Assembly (NCBI RefSeq): GCF_030412785.1
Contig: NZ_CP125295.1
Span: forward strand, 558,001-622,000
DNA: 64,000 nucleotides
From: Paraburkholderia sabiae
Lineage (GTDB): Bacteria; Pseudomonadota; Gammaproteobacteria; Burkholderiales; Burkholderiaceae
Direction: 5' to 3'
Position 1 is the first letter of the stretch. Each line of letters begins with the position of its first letter. The position numbers and the translations under genes were made by a program. The notes below the pieces were generated by a model that did not search any database, was not told the origin of the DNA, and saw nothing but the letters and a program-made list of their open reading frames with translations. Positions 1-64,000 of this stretch are shown piece by piece.

Positions 1-399
1 GAAACCACGGGCGGCACCACCACCGACAACACCAGCGCGGGCAACGTCAACGGCGGCGGCCTGCCGCAAGTGCAGCAGCAGGGCGACGTGTCGTTCACGT
101 CGGGCGGCGTCGGCCTCGATGAATCGAAGGCGCTGCTCGCCGCGCAAAGCCAGTGGCCGTTGTCGCTGCGCTTCACAGGCCCCGGCTCCGACTACCTTTC
201 CGATGTGAAGGTCAAGATCGTCGATGCCCACGGCGGCAGCGTGCTCGATACCACGTCGCGCGGACCCTACATGCTCGTGAAGTTGCGCCCTGGCCGCTAC
301 ACCGTGCACGCCGCCTATAAGGAAAGCGACCAGACGAAGCCCGTCACCATTCCCGCGAAGGGCACGGCGAAGGCGGCGTTCTACTGGGGCACGCAGTAA
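1..399 (+). CDS. Small secreted carboxypeptidase-regulatory-like protein, 3' part only
   Basis: The reading frame is open from the first base of the window, so the start and any signal peptide lie outside it; 132 residues are visible. The first 20 or so are Gly/Thr/Asn-rich and look like a linker. The rest (for example SLRFTGPGSDYLSDVKVKIV, then RGPYMLVKLRPGRYTVHA) has the alternating pattern of a small beta-sandwich like the carboxypeptidase regulatory-like fold, in which a ligand or peptide is presented on an Ig-like domain. No catalytic residues are visible. I recognise the type as a conserved periplasmic or exported protein of Burkholderiaceae with no known function. Family assignment is by fold pattern only. 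Confidence 0.6.
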   Translation, partial: ETTGGTTTDNTSAGNVNGGGLPQVQQQGDVSFTSGGVGLDESKALLAAQSQWPLSLRFTGPGSDYLSDVKVKIVDAHGGSVLDTTSRGPYMLVKLRPGRYTVHAAYKESDQTKPVTIPAKGTAKAAFYWGTQ

Positions 400-424
400 T
401 CCGGCGCGTCGCAATCGGCCAGTG

Positions 425-460
425 GTCGGCAGATAAGAGTCGGCAGATAAGAGTCGGCAG
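425..460. repeat. 14-bp tandem repeat, about 2.6 copies
   Basis: The unit GTCGGCAGATAAGA occurs at 425-438 and 439-452, followed by a partial GTCGGCAG at 453-460. It lies just after the stop of the first gene, in a non-coding gap of about 400 bp (400-796). Slippage is the simplest origin. I see no other gene in this gap. Confidence 0.85.
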
Positions 461-620
461 GCAACGCGGGCGGAAGCCGGCGACGAACATGCGTCCGTCC
501 GCCGGCGTACGGCTCGCCTCTCAGGGAGAACGGCCACGGCGCGCCGCCTGCGCTGCGGCAATCGGTAGAGACCCGATGTCCAACGAAGGATGCGCAAGCG
601 CGACGTGTTTGGTCAATAAT

Positions 621-654
621 GAAGCCACGGACACGCTCCGTGGCTTCCGCTTTC
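621..654. terminator. Stem-loop with weak T tail
   Basis: An 11-bp perfect stem GAAGCCACGGA / TCCGTGGCTTC (621-631 and 637-647) encloses the loop CACGC and is followed by a short TTTC. It could terminate the upstream gene, although it lies over 200 bp beyond its stop. It may instead end a small RNA from the 400-620 interval; nothing else in that interval supports a gene. Confidence 0.45.
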
Positions 655-796
655 AGGCAGCCGACGCCGGGTGACCGAGGGAGACGCGCATCGCAGAATC
701 ATAACGACGCGGCGCGTGCCACGAATGCCGGGCTGACGGACCAGCCGGGCGGTCGATCGAAGCGTGCACGCACGTGCCAGCAGCGGAGCGGACGAC

Positions 797-1252
797 ATGA
801 ACGATGCCCCATCCGGCGCAAGCGCCGAAGACGCGGACAGCGGCAATGCCAGACACGGCGGCGATGCGTCGGGCCGTGCGCCAGCGCACAGCGGCAGCGA
901 AGAAGCGGACCATACGATTACCATTACGGCCAACCAGCATCGGGTGCGCGTGATCCATCAGGGCGTGACGTTCGCGGATACGCATACGGGACTCACCCTG
1001 AGCGAAACCGGTTGTTCCGACGTGTTTTACTTTCCCCGCGCCGACGTGAACATGGCGCGGCTCATCCGGTCGGCTCATACGACGCAGTGCCCGTTCAAGG
1101 GCGAAGCATCGTACTTCCACCTGCACACGGAAGACGAGACGATCGAAAACGCAGTCTGGAGCTACGAAAACCCTTTGGAGCGAGTGAAGCAGATAGCTGG
1201 GTATGTTGCGTTTTGCGCATCGCGTGTCGACCGCATCGATCAGACGTCCTGA
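797..1252 (+). CDS. DUF427 domain protein
   Basis: A 151-residue soluble protein. The first 45 residues are low-complexity (Ala/Gly/Asp/Ser). The rest matches the DUF427 fold: HRVRVIHQGVTFADT, then a cysteine and a tyrosine in SETGCSDVFYFPRADV, then CPFKGEASYFHL, then AVWSYENPLERVKQIAGYVAF. Members are small beta-barrels of unknown biochemical function. I chose ATG 797 rather than upstream starts because GGAGCGG sits just before it. Translation probably does not continue into the next gene, whose start is 33 bp downstream, but co-transcription is likely. Confidence 0.8.
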   Translation: MNDAPSGASAEDADSGNARHGGDASGRAPAHSGSEEADHTITITANQHRVRVIHQGVTFADTHTGLTLSETGCSDVFYFPRADVNMARLIRSAHTTQCPFKGEASYFHLHTEDETIENAVWSYENPLERVKQIAGYVAFCASRVDRIDQTS

Positions 1253-1285
1253 TCCCGCTGTCGCGCGTTCTTCGGGGAGGCTGTC

Positions 1286-2032
1286 ATGGAATTGAACGAC
1301 GCATTGAGAGTGCCGCTCGCGCCGTCCGAAGTCTGGGACGCGCTGCAGGATCTCGCGCTGCTGCGCGCGAGTCTCGACAATTGCGAATCGTTGCGACGAC
1401 TCCAGGGCGGCGAATATCTGCTGACGATGACGGTCCCGCTCGGACCGTTGCGCGCGCACTATCACATTCGCGCACACGTCGCGAGCGAGGACGGCGCGCA
1501 TAGCGCGAAGCCGCATCGCACGTTGAACTTCAAGGCGCGCGCCGAAGGCGTCGGCTCGCTGCGCGGGCAAATCGACGTGTCATTGCGCACCGACGATCAT
1601 CTCCATCTGCCGGGCCGCGGTCCGAGTACGCGCATCGACTACTCGGTGTGGGCGACTTCGACGGGGCCGCTCGCGCAACTGCCTGCGCGCCAGATCGAAA
1701 ACGCGCTGCACGAACTGGCCGACGACTTCTTCACCGAATTCTGCGCTGTCGTGCAGGCCAAGCACGGCAAAGGTCCGAATCGCGCGACGGGCACGCAGGG
1801 GCGGCGTCAGCACGTGTTCCTTCGGCCGATCAGCCTGAGCGGCGTGGCGCGTCGCGCGCGGCTGCACGATCAGCAGCAGGGCGGCACGCTGACGGGCCGC
1901 GCCGCGCATTCGCTGCTGCACGGCCTGCATCACGAGCATGATCCGCACGTGCTGCCGAACTGGGCGTGGGCGGTGATGATCTTCTTCGTCGCGTTGCTGC
2001 TGTACGTCGCGCGGTACTTTACGCAGGGCTGA
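1286..2032 (+). CDS. CoxG-like SRPBCC domain protein with C-terminal membrane anchor
   Basis: A 248-residue protein. Residues 1-155 have the START/SRPBCC pattern of carbon monoxide dehydrogenase subunit G (starts MELNDALRVPLAPSEVWDAL; ends with a helix like QIENALHELADDFFTEFC). The C-terminus has a single hydrophobic segment NWAWAVMIFFVALLLYVARY (about residues 222-243), as in CoxG proteins that tether a molybdenum-enzyme maturation complex to the membrane. No cox or xdh structural genes are nearby, so the partner is unknown. A GGGGAGG ribosome-binding site precedes the ATG. It converges with the GlxA-type regulator gene 30 bp away. Confidence 0.75.
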   Translation: MELNDALRVPLAPSEVWDALQDLALLRASLDNCESLRRLQGGEYLLTMTVPLGPLRAHYHIRAHVASEDGAHSAKPHRTLNFKARAEGVGSLRGQIDVSLRTDDHLHLPGRGPSTRIDYSVWATSTGPLAQLPARQIENALHELADDFFTEFCAVVQAKHGKGPNRATGTQGRRQHVFLRPISLSGVARRARLHDQQQGGTLTGRAAHSLLHGLHHEHDPHVLPNWAWAVMIFFVALLLYVARYFTQG

Positions 2033-2061
2033 CGCCACACCGCGTCACGCCACGCGGCGCA

Positions 2062-3117
2062 TCACACGCCGCGAAATTCCCGCCGCCACGCAGACGGCGA
2101 CGTCCTGAACGCGTCGGTGAAATGCTGACGCAGCGACGCCGTCGAACCGAATCCCGCCATCCCAGCAATCGACTCGATCGGTTCGTCCGTGCTTTCGAGC
2201 AGCTGCTGCGCGCGTGCGAGCCGTTGCGCGAGCAGCCACGCGCTCACTGTCGTCCCCGTCGCCGCCTTGAAATGCCGCGTGAACGTGCGGCGGCTCATCG
2301 CGGCTCGGCCGGCGAGCGAATCGAGCGTGTGCGGCGCGTCGAGCGTGCCGTTCACCCAGTCGAGCAGCGCGGACAGGCGATTGCCGCGCATGTCCGGCGG
2401 CATCGGTTGCTGGACGTATTGCGCCTGGCCGCCCTGACGATGCGGCGGCACTACGAGCCGTCGCGCGATGTAGTTCGCGCTTTCCGCCCCGCATAGCTTG
2501 CGCACCACGTGCAGGCAGCAATCGAGTCCTGCCGCCGTGCCCGCCGACGTGAGGATGTCGCCGTCATCGACATACAGCACTTGCGGATCGACCTTCACGT
2601 TGGGAAAGCGCCGCGCGAAGTCGGCGGCCCAGGCCCAGTGCGTCGTCGCCGGGCGTCCGTCGAGCAATCCTGCTGCAGCCAGCACGTAAGCACCGAGGCA
2701 CAGGCCGACCAGTTGCGCGCCGCGTGCATGCGCCGCGCGCAATGCGTCGAGCAGCGCGTCGGGCGGCGCTTCGTCGGGATCGCGCCAGCTGGGCACGATG
2801 ATCGTGTCGGCGTCGGCGAGTGCGTCGAGGCCGTGTGGCGCGGCGATCGAAAAGCCCGCCGTGGTCGACAGCGGACCGGCGTCGATCGAGCACACGCGAA
2901 ACTCGAAGCCGAGCACGCCGCCGTCGCTGCGGTCTTCGGCGAACACGACGCATGGCACCGACAAGTGGAATGGACTGATGCCGTCGAAGGCGACGGCCGC
3001 CACGACGTGCGGCTGTCGCGACACGGTGCGGCACACGGCGTCGTTTCGCTTCGCCGCGAGTCCAGTCGCGGGCGTGCGAGCGGACTTCGAAATAACGCTG
3101 ACAGCGGAGCGGGCCAT
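2062..3117 (-). CDS. GlxA-family AraC-type regulator with DJ-1/PfpI-like N-domain
   Basis: A 351-residue regulator. The N-terminal 200 residues form a class-I glutamine amidotransferase/PfpI-like sensor domain; the nucleophile-elbow region reads GAQLVGLCLGAYVLAAAGLL, with a cysteine at the usual site. The C-terminal 100 residues form two AraC helix-turn-helix motifs (LDSLAGRAAMSRRTFTRHFK and IESIAGMAGFGSTASLRQHF). The start at 3117 has a clear GGAGG Shine-Dalgarno. It is divergent from a cysteine-hydrolase gene 148 bp away, a common pairing for this family, so it probably activates that gene in response to a small metabolite. The ligand is unknown. Confidence 0.88.
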   Translation of the reverse strand: MARSAVSVISKSARTPATGLAAKRNDAVCRTVSRQPHVVAAVAFDGISPFHLSVPCVVFAEDRSDGGVLGFEFRVCSIDAGPLSTTAGFSIAAPHGLDALADADTIIVPSWRDPDEAPPDALLDALRAAHARGAQLVGLCLGAYVLAAAGLLDGRPATTHWAWAADFARRFPNVKVDPQVLYVDDGDILTSAGTAAGLDCCLHVVRKLCGAESANYIARRLVVPPHRQGGQAQYVQQPMPPDMRGNRLSALLDWVNGTLDAPHTLDSLAGRAAMSRRTFTRHFKAATGTTVSAWLLAQRLARAQQLLESTDEPIESIAGMAGFGSTASLRQHFTDAFRTSPSAWRREFRGV

Positions 3118-3136
3118 CGCGGCCTCCGTTGGAAAA

Positions 3137-3173
3137 AATGACGAATGGCCCGATCCTAGCGAAAATTGTCATT
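3137..3173. promoter_or_regulatory. Inverted AATGAC/GTCATT sites in divergent promoter
   Basis: AATGAC at 3137-3142 and GTCATT at 3168-3173 form an inverted pair with centres about three helical turns apart. They lie in the AT-richest part of the 148-bp gap between the GlxA-type gene and the cysteine hydrolase. They are a candidate binding site for the regulator. The match is short, so this is tentative. Confidence 0.3.
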
Positions 3174-3265
3174 CGGGTCACTGTCGCGCGATGGGTGGAA
3201 AGCGAACAATGCGCACATCGGCTGAAACCGTCAGCCGCCGACTTCAACCATCAAGGAGAGTTGCC

Positions 3266-3895
3266 ATGCCGACGCCACGCCGCGCCCTGATCGTCATCGA
3301 TGTGCAGAACGAATACGTCACGGGCGACCTGCCGATCGAATATCCCGACGTGCAGACCTCACTGTCGAACATCGGCCAGGCGATCGACGCAGCGCATGCC
3401 GCGCGGATTCCCGTCGTCGTCGTGCAGAACTTCACGCCGGCCGGTTCGCCGATCTTCGCGCGCGGCAGCGAGGGCGCGGAACTGCATCAGGTGGTCGCGT
3501 CGCGGGAACATGATCACTACGTCGAGAAAGCGCTGCCGAGCGCGTTCACGAACACCGATCTCGCCGACTGGCTCGCCGCAAACAAGATCGATACGCTTAC
3601 TGTGGTCGGCTATATGACGCACAACTGCGACGCGTCGACGATTTTTCATGCGCTGCACATCGGGCTGGCCGTCGAGTTCCTGCATGACGCGACGGGCTCT
3701 GTGCCGTATGAAAACAGCGCGGGATTTGCGAGCGCTGAAGAGATTCATCGCGTGTTCAGCGTCGTGCTGCACTCGCGCTTCGCCGCGGTGGCGAGCACGC
3801 AGCAGTGGATCGAGGCTGTGAAGTCGGGCGGTGAGCTGGAGCGCGGTTCGATCTATGCGTCGAACCAGAAGGCGCGGGCGAAGGCCGTGGCTTAA
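3266..3895 (+). CDS. Isochorismatase-family cysteine hydrolase
   Basis: A 209-residue enzyme of the isochorismatase-like family, which uses an Asp-Lys-Cys triad. The Asp is in RALIVIDVQNEY, the Lys in YVEKALPSAF and the Cys in VVGYMTHNCDAS. Family members hydrolyse amides (nicotinamide, carbamates, biuret) or vinyl ethers; the substrate cannot be read from the sequence. ATG 3266 has AAGGAGAG upstream; longer upstream extensions would run through the promoter region. It is controlled most likely by the divergent GlxA-type activator. Nothing suggests an operon partner downstream. Confidence 0.87.
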   Translation: MPTPRRALIVIDVQNEYVTGDLPIEYPDVQTSLSNIGQAIDAAHAARIPVVVVQNFTPAGSPIFARGSEGAELHQVVASREHDHYVEKALPSAFTNTDLADWLAANKIDTLTVVGYMTHNCDASTIFHALHIGLAVEFLHDATGSVPYENSAGFASAEEIHRVFSVVLHSRFAAVASTQQWIEAVKSGGELERGSIYASNQKARAKAVA

Positions 3896-3950
3896 GTGAA
3901 GTGAAAGGGCGCCGGGTCTTCCGGCGCGTTCGCTGTTCTAGCGGGCGCCG

Positions 3951-4586
3951 TCAGGCGCCCATGCGCAACGCCGGACTGCGCAACGCATCGATCATGCTTT
4001 CGACCATCTGCCGCGCATGCCGGCCGAAGTCCAGCACTTCCGGCACGAACAGCATGTCCTTCAGCGATCCGCTGATGAACGCATGCACCATCGACGCCGC
4101 CACGGGCACGTTCATATCGGCGGGCAGCTGTCCTTTGGAAATCGCGTTGCGCATACACGTCTGGATGTTCGTCAGGCCCTCGCGCATCGTGTTCTGATAG
4201 CGCGCCATCACAGGGCCCATCTCTTCGACGAACTCGCACTTGTGGAACAGGATGTCGAACACGCGGCGGCGATGCGGATCGTTCGCGGTGTCGCGCAGAC
4301 AGACAGTGCAGATGTCGATTAACCGGCCGAGCGGATCGGCCTCATTCGGATCGACGGAAGCCGCTTTGAGTTCGTCGAGCGGCAGCAGCACGCGGTCGAA
4401 CATTTCCGTGAAGAGCTCGCCCTTGTTGGCGAAGTGCCAGTAGATCGCGCCGCGCGTGACGCCCGCCGTCTGCGCAATGTCGGCCAGCGACGTGCGCGAC
4501 ACCCCTTTCTCAGAAAAAACCTGCTCGGCTGCATCGAGGATGCGGGTGCGCGTCTCCTGCGCTTCTTCCTTGGTTCGACGGACCAT
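3951..4586 (-). CDS. bpeR: TetR-family repressor of the RND efflux operon (BpeR/AcrR type)
   Basis: A 211-residue regulator. The N-terminal helix-turn-helix reads SLADIAQTAGVTRGAIYWHF (about residues 32-51), the signature of the AcrR/TtgR/BpeR branch. The C-terminal ligand-binding domain is all-helical. It is transcribed away from the efflux operon, and the gap between them contains an AcrR-type operator (4719-4742). The protein most likely represses bpeAB-oprB and perhaps itself until a drug or fatty-acid-like ligand binds. The symbol is by similarity to the Burkholderia BpeR; an AmrR assignment cannot be excluded by eye. Confidence 0.85.
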   Translation of the reverse strand: MVRRTKEEAQETRTRILDAAEQVFSEKGVSRTSLADIAQTAGVTRGAIYWHFANKGELFTEMFDRVLLPLDELKAASVDPNEADPLGRLIDICTVCLRDTANDPHRRRVFDILFHKCEFVEEMGPVMARYQNTMREGLTNIQTCMRNAISKGQLPADMNVPVAASMVHAFISGSLKDMLFVPEVLDFGRHARQMVESMIDALRSPALRMGA

Positions 4587-4716
4587 TCGTATGACCTGCG
4601 GTAAATGCGGGGTTTCCCCTGACGTTTTTAAACGCGCCTGTTAAAGATCATTTCTCGTGCACGTTAATGCCTGGCTGATCTTTCGGGGGAAGGCCTTCTT
4701 TCGGGTTGAACGCACT

Positions 4717-4746
4717 TTTACATGCATTCATGAATGTATATATAAT
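4717..4746 (+). promoter_or_regulatory. Sigma-70-type promoter of the efflux operon
   Basis: TTTACA (4717-4722) and a perfect TATAAT (4741-4746) are separated by 18 bp and point toward bpeA. Transcription would start near 4753 and leave a leader of about 260 nt. The repressor operator covers the whole spacer, which fits steric repression. Confidence 0.75.
4719..4742. promoter_or_regulatory. AcrR/TtgR-type operator
   Basis: A 24-bp imperfect palindrome, with halves TACATGCATTCA and TGAATGTATATA (10 of 12 positions symmetric). It closely resembles the E. coli AcrR operator as I know it (halves TACATACATTTG and TGAATGTATGTA). It lies between the -35 and -10 of the efflux promoter and midway between the divergent repressor and pump genes. 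Confidence 0.8.
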
Positions 4747-4763
4747 AGCACCCCATCGATCGG

Positions 4764-5012
4764 ATGGCTCATGTTGGAGTGAACGGTTAATATCCGTCAC
4801 TGTTGTCTTTCCATGCACTTTGCGCTGTCCCAAAAAATGGACAGCGCGGTGCGGCATTTCCCGGTTTGGCGCATTTCGCAATGGGTGCACCCGCAGGAAA
4901 AGCATTCGTGAGCGTCCGGTCACGGCGTCGTTGAGATGCCAATGTGCACAAGCCTTCTCCGGAGAGAGATGCACGCACTTTTTCCTTCTCAGTCTTTGAC
5001 AGAGGTCGCTCC
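4764..5012 (+). other. Long leader of the efflux operon with hairpin and possible short uORFs
   Basis: This interval lies between the predicted transcription start and bpeA. It holds a 9-bp perfect stem GCGCTGTCC / GGACAGCGC (4822-4830 and 4839-4847) with an A-rich loop. It also holds an 8-codon frame at 4764-4790 with a poor ribosome site, and a 32-codon frame starting at 4969 just after GGAGAGAG. The latter runs out of frame across the bpeA start to about 5067. None looks like a normal gene; they could tune translation. No T-run follows the hairpin, so it is not an obvious terminator. Confidence 0.4.
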
Positions 5013-6263
5013 ATGCGCGTCGAACGGGTTCCATTCCGCTTACTCACTGCCGCGACGGCTGCCGTAATGCTGGCAGCGTGCGGACAAAAACAATCAGCAC
5101 CTCCGCCTCAAACTCCTGAAGTCGGCGTCGTCACGGTCCAGCCGCAAGCCGTGCCCGTCGTCACCGAACTGCCGGGCCGCACCAGCGCGTTCCTCGTCGC
5201 GCAGGTGCGCGCGCGGGTCGACGGCATCGTGCTGCGCCGCGAATTCACGGAAGGCACGCAGGTCAAGGCCGGCCAGCGTCTGTACAAGATCGATCCGGCG
5301 CCGTACATCGCCACGCTGAACAACGCGAAGGCATCGCTTGCGAAGGCGCAGGCGAATCTCGCATCGACCACCGCTCAGGCGAACCGCTTCAAGGTGCTGG
5401 TCGCCGCGAACGCCGTCTCGAAGCAGGACTACGACAACGCCGTGGCCGCCGAAGGCCAGGCGGCCGCCGATGTCGCCGCAGGCAAGGCAGCCGTCGACAC
5501 CGCGCAGATCAATCTCGGCTACACGGACGTCGTGTCGCCCGTGTCGGGCCAGGTCGGCATTTCGCAGGTCACGCCGGGCGCATACGTGCAGGCGAGCCAG
5601 GCGACGCTGATGTCGACCGTGCAGCAGCTCGATCCCGTCTACGTCGACGTCACGCAGTCGAGCCTCGCCGGGCTGAAGCTGCGCCGCGAAATCCAGGCAG
5701 GTCGCCTGAAGACCAACGGCCCGAACGCCGCGAAGGTCGAACTGATTCTGGAAGACGGTCGTGTCTATTCGGAGAAGGGCAAGCTGCAGTTCACCGACGT
5801 CACCGTCGATCAGACCACGGGTTCCGTGACGATCCGCGCGATCTTCCCGAACAAGGATCACGTGCTGCTGCCGGGCATGTTCGTGCGCGCGCGCATCGAG
5901 GAAGGCGTCGACGAAAACGCGCTGCTGGTGCCGCAAATCGGCGTCACGCACGACCAGAAGGGCCAGCCGACGGCCATGGTGCTGAACAAGGACGACAAGG
6001 TCGAACTGCGCACGCTGCAGGCTTCTTCCACCTACGGTCAGTACTGGGTGGTCGAAGGCGGTCTGAATGCGGGCGATCGCGTGATCGTGAACGGCGTCGA
6101 CAAGATCAAGCCGGGTGCGCAGGCGAAGGGCGTTGCGGCGCAACTTCCGCCGCCGGGCGTGGCATCGGACGCAAGCGCGGCGGGTGCGCCGGGCGCGTCC
6201 GCCGCAAGCGGCGCGCCGGCAGCCAGCGGCGCGGCCGCGGCCTCCGCTGCATCGGGCGCGTAA
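5013..6263 (+). CDS. bpeA: RND efflux periplasmic adaptor subunit (BpeA/AcrA family lipoprotein)
   Basis: A 416-residue membrane-fusion protein. A lipoprotein signal ends in VMLAAC, with the cysteine as the lipidation site, so it is anchored in the inner membrane. Next come the lipoyl half (VRARVDGIVLRREFTEGTQV), a coiled-coil hairpin (NNAKASLAKAQANLASTTAQ onward), and the beta-barrel and membrane-proximal parts. The last 45 residues are Ala/Ser/Gly/Pro-rich, longer than in AcrA. ATG 5013 is chosen because AGAGG precedes it and the lipobox is then correctly placed; the in-frame start at 4944 would ruin the signal. It links the pump to the outer-membrane channel. First gene of the operon. Confidence 0.9.
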   Translation: MRVERVPFRLLTAATAAVMLAACGQKQSAPPPQTPEVGVVTVQPQAVPVVTELPGRTSAFLVAQVRARVDGIVLRREFTEGTQVKAGQRLYKIDPAPYIATLNNAKASLAKAQANLASTTAQANRFKVLVAANAVSKQDYDNAVAAEGQAAADVAAGKAAVDTAQINLGYTDVVSPVSGQVGISQVTPGAYVQASQATLMSTVQQLDPVYVDVTQSSLAGLKLRREIQAGRLKTNGPNAAKVELILEDGRVYSEKGKLQFTDVTVDQTTGSVTIRAIFPNKDHVLLPGMFVRARIEEGVDENALLVPQIGVTHDQKGQPTAMVLNKDDKVELRTLQASSTYGQYWVVEGGLNAGDRVIVNGVDKIKPGAQAKGVAAQLPPPGVASDASAAGAPGASAASGAPAASGAAAASAASGA

Positions 6264-6281
6264 TCAAGGGGAGCCTGCTTC

Positions 6282-9200
6282 ATGGCAAAGTTTTTTATCG
6301 ATCGCCCGATCTTCGCGTGGGTGATCGCCATCATTCTGATGCTGGCGGGTCTGGCGTCGATCTTCACGCTACCGGTCGCGCAATATCCGACGATTGCGCC
6401 GCCTGCCGTGCAGATCAGCGCGACGTATCCGGGCGCATCGGCGAAAACGGTTGAAAACACCGTCACGCAGGTGATCGAGCAGCAGATGAGCGGTCTCGAC
6501 CACTTGCTGTACCTGTCGTCGACTTCGGACGACTCGGGCACGGCCACGATCACGCTGACGTTCGCGGCGGGTACGAACCCGGACATCGCGCAGGTGCAGG
6601 TGCAGAACAAGCTGCAGCTCGCGACGCCGCTCTTGCCGCAGGTGGTGCAGCAGCTCGGCACGAAGGTGACGAAGTCGTCCAGCAGCTTCCTGCTGGTGAT
6701 GGCGTTCGTGTCGACGGACGGCAGCATGACCAAGTACGACCTCGCGAACTACGTCGCGTCGAACGTGCAGGACCCGGTCAGCCGTATCGACGGCGTGGGT
6801 ACGGTCACGCTGTTCGGCTCGCAGTACGCGATGCGGATCTGGCTCGATGCGCACAAGCTGACCAACTTCGGCCTCACGCCCGTCGACGTCGAAACGGCGT
6901 TGCAGGCGCAGAACGTTCAGGTGGCGGGCGGTTCGCTCGGCGGCACGCCGTCGATCCCGGGCCAGCTGCTGCAGGCGACGATCAGCGAAGCGACGCTGCT
7001 GACGACGCCCGAGCAGTTCGGCAACGTGCTGCTGAAGGTGAATCAGGACGGCTCGCAGGTCCGTATCAAGGACGTTGCGCGCATCGAGCTGGGCGGCGAA
7101 AACTACAACTTCGACACCAAGTACAACGGTCAGCCGACGGCGGGCTTCGGTATCCAGCTGGCGACGGGCGCGAACGCGCTGGCGACGGCGAAGGCCGTGC
7201 GCGACAAGATCGACCAGTTGTCGAAGTACTTCCCGCACGGTCTCGTCGTGAAGTACCCGTACGACACGACGCCGTTCGTGCGCCTGTCGATCGAAGAAGT
7301 GGTCAAGACGCTGCTCGAAGGTATCGTGCTGGTGTTCCTGGTCATGTACCTGTTCCTGCAGAACCTGCGCGCCACGCTGATCCCGACGATCGCGGTGCCC
7401 GTGGTGCTGCTGGGCACGTTCGCGATCATGAGCGCGGTGGGCTTCTCGATCAACGTGCTGTCGATGTTCGGTCTCGTGCTCGCCATCGGCCTGCTGGTGG
7501 ACGACGCGATCGTGGTGGTGGAGAACGTCGAGCGGGTGATGTCGGAAGAAGGTTTGTCGCCACGCGAGGCAACCCGCAAGGCGATGGACCAGATCACGGG
7601 CGCACTGATCGGCGTGGCGCTGGTGCTGTCGGCCGTGTTCGTGCCTGTGGCGTTCTCGGGCGGTTCGGTCGGTGCAATTTACCGGCAGTTCTCGCTGACG
7701 ATCGTGGCGGCGATGGTGCTGTCCGTGCTGGTCGCGTTGATTCTGACGCCGGCACTGTGCGCGACGATCCTCAAGCCGATTCCGAAGGACCATCACGAAG
7801 AGAAGAAGGGCTTCTTCGGCTGGTTCAACCGGACCTTCGACAAGAGCCGCGACAAGTATCACTCGGGCGTGCATCACGTGATCAAGCGCTCGGGCCGCTG
7901 GCTCATCATCTATCTGGTGGTGATCGTCGCGGTGGGTCTGCTGTTCGTGCGTCTGCCGAAGTCGTTCCTGCCGGATGAAGACCAGGGCACGATGTTCGTG
8001 CTGGTGCAGACGCCGTCGGGCTCGACGCAGGAAACCACGGCGCGCGCGCTGAAGGACATCTCCGACTGGCTGCTGAACGACGAGAAATCGATCGTCGAAT
8101 CGACCTTCACCGTGAACGGCTTCAGCTTCGCGGGCCGCGGCCAGAACTCCGGTCTCGTGTTCGTGCGGATGAAGGACTACGCGGAGCGCCAGCACGCGGA
8201 CCAGAAGGTGCAGGCGCTGGTCGGCCGGATGTACATGCACTTCGCGGGCTACAAGAACGCGGTCGTGTTCCCGGTCAATCCGCCGTCCATTCCTGAACTC
8301 GGCACGGCGTCGGGCTTCGACTTCGAGCTGCAGGATCGCGCGGGTCTCGGTCACGAGAAGCTGATGGCGGCGCGTAACCAGCTGCTCGGCATGGCTTCGA
8401 AGGATCCGATGCTCGCGCAGGTGCGTCCGAACGGTCTGAACGACACGCCGCAGTTCAAGGTGTCGATCGATCACGAGAAGGCGGCGGCGCAGGGCGTGAG
8501 CCTCGCGACCATCGACCAGACGTTCTCGATCGCATGGGCATCGGCGTACGTGAACAACTTCCTCGATACGGACAGCCGGATCAAGAAGGTGTATCTGCAG
8601 GCCGACGCGCCGTTCCGCATGACGCCGGAGAACCTGAGTGACTGGTACGTGCGCAACACCGCCGGCAGCATGGTGCCGTTCTCGGCCTTTGCAAGCGGCC
8701 AGTGGACGTACGGTTCGCCGAAGCTCGAGCGCTACAACGGTATTTCGGCCGTGGAAATCCAGGGTCAGGCGTCGCCGGGCAAGTCGACGGGTCAGGCGAT
8801 GACGGCGATGGAAGCGCTCGCGGCGAAGCTGCCGGCGGGTATCGGCTACGAATGGACGGGTCTGTCGTTCCAGGAACGCCAGTCCGGTTCGCAGGCGCCG
8901 ATCCTGTACGGTATCTCGATTCTCGTCGTGTTCCTGTGTCTTGCCGCGCTGTATGAAAGCTGGTCGATTCCGTTCTCGGTGATCATGGTGGTGCCGCTCG
9001 GCGTGCTGGGCGCGCTGCTCGCCGCGACGCTGCGCGGGCTGGAGAACGACGTGTTCTTCCAGGTCGGTCTGCTGACAACCGTGGGTCTGTCCGCGAAGAA
9101 CGCGATTCTGATCGTGGAATTCGCGCGGGAACTGCAGCAGGGTGAAGGCATGGGACCGGTGGAAGCGGCGCTCGAAGCGGCGCGTCTGCGGTTGCGGCCT

Positions 9201-9476
9201 ATCCTGATGACGTCGCTCGCGTTCATTCTCGGCGTGCTGCCGCTCGCGATCAGTAACGGCGCGGGTTCGGCAAGCCAGCACGCAATCGGTACGGGCGTGA
9301 TCGGCGGTATGTTGACGGCGACCTTCCTCGCGATTTTCATGATCCCGATGTTCTTCGTCGTGATTCGCGCGAAGTTCACGGGCGACAAGGAAGACCCGGA
9401 CGAAGCGATGAAGCACTACAACGAGCACCATCCGCATGACCCGCAGGGCGGCAGCGGCCCGGGCAACGCCAGCTGA
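6282..9476 (+). CDS. bpeB: HAE-1 RND multidrug efflux transporter (BpeB/AcrB family)
   Basis: A full-length 1064-residue proton-driven drug exporter. It starts [17 protein letters not shown], the usual family start. The proton-relay residues are present: adjacent aspartates at 407-408 in [15 protein letters not shown] and the lysine at 939 in [15 protein letters not shown]. There are two halves, each with one plus five membrane helices and a large periplasmic loop. It lies 18 bp after bpeA and 10 bp before the channel gene, so the three are one operon. By relation to BpeB, macrolides and other hydrophobic drugs are likely substrates; this is inferred from family, not from binding-pocket residues. 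Confidence 0.93.
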
Positions 9477-9486
9477 GGACATTGAG

Positions 9487-11004
9487 ATGCATAAATATTC
9501 TTTGATGGCAGTCGCCGTCGCGCTGTTCGCCACGGGCTGCACGATGGAGCCGAAGTACGAGCGGCCGGCCGCACCCGTTTCGGGCGCGTTCCCGAGCGAC
9601 GGTGTCTACGCGACGCAGCCCGCGCCCGGCGCGGGTGCGCGCACGGCGAACGGTCAGTCGGCGGTCGATATCGGCTGGCGCGACTTCTTCGTCGATCAGC
9701 GCCTGCAACAGCTGATCGATATCGCGCTGAAGAACAACCGCGATCTGCGCGTGTCGGTGCTGAACATCGAGGCTTCGCGCGCGCAGTATCAGATCGCGCG
9801 CGCCGCGCTGATGCCGACGCTCGACGCCGTCGCTTCGCAGTCGAAGCAGCGCACGCCGAAGGATCTGTCGTTCTTCGGCAATACGATTTCCAACCAGTAT
9901 TCGGTCGGACTGAATGCGTCGTGGGAAATCGACTTCTTCGGCCGCATTCGCAGCCTGAAGGACCAGGCGCTGGCGCAGTATCTGTCGACGGCGCAGGCGC
10001 GCAAGGCGACGGAAATCGCCCTGGTCGCGTCGGTGGCGGATCAGTATCTGACGGTGCTGGCCTATGACGATCTGCTGAAGGTCACGCAGGACACGCTCAA
10101 GACTGCGCAAGAGTCGTATCGCATCACGAAGCTGCAGTACGACACGGGCACCGGTTCCGAACTCGATCTGCGTCAGGCTGAGACGGTCGTGGAACAGGCG
10201 AATGCGGATCAGCAGTCGCAGGCGCGTCTGCGTGCACAGGCAGAAAATGCACTGATCGTTCTGGTCGGCGAGCCGTTGCCGTCGGATCTTCCGGGCGGCC
10301 TGGTGCTCAACGATCAGGCTCTGCTGACCGATATTCCGGCGGGTCTGCCGTCGGATCTGCTCACGCGCCGTCCCGACATCATGGAAGCCGAGCAGAATCT
10401 GCTGGCGGCGAACGCGAATATCGGCGCGGCGCGCGCGGCGTTCTTCCCGCGCGTGTCGTTGACGGGCAGCTTCGGCACGTTGAGCCCGACGCTCGGCGGA
10501 CTGTTCAAACCGGGTTCGGCGGCGTGGAGCTTCGCGCCGCAGATCACGCTGCCGATTTTCGAAGGCGGCCAGAACAAGGCGAATCTCGATCTCGCGACCG
10601 TGCAGAAGAACATTCAGGTCGCGCAGTATGAGAAGGCGATCCAGACGGCATTCCGCGAAGTGGCCGACGGGCTTGCCGCGCGCGGCACGTACGACCAGCA
10701 GATCAAGGCGCTCGAGCGCAACACCTTTGCCGAGCAACGCCGGCTCGATCTGTCGGACTTGCGTTACCGGAACGGTGTCGACAGCTATCTCGCCGTGCTG
10801 ACCGCGCAGACCGATCTGTACACGTCCCAGCGGTCGCTGATCACGGCGCGCATGGAGCGTCTGACGAACCTCGTCGATCTGTACAAGGCGCTCGGCGGTG
10901 GCTGGATCGAACGTGCGGGCGAGCAGCCGCGTCCCGCGGACGCACCTGTCGATTACGGCGCGGGCAGCGCGCCTGTTGCTGCTTCGGCGGCGACGGCGGG
11001 CTAA
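9487..11004 (+). CDS. oprB: Outer-membrane efflux channel lipoprotein (OprB/OprM, TolC family)
   Basis: A 505-residue channel of the NodT/OprM type. The signal peptide ends LFATGC, a lipobox, giving a lipidated N-terminus. Two repeated outer-membrane-efflux domains follow; the second includes LLTRRPDIMEAEQNLLAANA, which is typical of the family. The C-terminal 30 residues are Ala/Gly/Pro-rich. ATG 9487 is preceded by GAGGACATTGAG; the in-frame start at 9436 would overlap bpeB and bury the signal. It is the last gene of the efflux operon, with a strong terminator 28 bp after its stop. Confidence 0.9.
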   Translation: MHKYSLMAVAVALFATGCTMEPKYERPAAPVSGAFPSDGVYATQPAPGAGARTANGQSAVDIGWRDFFVDQRLQQLIDIALKNNRDLRVSVLNIEASRAQYQIARAALMPTLDAVASQSKQRTPKDLSFFGNTISNQYSVGLNASWEIDFFGRIRSLKDQALAQYLSTAQARKATEIALVASVADQYLTVLAYDDLLKVTQDTLKTAQESYRITKLQYDTGTGSELDLRQAETVVEQANADQQSQARLRAQAENALIVLVGEPLPSDLPGGLVLNDQALLTDIPAGLPSDLLTRRPDIMEAEQNLLAANANIGAARAAFFPRVSLTGSFGTLSPTLGGLFKPGSAAWSFAPQITLPIFEGGQNKANLDLATVQKNIQVAQYEKAIQTAFREVADGLAARGTYDQQIKALERNTFAEQRRLDLSDLRYRNGVDSYLAVLTAQTDLYTSQRSLITARMERLTNLVDLYKALGGGWIERAGEQPRPADAPVDYGAGSAPVAASAATAG

Positions 11005-11031
11005 GACTCACTTTTCTTCTGCAGCAGCAAG

Positions 11032-11061
11032 AACGCCACGGCATGCCGTGGCGTTTTTTTT
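11032..11061 (+). terminator. Rho-independent terminator of the efflux operon
   Basis: A perfect 24-nt palindrome (arms AACGCCACGGC and GCCGTGGCGTT around AT) is followed by a run of eight T residues (11054-11061). It lies directly after the channel gene. Confidence 0.9.
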
Positions 11062-11169
11062 GCGTGCTCGTCTTGCAGAACCTGGCCAGATGGACAGTTT
11101 AGTTATCCAGATCGTTCGCGCAAACTGGTGTTGATTGCAGGATCGTCTCAGATTGATGGTCCGCTGTTT

Positions 11170-11187
11170 GGTTGTCAATTGACAACC
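11170..11187. promoter_or_regulatory. 18-bp perfect palindrome, candidate autoregulatory operator
   Basis: GGTTGTCAATTGACAACC reads the same on both strands. It lies 31 bp upstream of the toxin-like gene and overlaps the candidate -35 TTGACA. This is the layout expected of a toxin-antitoxin operator bound by the helix-turn-helix partner. Confidence 0.75.
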
Positions 11188-11206
11188 TGTTGGGAGGCGC
11201 TATAGA
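11179..11206 (+). promoter_or_regulatory. Candidate promoter of the HicA-like pair
   Basis: TTGACA (11179-11184), a 16-bp spacer, then TATAGA (11201-11206). Transcription would begin around 11213, only about six bases before the ATG at 11219. The GGAG at 11209-11212 would then be barely or not included in the mRNA, so initiation may be nearly leaderless. Confidence 0.6.
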
Positions 11207-11218
11207 CTGGAGTCGTTC

Positions 11219-11587
11219 ATGAATCGTCGAAGTCATTCAAAGAAGGAAGTCGAGTCGGCACTCGGCTATGCGGAAGTCAACGGTTGGCGCATCGTGCCCG
11301 CCACAGGCAGCGGGCACGCGTGGGGGCGCATGTATTGCCCCTACAACGACGCTGAATGCAGGTGTGGCGAGTTTTGCATTACGAGTATCTGGTGTACGCC
11401 GCGCAATGCCACGAGTCACGCAAGAACGCTGCGGCGCATCGTCGAAAACTGCGCGCCGCATCGGCAGAAGGTCATCTCGCTACGTGTGATTGCTGGATCG
11501 AATCAACGCGCATGCGGGCGGGACGCTCAAGAGCAGCAACAGGAGCAGAAGGAAAAGGAGCAGGTATGGAATACACCTTCACATTGA
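11219..11587 (+). CDS. HicA-like small basic protein with cysteine cluster, probable toxin
   Basis: A 122-residue protein. The first 80 residues resemble a HicA-type double-stranded-RNA-binding fold: an N-terminal helix (SKKEVESALGYAEVNGWRIV), then the histidine loop ATGSGHAWG where HicA toxins carry their catalytic His, and a final helix NATSHARTLRRIVENC. Unlike canonical HicA it has a four-cysteine stretch CPYNDAECRCGEFC (about residues 40-53) that could bind zinc. The tail is Gln/Glu/Lys-rich. It overlaps the next gene by 22 bp, so translation is coupled. HicA assignment is remote; I do not know of a characterised member. Confidence 0.6.
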   Translation: MNRRSHSKKEVESALGYAEVNGWRIVPATGSGHAWGRMYCPYNDAECRCGEFCITSIWCTPRNATSHARTLRRIVENCAPHRQKVISLRVIAGSNQRACGRDAQEQQQEQKEKEQVWNTPSH

Positions 11588-12090
11588 AGTACCGTCTAAG
11601 CGCGGAAGACTGTGATCACGACGATATCGTCGAGCGTCTCGGGGCGGAAGGCTGCGACGACGCAACCATCGGTGTGGGTCAAGCGGGTCGGCTTGCGCTC
11701 GCGTTCGCACGCGAAGCAAATAGCGCAACGCATGCACTTGTCAGCGCGCTAAAGGACGTACGTCGCGCGGTGCCGACAGCGCAGCTGGTCGAGGCTGCGC
11801 CAGATTTCGTCGGGCTGACGGATGTTGCGGAAGTGGCGGGCGTGTCGCGTCAGAACATGCGCAAGCTGATGCAATCGCATGCCACCGACTTCCCTGCGCC
11901 GGTCCACGAAGGCAGCACATCGCTTTGGCATCTGTGCGACGTGCTCGAGTGGATGCACGATCGCGGCGACTATGACATCGCGCCGGAAGTCTTTGAAGTC
12001 GCGAGGTCCGCGAAGCAGATCAATCTGATGAAGGAGGCTCGCGATCTGGAGCCGAAGGTAACGCGGCACTTCAACAATCTGGTCGCGTGA
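11566..12090 (+). CDS. Helix-turn-helix partner of the HicA-like protein, probable antitoxin
   Basis: A 174-residue protein. Residues 1-70 form an alpha/beta domain (MEYTFTLKYRLSAEDCDHDD, with GVGQAGRLALAFAREANSAT later). Residues about 80-130 contain a MerR/excisionase-like DNA-binding helix-turn-helix (FVGLTDVAEVAGVSRQNMRK followed by STSLWHLCDVLEWM). The C-terminus is a helix. The start at ATG 11566 is preceded by GGAAAAGGAG and lies inside the end of the upstream gene. The likely job is to neutralise the upstream protein and to bind the palindrome at 11170-11187. This is inference from gene order and domain type. Confidence 0.65.
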   Translation: MEYTFTLKYRLSAEDCDHDDIVERLGAEGCDDATIGVGQAGRLALAFAREANSATHALVSALKDVRRAVPTAQLVEAAPDFVGLTDVAEVAGVSRQNMRKLMQSHATDFPAPVHEGSTSLWHLCDVLEWMHDRGDYDIAPEVFEVARSAKQINLMKEARDLEPKVTRHFNNLVA

Positions 12091-12163
12091 TCATCCGGAG
12101 GAAAAGCGGCGTGCGCACGACCAAAGTCATGCGCACGCGGGTCGAGCTTGTCGTGTCGCGCGC

Positions 12164-13579
12164 TTAATGCATGTCGGCGGCGCGCAGCATTTCGTCGCCG
12201 GCAATGGCGTCGTCATTGCCGCTGCGTCCGTCGAAGTCGTGACCGGCGCGGCGAATATCGCGCTTCGCGGCACGCTCGCCCTTCACGCCATTGAAGATCA
12301 GGTTCAGCACGACGGCCGATACCGACGCCAGCAGAATCCCGCTATGCAGAAGCGGCGACAACGCCGGCGGCAGCTTCGCGAAGAAGTGCGGCGAAACGAC
12401 GGGCACCAGTCCAAGACCGATGCTCACTGCCACGATGAAGAGGTTGTGATGGTTCTTTACGAAGTCGACCTTCGACAGCACCTTGATGCCGTTCGCGGCC
12501 ACCATGCCGAACATCACGATGCCTGCGCCGCCCAGCACGAACGCGGGCACGGAGGCGACCACTTGCGCCATCTTCGGGAACAGGCCGAGCAGCACGAGGA
12601 TCACGCCGCCCATCGCGCAGACAAAGCGGCTCTTCACGCCCGTCACGCCGATCAGGCCGACATTCTGCGAGAAAGACGTGTGCGGGAACGAGTTGAAGAT
12701 GCCGCCGATCAACGTGCCGAGGCCGTCCACGCGCAGACCGCGAACGAGCGCCTTCTGATCGACCGGTCGCTCCACCATGTCGCCGACCGCAAGGAACATC
12801 CCCGTCGATTCGATGAACGTGACGAACATCACGGTCACCATCGTCGCGATCGAAAGCGGGTCGAAATGCGGCAGGCCGAAGTGGAACGGCATCACGAAGC
12901 CGACCCACGGCGCGTTCGTCACGCCTTCCATGTTCACGCGGCCGAGCAGCGCGGCAATCACGAAGCCCGCGACGATGCCGAGCAGCACGGAAATATTCGC
13001 GACGAAGCCTTTGCCAAATTTGTTGATCAGCAGAATCAGCGTGAGCACGACGAGCGACAGGCCGAGATAGACAGGATTGCCGTAATCCGGATTGCCGACG
13101 CCGCCCGCAGCCCAGTTAATGCCCACTTCCATCAGCGACAGCCCGATCACGGAGATCACCACGCCCACCACGACAGGCGGAAAGAATCGCAGCAATTTGC
13201 CGATCATCGGCGCGACGACAATGCCGATCACGCCCGCCGCGATGGTCGAGCCGAAGATGTCGAGGATGCCGAGGCTCGGGTTCGTGCCGATCGCGACCAT
13301 CGGGCCGACGGCGGCGAACGTGCAACCCATGATCACGGGCAGCCGGATGCCGAAGATCCACAGGCCGAGTGTCTGGATCAACGTGGCGATTCCGCAGGAG
13401 AAGAGGTCGGCGCTGATCAGAAAGGCGATCTGCTCTTTCGGCAGTTTGAGCGCACTGCCGATAATCAGCGGTACGGCGACGGCCCCTGCATACATCACCA
13501 GTACGTGCTGAATGCCGAGCGTCAGCAACTGGCCGAAGGGCAGTCGCTCGTCGCACGGATGAACCGTGTTCGAGTGCAT
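12164..13579 (-). CDS. NCS2-family nucleobase (xanthine/uric acid) permease
   Basis: A 471-residue membrane protein with 12-14 hydrophobic segments, of the nucleobase:cation symporter-2 family. The signature region SQNVGLIGVTGVKSRFVCAM fits the purine (xanthine or urate) branch rather than the uracil branch; the exact substrate cannot be fixed by eye. I start it at MHSNTVHPC (13579), which has GGAGAGAG upstream; the frame is open 90 codons further, but that part is not membrane-protein-like. The C-terminal 35 residues are charged and cytoplasmic. No purine-catabolic gene is adjacent in this window. Confidence 0.88.
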   Translation of the reverse strand: MHSNTVHPCDERLPFGQLLTLGIQHVLVMYAGAVAVPLIIGSALKLPKEQIAFLISADLFSCGIATLIQTLGLWIFGIRLPVIMGCTFAAVGPMVAIGTNPSLGILDIFGSTIAAGVIGIVVAPMIGKLLRFFPPVVVGVVISVIGLSLMEVGINWAAGGVGNPDYGNPVYLGLSLVVLTLILLINKFGKGFVANISVLLGIVAGFVIAALLGRVNMEGVTNAPWVGFVMPFHFGLPHFDPLSIATMVTVMFVTFIESTGMFLAVGDMVERPVDQKALVRGLRVDGLGTLIGGIFNSFPHTSFSQNVGLIGVTGVKSRFVCAMGGVILVLLGLFPKMAQVVASVPAFVLGGAGIVMFGMVAANGIKVLSKVDFVKNHHNLFIVAVSIGLGLVPVVSPHFFAKLPPALSPLLHSGILLASVSAVVLNLIFNGVKGERAAKRDIRRAGHDFDGRSGNDDAIAGDEMLRAADMH

Positions 13580-13998
13580 CTTGTCTCTCTCCACATCTGG
13601 TTTTGGGATGACTCCAAGGTATGCGGGACGAAAAAGCGCGACAAGACCACGGCTCCCTATTTCAACCTTTGCCGGGACGATATGCGTGGACCAGATTTGG
13701 AACACGCCGCTTATGCGAGATCGCGTAAATTTCCCGGAAGCCCTTATGGCGTGGTGGCTTGCGGGAATTGCTTCAACGCGGCTTGCCATCGCGACGTATA
13801 TGCGCCCATATGATGTGTATTGCGGTTCGCACATAATGCGTTTTCGGGGCACGCGCCATCAGGGGTGGGTTAACCCTCGCGAGCTGGCGTGACGTGTGAC
13901 AATGACCGTCCGCCGTCTGCAGCATGAAGCGCGCGCGTCATGTCCCCGAAGCACGCGATAACCACCAACAGCAACCGCTTACTCAACGCATCGCATTC
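13580..13998. promoter_or_regulatory. Divergent intergenic region between permease and kinase
   Basis: A gap of 419 bp with no convincing gene. A short inverted repeat ATATG-CGCC-CATAT occupies 13798-13811 and could be an operator for the permease, which is transcribed leftward. I could not define promoter boxes confidently. Frames crossing this gap are extensions of the two flanking genes. Confidence 0.4.
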
Positions 13999-15423
13999 AT
14001 GTCCTTTCTTGGCATCGATCTCGGTACAGGTTCACTGAAGCTCGCGATCATCGACGACGAAGGCCGCGAGCAGGCCGCGACCAGCATCGCGTATGCAATC
14101 GACACGCCGCATCCGGGCTGGGCGGAAATCGATCCGCAGGTCTGGTGGCGCGCACTGTGCGAGGCGGCAGCGCGCTTGCCCGACGCGCAACGCAGCGCCG
14201 TGCGAGCCATCGGCTTTTCCGGTCAGATGCACGGCGTCGTGCTGAGCGACGCGCAGGGTCACGCCGTGCGTCCCGCGATGCTCTGGCCCGACACGCGCGC
14301 GTTGTCCTTGCTCGATGCATGGCCCGCGCCGCAGCCCAATCCCGTTGCGCCCGGCATGGCCGGTCCGCTGCTGCGCTGGGTCGCGCTGAATGAGCCGCAA
14401 TCGGTGCATGCCGCGCGCTGGGCGTTGCAGGCCAAAGACTGGCTGCGCTTCAAACTGGGCGGCGCGATCGCCACGGATCCCTCCGATGCGTGCGCGACGG
14501 CGCTAGCCGAACCCTCCGGCGTCTGGGATCGTGCGTTGCATGAGAGGCTCGGACTGCCCGCAGACTGGTTCGCGCCGCTCGCGCCTTCGTATGCCGCGGG
14601 CGGCACGTTGTCGGACGAAGCGGCGCAGGCGCTCGGCTTGCGCGCGGGCATCGTGCTTGCGATGGGTGCGGGCGACACGCCATGCGCTGCGCTCGGCAGC
14701 GGTTTGACAAGCGACGGCGACGCGCTGTTGACTACGGGCACGGGCGGCCAGATTCTCGTGCTCGCGACGGAAGAACCCGACCCGGTGCAAGGGCTGCATC
14801 GATATCGCGCGGCGACGGATCACTGGTACCGGATGGCGGCCATGCAAAACGTCGGCGTTGCGCTCGAAGCCGTGCGCGGCTGGCTGTCTTATGAATGGCA
14901 AGACGCCTATCGCGACGCGTTCGAGTCCGATGCCGCGCCCGGTCTCACGTTTCTGCCGTATCTGACGGGCGAACGCACGCCGTGGCTCAATCCTGCCGCA
15001 CGCGGCGGCTGGCTGGGACTCGCGCTCGGCATGTCGCGCGGCACGATGATGCGCGCGGCGTTCGAAGGCGTCGCGTTTTCGTTGCGAGCCGGGCTCGATG
15101 CGATCCGTCAAAGCGGTGCGAGCGTGTCGGCGCTGCGTCTCGCGGGCGGCGGTTCGGTCGATCCACGCTGGCGTCAGTTGCTCGCGAATGCGCTGCAAGT
15201 GGAACTGCATGCCGTCGATTGCCCGAACGCGGCAGCGCGTGGCGCGGCGATGCTCGGTGGTATCGCAGCGGGACATTGGCACGCAGCCGACCTCGCGGCG
15301 CTCGCGCCTTCGGCATCGCGCGTGGCCGGGCCGCAGGACGATGCGCAACTCGCCGCACGTTATGCGCGCTTCATCGATCTTTACGGACGCGTCGAGCCGT
15401 GGTTCGCGCAGCCGTCAGCATGA
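13999..15423 (+). CDS. FGGY-family carbohydrate kinase, xylulokinase-like
   Basis: A 474-residue sugar kinase. The N-terminal phosphate-binding loop is GIDLGTGSLKLAIID. A xylulokinase-type substrate loop IGFSGQMHGVVL follows. The catalytic Asp region is AMGAGDTPCAALGSG, and the C-terminal nucleotide site is LRLAGGGSVDPRWRQL. It phosphorylates a ketopentose or related sugar; D-xylulose is the best guess. It stands alone between a purine permease and the formaldehyde genes and is one of three FGGY kinases in the window. No good Shine-Dalgarno precedes ATG 13999; the start is chosen by family length. Confidence 0.82.
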   Translation: MSFLGIDLGTGSLKLAIIDDEGREQAATSIAYAIDTPHPGWAEIDPQVWWRALCEAAARLPDAQRSAVRAIGFSGQMHGVVLSDAQGHAVRPAMLWPDTRALSLLDAWPAPQPNPVAPGMAGPLLRWVALNEPQSVHAARWALQAKDWLRFKLGGAIATDPSDACATALAEPSGVWDRALHERLGLPADWFAPLAPSYAAGGTLSDEAAQALGLRAGIVLAMGAGDTPCAALGSGLTSDGDALLTTGTGGQILVLATEEPDPVQGLHRYRAATDHWYRMAAMQNVGVALEAVRGWLSYEWQDAYRDAFESDAAPGLTFLPYLTGERTPWLNPAARGGWLGLALGMSRGTMMRAAFEGVAFSLRAGLDAIRQSGASVSALRLAGGGSVDPRWRQLLANALQVELHAVDCPNAAARGAAMLGGIAAGHWHAADLAALAPSASRVAGPQDDAQLAARYARFIDLYGRVEPWFAQPSA

Positions 15424-15619
15424 GAGGCATGCGCCGTCGCATGAGGACAATCGGGCGGCGCGGCATGCCATTCGCGCGTCTTGCGGATACGCGATGATGT
15501 CCAGCGCGTGGCGCGCGAACATGAGGGACAATCCGGGCCGCAATGATTCACGGCGGCAGCGAAAGAATTCGCAGGAACAGGTCAGATAACAGGTTCAAGG
15601 AACTACAGGAGCATTCACG

Positions 15620-16726
15620 ATGAAGACGAAAGCAGCAATCGCATGGAAAGCAGGCGCACCGTTGACGATCGAAGAAGTCGACCTCGAAGGTCCGCGCGCC
15701 GGTGAAGTGCTGATCGAAGTGAAGGCGACGGGCATCTGCCACACCGACTACTACACGCTGTCGGGCGCCGATCCCGAAGGGATTTTCCCGGCGATTCTCG
15801 GTCACGAAGGCGCGGGCGTCGTCGTCGATACGGGTCCGGGCGTCGGCACGCTGAAGAAGGGCGATCACGTGATTCCCCTCTACACGCCGGAATGCCGCCA
15901 ATGCAAGTTCTGCCTGTCGCGCAAGACGAATCTGTGTCAGGCCATCCGCTCGACGCAGGGCAAGGGCCTGATGCCCGACGCAACGTCGCGCTTCTCGCTC
16001 GACGGCAAGCCGCTGTTTCACTACATGGGCACGTCCACGTTCTCGAACTACATCGTCGTGCCGGAAATCGCAGTGGCGAAGATCCGCGAAGACGCGCCGT
16101 TCGACAAAGTCTGCTACATCGGCTGCGGCGTGACGACGGGCGTCGGCGCCGTCGTCTATTCGGCGAAGGTCGAGGCGGGTGCGAACGTCGTCGTGTTCGG
16201 TCTGGGCGGCATTGGCCTCAACGTGATTCAGGGCGCGAAGATGGTCGGCGCCGACAAGATCATCGGCGTCGACATCAATCCGGGCCGGGTCGAACTGGCG
16301 AAGAAGTTCGGCATGACGCACTTCATCAACCCGAAGGAAGTCGAGAACGTCGTCGACCATATCGTGCAACTGACGGACGGCGGCGCGGACTATTCGTTCG
16401 AATGCGTCGGCAACACGACGCTGATGCGCCAGGCGCTGGAGTGCACGCACAAGGGTTGGGGCCAGTCGTTCATCATCGGCGTGGCGGCGGCGGGCGAAGA
16501 GATCAGCACGCGTCCGTTCCAGCTGGTCACGGGCCGTCAATGGAAGGGCTCGGCGTTCGGCGGCGCGCGTGGCCGTACCGACGTGCCGAAGATCGTCGAC
16601 TGGTACATGGAAGGCAAGATCAATATCGACGATCTGATCACGCATCACCTGAAGCTCGACCAGATCAACGAAGGCTTCGACCTGATGAAGAAGGGTGAGT
16701 CGATCCGCTCGGTCGTCATCTACTAA
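15620..16726 (+). CDS. frmA: S-(hydroxymethyl)glutathione dehydrogenase / class III alcohol dehydrogenase
   Basis: A 368-residue zinc dehydrogenase that oxidises S-hydroxymethylglutathione (formaldehyde plus glutathione) to S-formylglutathione using NAD. The catalytic zinc region is [19 protein letters not shown] with [10 protein letters not shown]. The structural zinc loop is [17 protein letters not shown], and the NAD-binding loop is [14 protein letters not shown]. Length and motifs match class III ADH, not ordinary alcohol dehydrogenases. It lies 12 bp before the S-formylglutathione hydrolase, so the two form a detoxification operon. ACAGGAGC precedes the start. Confidence 0.95.
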
Positions 16727-16738
16727 AGGAGCGGCGCG

Positions 16739-17584
16739 ATGCTCGAACTGATCGAAACGCATGCGTCGTTCGGCGGCACGCAGCGTATCTACAAGCACGA
16801 GTCGAAGGCGATCGGTCTGCCGATGCGCTTCTCCGTCTTCATGCCGAAAGAGGCCGCGCAAAAGAAGGTGCCGGCGCTGTTCTATCTCGCCGGGCTGACC
16901 TGCACGGAAGAGACGTTTCCGATCAAGGCGGGCGCGCAGCGCTTCGCCGCGCAGCACGGCATCGCGCTGATCGCGCCCGACACCAGCCCGCGCGGCGCGG
17001 GCGTGCCGGGCGAGACCGACTCGTGGGACTTCGGCGTCGGCGCGGGTTTCTATGTCGACGCGACGCAGGAGCCGTGGTCGAAGCACTATCGGATGTACTC
17101 GTATGTGCGGGACGAACTGCGCGAGACGGTCGTCGGCGAATTGCCCGTCGATGGAGACAGGCTCGGCATCTTCGGCCATTCGATGGGCGGCCACGGCGCG
17201 CTGATGCTCGCGTTGCGTAACCCGGAGATTTATCGGTCGGTGTCGGCGTTTGCGCCGATTGCCGCGCCGACGCGTTGTCCGTGGGGCGAGAAGGCGTTCA
17301 GCGGCTATCTGGGCGCGGATCGCGAGGCGTGGAAGGAGTATGACGCGAGCGAACTCGTCGGCAAGGCGACACGCAAGTTCGCCGAAGGCATTCTGGTGGA
17401 TCAGGGTCTCGCCGATGCCTTTCTCGCGCAGCAGCTCAATCCGGATGTGTTCGAAGCCGCGTGCAAAGCGGCTGGTCAGCCGTTGACGCTGCGTCGGCAC
17501 GAAGGCTACGACCACGGCTATTTCTTCATCTCGACCTTCATCGAGGATCACATCGCGCATCACGCGAAGGTGTTGCTCGGCTGA
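16739..17584 (+). CDS. fghA: S-formylglutathione hydrolase
   Basis: A 281-residue serine hydrolase of the esterase D family that releases formate and glutathione from S-formylglutathione. The nucleophile elbow is GIFGHSMGGHGALMLAL (Ser near residue 147). The oxyanion region is LFYLAGLTCTEETF, and the catalytic His is near the end in HEGYDHGYFF. The ribosome site AAGGAGCGGCG sits between this gene and the dehydrogenase. It completes formaldehyde oxidation with the gene before it. Confidence 0.95.
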   Translation: MLELIETHASFGGTQRIYKHESKAIGLPMRFSVFMPKEAAQKKVPALFYLAGLTCTEETFPIKAGAQRFAAQHGIALIAPDTSPRGAGVPGETDSWDFGVGAGFYVDATQEPWSKHYRMYSYVRDELRETVVGELPVDGDRLGIFGHSMGGHGALMLALRNPEIYRSVSAFAPIAAPTRCPWGEKAFSGYLGADREAWKEYDASELVGKATRKFAEGILVDQGLADAFLAQQLNPDVFEAACKAAGQPLTLRRHEGYDHGYFFISTFIEDHIAHHAKVLLG

Positions 17585-17611
17585 TCTCCCTGAATGCGAA
17601 GTGCTAAATGC

Positions 17612-17648
17612 AAAACGGGGTGGCTCTAAGAAAGCCACCCCGTTTTTT
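17612..17648. terminator. Bidirectional terminator between fghA and znuB
   Basis: A 14-bp perfect stem AAAACGGGGTGGCT / AGCCACCCCGTTTT (17612-17625 and 17633-17646) has T-runs on both strands. It serves both the formaldehyde operon (plus) and the zur-znu operon (minus). Confidence 0.92.
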
Positions 17649-17658
17649 TAAGCGTACT

Positions 17659-18450
17659 TCAACGCCTCATGTGCTGCGCCAGCAAACTCGCGCCGTAGAC
17701 CAGCGCCGCGAGCAGCGTGATCCAGAAGCTCGTCGGCCAGTCGGTATAGAAGGCGAGCGTCACGCCGATCCACGCCTGCGCGAGCGCAAGCAGCGCGGCG
17801 AGCACGAGTCCGACGGACAGACGCGTCGACAGATTCTGTGCGGCGGCTGCCGGTCCGACCATCAGCGTGAACACGAGTAGCACGCCGACGATCTGCGTGC
17901 ACGCGGCCACGGCGAGCGCCGCGATCGCGAGAAAGAGCACCGACACGAGCCGCAGCGACACGCCTTTCGCTTCCGCCAGTTCCGGCTGAAGCGAAGCGAA
18001 CAGCAACGGACGCATGATCGCGGCCAGCGCGATCAGACTGACGACGCCGAGCGCCGCGAGCACGGCCAGCGTCGACGAACTGACGCCGAGCACGTTACCG
18101 AACAGCAGCGCCGTGACCTGCGTCGCATACGCGGTGAAGAAGTGCAGAAACAGCAAGCCGAAGCCCAACGCGAGCGACAGAATCACGCCGATGGCCACAT
18201 CGCGTCCCGCGAGCTTTTCGCCGAGCGCGCCCATGCCGACGCCCGCCGCGAGCGTGAAGCCGATCATCCCCCAGATCGGCGAAATGCCGATCAGCACCGC
18301 GCCCGTCGCGCCCGTAAAGCCGACGTGCGACAGCGCGTGTCCCGCGAAGGTCTGCCCGCGCATCACGAGGAAGTAGCCGACGATGCCCGACAGCACGGCC
18401 ACAATCCCCGACGCCGCGAAGGCGTTCACCATGAAATCGTATTCAAACAT
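17659..18450 (-). CDS. znuB: Zinc ABC transporter permease
   Basis: A 263-residue inner-membrane permease of the ABC-3 (metal) family with about eight hydrophobic segments. The family core reads ALSHVGFTGATGAVLIG and later VGVLLVFTLMVGPAAAAQNL. The start MFEYDFMVNAFA overlaps the end of the ATPase gene by 8 bp, so translation is coupled; upstream in-frame residues belong to the ATPase tail DNA. Last gene of the zur-znuA-znuC-znuB operon. Confidence 0.9.
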   Translation of the reverse strand: MFEYDFMVNAFAASGIVAVLSGIVGYFLVMRGQTFAGHALSHVGFTGATGAVLIGISPIWGMIGFTLAAGVGMGALGEKLAGRDVAIGVILSLALGFGLLFLHFFTAYATQVTALLFGNVLGVSSSTLAVLAALGVVSLIALAAIMRPLLFASLQPELAEAKGVSLRLVSVLFLAIAALAVAACTQIVGVLLVFTLMVGPAAAAQNLSTRLSVGLVLAALLALAQAWIGVTLAFYTDWPTSFWITLLAALVYGASLLAQHMRR

Positions 18451-19384
18451 CGTGCGTGTGTCCGTCGCGTGACGCGTGGTGGTGGGTGTGCTTCGCGTCG
18501 TGCGCGTGGCCGTGCGAATGTCCGTGGCCGTGCGGCTCGCCATGCTGATGGTCGTCGTCTTCGTGTTCGTGATCGTGCTTTTCGACGTCGAAGTCGCCCG
18601 ACATCACGAAGATGCGGCCGTTCACGCGCATCACGTCGATGGTCGAGCCATAGAGGCGCGAGAGCACCGGCTTCGTGATCACTTCATCGACGGTGCCGAG
18701 CGCTGCTACGCCATTGCCGAGATACAGCACGCGATCGAGCGCATGCAACAGCGGATTGAGTTCGTGCGCGGAGAACAGCACGGCGATGCCGAGTTCCTGC
18801 TGCACGCGCTTGACCAGTTCAACGACGGTTTTCTGATGATGCGGATCGAGGCTGATCAGCGGTTCGTCGAGCAGCAGCAGACGCGGATTGCCGAGCAGAC
18901 ATTGCGCGAGCAGCAACCGCTGACGCTCTCCGCCCGACAGCTCTGACAACGGACGCGCCGCGAGCGCGCTGCCGCCGACCAGTTCCAGCACGCGGTCGAC
19001 ATCGGCGCGAGCCTTGGCGTCCGCATGCGGCAAACCCCAGCGATGTCCGTCCGCCGCCATCGCCACGAAGTCGCGCCCGCGCACGCGTCGGCCGGCGAGC
19101 GCGCTGCGCGTCTGCGGCATATAGCCGATCGACGGATTGCCGCGCATGACGGGTTCACCGAGCACGCGCACCGTGCCGCTCGCCGCTGGAACGAGGCCGA
19201 GCACCGAGCGCATCAGCGTCGTCTTGCCCGCGCCGTTCGGCCCGAGCACGCCGATGAATTCGCCCTGGTTGATCGTGAAGCTGGTGTCGCGCAGGATCGT
19301 GCGGTCGCCGAGTTCGAGCGTCACGCGATCGAGGTCGAGCACGGGTGCCGTGTCCGACGATCCCTGGCGGCGAGGCATGTTCAT
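18443..19384 (-). CDS. znuC: Zinc ABC transporter ATPase with His-rich C-terminal tail
   Basis: A 313-residue ABC ATPase. Walker A is GVLGPNGAGKTT, the signature is LSGGERQRLLLAQ, and Walker B is LLLLDEPLISLD with the switch His in LFSAHELNPL. After the ATPase core, the last 46 residues carry 17 histidines with many Asp/Glu, a metal-binding tail. That is notable because the partner binding protein lacks the usual His-rich loop. The start at 19384 overlaps the znuA stop as ATGA, so translation is coupled. It energises zinc import. Confidence 0.92.
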   Translation of the reverse strand: MNMPRRQGSSDTAPVLDLDRVTLELGDRTILRDTSFTINQGEFIGVLGPNGAGKTTLMRSVLGLVPAASGTVRVLGEPVMRGNPSIGYMPQTRSALAGRRVRGRDFVAMAADGHRWGLPHADAKARADVDRVLELVGGSALAARPLSELSGGERQRLLLAQCLLGNPRLLLLDEPLISLDPHHQKTVVELVKRVQQELGIAVLFSAHELNPLLHALDRVLYLGNGVAALGTVDEVITKPVLSRLYGSTIDVMRVNGRIFVMSGDFDVEKHDHEHEDDDHQHGEPHGHGHSHGHAHDAKHTHHHASRDGHTHDV

Positions 19385-20319
19385 TGAGTCTTTCCCTTGT
19401 TCGCGCTGCCCGCATTGCCAGCGTTGCCGGCGGCGAGCGCGTTGCCGAGCGCGTCGAGTTGCGCCAGCATCCATTGCTGGTAGTTCTTGCCGGCCGGCTG
19501 CGTCTCCGTCACGCTCATCGTCGGTACGTGCGATTGCTGCGCGAGTTTCAGCATGCGTTTGGTCAGGGCCTCGGTTGCCTGGCTGTTATAGATCAGAACG
19601 CTCACGCGCCGCTCGCGAAGGTCGCGCTCGAACGCGGCGATGTCCGACGCGCTCGCTTCCGTGTCGTTCATCGCGGCCAGCTGGAAACGCTGGTTGCGCA
19701 TGTCGAGGCCGATCGCATCCGACATGTAGCCGAACACCGGCTCCGTCGCCGTCACGCTCACGCGCGCGTACTGGCTGCGCAGCGCGGCGACCTTGTCGTC
19801 GATCGGCTTGAGCGAGCCGAGAAACTTCGCGAGGTTCGCATCATACGCCGCCTTGTGCGAAGGATCAGCCGACGCCAGCGCCGCGCTCACCGCGCGCGCG
19901 ACGGCGGGCATCGTCGCCGGGTCGTACCACAGATGCGGGTTGTCGCCGCTCTTCTTGCCGACCAGTTTCGCCGCGACGATCGTCTTGCGCTTGTCGTTCT
20001 TCGACGCGTTCAACAGCTTCGTCATCCACGGATCGTAATCGGCGCCGTTGTAGACCACAAGGCTCGCGTGCTGCAACGCGCGCGCCGTCTTCGGGCTTGC
20101 TTCGAACAGATGCGGATCCTGATCCGGATTGCTGAGAATGCTCGTCACGTCGACGCGATCGCCGCCCAGTTGCTGCACGACGTCGCCGTAGAAATTCTCC
20201 GCGGCGACGACGGGAATCTTTGCTTCCTGCGCGTGCGCGGCGTGGCCGAGCGCGAAGGCGAAAACCGTCGACGCGGCGGCGCGCGTCAGAAACTTCCACA
20301 TCGAATTGTTGTTCTTCAT
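19381..20319 (-). CDS. znuA: Zinc ABC transporter substrate-binding protein
   Basis: A 312-residue periplasmic cluster A-I metal-binding protein with an N-terminal signal (cleavage probably after AHAQ). Metal ligands can be placed in DQDPHLFEAS (His), DNPHLWYDP (His) and TEPVFGYMSD (Glu). The His/Asp-rich loop of E. coli ZnuA is absent. The C-terminal end is Gly/Asn/Ala-rich (AAGNAGNAGSANKG). Zinc rather than manganese is inferred from the neighbouring Zur-type repressor. It is 46 bp downstream of zur in the same direction. Confidence 0.87.
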   Translation of the reverse strand: MKNNNSMWKFLTRAAASTVFAFALGHAAHAQEAKIPVVAAENFYGDVVQQLGGDRVDVTSILSNPDQDPHLFEASPKTARALQHASLVVYNGADYDPWMTKLLNASKNDKRKTIVAAKLVGKKSGDNPHLWYDPATMPAVARAVSAALASADPSHKAAYDANLAKFLGSLKPIDDKVAALRSQYARVSVTATEPVFGYMSDAIGLDMRNQRFQLAAMNDTEASASDIAAFERDLRERRVSVLIYNSQATEALTKRMLKLAQQSHVPTMSVTETQPAGKNYQQWMLAQLDALGNALAAGNAGNAGSANKGKTQ

Positions 20320-20365
20320 CGGGATGACCTGTTGCTCGAGAGGTGTCGGGGTTGAAGGGAGGGCG

Positions 20366-20857
20366 TCAGGCGTGGCCGTGCTTGCAGGCGGCGCACAGTC
20401 CGCTCAGCTCGACGACCTGGTGATGCACTTCGAAACCGTGCGCGGGGGCGCTGTGCGACAGCTGCGCGGCGAGGCCGTCGCCGGGAATCTCGACGGTTTC
20501 GCCGCACGCGTCGCACATCAGGAACTGGCTCTGATGCGGCTCGCCCATCTGGCAGCACGCGAAAAACGCATTTTTCGATTCGATCCGATGCACGAAGCCA
20601 TGCTCGACGAGAAAGTCGAGCGCGCGATACACGGTGGTCGGCGGCACGCGGCCGCGCTGCGGCTCCAGCGCGGCCAGCAGATCGTATGCGCCGACGGGGC
20701 GCTCGCTCTGCGCGATCAGCGTGTAGACCTGGCGACGCAGCGTCGTCAGCGCGAGACCGCGCTCGGCGGCGAGCGCATCGGCGCGCGCGAGCTTGTGCGC
20801 GAGCCGGTCGGCGTGATCGGCGGAAACGTCGGGGTGAAGATCGGATGAGCGGGCCAT
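20366..20857 (-). CDS. zur: Fur-family zinc uptake regulator
   Basis: A 163-residue Fur-family repressor. The DNA-binding domain includes LTTLRRQVYTLIAQSERPVG and the recognition region VPPTTVYRALDFLVEHGFVH. The C-terminal metal-binding part has two cysteine pairs, CDACGE and CAACKHGHA, for structural zinc. The start at MARSSDLHP (20857) gives the usual Zur length; a longer frame to 20944 would cover the promoter. Being first in the operon, it controls zinc uptake and itself. Confidence 0.9.
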   Translation of the reverse strand: MARSSDLHPDVSADHADRLAHKLARADALAAERGLALTTLRRQVYTLIAQSERPVGAYDLLAALEPQRGRVPPTTVYRALDFLVEHGFVHRIESKNAFFACCQMGEPHQSQFLMCDACGETVEIPGDGLAAQLSHSAPAHGFEVHHQVVELSGLCAACKHGHA

Positions 20858-20893
20858 CGCACGAACTCCGGCAGCGTCGGATTGAACGAGGTC

Positions 20894-20916
20894 GCAATGA
20901 TATAACGTATCTCGAA
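20894..20916. promoter_or_regulatory. Candidate Zur box
   Basis: The 23-bp stretch beginning GCAATGATATAACGTATC resembles the proteobacterial Zur consensus: AATG, then TATAA, then TATC in the right spacing compared with the E. coli znu operator. An inverted GCAATGA/TCATTGC pair (20894-20900, 20923-20929) brackets it. It lies 37-59 bp upstream of the zur start. Confidence 0.5.
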
Positions 20917-21020
20917 AAATTGTCATTGCCCGTTGCAAAGTCATCGCCGATTCTTAAGAAGACAGCCGTAGACGAGCTTTTTCGCGCTGCCGCGCTGCAC
21001 CATCGAAATTGCGCGACGCG

Positions 21021-21076
21021 CCTTGACATGACCGGACGCGTATCCGATCATTCGATCACAACGAGAGCAATTGCTC
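21021..21076 (+). promoter_or_regulatory. Polyol regulon promoter-operator 1
   Basis: TTGACA (21023-21028), a 17-bp spacer and GATCAT (21046-21051) are followed by the perfect palindrome GAGCAATTGCTC (21065-21076). A second, degenerate site GAGCGTTAGCTC lies at 21084-21095, 19 bp further on. The operator lies downstream of -10, which fits repression. The same architecture, with most bases conserved, occurs in front of dalD (33593-33648, minus strand). Confidence 0.8.
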
Positions 21077-21156
21077 GATCAACGAGCGTTAGCTCATGGT
21101 GAATCGAAGCATCGATCGAATAACCAAACGAATAACCAAACGAACCGGAGACAGTG

Positions 21157-21939
21157 GTGACAGCCCGACTGCAAGGCAAGGTGGCGATTCTGACGGGCGC
21201 GGCGAGCGGTATCGGCGAGGCAGTGGCCCGGCGGTATCTCGAGGAGGGCGCGCGCTGCGTGCTGGTCGATGTGAAGCCGGCCGGCGACTTTGCGCATGCG
21301 CTGCGCGAAACCGACGGTGAGCGCGTGCTCACTATCAGCGCAGACGTCACGAAGCGCGAAGACATCGCGCGCATCGTCGAGCAGACGGTGCAGCGGTTCG
21401 GCCAGATCGACATTCTCTTCAACAACGCGGCGCTGTTCGACATGCGCCCGCTTCTCGACGAATCCTGGGACATCTTCGACACGCTCTTCGCGGTCAACGT
21501 GAAGGGCATGTTCTTTCTGATGCAGGCCGTCGCCCAACGCATGGTCGAGCAGGGCCACGGCGGCAAGATCATCAACATGTCGTCGCAGGCAGGCCGCCGC
21601 GGCGAGGCGCTCGTGTCGCATTACTGCGCGACCAAGGCGGCCGTGCTCAGCTATACGCAGTCGGCGGCGCTCGCACTCGCGCCGCACCGGATCAACGTGA
21701 ACGGCATCGCGCCCGGCGTCGTCGATACGCCGATGTGGGAACAGGTCGATGCCCTTTTCGCGCGTTACGAGAACCGGCCGCTCGGCGAGAAGAAGCGTCT
21801 CGTCGGTGAAGCGGTGCCGCTCGGCAGGATGGGGCTGCCGGCGGATCTGACGGGGGCGGCGCTGTTCCTCGCATCGTCCGATGCGGATTACATCACCGCG
21901 CAAACCCTGAACGTCGACGGCGGCAACTGGATGAGCTGA
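21157..21939 (+). CDS. SDR polyol dehydrogenase (sorbitol/L-iditol 2-dehydrogenase type)
   Basis: A 260-residue short-chain dehydrogenase. The NAD-binding loop is LTGAASGIGEAVARRYLEEG, NNAALF follows, and the catalytic Ser-Tyr-Lys are in NMSSQAGRRGEALVSHYCATK. It ends NVDGGNWMS like the SmoS/PolS sorbitol dehydrogenases, which oxidise D-sorbitol to D-fructose and galactitol to tagatose. Two adjacent GTG codons (21154, 21157) can start it; ACCGGAGACAG precedes them. It leads the polyol import operon, 88 bp before the binding-protein gene. Confidence 0.85.
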   Translation: MTARLQGKVAILTGAASGIGEAVARRYLEEGARCVLVDVKPAGDFAHALRETDGERVLTISADVTKREDIARIVEQTVQRFGQIDILFNNAALFDMRPLLDESWDIFDTLFAVNVKGMFFLMQAVAQRMVEQGHGGKIINMSSQAGRRGEALVSHYCATKAAVLSYTQSAALALAPHRINVNGIAPGVVDTPMWEQVDALFARYENRPLGEKKRLVGEAVPLGRMGLPADLTGAALFLASSDADYITAQTLNVDGGNWMS

Positions 21940-22027
21940 CCGTCATTCACTACGGCAACCGCTACCCGGCGCACACGCATCCGCCGATCACGTACCAACA
22001 CGAAAGTACGAATAAAGGAGACAAACG

Positions 22028-23350
22028 ATGAAGCCAACCTGCAAACCCGCGCTCAACGTATTTGGCGCCGCGGCGCTCGCCTGCGCTGCCTTCAGCGCCA
22101 ACGCGGCGACCGTGACGATCGCGACGTTGAACAATCCGGACATGATCGAGTTGAAGAAGCTGTCGCCGGCATTCGAAAAAGCGAATCCCGACATCAAGCT
22201 CAACTGGGTGATTCTCGAAGAAAACGTGCTGCGTCAGCGCGCAACGACGGACATCACGACAGGCAGCGGCCAGTTCGACGTGATGACGATCGGCGCGTAT
22301 GAAACGCCGCAGTGGGGCAAGCGCGGCTGGCTCGCGCCGCTCACGAACCTGCCCGCCGATTACGACCTGAACGACGTCGTGAAGACGGCGCGCGACGGTC
22401 TGTCGTACAACGGCTCGCTGTACGCGCTGCCGTTCTACGTCGAAAGCTCGATGACGTATTACCGCAAGGATCTGTTCGCGGCGAAGGGCCTGAAGATGCC
22501 CGACAACCCGACCTACGACCAGATCGCCCAGTTCGCCGACAAGCTCACCGACAAATCGGCGGGCACCTACGGCATCTGCCTGCGCGGCAAGGCTGGATGG
22601 GGCGAGAACATGGCGTACGTGACGACGCTCGTGAACACGTTCGGCGGCCGCTGGTTCGACGAGCAATGGCACGCGCAGCTGACCACGCCGGAATGGAAGA
22701 AGGCGGTTTCGTTCTACGTCGATCTGCTGAAGAAAGACGGCCCGCCGGGAGCCAGCTCGAACGGCTTCAACGAAAACCTCACGCTGATGTCGTCGGGCAA
22801 GTGCGCGATGTGGATCGACGCGACGGTCGCGGCCGGCATGCTTTACAACAAGCAGCAATCGCAGATTTCGGACAAGGTCGGTTTCGCGGCCGCGCCGACG
22901 CAAGCCACGCCGAACGGCTCGCACTGGCTGTGGGCGTGGGCGCTGGCGATTCCGAAGTCGTCGAAACAGGCCGACGCGGCGAAGAAGTTCATCACGTGGG
23001 CGACGTCGAAGCAGTACATCGAAATGGTCGCAAAGGATGAAGGCTGGGCGTCGGTGCCGCCGGGCACGCGTCAGTCGACGTATGCGCGCCCCGAGTACAA
23101 GCAGGCCGCGCCGTTCGCCGATTTCGTGCTGAAGGCCATCGAAACGGCTGATCCGACGCATCCGACCGCGAAGCCGGTGCCTTACACGGGTGTGCAGTTC
23201 GTCGGCATCCCTGAGTTCCAGTCGTTCGGCACGGTGGTCGGTCAGAGCATTTCGGGTGCAGTAGCAGGCCAGATGTCGGTCGACCAGGCCTTGGCAGCCG
23301 GTAACGCGACGGCGGATCGCGCTGTCAAGCAGGCCGGCTACCAGAAGTAA
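22028..23350 (+). CDS. Polyol ABC transporter substrate-binding protein (SmoE/MtlE type)
   Basis: A 440-residue periplasmic binding protein of the family-1 (maltose-like) class, with a signal peptide ending AFSANAAT. The body matches sorbitol/mannitol-binding proteins: TIATLNNPDMIELKKLSPAF at the start of the mature chain, later YALPFYVESSMTYYRKDLF and SHWLWAWALAIPKSS. It delivers a hexitol or pentitol to the two permeases encoded downstream. AAAGGAGACAAACG precedes the ATG. The stop is followed by three hairpins before the permease gene. Confidence 0.9.
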   Translation: MKPTCKPALNVFGAAALACAAFSANAATVTIATLNNPDMIELKKLSPAFEKANPDIKLNWVILEENVLRQRATTDITTGSGQFDVMTIGAYETPQWGKRGWLAPLTNLPADYDLNDVVKTARDGLSYNGSLYALPFYVESSMTYYRKDLFAAKGLKMPDNPTYDQIAQFADKLTDKSAGTYGICLRGKAGWGENMAYVTTLVNTFGGRWFDEQWHAQLTTPEWKKAVSFYVDLLKKDGPPGASSNGFNENLTLMSSGKCAMWIDATVAAGMLYNKQQSQISDKVGFAAAPTQATPNGSHWLWAWALAIPKSSKQADAAKKFITWATSKQYIEMVAKDEGWASVPPGTRQSTYARPEYKQAAPFADFVLKAIETADPTHPTAKPVPYTGVQFVGIPEFQSFGTVVGQSISGAVAGQMSVDQALAAGNATADRAVKQAGYQK

Positions 23351-23390
23351 GCGTCCAGTTATACCGACGTAACACCCGCAGTGAAATTGG

Positions 23391-23424
23391 CACGCCGTCT
23401 GCTTGACCCCACGCGGACGGCGTG
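23391..23424 (+). other. Intercistronic hairpin after the binding-protein gene
   Basis: A 9-bp perfect stem CACGCCGTC / GACGGCGTG (23391-23399 and 23416-23424) lies 40 bp after the binding-protein stop. It has no T-run, so it may protect the upstream mRNA from 3' decay rather than terminate. Confidence 0.65.
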
Positions 23425-23467
23425 TCCAAGACCCAGCCCGTAGCCTCTCAGGGAAGCAGCACACCCG

Positions 23468-23523
23468 GCCGGAACGTTGCACAACGCCGGCTGACAGTGC
23501 GAGGTAACTGCATCGTCAGCCGG
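23468..23523 (+). other. Two mutually exclusive hairpins before the permease gene
   Basis: Hairpin one pairs GCCGG-AA-CGTTG (23468-23479) with CAACG-CCGGC (23482-23491). Hairpin two pairs CCGGCTGAC (23487-23495) with GTCAGCCGG (23515-23523). Both need the CCGGC at 23487-23491, so only one can form at a time. This resembles a switch or decay barrier between the binding protein and the permeases. Confidence 0.55.
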
Positions 23524-23588
23524 ACTCCTGGCAGCACAGCGAGCCGCACGCCCCCGCGACCCGCGCACTACCGAAGAGGTGGTCCATC

Positions 23589-24527
23589 ATGCGTCAACAC
23601 TTGCGTCTACCCCTCATGCATGCCGAACCCCAAACCGAACACGAGCGCGAAGCGCGCAAGGCCGCGCATGCGCGCTGGCTCGTAACGCCGTCCGTCGGCG
23701 TTCTCGTCCTGTGGATGGCGATTCCACTCGCGATGACCATCTGGTTTTCGTTCTCGCGCTACAACCTGCTGAATCCGGATGAAAAAGGGTTCACGGGTCT
23801 CGACAATTACAAATATCTCGCCAGCGATCCGTCCTTCTTGCCGTCGATCGTCCATACGTTGCAACTGATCGTCGCGGTGCTGCTGATTACCGTGGTCGGC
23901 GGCGTGCTGCTCGCGGTGCTGTTCGACCGCAAGTTCTACGGGCAGGGCATCGCGCGATTGCTGGCCATCGCACCGTTCTTCGTGATGCCGACGGTCTCCG
24001 CGCTGATCTGGAAGAACATGATCCTGCATCCGGTCTACGGCCTAATCGCCGACGGCATGCGCGCTGTCGGGCTCGCGCCGATCGACTGGTTCGCGGTGTA
24101 TCCATTGACGTCAGTGATCATCATCGTCGCGTGGCAGTGGTTACCGTTCGCGTTCCTCATTCTCTTCACGGCGATCCAGTCGCTCGACCAGGAGCAGAAG
24201 GAAGCCGCGAAGATCGACGGCGCAGGTCCGTTCGCGATGTTCTTCTTCATCACGCTGCCGCACCTGAAACGCGCGATCGCCGTGGTCGTGATGATGGAAA
24301 CCATTTTCCTGCTGTCGATCTTCGCCGAAATCTACACGACGACGGGCGGCGGTCCGGGCAACGCGACGACCAACCTGTCGTACCTGATCTACGCGCTCGG
24401 CCTGCAACAGTTCGACGTCGGCCTCGCATCGGCAGGCGGGATTCTCGCCGTGGTGCTCGCGAATATCGTGTCGTTCTTCCTCGTGCGCATGCTCGCGAAG
24501 AACCTGAAAGGGGAGTACGAAAAATGA
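23589..24527 (+). CDS. Polyol ABC transporter permease (SmoF/MtlF type)
   Basis: A 312-residue inner-membrane permease with six hydrophobic segments. The family loop EQKEAAKIDGAGPFAMFFFI is the coupling helix that docks onto the ATPase. The N-terminal 35 residues are cytoplasmic and charged. The start has AGAGGTGG upstream. The stop overlaps the next permease start as ATGA. It forms the heterodimeric channel with that second permease. Confidence 0.9.
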   Translation: MRQHLRLPLMHAEPQTEHEREARKAAHARWLVTPSVGVLVLWMAIPLAMTIWFSFSRYNLLNPDEKGFTGLDNYKYLASDPSFLPSIVHTLQLIVAVLLITVVGGVLLAVLFDRKFYGQGIARLLAIAPFFVMPTVSALIWKNMILHPVYGLIADGMRAVGLAPIDWFAVYPLTSVIIIVAWQWLPFAFLILFTAIQSLDQEQKEAAKIDGAGPFAMFFFITLPHLKRAIAVVVMMETIFLLSIFAEIYTTTGGGPGNATTNLSYLIYALGLQQFDVGLASAGGILAVVLANIVSFFLVRMLAKNLKGEYEK

Positions 24528-25390
24528 GCCAGGTTGCCGCTACACCTGTTACGACGAACGTGTCGAAGGTCAATTCGCCGTTCGCCATCATTCGACGCAG
24601 CATTCCGGGCATTCTCGCGTGGATCATCGCGCTGCTGCTGTTCTTCCCGATCTTCTGGATGACCATTACGGCATTCAAGACGGAGCAGCAGGCCTACGCG
24701 TCGTCGTTGTTCTTCACGCCGACGCTTGAGAGCTTCCGCGAAGTGTTCGCGCGTAGCAATTACTTCGGCTTCGCGTGGAACTCGATCCTGATCTCGGTCG
24801 GCGTCACGCTGCTGTGTCTGATTCTGGCCGTGCCGTGCGCGTACGCGATGGCCTTCTTCCCGACGCGCCGCACGCAGAAAGTGCTGCTGTGGATGCTCTC
24901 GACGAAGATGATGCCGTCCGTCGGCGTGCTGGTGCCGATCTACCTGCTGTGGAAGAACAGCGGTCTGCTCGATACCGTCAGCGGTCTGGTGATCGTCTAC
25001 ACGCTGATCAATCTGCCGATTGCCGTGTGGATGTCGTTCACGTACTTCGCCGAAATTCCGCGCGACATTCTCGAAGCAGGGCGTATCGACGGCGCAGCGA
25101 CGTGGCAGGAGATCGTCTATCTGCTGATGCCGATGTCGCTGCCGGGGCTCGCATCGACGGCGCTGCTGCTCGTGATCCTGTCGTGGAACGAGGCGTTCTG
25201 GAGCATCAACCTGTCGAGTTCGAACGCCGCGCCGCTGACGGTGTTCATCGCGTCGTATTCGAGTCCTGAAGGGCTGTTCTGGGCGAAGCTGTCGGCGGCG
25301 TCGCTGCTGGCTGTCGCGCCTATCCTGATCGTCGGCTGGGTGTCGCAGAAGCAGCTGGTGCGTGGTCTTACCTTCGGGGCGGTCAAGTGA
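24524..25390 (+). CDS. Polyol ABC transporter permease (SmoG/MtlG type)
   Basis: A 288-residue permease, second half of the transporter channel. Coupling-helix motif: EIPRDILEAGRIDGAATWQE. Six hydrophobic segments are visible, starting ILAWIIALLLFFPIFWMT. It starts inside the previous stop (ATGA, 24524) and ends inside the next start (GTGA, 25387), so three consecutive genes are translationally coupled. Confidence 0.92.
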   Translation: MSQVAATPVTTNVSKVNSPFAIIRRSIPGILAWIIALLLFFPIFWMTITAFKTEQQAYASSLFFTPTLESFREVFARSNYFGFAWNSILISVGVTLLCLILAVPCAYAMAFFPTRRTQKVLLWMLSTKMMPSVGVLVPIYLLWKNSGLLDTVSGLVIVYTLINLPIAVWMSFTYFAEIPRDILEAGRIDGAATWQEIVYLLMPMSLPGLASTALLLVILSWNEAFWSINLSSSNAAPLTVFIASYSSPEGLFWAKLSAASLLAVAPILIVGWVSQKQLVRGLTFGAVK

Positions 25391-26079
25391 CGGAGACCCG
25401 ACACGCAGACCGCGCGTTGATCTGCGACTGCGACGGCGTGCTGATCGACAGCGAAGCCATCGCCGCGAAGGTCATCGTGCAGGAGCTGGAAACGCGCTGG
25501 CCGGGCCTCGACATCGCGCCCGTCGTGATGCCGCTGCTCGGACTGCGCACCGAGCGCGTGCTGCAAGGCGCGGCCTCGGCGCTCGGCATGACGCTCACGC
25601 CCGGCGATATCGACGCGATCCGCATGACGGTCGGCGCGTCGGCGATCAAGGCGCCGATGGTCTCAGGCATCGACGCAGCGCTCGCGCAGATCTCGCTAAA
25701 GAAGGCCTGCGCGAGCAACAGCGATCGCGGCTACGTCGAAGCGGTGCTCGAACGTACGGGCCTCGTGAAGTTCTTCGGCAACCGCCTGTTTTGCGCGGAC
25801 AGTGTCGAAGCGCCGAAGCCCGCGCCCGATGTTTATCTCGCCGCGGCGCGCGCGATCGGTGTGAATCCGGAAGCGTGTCTCGTGATCGAGGACAGCGTGG
25901 CGGGCGTGACGGCGGCGACATCGGCGGGCATGACGGTGTATGGCTTTATCGGCGGCGGGCACGCGAGCGACGAACAGGTCGACACGCTGCGGCAGCTCGG
26001 CGCGCAACATGTATTCGACGACATGAAGCTTTTGCCGGAACTGGTCGCGCAATGGCTGCATCGCGTGACCGTGACATAG
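25387..26079 (+). CDS. HAD-family hydrolase (beta-phosphoglucomutase-like) of the polyol operon
   Basis: A 230-residue HAD-IA phosphatase or phosphomutase. Motif I is CDCDGVLIDSEAIAAK, motif II is in KKACASNSDRGYVEA, and motifs III/IV are KPAPDVYLAAARAIG and CLVIEDSVAGVTAA. It starts at GTG 25387, overlapping the permease stop. Its place among transport genes suggests it removes or moves phosphate on a polyol-derived sugar phosphate, but the substrate is unknown. Confidence 0.85.
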   Translation: MTETRHADRALICDCDGVLIDSEAIAAKVIVQELETRWPGLDIAPVVMPLLGLRTERVLQGAASALGMTLTPGDIDAIRMTVGASAIKAPMVSGIDAALAQISLKKACASNSDRGYVEAVLERTGLVKFFGNRLFCADSVEAPKPAPDVYLAAARAIGVNPEACLVIEDSVAGVTAATSAGMTVYGFIGGGHASDEQVDTLRQLGAQHVFDDMKLLPELVAQWLHRVTVT

Positions 26080-26142
26080 GCGTGGCTTGAAGCCGCGTTC
26101 GGCAAATCGATTCAACGTAGCAGGGAAATACGGAGACACATC

Positions 26143-27252
<1,110 letters not shown>

Positions 27253-27272
27253 TTCGCTGAACTGCATCGATA

Positions 27273-27311
27273 AAAAGCGCCGTTGCATTCGCTGCAACGG
27301 CGCTTTTCTTT
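27273..27311 (+). terminator. Terminator of the polyol import operon
   Basis: A 15-bp perfect stem AAAAGCGCCGTTGCA / TGCAACGGCGCTTTT (27273-27287 and 27293-27307) with loop TTCGC and a T-rich tail. It separates the transport operon from the TPR gene. Confidence 0.93.
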
Positions 27312-27504
27312 ATTGCGGACTCGGACTTGTCCGATAGTTCAGCGCCTTATCCCATATCAAAATTGTGCATCGTCTGACAGTGCGTGCCTGAGCCGTTCTT
27401 CAGGTGGCGCTGCCGGTTCTTCGTCCATTCCGTCCGGCGCACGTCTTCCGCGCGATTGCTCGTCAGATCGCGCGAAACCAAACGTGCGGCCGACTCAAGG
27501 CGCC

Positions 27505-29286
27505 ATGCACAACGCTTCTCCTCTTACTCACGAACACGCCGTTCCCGCATCGGTTGCAGAGCGCGCGCTCGCGTTCCATCGCGCGGGCGAACTCGATCGC
27601 GCCGAACACGCGTATCGCGCGCTGCTCGACACCCAACCCGACGACGCCAACACGCGCTACATGCTTGGCGTGCTGTATCTGCAGCGGCAGGACGTCGAGC
27701 GCGCGATCGAATCGTTCGATGCATCGCTCGCATTGCAACCCGATCACGCCGACTGTCTGAACGATCGCGGCATCGCGGCGCTTTCGCGCGGCGACAATGA
27801 AGATGCAGCGAACTTCTTTCGCAGAGCCGTCGAATGCGCGCCGCACGATGCGCTCGCGCATTGCAATCTCGGCAAGGCATTGCGTCTTCTCTCGAAGCCT
27901 GAAGATGCGCTCGCCAGCTTTCAGAAGGCGCTCGCGCTCGATGGGCATTTCTTCGAAGCGGCGCTCGGCAGCGCGGACGCGCTCGAAATCCTCGGGCGTC
28001 CGCATGAAGCCGTGGCCGCCTACGAACGCGCCGCGCGCCATGCACCCGACGATATGCGCGTGTTGCTCGGTCTTGGCCTGACGCTGAACGCGGCGCGTCG
28101 TCACACCGAAGCCGTGACGTATTTCGAACGCGCGTTGCAGCAGGAGCCGGAAAACGCGCAGGCATTGTTCGGCATCGCCTTCGCAGTCGATGCCCAGATG
28201 AATTTCGACGATGCCGTGATCCGCTACAAGCGCGCGCTCGAAGTCCTGCCGAATTCGGCGACGCTGCATAACAACATCGCGTTCACGCTGACCTGCATGT
28301 CACGCTACGACGAAGCCGACGAACATCTTCGCCGCGCCATCGAACTCGCGCCGGATGTATCGAATGCGTACAAGCTGCTTGGTATGTCCGAACTGCGGCG
28401 CGGCAATTTTCGCAAAGGCTGGACGTACTACGAGCATCGCAAGACGACGGCGAGCGGCCAGCGCGAGTATCCGCCACTCGATTTGCCCGAATGGAAGGGC
28501 GAGCCGCTCGACGGCAAGCGCTTTCTGCTGGCGCGCGAACAGGGCGCGGGCGACCAGTTGCAGTTCGTTCGATACGCCGGCGTGCTGCACGATCTGGGCG
28601 CGACCGTCGACGTGTGGACGAGCGGCGAACTCGCGCCGCTATTCGCGCGCATGCGCGGCGTAAATCGTGTGTTGACGGAAGCGCCGACGGGCGGCTACGA
28701 CTATTACTCCCGGATGATGAGCGTGCCCACGTCGCTCGCCGACGACGCGATTCCGCATGCCGTGCCCTATCTGTCGGTGGATGAGTCACAGGTCGACGCG
28801 TGGCGCGGGTTGATCGGGAAGGCGGCGGGTTCGAGCAGGAAAGTCGGGCTGGTGTGGGCGGGCAATCCGCACCATTACCTCGACGTCTATCGTTCGGCGC
28901 CTCTGGCGGCACTCGAACCGCTCGCGTCGGTGCATGGCATCGCGTGGTTCGCGTTGCAGAAGGGCGCGGGAGAGGCGCAACTGGATGGCGTTGCGCATCG
29001 CTGGCCGATCTGTGCGCTTGGTCAGTTGCTCGACAGCTTCCACGCGACGGCGGCCGTGATCGAGTCTCTGGACCTCGTCATTACCGTCGATACATCCGTC
29101 GCGCATCTGGCGGGCGCGCTCGGCAAGCCCGTGTGGGTGCTGCTACCGAAGCAGGCCGACTGGCGCTGGACGATGTCGGGCGACACCACGCCGTGGTATC
29201 CGACTGCGCGCCTGTTCCGGCAGCAGGTATTGGGCGACTGGACGCCCGTCGTCGAATCGGTGCGCCGCGCGCTCGAAGCGCTATAA
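27505..29286 (+). CDS. Tetratricopeptide-repeat protein with glycosyltransferase-like C-domain
   Basis: A 593-residue protein. About the first 330 residues are tandem 34-residue TPR units (for example ARYMLGVLYL-type and AHCNLGKALRLLSKPEDALA). The C-terminal 250 residues have the pattern of a GT9/GT41-like glycosyltransferase, ending with the nucleotide-site-like DLVITVDTSVAHLAGALGKP. Such fusions occur in Burkholderia and may modify proteins or glycans; the acceptor is unknown. ATG 27505 is chosen because upstream frame runs through the terminator. The stop overlaps the convergent regulator gene by 6 bp. It has no obvious link to polyol use. Confidence 0.8.
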   Translation: MHNASPLTHEHAVPASVAERALAFHRAGELDRAEHAYRALLDTQPDDANTRYMLGVLYLQRQDVERAIESFDASLALQPDHADCLNDRGIAALSRGDNEDAANFFRRAVECAPHDALAHCNLGKALRLLSKPEDALASFQKALALDGHFFEAALGSADALEILGRPHEAVAAYERAARHAPDDMRVLLGLGLTLNAARRHTEAVTYFERALQQEPENAQALFGIAFAVDAQMNFDDAVIRYKRALEVLPNSATLHNNIAFTLTCMSRYDEADEHLRRAIELAPDVSNAYKLLGMSELRRGNFRKGWTYYEHRKTTASGQREYPPLDLPEWKGEPLDGKRFLLAREQGAGDQLQFVRYAGVLHDLGATVDVWTSGELAPLFARMRGVNRVLTEAPTGGYDYYSRMMSVPTSLADDAIPHAVPYLSVDESQVDAWRGLIGKAAGSSRKVGLVWAGNPHHYLDVYRSAPLAALEPLASVHGIAWFALQKGAGEAQLDGVAHRWPICALGQLLDSFHATAAVIESLDLVITVDTSVAHLAGALGKPVWVLLPKQADWRWTMSGDTTPWYPTARLFRQQVLGDWTPVVESVRRALEAL

Positions 29287-30252
29287 GCGCGACGCCGGTC
29301 CGCCTTCGTGATTCAGCGCGGCGCGCGCGCACAACTCGTCGGTCACGAGCCCGGACAGCCAGCCGCCCTTCAACGCGGCAATCACCGCATTGCGCTTGCG
29401 TTCGCCGCCCGCGAAACCGATCACGGGACGCTTCGGCGGCGAATCGAGATTCAGGCTCGTCACCCGGCGGCCAGTCGGCGATTCGACGCGTGCGCCGCTC
29501 GCGTCGATAGGCAGGCCGAGCAGTTCGGCCACCGCGCCGAGCGACACCAGTTCTTCCACTTCATCCGACGTGATGAAGCCGTCTTCATGCAGCGGGCAAT
29601 GCAGCCCGATATTGCCAATCCCCACGAACGCGACATCCGCTTCGCCCGACAGCGATTCGACGATCCGGTACAAACGGTGATTGCACCATTGCGCGCGCTC
29701 CGCTTCGTTATCGGCGATCAGCGGCGCGGGCAGCAGGAAATGCTTGCCGCCCGTCTTCTCGGAGATGTGCAGCGCGACGTCGTAGCGATTCGACGAGCCG
29801 TCCTGCGCAATCGCGCCGACCATCGACACGAGCCGGTGTTGCGGCCGCTCCAGTTGCCCGACCTGATCGACGACGGCCTTCAGCGTCCGGCCGCTGCTGA
29901 CGGCGACGACCATCGGCCGTTCTTCGCCGAGATAGCGCTCCATCACCTGCGCGCCCGCGACCGCGAGCTTGCGGTCGATCTCTTCGGGCTTGTCGTTGTC
30001 GACGGGAACGACTTCGCACATCGACAGGCCGTAGCGCTTCGACAGCTGATCCGCCAGCGACAGACAGTCCGCGAGCCGATGATCGACGCGCACACGGATC
30101 AAATTCTTCTCGACGGCGAACGCGACGAGCCGCTGCGCGACGGGCCGCGAGACCTGCAGTTTTTCCGCGATCTCGTTTTGCGTGTTGCCCGCGACGTAGT
30201 AGAGCCAGGCGGCGCGGGTCGCGAGATCGAGCTTTTCAGTGGACTTGGGCAC
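29281..30252 (-). CDS. SorC-family transcriptional regulator of polyol genes
   Basis: A 323-residue regulator. The N-terminal helix-turn-helix reads TQNEIAEKLQVSRPVAQRLV. The rest is the SorC sugar-phosphate-binding domain (VVAVSSGRTLKAVVDQV, later VAFVGIGNIG). It starts with GTG at 30252 and has only a weak ribosome site. It is the last gene of the dalD-xylB-sorC operon, so it would be under its own control if it binds the operator in front of dalD. I infer that it represses both polyol operons and is released by a phosphorylated sugar, as in other SorC systems. Confidence 0.88.
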   Translation of the reverse strand: MPKSTEKLDLATRAAWLYYVAGNTQNEIAEKLQVSRPVAQRLVAFAVEKNLIRVRVDHRLADCLSLADQLSKRYGLSMCEVVPVDNDKPEEIDRKLAVAGAQVMERYLGEERPMVVAVSSGRTLKAVVDQVGQLERPQHRLVSMVGAIAQDGSSNRYDVALHISEKTGGKHFLLPAPLIADNEAERAQWCNHRLYRIVESLSGEADVAFVGIGNIGLHCPLHEDGFITSDEVEELVSLGAVAELLGLPIDASGARVESPTGRRVTSLNLDSPPKRPVIGFAGGERKRNAVIAALKGGWLSGLVTDELCARAALNHEGGPASRL

Positions 30253-30374
30253 GATGTTGGCGGTCAGGAATGCGCCGAAGCGCGTAACACCAGGAAGCCC
30301 GCGTCGGGCGTTCTGGTGCGCTGCATGCTGTGACGTTCATCGCCGTCTGCTGCACGTTCAATGCGCGCGTTGCT

Positions 30375-31859
30375 TTACGCCGCGTTCGCTTCGCGCGCGG
30401 GCGCGAACATCGGCTTCACATGCCGGTACAGCGCACGATAACTCGCGAGCCGCTCGCGCAGCACGGCATGTCGCTGCGCGTTCGGCGTGAATTCGATTTC
30501 GACGGGCGGCTTGGTCAGCACCTTCGCGGGATCGCCGCCTGCCGCGAGCCAGCCCAGACGCGCCGCGCCGAGCGCCGCGCCCGTTTCGCCGCCGCCATGC
30601 TTGCGCGTGGTCGTGTTCAGCGAATCGGCGAGCAGTTGCGCCCAGTAGTTGCTGCGCGCACCGCCGCCCAGCAGCGACAGCGCATTTACTTCGGTGCCCG
30701 CCGCGCGCAACGCGTCGAGGCCGTCGGTCAGCGCGAGCGTCACGCCTTCGAGTACCGCATAGCCGAGCAACGCGCGATCGGTGGCGTGCGTCATGCCGAA
30801 GAACACGCCCTGCGAATACGGATCGTTGTGCGGCGTGCGCTCGCCCGACAGATACGGCAGGAACAGCGGCGCGGTGACGAGCGCTTCGTCGGAGAGTTTT
30901 TCGACTTCGGCGAGCAGCGTCGGCTCGTCGGTCGATGTGAGCTTGCACACCCAGCGCAGACAGCTCGCCGCCGACAACACCACGCTCATCTGATGCCAGC
31001 GATCGGGGATCGCGTGACAGAACGCGTGCACAGCCGACTCGGGATTCGGCCGGAAGCTGTTGCCGATCACGCACAGCACGCCCGACGTGCCGAGCGACAC
31101 GAAGCCGTCGCCCGGTTGCGTCGCGCCGATGCCGATTGCGCTCGTCGCGTTGTCGCCGCCGCCCGCCGCCACGACGACGGGTTCGCGCAAGCCGAGTTCT
31201 TCCGCCAGCTCGCGCCGCAGCACGCCCGACGACGCGCTGCCTTCCGCGAGACGCGGCATGTGCGAGCGGTTCAGATCGCAAGCCGCGAGCAGCGTGTCGG
31301 ACCAGTCGCGCTGCGCGACATCGAGCCAGAGCGTGCCGGCGGCGTCGGACGGATCGGAGACCTTGTCGCCCGTCAGTTGCAGGCGCAAATAATCTTTCGG
31401 CAGCAGCACACACGCGGTCTGCCGGAAAATCTCCGGCTCATGACGCGCGACCCACAGCAGCTTCGGCGCGGTGAAGCCGGGCATCGCCAGATTGCCGGCG
31501 ATCTTGTGCAGGTCCGGCGCGCGTCGATACAGCTCGTCGCATTCCTCGACGGCGCGCATGTCGTTCCACAGGATCGCGGGACGCAGCACGCGATCTTCGC
31601 TGTCGAGCAGCACCGCGCCGTGCATCTGTCCCGACAGCCCGATGCCGCGAATCTGCGCGAACTGTTCGGGAAAGCGGCCGCGCAGCGCGAACAGCGCTTC
31701 GCGTGTGCCTTGCCACCAGTCGGACGGATTCTGCTCCGACCAGCGCTGATGCGGCCGCGAAACGGTGAATGGAGAACCTGCCGTGCCGATCACGCGTCCA
31801 TCGGAGGCGAGCAGCAGAACTTTCACTTCGGACGTGCCGAGGTCGATGCCGAGATACAT
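30375..31859 (-). CDS. xylB: Xylulokinase
   Basis: A 494-residue FGGY kinase that phosphorylates D-xylulose to D-xylulose 5-phosphate. The N-terminal loop is YLGIDLGTSEVKVLLLAS, the substrate loop is GIGLSGQMHGAVLLDS, the catalytic Asp is in AAGGGDNATSAIGIG, and the ATP site is LSLLGGGARSNYWAQL. Length and motifs match XylB throughout. It follows dalD in the same operon, so D-arabinitol oxidised by DalD feeds directly into it. Confidence 0.93.
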   Translation of the reverse strand: MYLGIDLGTSEVKVLLLASDGRVIGTAGSPFTVSRPHQRWSEQNPSDWWQGTREALFALRGRFPEQFAQIRGIGLSGQMHGAVLLDSEDRVLRPAILWNDMRAVEECDELYRRAPDLHKIAGNLAMPGFTAPKLLWVARHEPEIFRQTACVLLPKDYLRLQLTGDKVSDPSDAAGTLWLDVAQRDWSDTLLAACDLNRSHMPRLAEGSASSGVLRRELAEELGLREPVVVAAGGGDNATSAIGIGATQPGDGFVSLGTSGVLCVIGNSFRPNPESAVHAFCHAIPDRWHQMSVVLSAASCLRWVCKLTSTDEPTLLAEVEKLSDEALVTAPLFLPYLSGERTPHNDPYSQGVFFGMTHATDRALLGYAVLEGVTLALTDGLDALRAAGTEVNALSLLGGGARSNYWAQLLADSLNTTTRKHGGGETGAALGAARLGWLAAGGDPAKVLTKPPVEIEFTPNAQRHAVLRERLASYRALYRHVKPMFAPAREANAA

Positions 31860-31974
31860 GGGCGCGAAACCTTCGTCGGTAGGAGATGCGCTACTTTAGC
31901 CGCATGCTGCGTGCGATGCCATGCGCAAAAGACCTGGCGGATGGCATGGTTCGAACGCGGCGATCAATGAGAGC

Positions 31975-32005
31975 GGCCGCGCGTGAACGGAGTCCATGCG
32001 CGGCC
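31975..32005. other. Hairpin between dalD and xylB
   Basis: An 11-bp stem with one G-T type mismatch (GGCCGCGCGTG and CATGCGCGGCC) around a 9-nt loop lies in the 171-bp gap between the two genes. It has no T-run, so it may be an mRNA-stability element. Confidence 0.55.
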
Positions 32006-32030
32006 ATGTCGCTACGAGTGTGAAGCTGCG

Positions 32031-33437
32031 TTATTTGCCCCGCTTGGCAAGCCACGCATCGACGCGGCCGAGCGCCGACCGCACGACGTTTTCCAGCGAA
32101 GCCATGCCCGCCATGCTGCCCCACAGCAGCCGGTCGGCGCAGAACGCCTGCACGGGATCGGCGGCCTTGAAGAAGCCGCGCGCGACGCCTTCGTCCATCA
32201 CGCCGTCCTGATACGTGTACGGCAGCTTGCCCTGTTGCCAGCGATCGAGAAAGCGCAGGAACAGCGCGGGCAGCATCGCCGTCGCGTTCGGCTCGGCCTT
32301 GCGCGCGAAGCATTCGGATAGCGTCGGCGCGATGAAGCCGGGAATCTTCGAGAAGCCATCGGCGGCGACACGCTGATTCGTGTCCTGGATATACGGATTG
32401 CCGAAGCGTTCGAGCACGACGTCGCGATACTTCGCGAGATCGAGCGGACTGGGCGTGAGGCACGGAATCACGTCCTGCGTCACGTAGTCGTGCGCAAACT
32501 GGCGGATCTCGGCGTCGAGCGTGCCTTCGTGGATATACGACAGGCCGACGAGCGTGCCCGCCCATGCGATGCAGCTATGCGTCGCGTTGAGAATGCGGAT
32601 CTTCGCTTCTTCGTACGGGAGCACCGACTCGACGAGTTCCGCGCCGACCTGTTCCCACGCGGGACGTCCGGCGATGAAGTGATCCTCGATCACCCACTGG
32701 ATAAACGATTCGCCCATCACCGGGCAGGCGTCGTCGAAACCGGTCGCGGCCTTCACGCGCTCGCGCACGTCGGGCGTCGGACGCGGCGTAATGCGATCGA
32801 CCATCGAGTTGGGACATGCGGTGTTCGCATCGAACCACTGACGCAGCGCAGTCGCGCCGCGTCGTTCGAGAAACTGCGTCATGCCTGCCTTGAACCGGTC
32901 GCCGTTGCTGCGCAGGTTGTCGCAGGTCTGCAGCGTGACGGGACCGGCATTGCGCTGCATGCGCGCTTCGAGAATCGCAGCGAGCGCGCCGTAAATCGTG
33001 GTGCGCGCGCCGTTCAGATCCGCGGCGAGATCGGGATTAGCCGTATCGAGCTTGTCGTGCTCGTCGAGGTAATAGCCGCCTTCCGTGACCGTGAACGCGA
33101 TGATCTTGCACGCGGGGTCGGCGCCCGCTTCGACGAGCGCATCCAGATTCGCCGACCACGGCACGACGCGTTCGATCGAGCGGATCGTTTCGTACGCTCG
33201 CTCGCCTTGCGGCGTGACGGTTTCGAGCGTGTAGACGCCGTTCTGCGCAGCGAGCGCATCGGCGACGGCATTCATGTCGCTGCGGATATTGCCGACGGTC
33301 AGCGACCAGTGCGGATCGTTGGGCTTGCGCGCTTCGTTGAGCCGGTGCAGATACCAGGCCTGGTGCGCGCGATGGAATGAGCCTGCGCCGATATGCAGGA
33401 TCACCTGCCTGCTTGCGCCGCTTTCGCCGCTGTTCAT
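32031..33437 (-). CDS. dalD: D-arabinitol 4-dehydrogenase (mannitol dehydrogenase family)
   Basis: A 468-residue polyol-specific long-chain dehydrogenase that oxidises D-arabinitol to D-xylulose (relatives use D-mannitol). It begins [20 protein letters not shown], the family NAD-binding start. It contains [32 protein letters not shown] and the catalytic Lys region [19 protein letters not shown]. The overall pattern fits DalD better than mannitol 2-dehydrogenase; a mixed substrate range is likely. It is the first gene of its operon, behind promoter-operator 2. Confidence 0.88.
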
Positions 33438-33592
33438 ATGCGTCTCCTGTGTCGGCCGGAGTTCGTGCGTCGAGCGTCTTGCTCCGGTCCCATGCTGGTT
33501 TTGAAAATCTTGTGCGCACGGTCTTTCGCGTGCGTTCCTTCGGATAAGTCTAGAAGCTGTCTCGACGTTGTGAACCCAACGTTTGAATTGAA

Positions 33593-33648
33593 GAGCATTT
33601 GCTCTTGACGTGAACTAATGATCGTATCCGCTCGATTGAATGTCAAGG
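33593..33648 (-). promoter_or_regulatory. Polyol regulon promoter-operator 2, in front of dalD
   Basis: Read on the minus strand: CCTTGACAT, 15 bp, CGATCATT, then GAGCAAATGCTC. The spacing of every element equals promoter-operator 1 at 21021-21076, and 26 of the last 32 positions are identical. The -35 is TTGACA, the -10 is GATCAT with a 17-bp spacer, and the palindrome lies just downstream. Confidence 0.8.
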
Positions 33649-33913
33649 CGAAGGACACGGCTTTTTCGTGGCGCAGCGCGACGGGGCGGGCCTGTGCAGC
33701 GCATGTGACGCTCGCGCCGCGTCTTGCCGGACATGCGCTTGCGAGGCTGTTGCATTGCATCAAATTTGACAATGAAAGCGCCAGGATTAACCCGAATGCA
33801 AAAAAGTATCGGTCGGCGGTCTCATTTCTAGTGGCCTCTATTGCGTCCGGGGTCTAACTTTCGGTACACACAACAAGAGCAACAACAGCGACGCAGACAC
33901 AGGAGGAAGACAG
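33649..33913. other. Gap upstream of the AraC leader
   Basis: This is the right part of the 476-bp gap between dalD (minus) and the small leader gene (plus). It contains a TTGACA at 33766-33771 but no well-placed -10, so the AraC promoter could not be fixed. No gene is visible. Confidence 0.4.
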
Positions 33914-34009
33914 ATGAAGGGCTTCGTCATGCCGGTTACCTCGTTGCACGCGCATCAACATGCAGCTCCGCTTGCGGGTTGCGTGGAAAGCGCGCAGCCG
34001 GGCCTTTGA
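33914..34009 (+). CDS. 31-codon leader gene ahead of the AraC regulator
   Basis: The frame encodes 31 residues (MKGFVMPVTSLHAHQHAAPL at its start, then 11 more) and has AGGAGGAAGACAG just before the ATG, the best Shine-Dalgarno in the region. It ends at a TGA 21 bp before the GTG of the AraC gene and is in the same reading frame, with only that stop between them. It could be a regulatory leader peptide, or the relic of an N-terminal extension of the regulator. The peptide has no recognisable domain. Confidence 0.5.
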   Translation: MKGFVMPVTSLHAHQHAAPLAGCVESAQPGL

Positions 34010-34030
34010 GCCGCGCGTCAGGAGACCGAC

Positions 34031-35053
34031 GTGCAACCCGATCTCGAACTGGTCACCGTACGCCGCGACGAATCGTTCAAGGCGTGGTATCACGGCTTCC
34101 CGTACCGCACGGTGCGCTGGCACTTTCATCCGGAATTCGAAATCCATCTGATCGTCGCGACGACGGGCAAGATGTTCGTCGGCGATTACATCGGTCCGTT
34201 CGCGCCGGGCAATCTCGTGCTGATGGGCCCGAACCTGCCGCACAACTGGGTCAGCGAAGTGCCCGAAGGCGTGACGATCGAACAGCGCAATCTCGTCGTG
34301 CAGTTCCCGCAGGACTTCGTCGCGCATTGCACGGAGAGCTTCCCCGAGTGGCGCACGCTCGAAGCGCTGCTCGCCGATTCGCGGCGCGGCGTGTCGTTCG
34401 GTCCGCAAACCAGCGCGAAAATCCAGCCGCTCTTCATGGAATTGCTCGACGCGCGCGGCCTGCGCCGCATCGTGCTGTTTCTGTCGATGATGGAGATCCT
34501 GCTGAACGCGACCGACCGCGAACTGCTCGCGAGCCCCGCGTATCAGATCGACCCGACGAGCTTCGCGTCGACGCGCATCAATCACGTGCTGTCGTATATC
34601 GGCAAGAACCTGTCGTCCGAGTTGCGCGAATCGGAACTCGCGCAACTCGCGGGCCAGAGCGTGAGCGCGTTCTCGCGCTACTTCCGCCGGCACACAGGTT
34701 TGACGTTCGTGCAGTACGTGAACCGGATGCGCATCAACCTCGCGTGCCAGCTGCTGATGGACGATGACCTGAGCGTCACCGACATCTGCTACAAGGTCGG
34801 CTTCAACAATCTGTCGAACTTCAACCGGCAGTTTCTCACCGCGAAAGGCATGGCCCCGTCGAAGTTTCGCCGCTTCCAGCAACTGAACGACGCGAGCCGC
34901 GTCGCTTCCGAAGCGGCGGCGGCGCTCGGCAAGGGCATCGCCAACGCGCCCTCGATCGTGCCGGCCGCGCAAACCCAGGTTCATGCGCACGGCCAGCCGC
35001 GCGCCGCGCCAGCGGCGTATCCGCCTTCCGGTCCGCCGATCCTGACGACCTAG
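34031..35053 (+). CDS. AraC-family transcriptional regulator with cupin N-domain
   Basis: A 340-residue regulator. The cupin-like ligand domain contains VRWHFHPEFEIHLIVATTGK and GPNLPHNWVSEVPEG. The two C-terminal helix-turn-helix motifs are SELAQLAGQSVSAFSRYFRR and VTDICYKVGFNNLSNFNRQF. The last 50 residues are Ala/Pro-rich. It starts at GTG 34031 with CAGGAGACCGAC upstream. It precedes and shares direction with the ribose-type ABC operon, which it probably activates in response to a polyol or sugar. Confidence 0.9.
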   Translation: MQPDLELVTVRRDESFKAWYHGFPYRTVRWHFHPEFEIHLIVATTGKMFVGDYIGPFAPGNLVLMGPNLPHNWVSEVPEGVTIEQRNLVVQFPQDFVAHCTESFPEWRTLEALLADSRRGVSFGPQTSAKIQPLFMELLDARGLRRIVLFLSMMEILLNATDRELLASPAYQIDPTSFASTRINHVLSYIGKNLSSELRESELAQLAGQSVSAFSRYFRRHTGLTFVQYVNRMRINLACQLLMDDDLSVTDICYKVGFNNLSNFNRQFLTAKGMAPSKFRRFQQLNDASRVASEAAAALGKGIANAPSIVPAAQTQVHAHGQPRAAPAAYPPSGPPILTT

Positions 35054-35088
35054 GGCACCTCAGCAATCCCGACGTTTCACCTGCTCAT

Positions 35089-35107
35089 CGCGCTGCCAGA
35101 CAGCGCG
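35089..35107 (+). other. Short hairpin between AraC gene and binding-protein gene
   Basis: A 7-bp perfect stem CGCGCTG / CAGCGCG with a five-base loop. No T-run follows, so it is at most a weak barrier within the 89-bp gap before the binding-protein gene. Confidence 0.45.
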
Positions 35108-35142
35108 AGGGAAGCACTCATCCTCAAAAACGGAGACAAACC

Positions 35143-36096
35143 ATGACGCACAGCCATTCATCGCATCAGTCACGCACCTTGCGCGTTCGCGCAACGCTGG
35201 CCTTCGCCGCCGTGATGCTCGCCGCGCCGCTGTTCGCGCCCGCCACCGCGAACGCCGCGCCGCTGAAGATCGGCATGACGTTTCAGGAGCTGAACAATCC
35301 GTACTTCGTGACGATGCAAAAGGCGCTCAACGATGCCGCCGCATCGATCGGCGCGACCGTCGTCGTCACCGACGCGCATCACGACGTGAGCAAGCAGGTC
35401 AGCGACGTCGAAGACATGCTGCAAAAGAAGATCGACATCCTGCTCGTGAACCCAACGGATTCGACGGGCATCCAGTCGGCCGTGACGTCGGCGAAGAAGG
35501 CGGGCGCCGTGGTCGTCGCCGTCGATGCAAACGCGAACGGTCCCGTCGATTCGTTCGTCGGCTCGAAGAATTTCGACGCGGGCCAGATGTCGTGCGAATA
35601 CCTCGCGAAAGCGATCGGCGGAAGCGGCGAAGTGGCGATTCTCGACGGCATTCCCGTCGTGCCGATTCTCGAACGCGTGCGCGGCTGCAAGGCGGCACTC
35701 GCGAAGTTCCCGAACGTAAAAGTGGTCGATACGCAGAACGGCAAGCAGGAACGTGCGACGGCATTGTCCGTCACCGAGAACATGATCCAGGCGCATCCGA
35801 ACCTGAAGGGCATCTTCAGCGTGAACGACGGCGGCTCGATGGGTGCGTTGTCCGCGATCGAATCGTCGGGCAAGGACATCAAGCTGACGAGCGTCGACGG
35901 CGCGCCGGAAGCGATCACCGCGATCCAGAAGCCGAATTCGAAGTTCATCGAAACGTCCGCGCAATTCCCGCGCGACCAGATTCGCCTCGCGATCGGCGTG
36001 GCGCTCGCGAAGAAGTGGGGCGCCAATGTGCCGAAGGCGATTCCCGTCGACGTGAAGCTCGTCGACAAGGACAACGCGAAGGGCTTCAGCTGGTAA
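35143..36096 (+). CDS. Ribose-type ABC transporter substrate-binding protein
   Basis: A 317-residue periplasmic-binding protein of the LacI-like (RbsB) class, with a signal peptide ending ATANAAP. Typical features are KIGMTFQELNNPYFVTMQKA at the mature start, then DILLVNPTDSTGIQSAV and GIFSVNDGGSMGALSAI. It captures a monosaccharide or sugar alcohol for the transporter below. CGGAGACAAACC precedes the ATG. The stop is followed by a 12-bp hairpin. Confidence 0.9.
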   Translation: MTHSHSSHQSRTLRVRATLAFAAVMLAAPLFAPATANAAPLKIGMTFQELNNPYFVTMQKALNDAAASIGATVVVTDAHHDVSKQVSDVEDMLQKKIDILLVNPTDSTGIQSAVTSAKKAGAVVVAVDANANGPVDSFVGSKNFDAGQMSCEYLAKAIGGSGEVAILDGIPVVPILERVRGCKAALAKFPNVKVVDTQNGKQERATALSVTENMIQAHPNLKGIFSVNDGGSMGALSAIESSGKDIKLTSVDGAPEAITAIQKPNSKFIETSAQFPRDQIRLAIGVALAKKWGANVPKAIPVDVKLVDKDNAKGFSW

Positions 36097-36112
36097 GCAG
36101 GGCGTTGACGAT

Positions 36113-36148
36113 GCAGCGGCGTTTTCGATTTCGGTTAAACGCCGTTGC
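36113..36148 (+). other. Intercistronic hairpin after the second binding-protein gene
   Basis: GCAGCGGCGTTT (36113-36124) pairs with AAACGCCGTTGC (36137-36148), 11 of 12 positions. It occupies the gap between the binding-protein and ATPase genes and has no T tail, matching the position of the hairpin in the first ABC operon. Confidence 0.65.
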
Positions 36149-36165
36149 GTGAACAGGAAAACGCG

Positions 36166-37713
36166 ATGGACACGATCCTCAAACTCGACAACATCACGAA
36201 GAGCTTTCCGGGCGTGAAGGCGCTGCAGGGCATTCATCTCGAGATCGCGCGCGGCGAAATTCACGCGCTGCTCGGCGAAAACGGCGCGGGCAAGTCGACG
36301 CTGATGAAGATCCTCTGCGGCATCTATCAGCCCGACGACGGCACGATCGTGATCGACGGCGAAGCGCGGCACTTCACGAACTATCACGACGCGGTGGCGG
36401 CGGGAGTCGGCATCGTGTTTCAGGAATTCAGCCTGATTCCGTATCTGAACGCCGTCGAGAACATGTTCCTCGGACGCGAGTTGCGTAATCGCTTCGGCAT
36501 GCTCGATCGTTTGAAAATGCGCCGCGCGGCCGCGGAGATTTTCGCGCGGCTCGGCGTCGCGATCGATCTGTCCGTGCCGATTCGCGAACTCTCCGTCGCG
36601 CAGCAGCAGTTCGTCGAAATCGGCAAGGCGTTATCGCTGAATGCGCGCATTCTGATTCTCGACGAACCGACGGCGACGCTCACGCCTGCCGAAGCCGAGC
36701 ATCTGTTCACGATCATGCGCGACCTGAAGAAGCAGGGCGTCGCGATGATTTTCATCTCGCATCACCTCGAAGAAATTTTCGAAGTGTGCGATCGCATCAC
36801 GGTGTTGCGCGACGGCCAGTATGTCGGCATGACGGATGTCGCGCAGACGGACGTGAGCCGTCTTGTCGAGATGATGGTGGGACGCAAGATCGAAAGCAGC
36901 TTTCCGCCGAAGCCGACGCTTCCCGCCGATGCGAAGAACGTGCTCGAAGTGAACGCGCTGCAATTGCACAAGGACGGTCCGACGAACCGCTTCACGCTGC
37001 GAGAAGGAGAAATACTCGGCTTCGCGGGACTGGTCGGTTCGGGGCGCACGGAAACGGCGCTCGCGGTGATCGGCGCGGACGCGGCGCACGTGAAGGACAT
37101 CCGCATCAACGGCGCGGCGGTGAATCTGTCCGATCCCGCCGATGCGTTGAAATCCGGTATCGGCATTCTGCCCGAGAGCCGCAAGACGGAAGGGCTCATC
37201 ACGTCGTTCTCGATCAAGCAGAACATTTCGATCAACAACCTCGGCAAGTACCGCACGGGACGCTTCTTCATCGATCACGGCAGCGAAGCGAAAGCGACGG
37301 CCGACATCATGAAGCGCGTCGGCGTGAAGGCGCCGACTATGCATACGGAAGTCGCGACGCTCTCGGGCGGAAATCAGCAGAAAGTGGTGATCGCGCGCTG
37401 GCTGAATCACCACACGAACATCCTGATCTTCGACGAACCGACGCGCGGCATCGACGTCGGCGCGAAAGCGGAAATCTATGTGCTGATGCGCGAACTCACT
37501 GCGCGCGGCTACTCGATCATCATGATTTCGTCGGAACTGCCGGAGATCGTCGGCATGTGCGATCGCGTTGCCGTGTTCCGGCAAGGGCGCATCGAAGCGA
37601 TGCTCGAAGGCGACCAGATCGAATCGAATGCCGTGATGACTTATGCAACGGCTGGTGCAACCGCTGGTGCATCAACCGGCAATCGTGGAGCAACACAGCA
37701 TGAACACGCCTAA
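36166..37713 (+). CDS. Sugar ABC transporter ATPase, double-domain (RbsA/XylG type)
   Basis: A 515-residue protein with two fused ABC ATPase halves. The first has [16 protein letters not shown] and [20 protein letters not shown]. The second has [15 protein letters not shown], the signature [15 protein letters not shown] and [21 protein letters not shown] start it at ATG 36166 with AGGAAAACGCG upstream; a TTG 21 bp earlier would begin inside the hairpin-adjacent DNA. It overlaps the permease gene by 14 bp. Confidence 0.93.
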
Positions 37714-38701
37714 CTCTTCTCCCAAGACTTCGACGGTCGCATCCGATACGCCGGGCGCGCCGTTTCGCCTGAACTGGGCGAGCATCAAGCGCTCGACTTT
37801 GTTCTATCCGTTCATCGGTTTGCTCGTCGTGTGCATCGTGATGGTGTTCGCGAGCGACAGTTTTCTGTCGGCGGCAAATCTGGAAAACGTGCTGCGTCAG
37901 GTATCGATCAACGCGATCATCGCCGTCGGCATGACGGCCGTGATTCTGACGGGCGGCATCGATCTGTCCGTTGGTTCCGTGATGGCGCTGTCGGGGACTT
38001 TATCCGCAGGGCTGATGGTCGCAGGACTCAACGGCGTCGCGGCGATCGTGATCGGCATTGCGGTGGGGCTCGGCTTCGGCGTCGCAAATGGTTTCTTCGT
38101 CGCGTTCGCGGGCATGCCGCCCATCATCGTCACGCTCGCGACGATGGGCATCGCGCGCGGTCTCGCACTGATCTACACGGGCGGCTATCCGATCGACGGT
38201 TTGCCGGAATGGGTCAGCTTCTTCGGCAGCGGCAAAGTGTTCGGCATTCAGGCGCCCGTGCTCATCATGCTCGTCGTCTACGCGATCGCGTGGCTGCTGC
38301 TCGAACGCATGCCGTTTGGTCGCTACGTGTATGCGATAGGCGGCAACGAACAGGCGACGCGTCTGTCAGGCGTGCGCGTCGCGCGCGTGAAGCTGATCGT
38401 TTATACGCTCGCCGGTTTGACGTCTTCTTTCGCGGCCATCGTGTTGACCTCGCGTCTGATGAGCGGCCAGCCGAATGCGGGCGTCGGTTTCGAACTCGAT
38501 GCAATCGCAGCCGTGGTGATGGGCGGCACGTCGATCTCGGGCGGACGCGGCTCGATCATCGGCACGCTGATCGGCGCGCTGCTGCTCGGCGTGCTGAACA
38601 ACGGCCTCAACATGGTCGGCGTGAATCCGTATGTGCAGAACGTGATCAAGGGCGGAATCATTCTGCTCGCGATCTACATCAGCCGCGAACGCAAGAAGTG
38701 A
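37700..38701 (+). CDS. Sugar ABC transporter permease (RbsC type)
   Basis: A 333-residue inner-membrane permease with about eight to ten hydrophobic segments. Family motifs are [20 protein letters not shown] near the start and [20 protein letters not shown] near the end. The N-terminal 40 residues are cytoplasmic. It starts at ATG 37700 inside the ATPase gene. It forms the channel with the binding protein and ATPase above. Confidence 0.93.
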
Positions 38702-38745
38702 ATTCTCCTCTCCTCTGTTCTCCACTTTTTAAGCAGGGCAATGCA

Positions 38746-39825
38746 ATGACCACAGAAAGAAACATGACGGCGATCGTGTGTCACGCGCCGGAAGACTATC
38801 GTGTCGAACGCGTGACGAAACCGCAGGCGCGTGCGCATGAACTCGTGATTCGCATCGCCGCATGCGGCATCTGCGCGAGCGATTGCAAGTGCCATTCCGG
38901 CGCGAAGATGTTCTGGGGCGGACCGAGTCCGTGGGTGAAAGCGCCCGTGATTCCGGGCCATGAATTCTTCGGTTATGTCGAAGAAATCGGCGAAGGCGCG
39001 GAAGAACATTTCGGCGTGAAGAAGGGCGATCGCGTGATCGCCGAGCAGATCGTGCCTTGCGGCAAGTGCCGTTATTGCAAATCCGGCCAGTACTGGATGT
39101 GCGAAGTGCATAACATTTTCGGCTTCCAGCGCGAAGTCGCGGACGGCGGCATGGCCGAATACATGCGCATTCCGCCGACGGCCATCGTGCACAAGATTCC
39201 TGACGGCATCTCGCTCGAAGACGCCGCGATCATCGAACCTCTGGCATGCGCGATTCATACGGTGAATCGCGGCGATATTCAACTGGACGATGTCGTCGTG
39301 ATCGCGGGCGCGGGCCCGCTCGGCCTGATGATGACGCAAGTCGCGCATCTGAAAACGCCGAAGAAACTCGTCGTGATCGATCTCGTCGACGAGCGTCTCG
39401 AACTTGCGCGCGAATATGGCGCGGACGTGACGATCAATCCGAAGAGCGACGATGCGCTCGCCATCGTCAAGTCGCTGACGGACAACTACGGCTGCGACGT
39501 CTACATCGAAACGACGGGCGTGCCGGCGGGCGTGAATCAGGGCATGGACCTGATTCGCAAGCTCGGGCGTTTTGTCGAGTTTTCGGTGTTCGGTGCGGAG
39601 ACTACAATGGACTGGTCGATCATCGGCGACCGCAAGGAACTCGATGTGCGCGGTGCGCATCTCGGCCCTTACTGCTACCCGATTGCGATCGATCTGCTGG
39701 CGCGCGGACTTGTCACGTCGAAAGGCATCGTCACGCACGGCTTCTCGCTCGAAGAATGGGACGAAGCGATCAAGGTCGCGAATTCGCTCGATTCGATCAA
39801 GGTGTTGATGAAGCCTGCCCGATAG
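38746..39825 (+). CDS. Zinc-dependent polyol dehydrogenase of the MDR family
   Basis: A 359-residue zinc alcohol dehydrogenase. The catalytic zinc region is IAACGICASDCKCHSG with VIPGHEFFGYVEEIG. The structural zinc loop is VPCGKCRYCKSGQYWMC. The cofactor loop is VVIAGAGPLGLMMTQVAH, and IEPLACAIHTV is typical of sorbitol/threonine-type dehydrogenases. It likely oxidises a tetritol or pentitol to a ketose; erythritol/L-threitol and L-arabinitol or xylitol dehydrogenases are the nearest types I can name. A second ATG at 38764 is possible. Fourth gene of the operon. Confidence 0.8.
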   Translation: MTTERNMTAIVCHAPEDYRVERVTKPQARAHELVIRIAACGICASDCKCHSGAKMFWGGPSPWVKAPVIPGHEFFGYVEEIGEGAEEHFGVKKGDRVIAEQIVPCGKCRYCKSGQYWMCEVHNIFGFQREVADGGMAEYMRIPPTAIVHKIPDGISLEDAAIIEPLACAIHTVNRGDIQLDDVVVIAGAGPLGLMMTQVAHLKTPKKLVVIDLVDERLELAREYGADVTINPKSDDALAIVKSLTDNYGCDVYIETTGVPAGVNQGMDLIRKLGRFVEFSVFGAETTMDWSIIGDRKELDVRGAHLGPYCYPIAIDLLARGLVTSKGIVTHGFSLEEWDEAIKVANSLDSIKVLMKPAR

Positions 39826-39893
39826 CCGGATAGTTCGCCCGTCATTCGAAAAATACACAGTGCGCGTCGTGAAGACGCGCACACGGAGACTTT

Positions 39894-41438
39894 ATGAACT
39901 ACGTCATCGGCGTCGATATCGGCACGCAGAGCACGAAGGCTGTGCTCGTCGACCAGAACGGCGAAATCGTCGCGCAGCATTCGAGCGGCTACCACCCGGA
40001 CACGCCGAAGCCCTTGTGGGCCGAGCAATGGCCGACCGTGTGGATGAAGGCGGTGATCGAGTGCATTGCAAGCTGTGTCGGCAAGGCGCGCGAAGCGGGC
40101 GTTGCGTCGAATGCGATCAAGGCCGTGTGCGTGAGCAGTCTTTACGGCGGCTCGGGCATTCCCGTCGACAGCGACATGAAGCCGCTGTATCCGTGCCTGA
40201 TCTGGATGGACCGGCGCGCGACGGCGCAGGTCGACTGGGTGCGCGAAAACGTCGATCTCGACCGCTTGTATGCGATCACGGGCAACGGTGTCGACAGCTA
40301 TTACGGCTACACGAAGATGCTCTGGCTGCGCGACAACGAGCCGAACGTGTGGGCGAATACGCGATTCTTCCTGCCGCCGAATGCATACGTGATTTATCTG
40401 CTGACGGGTGAAGTGGCTGTCGATCACAGTTCGGCGGGCAATATCGGCGGTGTGTATGACATTGCGAAGCGCGACTGGTCCGACGAATCGCTCGACATGC
40501 TCGGCATTCCGGCGACGATGATGCCCGAGCATCTGGTCGAATCGTCGGATGTGGTGGGCGGATTGCTGTCGCAATGGACGGAGCAGCTTGGACTCGATGC
40601 GGGTACGGCGATCGTCGCGGGCGGCGTCGATGCGGCGATGGCGACGTATGCCGCGGGCGCCACGCGCGCGGGCCAGCATGTCGCGATGATCGGCACGAGC
40701 ATGTGCTGGGGCTACATCAACCAGAACGTCGATGCGCGGCATGGACTTGTCAGCATGCCGCACGTGTTCAACGGGCTGCAGGATATTTACGTATTCGGTG
40801 GAGCGATCACGGCGGGTGCATCGGTGACGTGGTATCGCGAGCAGTTCTGTCATGCGGAGGTCGAAGCCGCGAAGGCGATTCCGGGCGGCGACCCGCATCA
40901 ATTGCTCGAAGAGGATGCCGCGCAGATTCCGGCGGGTGCCGATGGCGTGATGTTCCTGCCGTATCTGATGGGCGAGCGCAGCCCGGTGTGGGACGCGAAG
41001 GCGAGCGGCGCGTTCGTCGGTTTGAACCTGTATCACACGCGGGCGCATCTGTATCGCGCGGTGCTGGAAGGCGTCGCGTTCGCGTTGCAGCACAACATCG
41101 TGGCGGGACGTAAGGGCGCGAAGTCGCTTGATGACAAATTGATCGTGGTCGGCGGCGCGGCGCATTCGGATTTGTGGATGTCGATCATTGCGGACATCAC
41201 GGGCTTTCCCGTCTACACGATAGAGCAGGACGTGGAAGCAGCGATGGGCGCGGCCTTGCTCGCAGCGTACGGCACGAAGCTGATTACGCAAGAGGTCGCG
41301 CGCGGCGGCTGGGTGAAGCTGATCGAACGCGTGAAGCCTGATGCGGCGCGACAGGCGATGTACGCGGAGCGCTTTGGCATTTATACGGATCTGTATCCGG
41401 CGTTGAAGCCGGTCATGCATCGACTGCAAGCAAAATGA
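39894..41438 (+). CDS. FGGY-family carbohydrate kinase of the second polyol module
   Basis: A 514-residue kinase, longer than XylB. The N-terminal loop is IGVDIGTQSTKAVLVDQNGE, the catalytic Asp region is VAGGVDAAMATYAAG, and the C-terminal ATP site is LIVVGGAAHSDLWMS. The substrate loop AVCVSSLYGGSGIPV departs from the QMHG pattern of true xylulokinases, so it probably acts on a different ketose (L-xylulose, ribulose or an erythrulose). ACGGAGAC precedes the start. Its stop overlaps the next gene as ATGA. Confidence 0.82.
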   Translation: MNYVIGVDIGTQSTKAVLVDQNGEIVAQHSSGYHPDTPKPLWAEQWPTVWMKAVIECIASCVGKAREAGVASNAIKAVCVSSLYGGSGIPVDSDMKPLYPCLIWMDRRATAQVDWVRENVDLDRLYAITGNGVDSYYGYTKMLWLRDNEPNVWANTRFFLPPNAYVIYLLTGEVAVDHSSAGNIGGVYDIAKRDWSDESLDMLGIPATMMPEHLVESSDVVGGLLSQWTEQLGLDAGTAIVAGGVDAAMATYAAGATRAGQHVAMIGTSMCWGYINQNVDARHGLVSMPHVFNGLQDIYVFGGAITAGASVTWYREQFCHAEVEAAKAIPGGDPHQLLEEDAAQIPAGADGVMFLPYLMGERSPVWDAKASGAFVGLNLYHTRAHLYRAVLEGVAFALQHNIVAGRKGAKSLDDKLIVVGGAAHSDLWMSIIADITGFPVYTIEQDVEAAMGAALLAAYGTKLITQEVARGGWVKLIERVKPDAARQAMYAERFGIYTDLYPALKPVMHRLQAK

Positions 41439-42175
41439 ACCTATCCTTCGATTTTTCCGGGCGCTCTTTTCTCGTCACTGGCGCTTCGAGCGGCATTGGT
41501 CGCGTGACGGTTGAATTGCTGTGCGCCAGCGGCGCGCAAGTTGTGGCGGCGGCGCGCAACGTGGGCGAACTGGCGCGGCTTGCTGAGGAGACTGGGTGTG
41601 AGCCTTTGGTGTTAGACGTTGGCGATGAGGCGGCTATTGATGAAGCTTTGGGTTCGCTCGATGTCGTTTTCGATGGGCTTGTCAATTGTGCAGGCACGAC
41701 GGTTCTTGAGCGCGCTATCGATACGACGGCTGCGAGCTTCGATAGCGTGATGAGTGTGAATGCGCGAGGTGCCGCGTTGGTGGCGCGGCATGTTGCGCGT
41801 GGGATGATCGAGGCTGGACGCGCTGGCAGTATTGTGAATGTGTCTAGCCAGGCGGCGCTCGTTGGGCTCGATGATCATTTGAGTTATTGCGCTTCTAAAG
41901 CGGCTATGGATGCTATTACTCGGGTTTTGTGTGTCGAACTTGGGGCCTATGGCATTCGGGTTAATAGCGTGAATCCTACTGTTACTTTGACGCCTATGGC
42001 GGTGAAGGCTTGGAGCGAGCCCGCCAAGCGTGATCCTGCCTTGCAAGCGATTCCTCTTAAACGGTTCGCTGAACCGCGCGAAGTGGCTGAGCCTATTTTG
42101 TTTTTGCTCAGTGAGGCGGCTTCCATGATTAGTGGTGTTGTTCTGCCTATCGACGGTGGTTACACCGCTAGATGA
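41435..42175 (+). CDS. SDR resembling dicarbonyl/L-xylulose reductase
   Basis: A 246-residue short-chain dehydrogenase. Its plan and sequence recall mammalian L-xylulose reductase: start NLSFDFSGRSFLVTGASSGI, catalytic Ser-Tyr-Lys in VNVSSQAALVGLDDHLSYCA with K three residues on, and GIRVNSVNPTVTLTPMAVKA near the end. It would interconvert a ketose and a polyol, such as L-xylulose and xylitol; D-threitol dehydrogenases are similar, so the substrate is open. From about 41560 the codon use changes to many T-ending codons, unlike the rest of the operon. It ends at a long palindromic element. Confidence 0.78.
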   Translation: MNLSFDFSGRSFLVTGASSGIGRVTVELLCASGAQVVAAARNVGELARLAEETGCEPLVLDVGDEAAIDEALGSLDVVFDGLVNCAGTTVLERAIDTTAASFDSVMSVNARGAALVARHVARGMIEAGRAGSIVNVSSQAALVGLDDHLSYCASKAAMDAITRVLCVELGAYGIRVNSVNPTVTLTPMAVKAWSEPAKRDPALQAIPLKRFAEPREVAEPILFLLSEAASMISGVVLPIDGGYTAR

Positions 42176-42790
42176 TGTTTTTGTTTTTGTTTTTGCTTTC
42201 GCTGGCATCCGCGAGTTCGGATCGGTCTATTAGCGTTGCCCCTGTGCGGGGCGGCACCTACTTTTCTTTGCAGCGGCAAAGAAAAGTAGGCAAAAGAAAG
42301 CCGCTTCAAACCTCCGGTGTCTCCCAGGATAACGCCACGGCGCACGGTCTTTGAGCTGTCGCGTAGTGACGCAAACACTCCGTAGAAAGCCCGCAGTCAG
42401 GCGCGCGCAGCGCGAAAGATGACATCCACCTGGGGCACGTTCGGCCGGTTGTTTTTGTGTGTTTGCCGTCAGTTGATTGCGGCGGTATGTGCTCCAGACG
42501 GTGTGTGGGGTTTTCGCGCTGTGCGCGGTTGACTGCGGGCTTTCTACGGGGTGCGGACGTCGCTGCGCGATAGCCCAACTGCGGCGTGCCGCAGGGCTAT
42601 CTTGGCAGGTACCGGAGGTTCAAAAGCGGCTTTCTTTTGCCTACTTTTCTTTGCCGCTGCAAAGAAAAGTAGGTGCTGCCCCGCACAGGGGCGACGCATG
42701 AATACCGACATGAAATCGCGGATGCCAGCGCACCGAAAGGCAAAAAAGCAAAAAAAACCAAAATCGCGACTAGCGTCGCAGACAAAAAAA
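42176..42790. repeat. Long palindromic intergenic element, copy A
   Basis: The element fills the gap between two convergent genes. The core 42233-42697 has inverted outer arms. Each arm carries a GCCCC-N5-GGGGC hairpin (42238-42252, 42678-42692) and a 15-bp perfect hairpin CCTACTTTTCTTTGC / GCAAAGAAAAGTAGG (42257-42290 and 42640-42673). A T-rich or A-rich flank follows on each side. An inner unit of about 250 bp is also found, inverted, in copy B. Short frames inside it are not convincing genes. It probably terminates both flanking genes. A related flank motif CTAGCGTCGCAGAC occurs at 42770-42783. Confidence 0.9.
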
Positions 42791-43726
42791 CTACAGCATA
42801 GTTCTCACATGCCAAAGCTCGGGGAAGAGCACAACATCGAGCATCTTACGAAGATAAGTAGCACCGCTGGTGCCACCAGTACCTTGCTTGAAGCCAATGA
42901 TACGTTCAACAGTAGTCACATGCCGAAACCGCCACTGCCGAAAGGCATCTTCAAGATCGACGAGTTCTTCGGCCATCTCATACAGTTCCCAATGCTGAGA
43001 CGGATTACGATAAACCTCTAACCAGGCCGCTTCGACAGAAGCATCATGCACGGTAGGCTGAGTCCAATCGCGCTCAAGCCGCGATGAGTCAATAGCAAAC
43101 CCACGCCTCGAAAGCAGGCGCACAACTTCGTCATAAAAAGAAGGCGTTTCAAGCGCAGCTTTAACTTCGGCATAAACATCAGCATGATGCGCATGCGGCT
43201 TGAGCATCTGCTCATTCTTGTTCCCAAGCATGAACTCGAGCTCACGATACTGATAAGACTGAAACCCGGAAGAACTCCCGAGAAACGGCCGCATCGACGT
43301 ATATTCGGAAGGCGTCATCGTCGAGAGAACATTCCACGCTTGCACAAGCTGCTCAAGAATCCGCGACACACGCGCAAGCATCTTGAACGCAGGCGGCAAC
43401 TCATCGCGATGCACGCAAGCCAGCGCCGCGCGCAACTCATACAGCGCGAGCTTCATCCACAGTTCACTCGTCTGATGCTGAATGATGAACAGCATCTCGT
43501 TGTGATCCGGCGACAACGGCTGCTGCGCATGCAAGATAGACCCGAGCGACAGATAGTCGCCATAACTCATCGACTTCGAGAAATCGAGCTGCGCGTCGTG
43601 CCAGCCTTCGCCTTCATCGACAGCCATATGCGAAGCATGCTCGGCACGCGGCGCCGGCGTTGCGCCATGTCCGAAAGGGCAACCTTGCGCCGGCTTGTCG
43701 TCCATCATCTTCATGTGATCGGTCAT
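42791..43726 (-). CDS. kynA: Tryptophan 2,3-dioxygenase
   Basis: A 311-residue haem dioxygenase that opens the indole ring of L-tryptophan to N-formylkynurenine. Family landmarks are [39 protein letters not shown] with the haem-proximal region, [20 protein letters not shown], and [19 protein letters not shown]. The first 45 residues are a poorly conserved extension with CPFGHG. It lies 10 bp after kynU as the last gene of the kyn operon. The codons near its 3' end are T-rich. Confidence 0.95.
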
Positions 43727-43736
43727 CGCGCGCTCC

Positions 43737-44987
43737 TCAGGTCACGGCGCCGCGCGCGGCGAATTCAGGCGCACGCCAGGTCTCTTCGGCAAGCACGTGG
43801 CGCAGATGCTCGACGGCATCCCACACATCCACGTAACGCGTGTACAGCGGCGTAAAGCCGAAACGCAACACGTGCGGCTCGCGATAATCGCCGATCACGC
43901 CGCGCGCGATCAGTGCCTGCATCACTTCATAACCATGCGGATGCTCGAAGCTCGCATGCGAGCCACGCTGTGCATGTGCGCGCGGCGTCACGAGCTTGAG
44001 CGGAAATTCCTTGCAACGTGATTCGACCAGATCGATGAACAGATCGGTCAGCGCGAGCGACTTCTTGCGAATGGCCTGCATGTCGGTTTGCAGGAACACA
44101 TCGAGGCCGCATTCGACGAGCGCCATCGACACCATCGGCTGCGTGCCGCACAGGAAGCGTCCGATGCCATCATCGGCGGTATACGTCGGGTCCATCGCGA
44201 ACGGCGCGCGATGCCCCCACCAGCCGGACAACGGCTGCTCGAAGTCGCTCTGATGCCGATACGGCACCCACGCGAACGCCGGCGAGCCGGGACCGCCGTT
44301 CAGATACTTGTACGTGCAGCCGACAGCGCAGTCCGCGCCGACGCCGTTCAGATCGACGGGGACGGCGCCCGCCGAGTGCGCGAGATCCCACAGCGCAAGC
44401 GCGCCCTTGTCGTGGATCAGCTTCGTCACCGCGGCCATGTCGTGCATGTAGCCCGTGCGGTAGTTGACGTGCGTGATCATCGCGACGGCGACGTCGTCGG
44501 TGAGCGCGGCGGGCAACTCGGACGGATCGTCGATCAGACGCAGTTCATAGCCGCGATCCAGTTGCTTGATGAGCCCTTGCGCGATGTACAGGTCGGTCGG
44601 AAAGTTCGAGCGCTCGGACACAATCACGCGACGCTTCGGGTCGCGTTTGTCCTGCATCCGCAGCGCCGCCGACAGCACCTTGAACAGATTGATCGAAATC
44701 GTATCGGTGACGACGACTTCGTTGTGCGCCGCGCCGATCAGCGCGGCCAGCTTGTTGCCGAGGCGCCGCGGCAGCGAGAACCAGCCCGCCGTATTCCAGC
44801 TGCGGATCAGCCCTTCGCCCCATTCGGCGGCGATTACGGTTTGCGCGCGCTGCGCGGACGCGGCGGGCGGCACGCCGAGCGAATTGCCGTCCAGATAGAT
44901 GACGTTCGGCGCGAGCGCGAACTGGTCGCGCAAGGGCGCGAGCGGATCGGATGCGTCGAGCGCGAGTGCTTCTTCACGTTGATTCAT
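43737..44987 (-). CDS. kynU: Kynureninase
   Basis: A 416-residue pyridoxal-phosphate enzyme that cleaves L-kynurenine to anthranilate and alanine. The PLP lysine is in [18 protein letters not shown], with [17 protein letters not shown] before it and [14 protein letters not shown] near the N-terminus. Length and motifs are standard. Middle gene of kynB-kynU-kynA, 26 bp after kynB. Confidence 0.95.
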
Positions 44988-45013
44988 GATGGTTCGTTCA
45001 GTCGAAAGAGCGT

Positions 45014-45661
45014 TCAGGCGGAATGCGGTTGTTCAGGGAGTGCGCGCAGCACGGCGCGTACCGGGCTGGCGTCGAGCGTTGTCAGCTTGAGCGGCAGCGC
45101 GATCAGTTCGTAGTCGCCGGGTGCGACGGCGTCGAGCACGATGCCTTCGAGTATCGCCATCCGGTGTGCGCGAATCCGGTGATGCGCGTCCATCGTTTTC
45201 GATTCCTGCGGATCGAGCGACGGCGTGTCGATGCCGATCAGCTTCACGCCGCGCGCGGCGAGCAGATCGATCGTTTCCGGCGCGACGGCGCAGAAATCGC
45301 TGTCCCAGGTCGTAGTTGGCGCTTTCAGGTAAGTGCGCAGGAGGACGCGCGGCGGAATTTCATCGAGTGAGCCTAAAAGATGCTCCGGCGTCACCAGCGG
45401 CGTCGCGCCGATGCAATGAATCACGCGGCATCGGCCGAGATACGCATCGAGCGGCACCGCGCCGATCGCGGCGCCGTCGGCGTCGTAGTGCAGCGGCGCG
45501 TCGGTGTGCGCGCCCGTGTGCGGCGAGATCGTCAGCCGCGCGACGTTGACGGGCGAACCCGCCTCCATCCGCCACACGCGCTCGATGCCGACGGGCGTGT
45601 CGCCCGGCCAGACGGGCGTCGCCGTATCGACGGCGGGCGTGATGTCCCAAAGTGTGTCCAT
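45014..45661 (-). CDS. kynB: Kynurenine formamidase
   Basis: A 215-residue metal-dependent cyclase-family hydrolase that removes formate from N-formylkynurenine. The signature is [16 protein letters not shown], with metal-binding His and Asp. It starts [17 protein letters not shown] and has [20 protein letters not shown] later, all typical of KynB. First gene of the operon, divergent from the Lrp-type regulator. Confidence 0.95.
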
Positions 45662-45694
45662 GTCTCCCTGATGTCGTTTGGCTGCTACATCTCG

Positions 45695-45746
45695 ATAATA
45701 GGCGGCATCAAACGAAATGTGCTTGCTAAAAAAACTGTTTATTTCG
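45695..45746. promoter_or_regulatory. Divergent kyn promoter region with inverted CGAAAT/ATTTCG
   Basis: The minus strand has TATTAT (45700-45695) as a candidate -10 for kynB. An inverted pair CGAAAT (45713-45718) and ATTTCG (45741-45746) flanks an A/T-rich core, a layout often bound by Lrp-family regulators. It probably serves the regulator gene on one side and the kyn operon on the other. Confidence 0.45.
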
Positions 45747-45793
45747 CCCCCGTTGGAACATAATTTGAGGCAAACGGGAAAGGGAGACCGAAA

Positions 45794-46300
45794 ATGAACG
45801 CGATCTCACTCGACGCCACCGATTGCCGTATCTTGACGGTGCTGCAGCACGAAGGACGAATCAGCAATCTCGATCTGGCGGAGCGCATCTCGCTTTCTCC
45901 GTCTGCCTGTCTGCGCAGGTTGCGCCTGCTGGAAGAGCAGGGCGTGATCGAGCGCTATCGCGCGTGCCTGAACCGGGAAGTGCTGGGATTCGAACTGGAA
46001 GCGTTCGTGCAGGTATCGATGCGCAACGACCAGGAAAACTGGCACGAGCGCTTCGCGGAAGCGCTGCGCGACTGGCCGGAAGTGGTCGGCGCGTTCGTCG
46101 TGACGGGGGAGACGCACTATCTGCTGCGGGTGCTCGCCCACAACCTCAAGCACTATTCGGATTTCGTGCTCGGCCGGCTGTACAAGGCGCCGGGCGTGAT
46201 GGACATCCGCTCGAACATCGTGCTGCAGACGCTCAAGGAAGATTCGGGCGTGCCCGTCGCGCTGGTGTCGAGCTCGAAGGTGCAGCAGCAGCCGGGCTAG
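45794..46300 (+). CDS. kynR: Lrp/AsnC-family regulator of kynurenine genes
   Basis: A 168-residue regulator. The helix-turn-helix reads [20 protein letters not shown]. The ligand domain follows ([19 protein letters not shown]). It is divergent from kynB with a 132-bp gap, the arrangement of KynR, which activates the kyn operon in response to L-kynurenine. The symbol follows that context. Confidence 0.88.
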
Positions 46301-46357
46301 CGGCGGCCCTGGCCAGCGAGCCGCGGCAGGAATTCAAGCGGCGAAGGCGGCGAGCGC

Positions 46358-46870
46358 TCAGCCGATCCGCTTCAGTCCGTGAAAATCGCCGTTCTGGAAC
46401 ACGAGCGGCTCGATCTCCGCCGCCTGCTCGTGGACGCCGCAGCGCTCCACTTCGCCGACGAAAATCACGTGATCGCCCTCGTCGTAGCGGCTGCGGTTAT
46501 GGCATTCGAACCACGCCAGCGCGCCGTCGAGTACGGGCATGCCCGTGTCGCCCGCTGCGTGCGACACGCCTTCGAAGCGGTCGCCCTTCACCGTCGCAAA
46601 GCGCTTGCACAGATCGAGCTGCGACGACGCCAGCACATTGACGACATAATGACTGTTGGAGCGGAACACGGGCATCGAGGCCGAGCGTGTCGCGAGACTC
46701 CACAGCACGAGCGGCGGCGTCAGCGAGACGGAATTGAATGAGCTGGCCGTGATACCGATCAACGCGCCGGACGGCGCGCGTGTCGTAATGACGGTGACGC
46801 CCGTCGCGAACTGGCTGAGCGCGCGGCGAAACGAGACGTCGTCGAAGTTGGGCGGGTTGGCGCGCTTCAT
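46358..46870 (-). CDS. Flavin reductase family protein
   Basis: A protein of about 170 residues in the flavin reductase (DIM6/NTAB) family. It contains RRALSQFATGVTVITTRAPS, SSFNSVSLTPPLVLWSL and FECHNRSRYDEGDHVIFVGE. It reduces flavin with NAD(P)H, usually for a partner monooxygenase not present here. The start is uncertain: MKRANPP (46870) or MPLPMKRA (46882) are the best options, and 85 more in-frame residues upstream look non-coding. The stop faces kynR 57 bp away. Confidence 0.82.
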   Translation of the reverse strand: MKRANPPNFDDVSFRRALSQFATGVTVITTRAPSGALIGITASSFNSVSLTPPLVLWSLATRSASMPVFRSNSHYVVNVLASSQLDLCKRFATVKGDRFEGVSHAAGDTGMPVLDGALAWFECHNRSRYDEGDHVIFVGEVERCGVHEQAAEIEPLVFQNGDFHGLKRIG

Positions 46871-47176
46871 CGGCAGAGGCATTCCGGCGAACGGACCGCT
46901 TGATGAAGCGACCAGATGGAAAAAAACGGTTCGAAGGTCATGTAGAAATTCGGCGAATTGTCCCAATTTTAACTGCAATCGCAGAGACTCTGGCGCAGGC
47001 GCGCGGCGGGACAAGGGCGTCAGCGTGGTACGGATGGTGCATGTGGCCTGCATGAATCCCCGAAAACGCGGAATATTGCGCCGGTCGGATGCGGTGAAGA
47101 GTGTCCAGGTGACTGCGGCGAGCGGTGCGTTTGTCCTCGGGACGGACGTCGCGGCGAGCCATTCCAAGGAGCGAGC

Positions 47177-47722
47177 ATGAGTCAGTCAGTCGAGACCGCC
47201 ACACTGGGCGGCGGGTGTTTCTGGTGTCTGGAGGCGGTGTATCTCGGCGTCGATGGGGTGACGTCGGTGGAATCGGGGTATGCGGGCGGGCACGCCGACA
47301 ACCCGTCCTACGAGCAGGTGTGCGACGGCAACACGGGGCACGCGGAAGTCGTCAAGGTCGAGTTCGATCCGGCGCGCATCAGCTATCGCGAGATTCTGGA
47401 TATTTTCTTCGCGATCCACGATCCGACGCAGCTTAACCGCCAGGGCAACGATGTCGGCACGCAATACCGGTCGGTGATCTTCACGCACTCGGACGCGCAG
47501 CGCGAGACGGCGCTGCAGGCGATCCGCGAGATCGGCGCCGAAGGCATCTACGACGGCCAGATCGTCACGCAGGTGCTGCCGCTCGACGGCAACTACTGGG
47601 CGGCGGAGGCGTATCACCAGAACTACTTCGCGCAGCATCCGGATCAGGGCTATTGCGCGTTCGTCGTCGCGCCGAAGGTGGCGAAGTTCCGGCAGAAGTT
47701 TGCGCATCGGATCAAGGCGTGA
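47177..47722 (+). CDS. msrA: Peptide methionine sulfoxide reductase A
   Basis: A 181-residue enzyme that reduces methionine-S-sulfoxide in proteins. The active site is GGGCFWCLEAVYLGVDGV, with Cys 14 catalytic and a second Cys 17. GYAGGHADNPSYEQVC and GHAEVVKVEFDP follow, and GTQYRSVIFTH is present. Length is normal. CCAAGGAGCGAGC precedes the ATG. The terminator for it lies inside the end of the next, convergent gene. Confidence 0.95.
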   Translation: MSQSVETATLGGGCFWCLEAVYLGVDGVTSVESGYAGGHADNPSYEQVCDGNTGHAEVVKVEFDPARISYREILDIFFAIHDPTQLNRQGNDVGTQYRSVIFTHSDAQRETALQAIREIGAEGIYDGQIVTQVLPLDGNYWAAEAYHQNYFAQHPDQGYCAFVVAPKVAKFRQKFAHRIKA

Positions 47723-47785
47723 TGTAACGCTCTGCGCGGTGCGAGTGCTGAGCGGCTTGCGCTAGCCTTTCGCGCGTTTTCCCCC

Positions 47786-48907
47786 TTACGCGGCTTCGGC
47801 CGCGCTTTCTTTTTGTGCGCTGCGAAGCCGCTCGCACGCAGCCGCGATTTCCGCCGCGAGCTTCACGCAGGTCAGCGGCGCCGAGCCTTCCGCCTTGTTG
47901 TTCGCCGCGATCAGCACCGGCTGGCCGGCAATCGCGTAGCGCGCGGCGAGTTCGGCGAGTGCGGTGCGCGTGTCGGGGTCTTCGTCGACGAGTTTGTCGA
48001 ACGGTTCGTACTTCGCTTTCGCCTGCTCGTACTTGAAGCCGCCGTGCAGACTCCAGCGCACGATCAGCGGGCCGGCCGGTTCTTCATCGAGCATCGCGAG
48101 CGCGGCGGCCTGGCGCGACGGATCGGGCATCCGCGCATGAATGCCGACGCAATAGCGCACGCCCGTCGCCTTCAGCGCGCGAATCAGGCGCGGCGTCAGC
48201 AGGCACGCGTCGCGGATTTCGACGGCGTAGCAGGTGTCGCCTTCCAGCGGCGGCAGCGCGGCGAGGAACGCCGTCAGCCGTTCGACGAACAGCGCCGGTT
48301 GCGCAAGCATCTCGATCGGCAGCGGCGAGAACTGGAACACGAGTGAGCCTGCCTTCGCGCCGAGTCCGTCGATGCACGGCCGCACGAACTCATCGATGGC
48401 CAGTTGCGCGTTCAGAAAGCATGGGTTTTCGGACACCGGCTCGCCGCGTTCGGCGCGCACGGTTGCGTCGGTGACGAGCGCGGGTGCCTTCACGATGAAG
48501 CGGAAATGGTCGGGCACCTGCTGCGCGTACCGCAGATAGTCGGTGACGGTGAGCGCCTGGTAGAACGAGCGGTCGATGCTCACCGTGCGCAGCAACGGAT
48601 GCGCGCCGTAAGCGGTCAGGCCGTCGCGCGAGAGCTTGCTGTTGCTGTAGTCGTCGCCGTAGACGATGCCTTTCCAGCCCGGAAACGACCATGTCGATGT
48701 ACCGAGATGCACCTGCGGCGGCAACTGGCTGGCGAGCTGGAGAAGATCGTCGGAAGGAGGGGCGGCGAGGACGTCGCGGGCGCGGCGCTTTTTCGGCGGC
48801 GCGTCGTTGGATGCGGGAACAGGTGCTTCGGGAGCCGTCGTCTGATCGACGACGGGATTGCCGAACATGTCGAATTGCGCGGTGCCGTCAGGCGTGTCCT
48901 GTTGCAT
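47786..48907 (-). CDS. DUF72 family protein (YecE-like)
   Basis: A 373-residue protein with the DUF72 TIM-barrel: VHLGTSTWSFPGWKGIVYGD near the start, then SIDRSFYQALTVTDYLRYAQ, later YCVGIHARMPDP and GPLIVRWSLHGGF. Function is unknown across the family. The first 50 residues are a variable extension that includes a Lys/Arg-rich stretch PPKKRRARDV. The 3' end of the gene, coding for an Ala/Glu tail, doubles as the msrA terminator. Confidence 0.82.
   Translation of the reverse strand: MQQDTPDGTAQFDMFGNPVVDQTTAPEAPVPASNDAPPKKRRARDVLAAPPSDDLLQLASQLPPQVHLGTSTWSFPGWKGIVYGDDYSNSKLSRDGLTAYGAHPLLRTVSIDRSFYQALTVTDYLRYAQQVPDHFRFIVKAPALVTDATVRAERGEPVSENPCFLNAQLAIDEFVRPCIDGLGAKAGSLVFQFSPLPIEMLAQPALFVERLTAFLAALPPLEGDTCYAVEIRDACLLTPRLIRALKATGVRYCVGIHARMPDPSRQAAALAMLDEEPAGPLIVRWSLHGGFKYEQAKAKYEPFDKLVDEDPDTRTALAELAARYAIAGQPVLIAANNKAEGSAPLTCVKLAAEIAAACERLRSAQKESAAEAA
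47791..47817 (+). terminator. msrA terminator inside the convergent DUF72 gene
   Basis: The stem CGCGGC / GCCGCG has a TTCG tetraloop (47791-47806) and is followed by CTTTCTTTTT. It lies about 70 bp after msrA and overlaps the last codons of the opposite gene. Confidence 0.7.
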
Positions 48908-48989
48908 CGAAGCTTCGCGTGAATGAGTTTGCCGCGCCGCGCGCCGTGCGAAACAGCGCGCGGCGCGGCCAAAACGGAATCACGCGATT

Positions 48990-50204
48990 TTACAGCGCCT
49001 TCTCGTACATGAAGCGGCGCGACCACGGCAGCGTCTTCGCGCTGCGGCCTGCCCTGCGGCATACCACCTGATAGATCGACACGTCGTCGTTTTCGAACGC
49101 ATACGCGCAGCCCGCGAGGTACACACGCCAGATACGGAATTTCTCGTCCTCGACGAGCGTCTTCGCAACCGCCGCGTTGGCTTCGAAGTTCTCCGCCCAG
49201 ATGTCGAGCGTGCGCGCGTAATGACGGCGCAGGCTTTCGATGTCGAAAGCTTCGAGCCCGCCGCGCTGCATGCATTCGAGCGCGAGGCTGATGTGCGGCA
49301 GTTCGCCGTCGGGGAACACGTATCGGTCGATGAATTCGCCGCCGCCGAGCGCCGTTTCGCCGCTGTCGTAATCCGTCGACGTGATGCCGTGATTCATCGC
49401 GATGCCTTCGTCGGCGAGCAGGTCGTGGACCTTCTGGAAGTACGTCGGCAGATTCTTGCGGCCGACGTGCTCGAACATGCCCACGCTCGTGATGCGGTCG
49501 AACTGGCCTTCCACGTCGCGATAGTCCTGCAGGCGGATTTCGATCTGACCTTCGAGGCCAGCCGCTTTCACACGTTGCGTCGCGAGATCGAACTGGTTCT
49601 GCGACAGCGTCACGCCCACGCACTTCGCGCCGAACTTCTGCGCCGCGCGCAGCACGAGCGCGCCCCAGCCGCAGCCGATGTCGAGCAGACGCTGGCCCGG
49701 TTGCACCTGGATCTTCGTGAGGATGTGGTCGATCTTCTTGATCTGCGCGGTGGCGAGATCTTCGTCGCCGTTCTCGAAGTACGCGCACGAGTACACCATG
49801 TTCTCGTCGAGCCACAGCTTGTAGAACTCGTTCGAGACGTCGTAGTGATACTGGATCGCCTTCTTGTCCGACGTTTTCGTGTGATTGAAATAGCGCCGCA
49901 CGCGCGCCAGCTTGCTCGCGCTCGTCACCGTGCTGCGCGCCAGCGAGTAGCTGATATTGATGATGTCCGACAGCTTGCCTTCGATGTCGATCTTGCCCTT
50001 CACGTACGCCTCGCCGAGATTGTCGAGGCTCGGTTCGAGCAGGAGGGGCAGCGCCGACGCGCTGTTCACTTTCAGCGTGACCGCCGGCGCGGCGAACACG
50101 CCGAAGTCATGTTGCTGGCCATCCCAGAGCACGAGGCGCGCCGGAATATTGGCCTTTGCTTTTACTTCTTCTACCCACTGCGCCAGCTTCTTCTCCCAGA
50201 ACAT
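48990..50204 (-). CDS. cfa: Cyclopropane-fatty-acyl-phospholipid synthase
   Basis: A 404-residue S-adenosylmethionine-dependent enzyme that adds a methylene bridge to unsaturated phospholipid chains. The SAM site is QRLLDIGCGWGALVLRAAQK. SYHYDVSNEFYKLWLD-type sequence precedes it, and FEHVGRKNLPTYFQKVHDLL follows. MFWEKK (50204) is the chosen start, with CGGAGAAATCAC upstream. It acts at the inner membrane in stationary phase or acid stress, by family knowledge. Confidence 0.9.
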   Translation of the reverse strand: MFWEKKLAQWVEEVKAKANIPARLVLWDGQQHDFGVFAAPAVTLKVNSASALPLLLEPSLDNLGEAYVKGKIDIEGKLSDIINISYSLARSTVTSASKLARVRRYFNHTKTSDKKAIQYHYDVSNEFYKLWLDENMVYSCAYFENGDEDLATAQIKKIDHILTKIQVQPGQRLLDIGCGWGALVLRAAQKFGAKCVGVTLSQNQFDLATQRVKAAGLEGQIEIRLQDYRDVEGQFDRITSVGMFEHVGRKNLPTYFQKVHDLLADEGIAMNHGITSTDYDSGETALGGGEFIDRYVFPDGELPHISLALECMQRGGLEAFDIESLRRHYARTLDIWAENFEANAAVAKTLVEDEKFRIWRVYLAGCAYAFENDDVSIYQVVCRRAGRSAKTLPWSRRFMYEKAL

Positions 50205-50380
50205 GTGATTTCTCCGTGTCCAATGAATCAAAGCAAAGCCTGTCGAATCGCAGTGCGCCGCGCGCGTGCCATCATGGGCCGCGCGTTCGGGCTTCGAGCA
50301 ACGCGCATGCGATCCAGCCGTCGGCGCGACGCGTCATGCCAGGTGCAGCACGACGGGCCGCGCGCCGGCCTTTCGATGTG

Positions 50381-51019
50381 TCAGGGCGACAGACGGGCGA
50401 TCGTCCAGTCGGCAGTTCCGCTGCGCGTATACAGCAGCCGGTCGTGCAAACGTGAAGGCCGTCCTTGCCAGAATTCGATTGCGTCGGGAATCAGCCGATA
50501 GCCGCCCCAGTGCGGCGGGCGCGGCGGGTTCTCTCCGTATTGTGCGCTGAATTCACGTTCTCGCGCTTCCAGCGTGGCACGGCTTTCAATCACCTTGCTC
50601 TGCTCCGACGCCCATGCGCCAATGCGAGAGCCGACGGGTCGCGACGCGAAGTATGCGTCGCTTTCGGCGTCGCTCGTTTTGACGACGCTGCCCTCGATGC
50701 GCACCTGACGCTCGAGTTCGATCCAGTAGAAGAGAAGGCTTGCATGTGGGTTCTGCGCGAGCTCCTGGCCCTTGCGGCTCTCGTAGTTCGTGAAGAACAC
50801 GAACCCACGTTCGTCGACACCCTTGATCAGCACGATTCGCGCCGAAGGCCGGCCGCGGGAGTCGACCGTCGCAAGCGTCATCGTGTTCGGTTCGGGGAGC
50901 TGCGCGTCGATGGCCTGCTTGAACCACGTGTCGAACTGGCCGAACGGATCCGGATTGGCATCGGCGATGTCCAGCGAACCGAGCGAATAGTTTTTGCGGA
51001 GGTCGGCAAGAGTGCTCAT
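50381..51019 (-). CDS. pdxH: Pyridoxamine 5'-phosphate oxidase
   Basis: A 212-residue FMN enzyme that makes pyridoxal 5'-phosphate. It starts [20 protein letters not shown] and contains [33 protein letters not shown] and the C-terminal [20 protein letters not shown] with the substrate-binding Arg region. I start at MSTLADLRK (51019) rather than four codons upstream. Standard length. Confidence 0.93.
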
Positions 51020-51167
51020 ATTTTTATGCAAGCGCTACAGTGGGGCCAGTATAGCGAAGGACAAACTTTTTTGCGTTGAGGCGGACGGTGTTCCGTTCGC
51101 GATGCAAGGCGAGCCTGCTGCGACCCGCGGGCGCGTGCCGACGCGATCAGGCAAAATACGGGCTTGA

Positions 51168-52049
51168 ATGCACGCACACCTACACATCATGTCCACGCCT
51201 CTTGTCACCGGGCAATCCGATCTTACTACCGACCATCACGCGCATGAAACCGCTGACCGCGCCCGCCGATTCGGTGGCGTCGCGCGACTATACGGCGCGG
51301 GCGCGCTCGCCGCGTTCGAACGCGCGCACGTCGCTGTCATCGGCATTGGCGGCGTCGGCTCGTGGGCGGCGGAAGCGCTCGCGCGCACGGCGATCGGCAC
51401 GATCACGCTGATCGATCTCGACAACGTCGCCGAGAGCAATACGAACCGGCAGATCCACGCGCTCGACGGCAACTACGGCAAGCCGAAGGTCGATGCGATG
51501 GCCGAGCGTATCCGGCTGATCGATCCGCAGTGCGACGTGCGCGTGATCGAAGATTTCATCGAGCCGGGTAACTTCGACAAGGTGCTGGGCGCGGGCTTCG
51601 ACTTCGTCGTCGATGCGATCGACAGCGTGCGTACGAAGACAGCGTTGATCGCGTGGTGCGTCGAGCACAAGCAGCCGTTGATCACGGTCGGCGGCGCAGG
51701 CGGCCAGCTCGATCCGACGCGTATCCGTATCGACGATCTTGCGCAGACCATTCAGGACCCGCTGCTGTCGAAAGTGCGCGGACAGTTGCGCAAGCAGCAT
51801 GGTTTTCCGCGCGGACCGAAAGCGAAATTCAAGGTGAGCGCGGTGTATTCCGACGAGCCGCTGATTTATCCCGAAGCGGCCGTGTGCGATATCGACGACG
51901 AGGCCGAACACGTCACGACGTCGCCCGGTCATCATGGCCCGGTGGGTTTGAACTGCGCGGGCTTCGGTTCGAGCGTGTGCGTAACGGCGAGCTTCGGTTT
52001 TGCGGCCGTCGCGCATGTGCTACGTGCGCTGGCGAAGCAGGCGGCCTGA
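51168..52049 (+). CDS. tcdA: tRNA threonylcarbamoyladenosine dehydratase
   Basis: A 293-residue E1-like enzyme that cyclises the t6A37 modification of tRNA to ct6A using ATP. The nucleotide loop is VAVIGIGGVGSWAAEALAR. LIDLDNVAESNTNRQIHALD and the C-terminal LNCAGFGSSVCVTASFGFAA are typical. ATG 51168 lies about 11 bp after CAAAAT, so the mRNA may start almost at the codon; an internal ATG at 51189 (MSTP) is an alternative. It converges with the thioredoxin-like gene through a shared terminator. Confidence 0.9.
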   Translation: MHAHLHIMSTPLVTGQSDLTTDHHAHETADRARRFGGVARLYGAGALAAFERAHVAVIGIGGVGSWAAEALARTAIGTITLIDLDNVAESNTNRQIHALDGNYGKPKVDAMAERIRLIDPQCDVRVIEDFIEPGNFDKVLGAGFDFVVDAIDSVRTKTALIAWCVEHKQPLITVGGAGGQLDPTRIRIDDLAQTIQDPLLSKVRGQLRKQHGFPRGPKAKFKVSAVYSDEPLIYPEAAVCDIDDEAEHVTTSPGHHGPVGLNCAGFGSSVCVTASFGFAAVAHVLRALAKQAA

Positions 52050-52074
52050 AGCGCGGATCCGCTTCGTACGAACG

Positions 52075-52105
52075 AAAAAAACGCGGCCTGGCGGCCGCGT
52101 TTTTT
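52075..52105. terminator. Bidirectional terminator between tcdA and the YbbN-like gene
   Basis: The stem ACGCGGCC / GGCCGCGT (52081-52088 and 52093-52100) has loop TGGC, an A-run before and a T-run after. It works on both strands for the convergent genes. Confidence 0.92.
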
Positions 52106-52124
52106 CATGGTGCAGGGAGATTGC

Positions 52125-52973
52125 TTAGTTCAGCAGCGCGCTCAGTTTGCGACGCCATTTCGCCACCAGTTCCGGCTGATGCGCGGCGAGATCGAATACG
52201 GAAAGCATCGTCTTGCGTCCGATATCTTCACGGAACGTGCGGTCGCGCTGCACGATGAACAGCAACTGTTCGAGAGCCGGGTCGTACTTGCGACGCGCGA
52301 TGAATGCGCTGGCCAGATCGAAGCGCGCGTCGAGATCGTCGGGATTCTCGGCGACGCGCGTTTCGAGCGCGCCCGTGGGCGGCAGGTCGGCGGCGGCGTC
52401 GACGGCATCGAGCCGCGTCTTGATCGCGTTGTAGCGCGCGTCGATGCCCTGCGTCGTCTTCGGCGACAGCAGATCGTTTTCGTTCTGCGCTTCGTCGGTG
52501 CGGTTGTCTTCGAGCAGCAGTTCCATCAGATCGAGGCGCGCTTCATCGAAGCCGGGATCGTAGGCAAGCGCTGCCTTCAGCGCGTTGTACGCGTCCTCGC
52601 GACGACCTTCGGCAATCGCGATCGCCGCTTCCGCACGCGCGGCTTCCGCGCCGTCCGGCACGAGGCGGTCGAGGAACTGGCGCAACTGGCCTTCGGGCAA
52701 CACGCCGATGAACTGATCGACGGGCCGTCCGTCCGCGAACGCGACGACGTGCGGGATGCTGCGCACCTGGAAGTGCGCGGCAAGTTCCTGGTTCTCGTCG
52801 ACGTTCACCTTCACGAGACGCCATTTGCCTTCGTACTCGGCTTCAAGCTTTTCGAGCATCGGGCCGAGCGTCTTGCACGGTCCGCACCACGGCGCCCAGA
52901 AGTCGACGAGTACGGGCGCGAGCATCGATGCGCTGATGACGTCCTTTTCGAAAGTGGCGAGAGTGGTGTCCAT
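52125..52973 (-). CDS. Thioredoxin-domain co-chaperone (YbbN/CnoX type)
   Basis: A 282-residue protein. Residues 1-105 form a thioredoxin domain with the active CGPC at 30-33 in VDFWAPWCGPCKTLGPML. The remainder is TPR-like helical repeats (AYNALKAALAYDPGFDEARL). Family members guard unfolded proteins from oxidation and hand them to chaperones. Unlike E. coli YbbN, both active cysteines are present, so it may be redox-active. Starts at ATG 52973. Confidence 0.85.
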   Translation of the reverse strand: MDTTLATFEKDVISASMLAPVLVDFWAPWCGPCKTLGPMLEKLEAEYEGKWRLVKVNVDENQELAAHFQVRSIPHVVAFADGRPVDQFIGVLPEGQLRQFLDRLVPDGAEAARAEAAIAIAEGRREDAYNALKAALAYDPGFDEARLDLMELLLEDNRTDEAQNENDLLSPKTTQGIDARYNAIKTRLDAVDAAADLPPTGALETRVAENPDDLDARFDLASAFIARRKYDPALEQLLFIVQRDRTFREDIGRKTMLSVFDLAAHQPELVAKWRRKLSALLN

Positions 52974-53083
52974 TGCTATCTCTTCCTTGAACGGTAGGCG
53001 TAGTAGTTGGGGGCGGCGCGTGCCGTTTCAATGCGGAACCTCTCGTCCCGCAACGGCGTGGCTTGCCGTCGATGCCGTTCAGT

Positions 53084-53965
53084 CTAGCGCGGCTTGCGTT
53101 CCGGCAGCGGGATCCATTCCGTTTCGCCGGGCACCTTGCCCATTTCCTGGTTGGTCCACGCGAGCTTCGCCTGCTCGATCTTCTCGCGCGAACTCGCGAC
53201 GAAATTCCATTCGATGAAGCGTTCGCCGTCGAGTTTCTCGCCGCCGAGCAGCATCACCGTCGCGCCTTTCGCGCTGGCGAGCGTGACGGTTTCGCCGGGC
53301 GTCAGCACGGCCATGGTCGCGACTTCGAGCGGCTCGCCGTCGAGCGACAGATCGCCGTCGACCAGATACACGCCGCGTTCTTCATGCTCCGGTTCGAGCG
53401 CGAGCACGCTGCCGGGCGAAAAGTGGGCGGCAGCATAGAGCGTGCCCGAGAACGTGCGCGCCGGCGACGTCTCGCCGAACGACGACCCCGCGATGATGCG
53501 CAGCGTCACGCCGTTGCGCTCGATTTCAGGCAGCGTCGCGCCCGCGTGATGTTCGAACGAAGGCTCGGCGTCTTCGTCGTCGAGCGGCAGCGCAACCCAC
53601 GTCTGGATACCGTGGACCGTCGAGCCGTTCGTGCGTTCCGGCTCGGGCGTGCGCTCCGAATGCACGATGCCGCGGCCGGCCGTCATCCAGTTGACGTCGC
53701 CGGGGACGATCTTCTGTTCGGACCCGAGACTGTCGCGATGCATGATCGCGCCTTCGAACAGATACGTGACCGCCGCGAGACCGATATGCGGATGCGGACG
53801 CACATCGAGTCCGGTGCCGGCGGGCAGCGTGGCGGGGCCCATGTGATCGAAGAAGATGAACGGACCGACGAGACGCGCGGCCATCGCGGGCAGCACGCGC
53901 CGCACGGCGAGATTGCCGATGTCGCGGACGTGGGGCTTGAGAACCGCTTTGATCGATGAGGACAT
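53084..53965 (-). CDS. Pirin family protein
   Basis: A 293-residue bicupin. Metal ligands are visible in GLDVRPHPHIGLAAVTYLFE and GDVNWMTAGRGIVHSERTP. The C-terminal cupin includes GVYLVDGDLSLDGEPLEV. Relatives can oxidise quercetin or act in transcription; no clue to the role here. The start has TGTCCTCATC-type spacing, and the gene stands alone. Confidence 0.88.
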   Translation of the reverse strand: MSSSIKAVLKPHVRDIGNLAVRRVLPAMAARLVGPFIFFDHMGPATLPAGTGLDVRPHPHIGLAAVTYLFEGAIMHRDSLGSEQKIVPGDVNWMTAGRGIVHSERTPEPERTNGSTVHGIQTWVALPLDDEDAEPSFEHHAGATLPEIERNGVTLRIIAGSSFGETSPARTFSGTLYAAAHFSPGSVLALEPEHEERGVYLVDGDLSLDGEPLEVATMAVLTPGETVTLASAKGATVMLLGGEKLDGERFIEWNFVASSREKIEQAKLAWTNQEMGKVPGETEWIPLPERKPR

Positions 53966-54133
53966 GACAGGCTCGGTTGGGGGGGGCAGGACGGGTCATT
54001 CTACTGCCCGAGTCGGCGGCTTGCGTTCGAGGGCGCGAGGGATGGAAAGGGGTCGGTTGTATTGGCGGGCGGCGTGTCGGCGGTTGGTCCGGTAAACTTT
54101 CAGGTTCAGAGACAAGCAAAAACAGGAGTGCAG

Positions 54134-55015
54134 ATGTCACCGAAAGACCTGCTGCTGGCGCTGGTCGTCGTCGTTGCGTGGGGTGTGAATTTTGTCGTGA
54201 TCAAGGTCGGGCTGCACGGTGTTCCGCCGATGCTGCTCGGTGCGTTGCGCTTCATGCTTGCCGCATTTCCCGCGGTGTTCTTCGTCAGGCGGCCGCAGAT
54301 GCCGTGGCGCTGGCTTCTCGCCTATGGCGCGACGATTTCGCTCGGGCAGTTCGCTTTTTTGTTTTCCGCGATGTATGTCGGCATGCCGGCGGGTCTTGCC
54401 TCGTTGGTGCTGCAGGCGCAGGCGTTCTTCACGCTCGGTTTTGCGGCGCTCTTTTTGCATGAGCGGTTTCGCGCGCAGAACGTGCTTGGTCTCGTCATCG
54501 CGGCGATTGGTCTTGCTGTGATCGGCCTGCAGGGTGGTCATGCGATGACTGTCGCCGGCTTTGTCCTCACGCTGTGTGCGGCTGTCATGTGGGCGCTCGG
54601 CAATATCGTCACGAAGAAGGTCGGCAAGGTCGATCTGGTCGGGCTCGTCGTGTGGGGGAGTCTGATTCCGCCTGTGCCTTTCTTCGTGCTGTCTTATATG
54701 TTCGAAGGGCCGGCGCGGATTGAGGCCGCGTTGACGGGGATTGGGGCGTCGTCCGTGTTTGCGATCGTTTATCTTGCGTTTGTTGCAACCCTGCTCGGGT
54801 ACGGGTTGTGGAGCCGGTTGTTGTCGCGGTATCCCGCGGGGCAGGTCGCGCCTTTCTCTTTGCTCGTGCCGATTGTTGGGCTTGCTTCGGCTTCGGTTTT
54901 TCTTGGGGAGGCGTTGTCTGGGGCCCAGATCCTGGGCGCTGTTCTCGTTATGGCCGGGCTTGCTGTTAATGTTTTTGGTGGGTGGGTTTTGCAGAGGTTT
55001 TCGTTGGCAAGGTGA
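54134..55015 (+). CDS. eamA: EamA/DMT superfamily exporter
   Basis: A 293-residue membrane protein with ten hydrophobic segments, two EamA repeats. It is close to the O-acetylserine/cysteine exporter type: AWGVNFVVIKVGLHGVPPML, later LASLVLQAQAFFTLGFAALF and PFSLLVPIVGLASASVFLGE. ATG 54134 has AGGAGTGCAG upstream; an earlier in-frame start at 54062 is less likely. Codon use becomes T- and G-rich in the last third, just before palindromic element B. Confidence 0.85.
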   Translation: MSPKDLLLALVVVVAWGVNFVVIKVGLHGVPPMLLGALRFMLAAFPAVFFVRRPQMPWRWLLAYGATISLGQFAFLFSAMYVGMPAGLASLVLQAQAFFTLGFAALFLHERFRAQNVLGLVIAAIGLAVIGLQGGHAMTVAGFVLTLCAAVMWALGNIVTKKVGKVDLVGLVVWGSLIPPVPFFVLSYMFEGPARIEAALTGIGASSVFAIVYLAFVATLLGYGLWSRLLSRYPAGQVAPFSLLVPIVGLASASVFLGEALSGAQILGAVLVMAGLAVNVFGGWVLQRFSLAR

Positions 55016-55017
55016 GG

Positions 55018-55659
55018 TTTTTTTGTCTGCGACGCTAGTCGCTATGCTTTGCTTTTTTTCTTTTGGTTGGCATCCGCGGTTTCGTAGCGGTTTATTAGCG
55101 TTGCCCCTGTGCGGGGCGGCACCTACTTTTCTTTGCAGCGGCAAAGAAAAGTAGGCAAAAGAAAGCCGCTTTTGAACCTCCGGTGCCTGCCAGGATACCG
55201 CTACGGCACAGGTTCTTTGAGTTGTCGCGCAGCGAAGTCCGCACGCTGTAGAAAGCCCGCAGTCAACCGCTCACGGCGCGAAAACCCACACAGTCTGGAG
55301 CACATACCGCCGCAATCAAAGCGACGGCAAACACACGAAAACAAGCCGACCGAATGTGCCCCGAGTGGATGTCATCTTGCGCGCTGCGCGCGCCTGACTG
55401 CGGGCTTTCTACGGAGTGTTGGCGTCGCTGCGCGACAGCTCAAAGACCGTGTGCCGTAGCGTTATTCTGGCAGGCACCGGAGGTTTGAAGCGGCTTTCTT
55501 TTGCCTACTTTTCTTTGCCGCTGCAAAGAAAAGTAGGTGCCGCCCCGCACAGGGGCGACGCTAATAAACCGCTACGAAACCGCGGATGCCAGCGCAGCGA
55601 AAGCAAAAAAACGAAAAAGCAAAAAACCCAGAATAGCGCCTAGCGTCGCAGACAAAAAA
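55018..55659. repeat. Long palindromic intergenic element, copy B
   Basis: This element fills the gap between eamA and amiC, which converge. The outer arms match over 39 of 40 bases next to the core (left part ending TTATTAGCGTTGCCCC, right part starting GGGGCGACGCTAATAA). Outermost ends also pair: GTCTGCGACGCTAG on the left and CTAGCGTCGCAGAC on the right. Each arm carries the same 15-bp hairpin and GC hairpin as copy A, and the inner DNA is the reverse complement of that in copy A. It likely terminates both genes. Confidence 0.9.
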
Positions 55660-55661
55660 CG

Positions 55662-57197
55662 TTAAGTCATCCGACTCTTGGCCAGCGGCGGATTAGCCGC
55701 AAAATACCGTTTAATGCCACTCATAATGGCGTTAGCCATCTTCTCCCGATACGCGTCGTCATTCAAACGACGCTCCTCCTCGGGGTTACTGATAAACGCA
55801 GTCTCGACGAGAATCGACGGAATATCCGGCGCCTTGAGCACGGCAAACCCGGCCTGCTCGACAGAGCCCTTGTGCAAGCGATTGATCCCGCCGATCTCCT
55901 TCAGCACGAACGTGCCATAGCGCATCGAGTCGCGGATCTGCGCCGTCGTCGACATGTCGAACAGCGCGCGGTTCACGCTCGCGTCGGCGGACTTGATGTT
56001 GATGCCGCCGATCTGATCCGACGAGTTCTCCTTGTTCGCCATCCAGCGCGCGGCCGCGCTCGATGCGCCGTGCTCCGACAGCGCAAACACCGACGAGCCG
56101 CTCGCTTCCGGCGTCGTGAACGCATCCGCGTGGATCGACACGAACAGGTCCGCGCCGACGCGCCGCGCCTTCTGCACGCGCACGTTCAGCGGTACGAAGA
56201 AGTCGGCGTCGCGCGTCATCATCGCGCGCATGTTCGGCTGCGCGTCGATCTTCGCGCGCAGCTTCTTCGCGATGTCGAGCGCAACGTGCTTCTCGTACGT
56301 GCCGCTGCCGCCGATCGCGCCAGGGTCTTCGCCGCCATGACCCGGATCGATCGCGACGGTCAGCAGACGCACCGTGTTGCTGCCTTTCTTCGGCGTGGTG
56401 AACTTGTATTCGTCGTTGCCGTCGCCGTCGTTGTCCGTATCGTTGTCGTTGTTGCGCGCAATGACAGGCGGCGCGGGCGGGGCAGCGGGCTTCGACGGAA
56501 CATGCGGAGCAGGCGCGCTATGCAAGGGCGGACGCGGCACGGGCGCACCAGGCGACGGCGCGTTGTTCTGCGCATACTTCTCGAAGAAGGCATCGCTGTT
56601 GTCGCCGGGCGGCGTGGACGGGCCGCTGAGCGTCGCGGCGGGCGGCGCGGTGTTCTCCTTCAGCTGCTGTTCCTTGCGCTCGGTCTGCGCGAGCAGATCC
56701 ATCAACGGATCCGGCGCGACGGCGGGATACAGGTCGAACACGAGCCGGTACTTGTACGTGCCGACAGGCGTCAGCGTGAACACCTGCGGCTTCACGGAGC
56801 CCTTCAGGTCGAACACCATCCGCACGACATGCGGCTGATACTGGCCGACGCGCACCGATTGAATCTGCGGATCGTTCGGCGCGATCTTCGAGACGAGATC
56901 CTTCAGCGCCTGGTCGAGATCGAGACCGTTCAGGTCGACCACCAGCCGGTCAGGGCCTTGCAACAGTTGCTGCGTGTTCTGCAGCGGCTGGTCGGACTCG
57001 ATGGTCACGCGCGTGTAGTCGCGCGCGGGCCACACACGCACGCCGAGCACCGACTGCGCAAACGCGAGGCGCGGCGCAAGGCCGAGGACGAGCGTGGAAG
57101 CGCCCGCGCGAAGAATCTGCCGGCGACGCCAGTTATGCGTCGCGGTGGCCGCCGATTCGATCGAGCGGAACGGTTTGATCAACATCTTTCGAGACAT
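55662..57197 (-). CDS. amiC: N-acetylmuramoyl-L-alanine amidase, AMIN domain
   Basis: A 511-residue cell-wall amidase. A twin-arginine-type signal RRRQILRAGASTLVLGLAPR ends near FAQS, so it is exported folded. An AMIN domain follows (WPARDYTRVTIESDQPLQNT), then a Pro-rich linker. The Amidase_3 domain has the zinc ligands in TVAIDPGHGGEDPGAIGGSG and IHADAF, and ends LVETAFISNPEEERRL. It cleaves septal peptidoglycan for daughter separation. Start at MSRKML with AGGAAAGG upstream. It overlaps tsaE by 19 bp. Confidence 0.93.
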   Translation of the reverse strand: MSRKMLIKPFRSIESAATATHNWRRRQILRAGASTLVLGLAPRLAFAQSVLGVRVWPARDYTRVTIESDQPLQNTQQLLQGPDRLVVDLNGLDLDQALKDLVSKIAPNDPQIQSVRVGQYQPHVVRMVFDLKGSVKPQVFTLTPVGTYKYRLVFDLYPAVAPDPLMDLLAQTERKEQQLKENTAPPAATLSGPSTPPGDNSDAFFEKYAQNNAPSPGAPVPRPPLHSAPAPHVPSKPAAPPAPPVIARNNDNDTDNDGDGNDEYKFTTPKKGSNTVRLLTVAIDPGHGGEDPGAIGGSGTYEKHVALDIAKKLRAKIDAQPNMRAMMTRDADFFVPLNVRVQKARRVGADLFVSIHADAFTTPEASGSSVFALSEHGASSAAARWMANKENSSDQIGGINIKSADASVNRALFDMSTTAQIRDSMRYGTFVLKEIGGINRLHKGSVEQAGFAVLKAPDIPSILVETAFISNPEEERRLNDDAYREKMANAIMSGIKRYFAANPPLAKSRMT

Positions 57198-57733
57198 GCC
57201 TTTCCTGTTTCGCTGTATGCCCTGGCGACAAGAGAGCGGCCATCGCCGTCGACGTCGAGCGAGAAAACGAGATCCGGCACGCCCAGCAGGCTGCCCGCGC
57301 GTTGCGGCCATTCGACGAGGCAGATTGCGCCGCTATCGAAGTACTCGCGAAAGCCTGCATCGGCCCATTCGGCCGGATCGTTGAAACGGTAAAGATCGAA
57401 GTGATACAGCTCGAGTTCCCCATCCGGTCTTTCGACCGCATAAGGTTCGACGAGCGTATAGGTCGGGCTGCGCACGCGGCCCGTGTGTCCGAGGGCGCGC
57501 AGCGTGGCGCGCACGAGTGTCGTTTTGCCCGCGCCCAGGTCGCCGTGCAGCTGCACCTGGAGGCCGTTGAATGGGTTCTGGTCCGTCGCGATCGCTTCGT
57601 TGCGCACGCTGTCGATCGCATGCGCGAAGCGCTCGCCGAATGCCGTGGTCGCGGCTTCGTCCGCGAGCGCGAACTGGCGCTCCAGCAGGACGGCGGCGGT
57701 AGGTCGATTCGCGGGTCCGGTGTGATCGGGCAT
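57179..57733 (-). CDS. tsaE: tRNA threonylcarbamoyladenosine biosynthesis ATPase TsaE
   Basis: A 184-residue ATPase that helps TsaB/TsaD make t6A37 in tRNA. Walker A is LHGDLGAGKTTLVRATLRAL. SPTYTLVEPY and YHFDLYRFNDPAEW, then CLVEWPQRAG follow, all typical. The start MPDHTGPAN at 57733 is only 17 bp from the divergent queG start. The stop overlaps amiC, so the two are co-transcribed. TcdA, which acts on the same modification, is elsewhere in this window. Confidence 0.92.
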   Translation of the reverse strand: MPDHTGPANRPTAAVLLERQFALADEAATTAFGERFAHAIDSVRNEAIATDQNPFNGLQVQLHGDLGAGKTTLVRATLRALGHTGRVRSPTYTLVEPYAVERPDGELELYHFDLYRFNDPAEWADAGFREYFDSGAICLVEWPQRAGSLLGVPDLVFSLDVDGDGRSLVARAYSETGKACLERC

Positions 57734-57738
57734 TCTCG

Positions 57739-57744
57739 TAAAAT
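57739..57744 (+). promoter_or_regulatory. TAAAAT -10 box close to queG start
   Basis: TAAAAT at 57739-57744 ends 6 bp before the queG ATG at 57751, which would place transcription start at or next to the start codon. No Shine-Dalgarno lies in the 17-bp gap and the -35 match is poor. Confidence 0.4.
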
Positions 57745-57750
57745 GGCGTA

Positions 57751-59043
57751 ATGAACCAAGGCCAGCAGCATTCCACGCCGGATCCACAAGAGGACCCGAA
57801 GCGCGATCCGCATCCGTCGCCCCGTGCGACGGATGACGAAGCACCCGTCACGCGACGTTTCGACGAAGCGCAACTGGCTGCGCTCGCTTCGCGTATCCGT
57901 GAATGGGGACGCGAACTGGGTTTCGGCGCAGTCGGCATCAGCGACATCGATCTGTCGCACGCCGAAGCGGGGCTTGCAGCCTGGCTCGACGCGGGTTGCC
58001 ACGGCGAGATGGATTATATGGCCAAACATGGGATGAAACGTGCACGGCCGGCCGAGCTTGTGGCCGGCACGCGACGCGTGATCTCGGTTCGCATGGCCTA
58101 TTTGCCCGCCCATTTGCGCGCACATCCGACCGATTCACCCGATGCGCGAAAGGGCGCTGAAAGTGCCGTCGACGACGTTCAGCACGACTGGCGACTCGAA
58201 GAACGCGCGCGTCTCGACGACCCGTCGGCGGCCGTCGTGTCGATCTACGCGCGCGGCCGCGACTATCACAAGGTGATGCGCAACCGCCTGCAGCAACTGG
58301 CCGGGCGGATCGACGGCGAGATCGGCCCGTACGGCTATCGCGTGTTCACGGATTCCGCGCCTGTGCTCGAAGTCGAGCTTGCGCAGAAGGCAGGCACGGG
58401 CTGGCGCGGCAAGCACACGCTGCTGCTGCAGCGGGACGCGGGCTCGCTGTTCTTCCTAGGCGAAATCTTCGTCGATCTGCCGCTGCCGACGGATGCCGAG
58501 ACCTCGCCGGAAACTGCGCCCGAAACGCCCGGCGCGCATTGCGGCAGCTGCACGCGCTGTATCGGCGCATGTCCGACGGGGGCGATCGTCGCGCCGTATC
58601 AGGTCGACGCGCGGCGCTGCATCTCCTATCTGACGATCGAACTGAAGGGCAGTATTCCCCAGGACTTGCGGCCGCTGATCGGTAATCGTGTGTACGGATG
58701 CGACGATTGTCAGCTCGTGTGTCCGTGGAACAAGTTCGCGCAGGCCGCGCCCGTCGCCGATTTCGACGTGCGTCACGGGCTCGATCGCGCGTCGCTGGTC
58801 GAGCTGTTCGGCTGGAGCGCCGACGATTTCGACACGCGCATGCAAGGCAGCGCGATCCGCCGGATCGGCTACGAATGCTGGCTGCGCAATATCGCCGTCG
58901 GCATGGGCAACGCGCTGCGGGCCGCGCGCGATACGCTGCCCGCCGACGCGCGCGAGGCCATCATCGATGCATTGCGCAAGCGTGCCGACGATCCGTCGCC
59001 GCTGGTGCGCGAGCATGTCGAGTGGGCGCTCGAAGCGGCCTGA
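57751..59043 (+). CDS. queG: Epoxyqueuosine reductase
   Basis: A 430-residue cobalamin- and iron-sulfur-dependent enzyme that makes queuosine in tRNA from epoxyqueuosine. Two 4Fe-4S clusters are visible: HCGSCTRCIGACPTGAI and YGCDDCQLVCPWNKFAQ. The earlier part has YRVFTDSAPVLEVELAQKAG. The first 40 residues are a polar extension. There is no normal ribosome site. Confidence 0.93.
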   Translation: MNQGQQHSTPDPQEDPKRDPHPSPRATDDEAPVTRRFDEAQLAALASRIREWGRELGFGAVGISDIDLSHAEAGLAAWLDAGCHGEMDYMAKHGMKRARPAELVAGTRRVISVRMAYLPAHLRAHPTDSPDARKGAESAVDDVQHDWRLEERARLDDPSAAVVSIYARGRDYHKVMRNRLQQLAGRIDGEIGPYGYRVFTDSAPVLEVELAQKAGTGWRGKHTLLLQRDAGSLFFLGEIFVDLPLPTDAETSPETAPETPGAHCGSCTRCIGACPTGAIVAPYQVDARRCISYLTIELKGSIPQDLRPLIGNRVYGCDDCQLVCPWNKFAQAAPVADFDVRHGLDRASLVELFGWSADDFDTRMQGSAIRRIGYECWLRNIAVGMGNALRAARDTLPADAREAIIDALRKRADDPSPLVREHVEWALEAA

Positions 59044-59074
59044 GCGGGAATTCAGCGAAAGAGGTGAGCACATC

Positions 59075-59545
59075 ATGTTCAACGCAGTGATCGACGCGCC
59101 GTTCGGCAAGATCGGTGTCCGGCTCGAAGGCGAGACCGTGCGCGAGATCGTTTATCTGCCCGATTCGGTGGCGAACGTCGAACCGGACTCGCCGCTCGCG
59201 AAGCAGGCCGTCGAGCAGATCGGGCAGTATTTGCAGCAGGCGTCGGCGAGCTTCGATCTGCCGCTCGCCGACGTCGGCACGCCGTTCCAGCGACGCGTCT
59301 GGAAGGCGATCAGCGAGATTCCGCCCGGCGTCGTGATCACCTACGGGCAACTCGCGAAGAGCATCGGCAGCGTGCCGCGCGCCGTCGGCCAGGCGTGCGG
59401 GTCGAACTTCTTTCCGATCGTGATTCCGTGCCATCGCGTGGTCGGCGCGGGCGGCATCGGCGGCTTTGCGCATACGGGCGGCGACGGCTACTATCGCAAC
59501 GTCAAACGCTGGCTACTGAAACACGAGGGCGTACCTTACGCATGA
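59075..59545 (+). CDS. ogt: Methylated-DNA-protein-cysteine methyltransferase
   Basis: A 156-residue DNA repair protein that removes O6-methyl from guanine by transfer to its own cysteine. The acceptor Cys 119 is in FFPIVIPCHRVVGAGG. The DNA-binding helix region is TYGQLAKSIGSVPRAVGQAC. GAGGTGAGCACATC precedes ATG 59075. The stop overlaps xerD as ATGA, so the two are translationally coupled. Confidence 0.93.
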   Translation: MFNAVIDAPFGKIGVRLEGETVREIVYLPDSVANVEPDSPLAKQAVEQIGQYLQQASASFDLPLADVGTPFQRRVWKAISEIPPGVVITYGQLAKSIGSVPRAVGQACGSNFFPIVIPCHRVVGAGGIGGFAHTGGDGYYRNVKRWLLKHEGVPYA

Positions 59546-60477
59546 CTGATGTGCTGACCGAAGACGCGCAACCCGCGTCGCCTTTGCTGCTGACGAGCGG
59601 CGCGTCGATCGACGCCTTCTGCGACGCGCTGTGGCTCGAACACGGCCTTGCGCGCAATACGCTCGATGCGTACCGGCGCGACCTGCGGCTCTTCTCCGAA
59701 TGGCTCGCCGAGCGGCGCGACGCATCGCTCGATACCGCAAGCGAAGCCGATCTCACCGCTTACAGTGCGGCGCGCTCCGCCGACAAATCGACGTCGGCGA
59801 ACCGGCGTCTGTCCGTGTTTCGCCGTTACTACGCGTGGGCCGTGCGCGAGCATCGCGCGTCGGCCGATCCGACCTTGCGCATCCGTTCAGCCAAGCAGCC
59901 GCCGCGTTTTCCGTCGACGTTGACGGAAGCGCAGGTCGAAGCGCTGCTCGGCGCGCCGGATGTGACGACGCCGCTTGGTCTACGCGACCGCACGATGCTC
60001 GAACTGATGTACGCAAGCGGCTTGCGCGTGAGCGAACTGGTCACGTTGAAAACGGTGGAAGTCGGGCTGAACGAAGGTGTCGTGCGCGTGATGGGCAAGG
60101 GCTCGAAAGAGCGGCTGATTCCGTTCGGCGAGGAGGCGCACGGATGGATCGAACGCTATCTGCGCGAAGCGCGGCCCGCGCTGCTCGGCCAGCGTTCCGC
60201 CGATGCGCTGTTCGTCACCGCGCGCGCCGAAGGCATGACGCGCCAGCAGTTCTGGAACATCATCAAGCGTCACGCGTTGACGGCGCACGTCCACGCGCCG
60301 CTGTCGCCGCACACGCTGCGCCACGCGTTCGCGACGCATCTGCTCAATCACGGCGCGGACCTGCGCGTCGTGCAGCTGCTGCTCGGCCACACCGATATCT
60401 CGACCACGCAGATCTACACGCACGTCGCGCGCGAACGGCTCAAGTCACTGCACGCGACGCACCATCCGCGCGGCTGA
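59542..60477 (+). CDS. xerD: Site-specific tyrosine recombinase XerD
   Basis: A 311-residue tyrosine recombinase that resolves chromosome dimers at dif with XerC. Catalytic residues can be placed: Arg 162 in YASGLRVSELVTL, Lys 186 in VMGKGSKERL, His 257 and Arg 260 in SPHTLRHAFATHLLNHG, His 283 in LLLGHTDISTTQ and Tyr 292 in IYTHVARERL. The N-terminal SAM-like DNA-binding domain covers residues 20-110. It begins at the ogt stop. Confidence 0.92.
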   Translation: MTDVLTEDAQPASPLLLTSGASIDAFCDALWLEHGLARNTLDAYRRDLRLFSEWLAERRDASLDTASEADLTAYSAARSADKSTSANRRLSVFRRYYAWAVREHRASADPTLRIRSAKQPPRFPSTLTEAQVEALLGAPDVTTPLGLRDRTMLELMYASGLRVSELVTLKTVEVGLNEGVVRVMGKGSKERLIPFGEEAHGWIERYLREARPALLGQRSADALFVTARAEGMTRQQFWNIIKRHALTAHVHAPLSPHTLRHAFATHLLNHGADLRVVQLLLGHTDISTTQIYTHVARERLKSLHATHHPRG

Positions 60478-60513
60478 CTTTGGCCGTGCTTGTTTGCGCT
60501 TTGTTCGTGTGAT

Positions 60514-62097
60514 TCAGGCCAGATCGCGCAGCCGGTGCTTGAGAATCTTGCCCGTCGATGCCGCGGGCAACGCGGCGAGCACCTTGATTTCAGCAGGGCG
60601 CTTGTAGGGCGCGAGGCGCGCTTCGCACCACGCGGCGAGATCGGCGGGCGTCGCAGTCGCGCCGCCCGTCAGTTCGACGAACGCCACGACTTCCTCGTTA
60701 CCCTCGACGGCGCGCCCGATCACCGCTGATTGCACGACATCGGGATGCGCATTTAGCACATGCTCGACTTCCGCCGGATAGACGTTGAAGCCCGAGCGGA
60801 TGATCAGCTCCTTGCTGCGCCCGGCGATATGCAGCGCGCCATCTGAGTCCTGACGCGCGAGATCGCCTGTCTTGAGCCAGCCGTCTTCCGTGACGGCGGC
60901 TTGCGTCTGCTGCGGGTTACGGTAGTAGCCGAGCATCACGTTCGGCCCGCGCACCCATAGCTCGCCCACTTCCCCTTGCGTGACGTCGACGCCATCCAGT
61001 CCGACGAAACGCACTTCGATGCCTGGAATCGCCTGACCGACGGAGCAGTCGGTGCGCGGCGATTCGATCATCGTTTGGGACACAGTCGGACTGCTTTCGG
61101 TCATGCCGTAACCGTTGTGCAGCGTGACGCCATAGACGCTTTCGACGCGCGACTTCAACGCGGCGTCGAGCGGCGAACCGCCGGAATAGGCGAAGCGCAG
61201 CTTTGGAGCGGACCACGGTAAGCCCTTAGCCTGCAGATATTCGAGCAGTTTGGCGTGCATCGCGGGCACGCCCTGGAAGATCGATACGTGCTCTTCGGCG
61301 AGCGCGTGTTGCACGGCGTCGGGCGAGAAGCGTGGCGCGAGCCTCAGCGTCGCGCCCGCATACAGGCTGCCGAGGCACACCGACGCGAGGCCGTACACGT
61401 GAGAGATGGGCAGCACGGCATACACGATGTCATCGGCATTGACGCGTCTGAGCGTGCTGGAGATGGCCGCGATGAACAGCAGATTGCGGTGCGAGAGCAT
61501 CACGCCCTTGGGCGAGCCCGTCGTTCCCGTCGTGTAGATCAGCGCGGCACATTGGCGGTCGCTTGCGGCTTCGGCGGGTTCCGCTTGCGCGTTGTTGTCG
61601 AGCGCGTACGACCATGTGCCGATGTCCGCTGCAATTTGGTGTGCCGGCTGCGCGCCGTGGCGTTCGGCGTGCTGCCGAGCATCCGGCGATACGTCCACGG
61701 CATAGGCGGTGAGGCGCGGTTGCGCATGTGTGCGGATCGCGTCGAGTTCCGCCGCCGACAGCCGCGCATTCGACATTAACGCCCAGGCATCGAGCTTCGC
61801 GGCCGCGAACATCAGCACGATCTGCACGACGCTGTTTTCCGCGACGATCATCACGCGGTCGCCGGCGCGCACGCCCTGTTCGGCGAGTAATGCAGCGACG
61901 GCGTCGACGGCGTCCACGAGTTGCGCGCGCGTGAGACGCCGGCGATCTTCGATCAGCGCAACGTGCTGCGGATCGCGCAGGGCGATGCGCCGCGGAATGT
62001 CAGCGATGCGTTCCGGGAGAGCGGCGAGCAGCGCGGCCACGTCGACCGATTGCGGGACGGACTGCGAGCCGTCAGGCGAGTGCTGGGCTGTATTCAA
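60514..62097 (-). CDS. Class I adenylate-forming acyl-CoA synthetase
   Basis: A 527-residue ligase that activates a carboxylic acid as acyl-AMP and then acyl-CoA. The P-loop is ALIYTTGTTGSPKGVMLSHR, the second motif is NGYGMTESSPTVSQ, and the C-terminal region is SGFNVYPAEVEHVLNAHPDV. The final catalytic Lys is in ALPAASTGKILKHRL. The start is most likely TTG 62097, because a perfect AAAGGAGG sits 5 bp upstream. The frame stays open to ATG 62139, which has no good site. Substrate (long-chain, aromatic or other) cannot be told. Confidence 0.85.
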   Translation of the reverse strand: MNTAQHSPDGSQSVPQSVDVAALLAALPERIADIPRRIALRDPQHVALIEDRRRLTRAQLVDAVDAVAALLAEQGVRAGDRVMIVAENSVVQIVLMFAAAKLDAWALMSNARLSAAELDAIRTHAQPRLTAYAVDVSPDARQHAERHGAQPAHQIAADIGTWSYALDNNAQAEPAEAASDRQCAALIYTTGTTGSPKGVMLSHRNLLFIAAISSTLRRVNADDIVYAVLPISHVYGLASVCLGSLYAGATLRLAPRFSPDAVQHALAEEHVSIFQGVPAMHAKLLEYLQAKGLPWSAPKLRFAYSGGSPLDAALKSRVESVYGVTLHNGYGMTESSPTVSQTMIESPRTDCSVGQAIPGIEVRFVGLDGVDVTQGEVGELWVRGPNVMLGYYRNPQQTQAAVTEDGWLKTGDLARQDSDGALHIAGRSKELIIRSGFNVYPAEVEHVLNAHPDVVQSAVIGRAVEGNEEVVAFVELTGGATATPADLAAWCEARLAPYKRPAEIKVLAALPAASTGKILKHRLRDLA

Positions 62098-62102
62098 CGA
62101 TG

Positions 62103-62110
62103 CCTCCTTT
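62103..62110 (-). promoter_or_regulatory. Strong Shine-Dalgarno fixing a TTG start
   Basis: On the minus strand AAAGGAGG is followed by CATCG and then TTG, an ideal 5-bp spacing. It argues for initiation at 62097 rather than at the upstream ATG 62139 of the acyl-CoA synthetase gene. Confidence 0.75.
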
Positions 62111-62227
62111 GACGGCGGGAGTTTACGCTTCAACTTCATGGAAGACGCGTTCCGAACGATCGTGCCACAGCCCCGAGGCCCGCACAATTGGCCGTTCGGC
62201 CAATGGCACGTCGGCTCGCGCGGACAT

Positions 62228-62233
62228 TACAAT
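62228..62233 (+). promoter_or_regulatory. TACAAT -10 box next to the ybaK start
   Basis: TACAAT ends 6 bp before the ATG at 62240. No Shine-Dalgarno is present, so the transcript may begin at the start codon, as suspected for queG. Confidence 0.4.
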
Positions 62234-62239
62234 GCGCCG

Positions 62240-62731
62240 ATGAGCAAATCCAGACACGTTTCCGAAACGCCTGCCACGCAGTTTTTGCGTCGTCACAAGG
62301 TCGAGTTCGGCGAGCATCCTTACGATTACGTCGACCATGGCGGCACGGAAGAATCCGCGCGGCAACTCGGCGTCGACGAGCATCACGTCGTCAAGACGCT
62401 CGTGATGGAAGACGAGCACGCGAAGCCGCTGATCGTGCTGATGCACGGCGACCGCACGGTATCGACGAAAAATCTCGCGCGGCAGATCGGCGCGAAACGC
62501 GTCGAGCCGTGCAAGCCGGAAGTCGCGAGCCGGCATTCGGGTTACATGATCGGCGGCACGTCGCCGTTCGGCACGAAGAAGACGATGCCCGTGTACGTCG
62601 AATCGACCATACTCGAAATGGACCGGATCTATATCAACGGCGGGCGGCGCGGCTTTCTGGTGAGCATCGAGCCCGGCGTGGTTACGTCGCTGCTGTCGGC
62701 GAAGGCTGTGCAATGCGCGAGCGTCGAATGA
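62240..62731 (+). CDS. ybaK: Cys-tRNA(Pro)/Cys-tRNA(Cys) deacylase YbaK
   Basis: A 163-residue editing enzyme that frees tRNA-Pro mischarged with cysteine. The catalytic Lys 52 is in HHVVKTLVMED. GYMIGGTSPFGTKKTMPVYV and GRRGFLVSIEP complete the YbaK/EbsC pattern. Start ATG 62240 is preceded by a -10-like box, not a ribosome site. A run of earlier in-frame codons overlaps the opposite gene and is not protein-like. Confidence 0.92.
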   Translation: MSKSRHVSETPATQFLRRHKVEFGEHPYDYVDHGGTEESARQLGVDEHHVVKTLVMEDEHAKPLIVLMHGDRTVSTKNLARQIGAKRVEPCKPEVASRHSGYMIGGTSPFGTKKTMPVYVESTILEMDRIYINGGRRGFLVSIEPGVVTSLLSAKAVQCASVE

Positions 62732-62889
62732 GCGCGGTGGACTTTGCTTCCGCTTGTAAAAGCACGTGAAGGGTTCGGTAGAATGTGCGCCGTTGCGGCG
62801 GCGCGTGGTGCGCCGGCGCGTCTTGCGCATGCGGCACATGGAGACCAGCGTCGCCTGGTGCGCTTTCCGATACTGATAAGAGTTTCAAC

Positions 62890-63519
62890 ATGGAAAACCT
62901 GATTGTCGCCGTCCTGGCCTATCTGATCGGCTCGGTGTCGTTTGCCGTGATCGTCAGCGCCGCGATGGGACTGGCCGATCCGCGCTCGTACGGCTCGAAG
63001 AACCCCGGCGCGACCAACGTGCTGCGCAGCGGCAACAAGAAGGCCGCGATTCTCACGCTGATCGGCGACGCGTTCAAAGGCTGGTTCGCCGTCTGGCTCA
63101 CGGGCCATTTCTCGGCGCAATTCGGACTCGACGACACGTCCGTCGCAATCGCCGCGATCGCCGTGTTTCTCGGCCACCTGTATCCGATCTTCTTCCGCTT
63201 CAAGGGCGGCAAGGGCGTGGCGACGGCGGCGGGCGTACTGCTCGCGATCAATCCCATTCTCGGTATCGCGACGCTGCTGACCTGGGTGATCGTCGCGTTC
63301 TTCACGCGTTATTCGTCGCTGGCGGCACTGTGCGCGGCGATCTTTGCGCCGCTGTTCGACGGCTTTCTGTTCGGCGCGAACGTGATCGCGCTGTCCATCG
63401 TGGCGATGAGCGCGCTGCTGATCTGGCGTCACCGCGCGAACATCGCGAAGCTGGTGGCGGGGCAGGAGAGCCGTATCGGCGACAAGAAGAAGGCCGAAGC
63501 GGCGGCGAACAAGCACTGA
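62890..63519 (+). CDS. plsY: Glycerol-3-phosphate acyltransferase PlsY
   Basis: A 209-residue inner-membrane acyltransferase that adds an acyl group from acyl-phosphate to glycerol 3-phosphate, the first step of phospholipid synthesis. Five hydrophobic segments are seen. Substrate motifs are [17 protein letters not shown] and [14 protein letters not shown]. The C-terminus is a short charged tail. ATG 62890 gives the family start [26 protein letters not shown] about 105 bp upstream is a possible -10 for it. Confidence 0.92.
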
Positions 63520-63568
63520 AACCGCAGTTGCGGTTCAGACTGTCACGCGCCGGCCAGTGAACCGGCGC
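63516..63568. terminator. Two hairpins between convergent plsY and yajQ
   Basis: CTGAAACCGCA / TGCGGTTCAG (one-base bulge, 63516-63538) and GCGCCGG / CCGGCGC (63547-63553 and 63562-63568). They follow the plsY stop and precede the yajQ stop. There is no T-run, so termination would be weak or Rho-assisted. Confidence 0.5.
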
Positions 63569-63581
63569 ATGACGGCGAACA

Positions 63582-64000
63582 TCAATCGCGGAAGTTGTTG
63601 AAGTCGAGCGGCGTGTCGGTCACGTCCTTGCGCAGCATCGCGATCACGCTTTGCAGGTCGTCGCGCTTGGTGCCCGTCACGCGCACCGCGTCGCCCTGAA
63701 TGCTCGCCTGCACCTTGATCTTGCTGTCTTTCACGAGCTTGACGATTTTCTTCGCCAGATCGCCGGACACGCCTTTCTTCACGGTGACGACCTGCTTGAC
63801 CTTGTCGCCGCCGATCTTCTCGATCTTGCCGTAGTCGAGGAAGCGCACGTCCACGTTGCGCTTCGCCATTTTCGACACGAGCACGTCCTTCACCTGGCCG
63901 AGCTTGAATTCATCGTCGGCGAACGCGGTGAGTTCGCGTTCCTTCTGCTCGACGCGGGCGTCCGAGCCCTTGAAGTCGAAGCGCGTCGAGATTTCCTTGT
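63582..64000 (-). CDS. yajQ: YajQ family cyclic-di-GMP-binding protein, 5' end outside window
   Basis: About 138 C-terminal residues of a roughly 161-residue protein; the N-terminal part runs past the last base. Visible sequence: [20 protein letters not shown], later [20 protein letters not shown] and [20 protein letters not shown], ending FNNFRD. Family members fold as two ferredoxin-like domains, bind nucleotides or cyclic-di-GMP and act in regulation. It converges with plsY. Confidence 0.93.

Follow-up and report, generated by a model that had tools for sequence, protein, structure and literature searches.

The two polyol operons in the window (the whole stretch of DNA that was analysed, 64,000 nucleotides) are preceded by promoters, P1 and P2, which, when the sequence evidence is taken as a whole, are very probably the operators of a single polyol regulon under the control of a repressor of the SorC/DeoR subfamily whose gene closes the dalD gene group. 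Given that position of the gene, autoregulation is likely as well. Genes for polyol transport, for polyol dehydrogenases and for a kinase of the xylulokinase type lie with it (Table 1), as is the case for polyol repressors of the SmoC/DalR type, and the sites at both operons appear to be bound by the SorC-type protein.

Table 1. Genes, promoter elements and putative operator sites of the two polyol operons and their neighbours.
Feature	Position	Strand	Basis or remark
P1 operon, whole	21154..27252	+	Open reading frames; family matches
SDR sorbitol/L-iditol 2-dehydrogenase	21154-21939	+	NF005472, 469 bits vs cut-off 338
SBP	22028-23350	+	P1 operon
Permease, first	23589-24527	+	P1 operon
Permease, second	24533-25390	+	P1 operon
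HAD phosphatase	25387-26079	+	P1 operon
MalK/UgpC-type ATPase	26143-27252	+	P1 operon
dalD, D-arabinitol 4-dehydrogenase	32031..33437	-	NF043014, 777.7 bits vs cut-off 600
xylB, xylulokinase	30375..31859	-	TIGR01312, 567 bits vs cut-off 380; 171-bp gap after dalD
SorC/DeoR-type regulator, 323 aa	29281..30252	-	PF04198; 122-bp gap after xylB
AraC-type protein gene	34031-35053		Divergent from dalD
Fur/Zur-type protein gene	20369-20944		Divergent from P1
P1 -35 hexamer TTGACA	21023..21028	+	Sequence
P1 O1 GATCATTCGATC	21046..21057	+	Contains -10-like GATCAT (21046-21051), 17 bp after -35
P1 O2 GAGCAATTGCTC	21065..21076	+	Centre 19 bp after O1; sequence
P1 O3 GAGCGTTAGCTC	21084..21095	+	Centre 19 bp after O2
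P2 -35 hexamer TTGACA	33641..33646	-	Sequence
P2 O1 GATCATTAGTTC	33612..33623	-	Contains -10-like GATCAT (33618-33623)
P2 O2 GAGCAAATGCTC	33593..33604	-	Centre 19 bp after O1; sequence

A recount bears out the original prediction that the two promoters are near-identical, in that 40 of 56 positions agree without gaps (P1, 21021-21076, plus strand; P2, 33593-33648, minus strand), as do 26 of the last 32, and the runner-up 56-mer in a scan of the window against P1 has 30 matches. Common to both is TTGACA-N17-GATCAT. The palindrome which had been put forward as the operator, O2, is indeed present, but the operator is an array phased at 19 bp, consisting of O1 and O2 in both promoters with the addition of O3 in P1. 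O1, overlooked in that first reading, is an operator-like 12-mer which includes the conserved CGATCATT and the -10 hexamer, and in P1 and P2 alike the distance from its centre to that of the downstream palindrome is exactly 19 bp. The second site that had been proposed to follow the first at 19 bp in P1 is likewise found, with O3 beginning 19 bp after O2. Each site is made of two facing GANC half-sites, the third base of which is nearly always A, G or T, with 4 bp between them. When two GANC-N4-GNTC sites at 19 bp are scored across the window, a full 12/12 is reached only by P1 O1-O2, P1 O2-O3 and P2 O1-O2, and by no pair in 60 random windows matched for average dinucleotide composition. Single 12-mers, on the other hand, are near chance in the window and too weak as evidence on their own (21 with at most two mismatches against a shuffle mean of 13.3; 4 of 100 shuffles have as many). 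In the 9.9-Mb genome, exact GAGCAWWTGCTC occurs at four places, namely P1, P2 and two inside open reading frames (L003, L004), and the two-site pattern at up to three mismatches occurs in P1 and P2 at zero and at two places at three; no wider regulon is seen in this genome, the good matches at this threshold being the two promoters only.

Loss of the palindrome from orthologous promoters had been named as an outcome that would overturn the proposal, and the palindrome is conserved. Within the genus O1-N7-O2 is ungapped in 50/50 P1 and 56/57 P2 regions, counts which are not independent because the species are related. In P1, six of six key positions of O1 are kept in 44 of the 50 regions and five in the other 6, while O2 keeps all six in 50/50; in P2 the figures for O1 are 53 and 3 of 56, respectively, and O2 keeps all six in 55/56. 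O3 with at least five of six key positions is found in 49 of the 50 P1 regions, and at the same threshold in none of the 56 P2 regions. The -35 hexamer is TTGACA throughout the P1 regions (50/50), and in P2 TTGACT predominates (46 of 56), the other 10 having TTGACA. The spacer between -35 and -10, said not to be conserved, does differ between P1 and P2 but is conserved within either promoter across species. Indeed, promoter-specific conserved blocks are found in both spacers, and therefore more than the contact bases is held, contrary to the suggestion that selection acts on these alone.

Since O1 overlaps the -10, it may owe some of its conservation to the promoter. On a rival account, the resemblance between P1 and P2 would be owed chiefly to promoter duplication or to plain promoter conservation, with O1 a mere -10 region and O2 the sole operator. 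The inclusion of the -10 in O1 is in keeping with such an account, as is the finding of a single operon, with a single promoter of this type, in more distant relatives, from which it follows that P1 and P2 may stem from an operon split. It is nonetheless unlikely, given that the right half of O1 falls outside the -10 and yet its G, C and next A are invariant in the 50 P1 and 56 P2 regions, that the array is retained by both promoters despite their diverged spacers, and that O1 and O2 stay in 19-bp phase, despite base changes, from family to family and on plasmids of alpha- and gammaproteobacteria.

In this regard, among 12 distant loci with SorC proteins of ~66% identity or less (a set from which L238 was left out and in which four near-identical g64 loci are included), 19 bp is the best spacing with a mean of 9.67/12, against means of 7.58-8.50 for the other 19 spacings in the range 12-31. 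The four g64 loci retain the geometry with other bases; in g56 (L239, L254) O2 is weak and the spacer from -35 to O1 has one extra base, and in L252 the pair is placed upstream of -35. Beside the SorC homologues of alpha- and gammaproteobacterial plasmids (16 fetched, 38-45% identity), 10 of the 15 regions have a TGCYC pair at 19 bp, and pairs at any other spacing between 8 and 40 are absent from all 15, L269 (Catenovulum), L276 and L279 having given no usable upstream region and L268 and L273 being covered only upstream of an inner dalD. A dalD homologue is present in the same stretch as the SorC orthologue in 36/36 loci from other genera and families, such that the regulator and the polyol genes move as a unit. 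The idea of one clean split on the SorC tree was rejected, as the one-operon/two-operon label needs three changes, with some forks open. The one-operon label of L246 is probably due to an unrelated ATPase match.

Three candidate owners were compared beside the operons, SorC, AraC and the Zur-type protein, and the SorC gene, already singled out in the original prediction, is the best supported, both by co-occurrence and by conserved DNA-contact arginines. In a set of 98 genomes the pattern accompanies SorC in 57/57 genus genomes that have it; the single genus genome lacking SorC also lacks the pattern, and so do all 40 genomes from other families, one of them (G064) with a SorC of 60%. Of 299 genomes of the family, paired by hand, 127 have both operator and SorC, 11 SorC only, 2 operator only (G297 and G356, with no SorC at E 1e-80) and 159 neither. 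The SorC-only class, defined as lacking the strict operator pattern, comprises three genomes of g56 (64-65% SorC), seven of g64 (55-56%) and G270, whose SorC is partial and holds stops. The protein itself has a C-terminal sugar-binding (effector) domain (PF04198, 181.6 bits vs cut-off 27) and an N-terminal HTH of the homeodomain-like class, 50-60 residues long as opposed to the ~100 of a winged HTH; residues 4-56 resemble the DNA-binding domain of DeoR (7bhy, 1.1e-7), and near full-length matches by sequence are LsrR (4go1, 4e-27), DeoR (8r7y) and SorC (2w48). R36 and R41 are the same in all 9 orthologues aligned and correspond to R34 and R39 of DeoR, assuming a five-residue offset of the 318-residue chain. 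Although AraC-type and Fur/Zur-type genes each adjoin one of the two promoters, main ownership of the sites by either is rejected as very improbable because the operator persists where their homologues are missing: that of AraC (150 bits) from 23/56 genus loci keeping the dalD operator, each covered at least 3.3 kb upstream of dalD, and from 36/36 distant loci, some of which reach only a short way upstream of dalD, and that of the Zur-type protein from 31/50 loci keeping the P1 operator. Where present, AraC may be an additional activator of dalD.

With the SorC-type protein as the repressor, its tetramer, a dimer of dimers, would bridge O1 and O2, the latter lying just beyond the presumed transcription start, such that the bound protein would cover both -10 and start and block RNA polymerase. 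In P1, O3 would allow O2-O3 as a further pairing, by which control may be tightened. The sugar-binding domain suggests release by an effector, which may be the polyol or a phosphorylated product, e.g. xylulose 5-phosphate. More broadly, and with moderate confidence, a 19-bp spacing with the upstream site on the -10 can be read as an operator rule for SmoC/DalR-type SorC repressors in alpha-, beta- and gammaproteobacteria, the bases drifting and the spacing fixed. On the same joint reading, an ancestral single operon was split in one Burkholderiales branch, each half receiving a copy of the array, and an in-phase third site arose at the transporter promoter, giving two alternative tetramer placements; in the g65 genus the regulon seems to have been extended to one more dehydrogenase gene, which has an array of its own. 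Both the regulator family and what it does in general are already known, and nothing is overturned; no published description of this operator was found among open-licence papers. What emerges is a testable operator for polyol regulons whose regulators are annotated merely as 'sugar-binding transcriptional regulator', from which their targets are predictable from sequence, and a pair of natural, probably polyol-inducible promoters. The recurrence of the spacing in the alpha, beta and gamma classes also suggests how the SorC tetramer is seated on promoter DNA.

Among known systems, the regulator of dalD and the kinase in Klebsiella, DalR (D-arabinitol), is of the SorC family; no description of its operator was found in open-licence papers, and a 19-bp pair is present in L265, a dalD locus on a Klebsiella plasmid with a SorC homologue alongside. 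In Sinorhizobium meliloti, SmoC (DeoR-type, EryD-like) was identified as a negative regulator by means of a mutant and a gfp fusion, and the smo operon is of the same kind, with a SmoEFGK transporter and sorbitol and mannitol dehydrogenases; the part of that paper covered here mentions no operator for SmoC (PMC10433430). The smo-related operon compared in sequence is one on a pSymB (L267), not chromosomal smoC. EryD of Brucella/Ochrobactrum, as described in the sections of PMC10190533 covered, is similarly a tetrameric repressor of a polyol operon which acts at the promoter, its reported inducer being a free polyol, erythritol; eryO, however, is a 29-bp AT-rich sequence between -35 and -10, unlike the placement of O1 and O2, and by eye the printed eryO holds no GANC pair at 19 bp. 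A parallel in DNA contacts is found in excerpts from PMC11229326 on Bacillus subtilis DeoR (dra-nupC-pdp), a tetrameric repressor of the same HTH class with the same contact arginines. The GAAC of its half-site TTGAACA fits GANC; the first of these four bases, G4 of OL18, is contacted by R39, and the side chains that make the contacts are reportedly highly conserved in the subfamily. As here, the DeoR operator has two half-operators, one a good palindrome and one degenerate, but it lies at -60 to -21, whereas O1 contains the -10 and O2 is downstream of it. The same excerpts describe B. subtilis CggR (gapA), in which two palindromes are also bridged by a tetramer, but which is of the winged-HTH subfamily, has a different half-site and, unlike P1 and P2, an operator at +32 to +77 (PMC11229326). 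The sites here are spaced at 19 bp, and the printed sequences give 20 bp between the CGGGAC repeats of CggR and 22 bp between the TTCAA repeats of DeoR.

The promoters of the two polyol operons, P1 and P2 (see the table), lie in a genome of 9.9 Mb in four contigs and are identical to one another at 40 of their 56 positions overall and at 26 of the 32 at the 3′ end, the latter count being the one originally given. Behind P2, gaps of 171 bp (dalD–xylB) and 122 bp (xylB–sorC) separate three genes which we infer to be cotranscribed, and the size of these gaps could accommodate further promoters.

Coordinates of the promoters, their spacer blocks and the third operator-like block of some relatives
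Feature	Coordinates	Strand	Remarks
P1	21021-21076	+	precedes SDR-SBP-permease-permease-HAD-ATPase
P2	33593-33648	-	precedes dalD-xylB-sorC
Conserved -35/-10 spacer block, P1	21029-21045		promoter-specific; 50 loci
Conserved -35/-10 spacer block, P2	33624-33640		promoter-specific; 56 loci
Third operator-like block	~1501-1554 in L292-L297		G016, G197, G212, G121, G181, G153, respectively

The palindrome of the original prediction, here O2, stands as one element of an array, but its partner O1, 19 bp upstream in both promoters, had been overlooked. O1 reads GATCATTCGATC in P1 and GATCATTAGTTC in P2, both with the GANC-N4-GNTC outline of O2, and its centre lies exactly 19 bp upstream of the O2 centre in each case. 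The second site noted after the palindrome in P1 is also found, as O3, 19 bp downstream of O2. Across the window, the full two-site score of 12/12 at 19 bp is reached by three pairs only (O1–O2 and O2–O3 in P1, O1–O2 in P2), and by none in 60 random windows. The spacing from TTGACA to GATCAT is 17 bp, such that the −10 element lies inside O1; transcription from P1 probably starts at ~21058, which would place O2 at ~+7 to +18 and O3 at ~+26 to +37. Read towards the centre, each half-site is G-A-N-C, with G at position 1 and C at position 4 of every half in 49–50 of 50 sequences (P1) or 56 of 56 (P2). Position 2 is mostly A (at the minimum 34/50, in the left half of O3); A, G or T occupies position 3 in all but one case, and some halves have it fixed.

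Conservation of the palindrome in orthologous promoters had been set as a test. SorC, the proposed repressor of both promoters, is present in 57 of 58 genomes of the genus, and its relatives at 87–98% identity are, among named records, nearly all Paraburkholderia, with a few Burkholderia sp. and one Trinickia. Fifty-six loci of ~20 kb (one shorter) were fetched around SorC, 55 from the genus plus G064, with G004, where SorC is close to a contig end, excluded. Together with the window these gave 50 P1 and 57 P2 regions, P1 not being recoverable in seven loci (L056, L057, L068, L075, L088-L090) in which the gene is missing, partial or beyond the stretch. The O1-N7-O2 block is kept ungapped in 50/50 P1 and 56/57 P2 regions, the exception being L090, from another family. 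A whole-genome search allowing at most one mismatch finds the block at two sites in each of the 57 SorC-bearing genomes (G056 has an additional match with one mismatch), but neither in the sole genus genome without SorC nor in any of 40 genomes of other families. The −35/−10 spacer, originally described as not conserved, does differ between the promoters, but each keeps its own blocks across loci: TATCC ahead of O1 in 44/50 P1 sequences, and, in 55/56 P2 sequences each, TTCG or TTCA directly 3′ of the −35 and TAC ahead of O1.

The same co-occurrence is seen across 299 genomes of the family, of which 138 carry SorC (at E 1e-80) and 129 the operator pattern, with both in 127, SorC only in 11, operator only in two and neither in 159 (rows matched by hand); the reversed-pattern control gave no matches in either genome scan. 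The SorC-only genomes are G112, G132 and G147 (genus g56, 64–65% SorC identity), seven of genus g64 (55–56%) and G270, with a partial SorC containing stops. Both operator-only genomes (G297, G356; genus g50, 3.9 Mb each, one operator, no SorC at E 1e-80) are perhaps reduced genomes that have recently lost the repressor. SorC-less members of mostly SorC-positive genera (G034, G178, G258, G308, G242, G310 and G219, of g1, g50, g52 and g65) have no operator, nor has G114 (g58).

Six of the 299 genomes (G121, G153, G181, G197 and G212, all g65, and G016) have three matches, the third, with one mismatch in five of the six, directly upstream of another SDR gene (~242 aa, 31–33% identical to the window SDR by tblastn; ORFs read in L292, L293 and L296 only). 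That of G016 is of a different, GAAC-rich type, and there a xylulokinase-like gene (65%) follows the SDR gene. The third block may belong to a further regulon member or be the site of a paralogous SorC; the two-site pattern search finds no such site in the window genome.

Among 36 loci read from other genera and families, 30 contain a TTGAC(A/T)-N17-O1-N7-O2 promoter scoring at least 14/18. Below this score, L240 and L255 come from genomes with one site each by pattern, L239 and L254 retain O1 but have a weak O2 and a spacer of 18 bp, and L252 is described below; the sixth, L238, was left out of the spacing test. In that test (12 distant loci with SorC at ≤~66% identity, including four near-identical g64 loci), the mean two-site score is best at 19 bp, at 9.67/12 versus 7.58–8.50 at 19 other spacings. 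Beyond the nearest genera the genes form a single operon, (SDR)-SBP-permeases-HAD-ATPase-dalD-xylB, with sorC divergent, convergent or at the operon end; in the window's own genus and those closest to it they are split between two operons. O3 (at least 5/6) accompanies 49/50 genus P1 and all 13 P1 identified in further split-operon loci; the 10 single-operon promoters with a score all lack it.

SorC homologues of 36–45% identity, among the matches listed (40 of 358), are plasmid-borne in alpha- and gammaproteobacteria. Sixteen of the 40 records were hand-picked and fetched, and 13 of these gave 15 usable upstream regions, of which four precede an inner dalD. A TGCYC pair exactly 19 bp apart occurs in 10 of the 15 (Chelatococcus, Qingshengfaniella, S. 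meliloti pSymB, two Paracoccus, Skermanella rosea, Rhizobium, Pannonibacter, Shinella and a Klebsiella plasmid dalD); the other spacings between 8 and 40 give no such pair in any region. This test was picked after the first loci had been inspected, so for those its result is descriptive; of six usable regions in the eight loci fetched later, five were positive. The nine alphaproteobacterial positives have TTGAC plus one more base 16–18 bp upstream of O1, which the printed stretch of the Klebsiella dalD lacks. A tenth alphaproteobacterial first-gene promoter, from Skermanella mucosa (L270, 5940-6237), has CGCTC and TGCTC 19 bp apart, and further upstream an 18-bp pair that scores higher.

Around the operons, a TPR-repeat protein (27505-29286) lies between the two, with homologues in only 7/56 fetched loci (L035-L041). 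Divergent from dalD (34031-41438), an AraC-type regulator, whose homologue is missing from 23/56 genus loci, is followed by an apparent sugar ABC transporter, a zinc alcohol dehydrogenase and a second FGGY kinase, which look like a further sugar or polyol cluster. Divergent from P1, 17659-20944 is presumably a zinc-uptake cluster (metal ABC permease, ATPase, metal-binding protein, Fur/Zur-type regulator). Elsewhere in the genome, contig C3 may be a symbiosis plasmid: locus L004 has ORFs with a resemblance to a NodU-type carbamoyltransferase, a methyltransferase and a sulfotransferase.

Judged from sequence, the P1 and P2 sites form a real, strongly conserved array, apparently the operator of a repressor family that is already known; no description of the operator was found in the open literature searched. 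According to PMC11229326, SorC-family repressors are dimers of dimers on two half-operators, DeoR recognises TTGAACA with R39 contacting the leading G of GAAC (G4), and the subfamily is described as keeping its DNA-contacting side chains highly conserved. In SorC, the corresponding residues R36 and R41 are invariant in nine aligned orthologues. A SorC tetramer on O1–O2 would cover the −10 and the transcription start. SmoC, the DeoR-type regulator of the equivalent S. meliloti locus, is described as a negative regulator from mutant and reporter data (PMC10433430). Phosphosugars are given as effectors of DeoR and CggR (PMC11229326), and erythritol itself as that of EryD (PMC10190533); for SorC, xylulose 5-phosphate and a free polyol seem about equally probable. 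The array is ordinary in kind, its notable part being a 19-bp geometry that is constant across classes. In L252 the 19-bp pair, upstream of SBP, overlaps the −35 from the upstream side, off the −10, a placement nearer to that of Bacillus DeoR than the −10 placement seen in P1 and P2.
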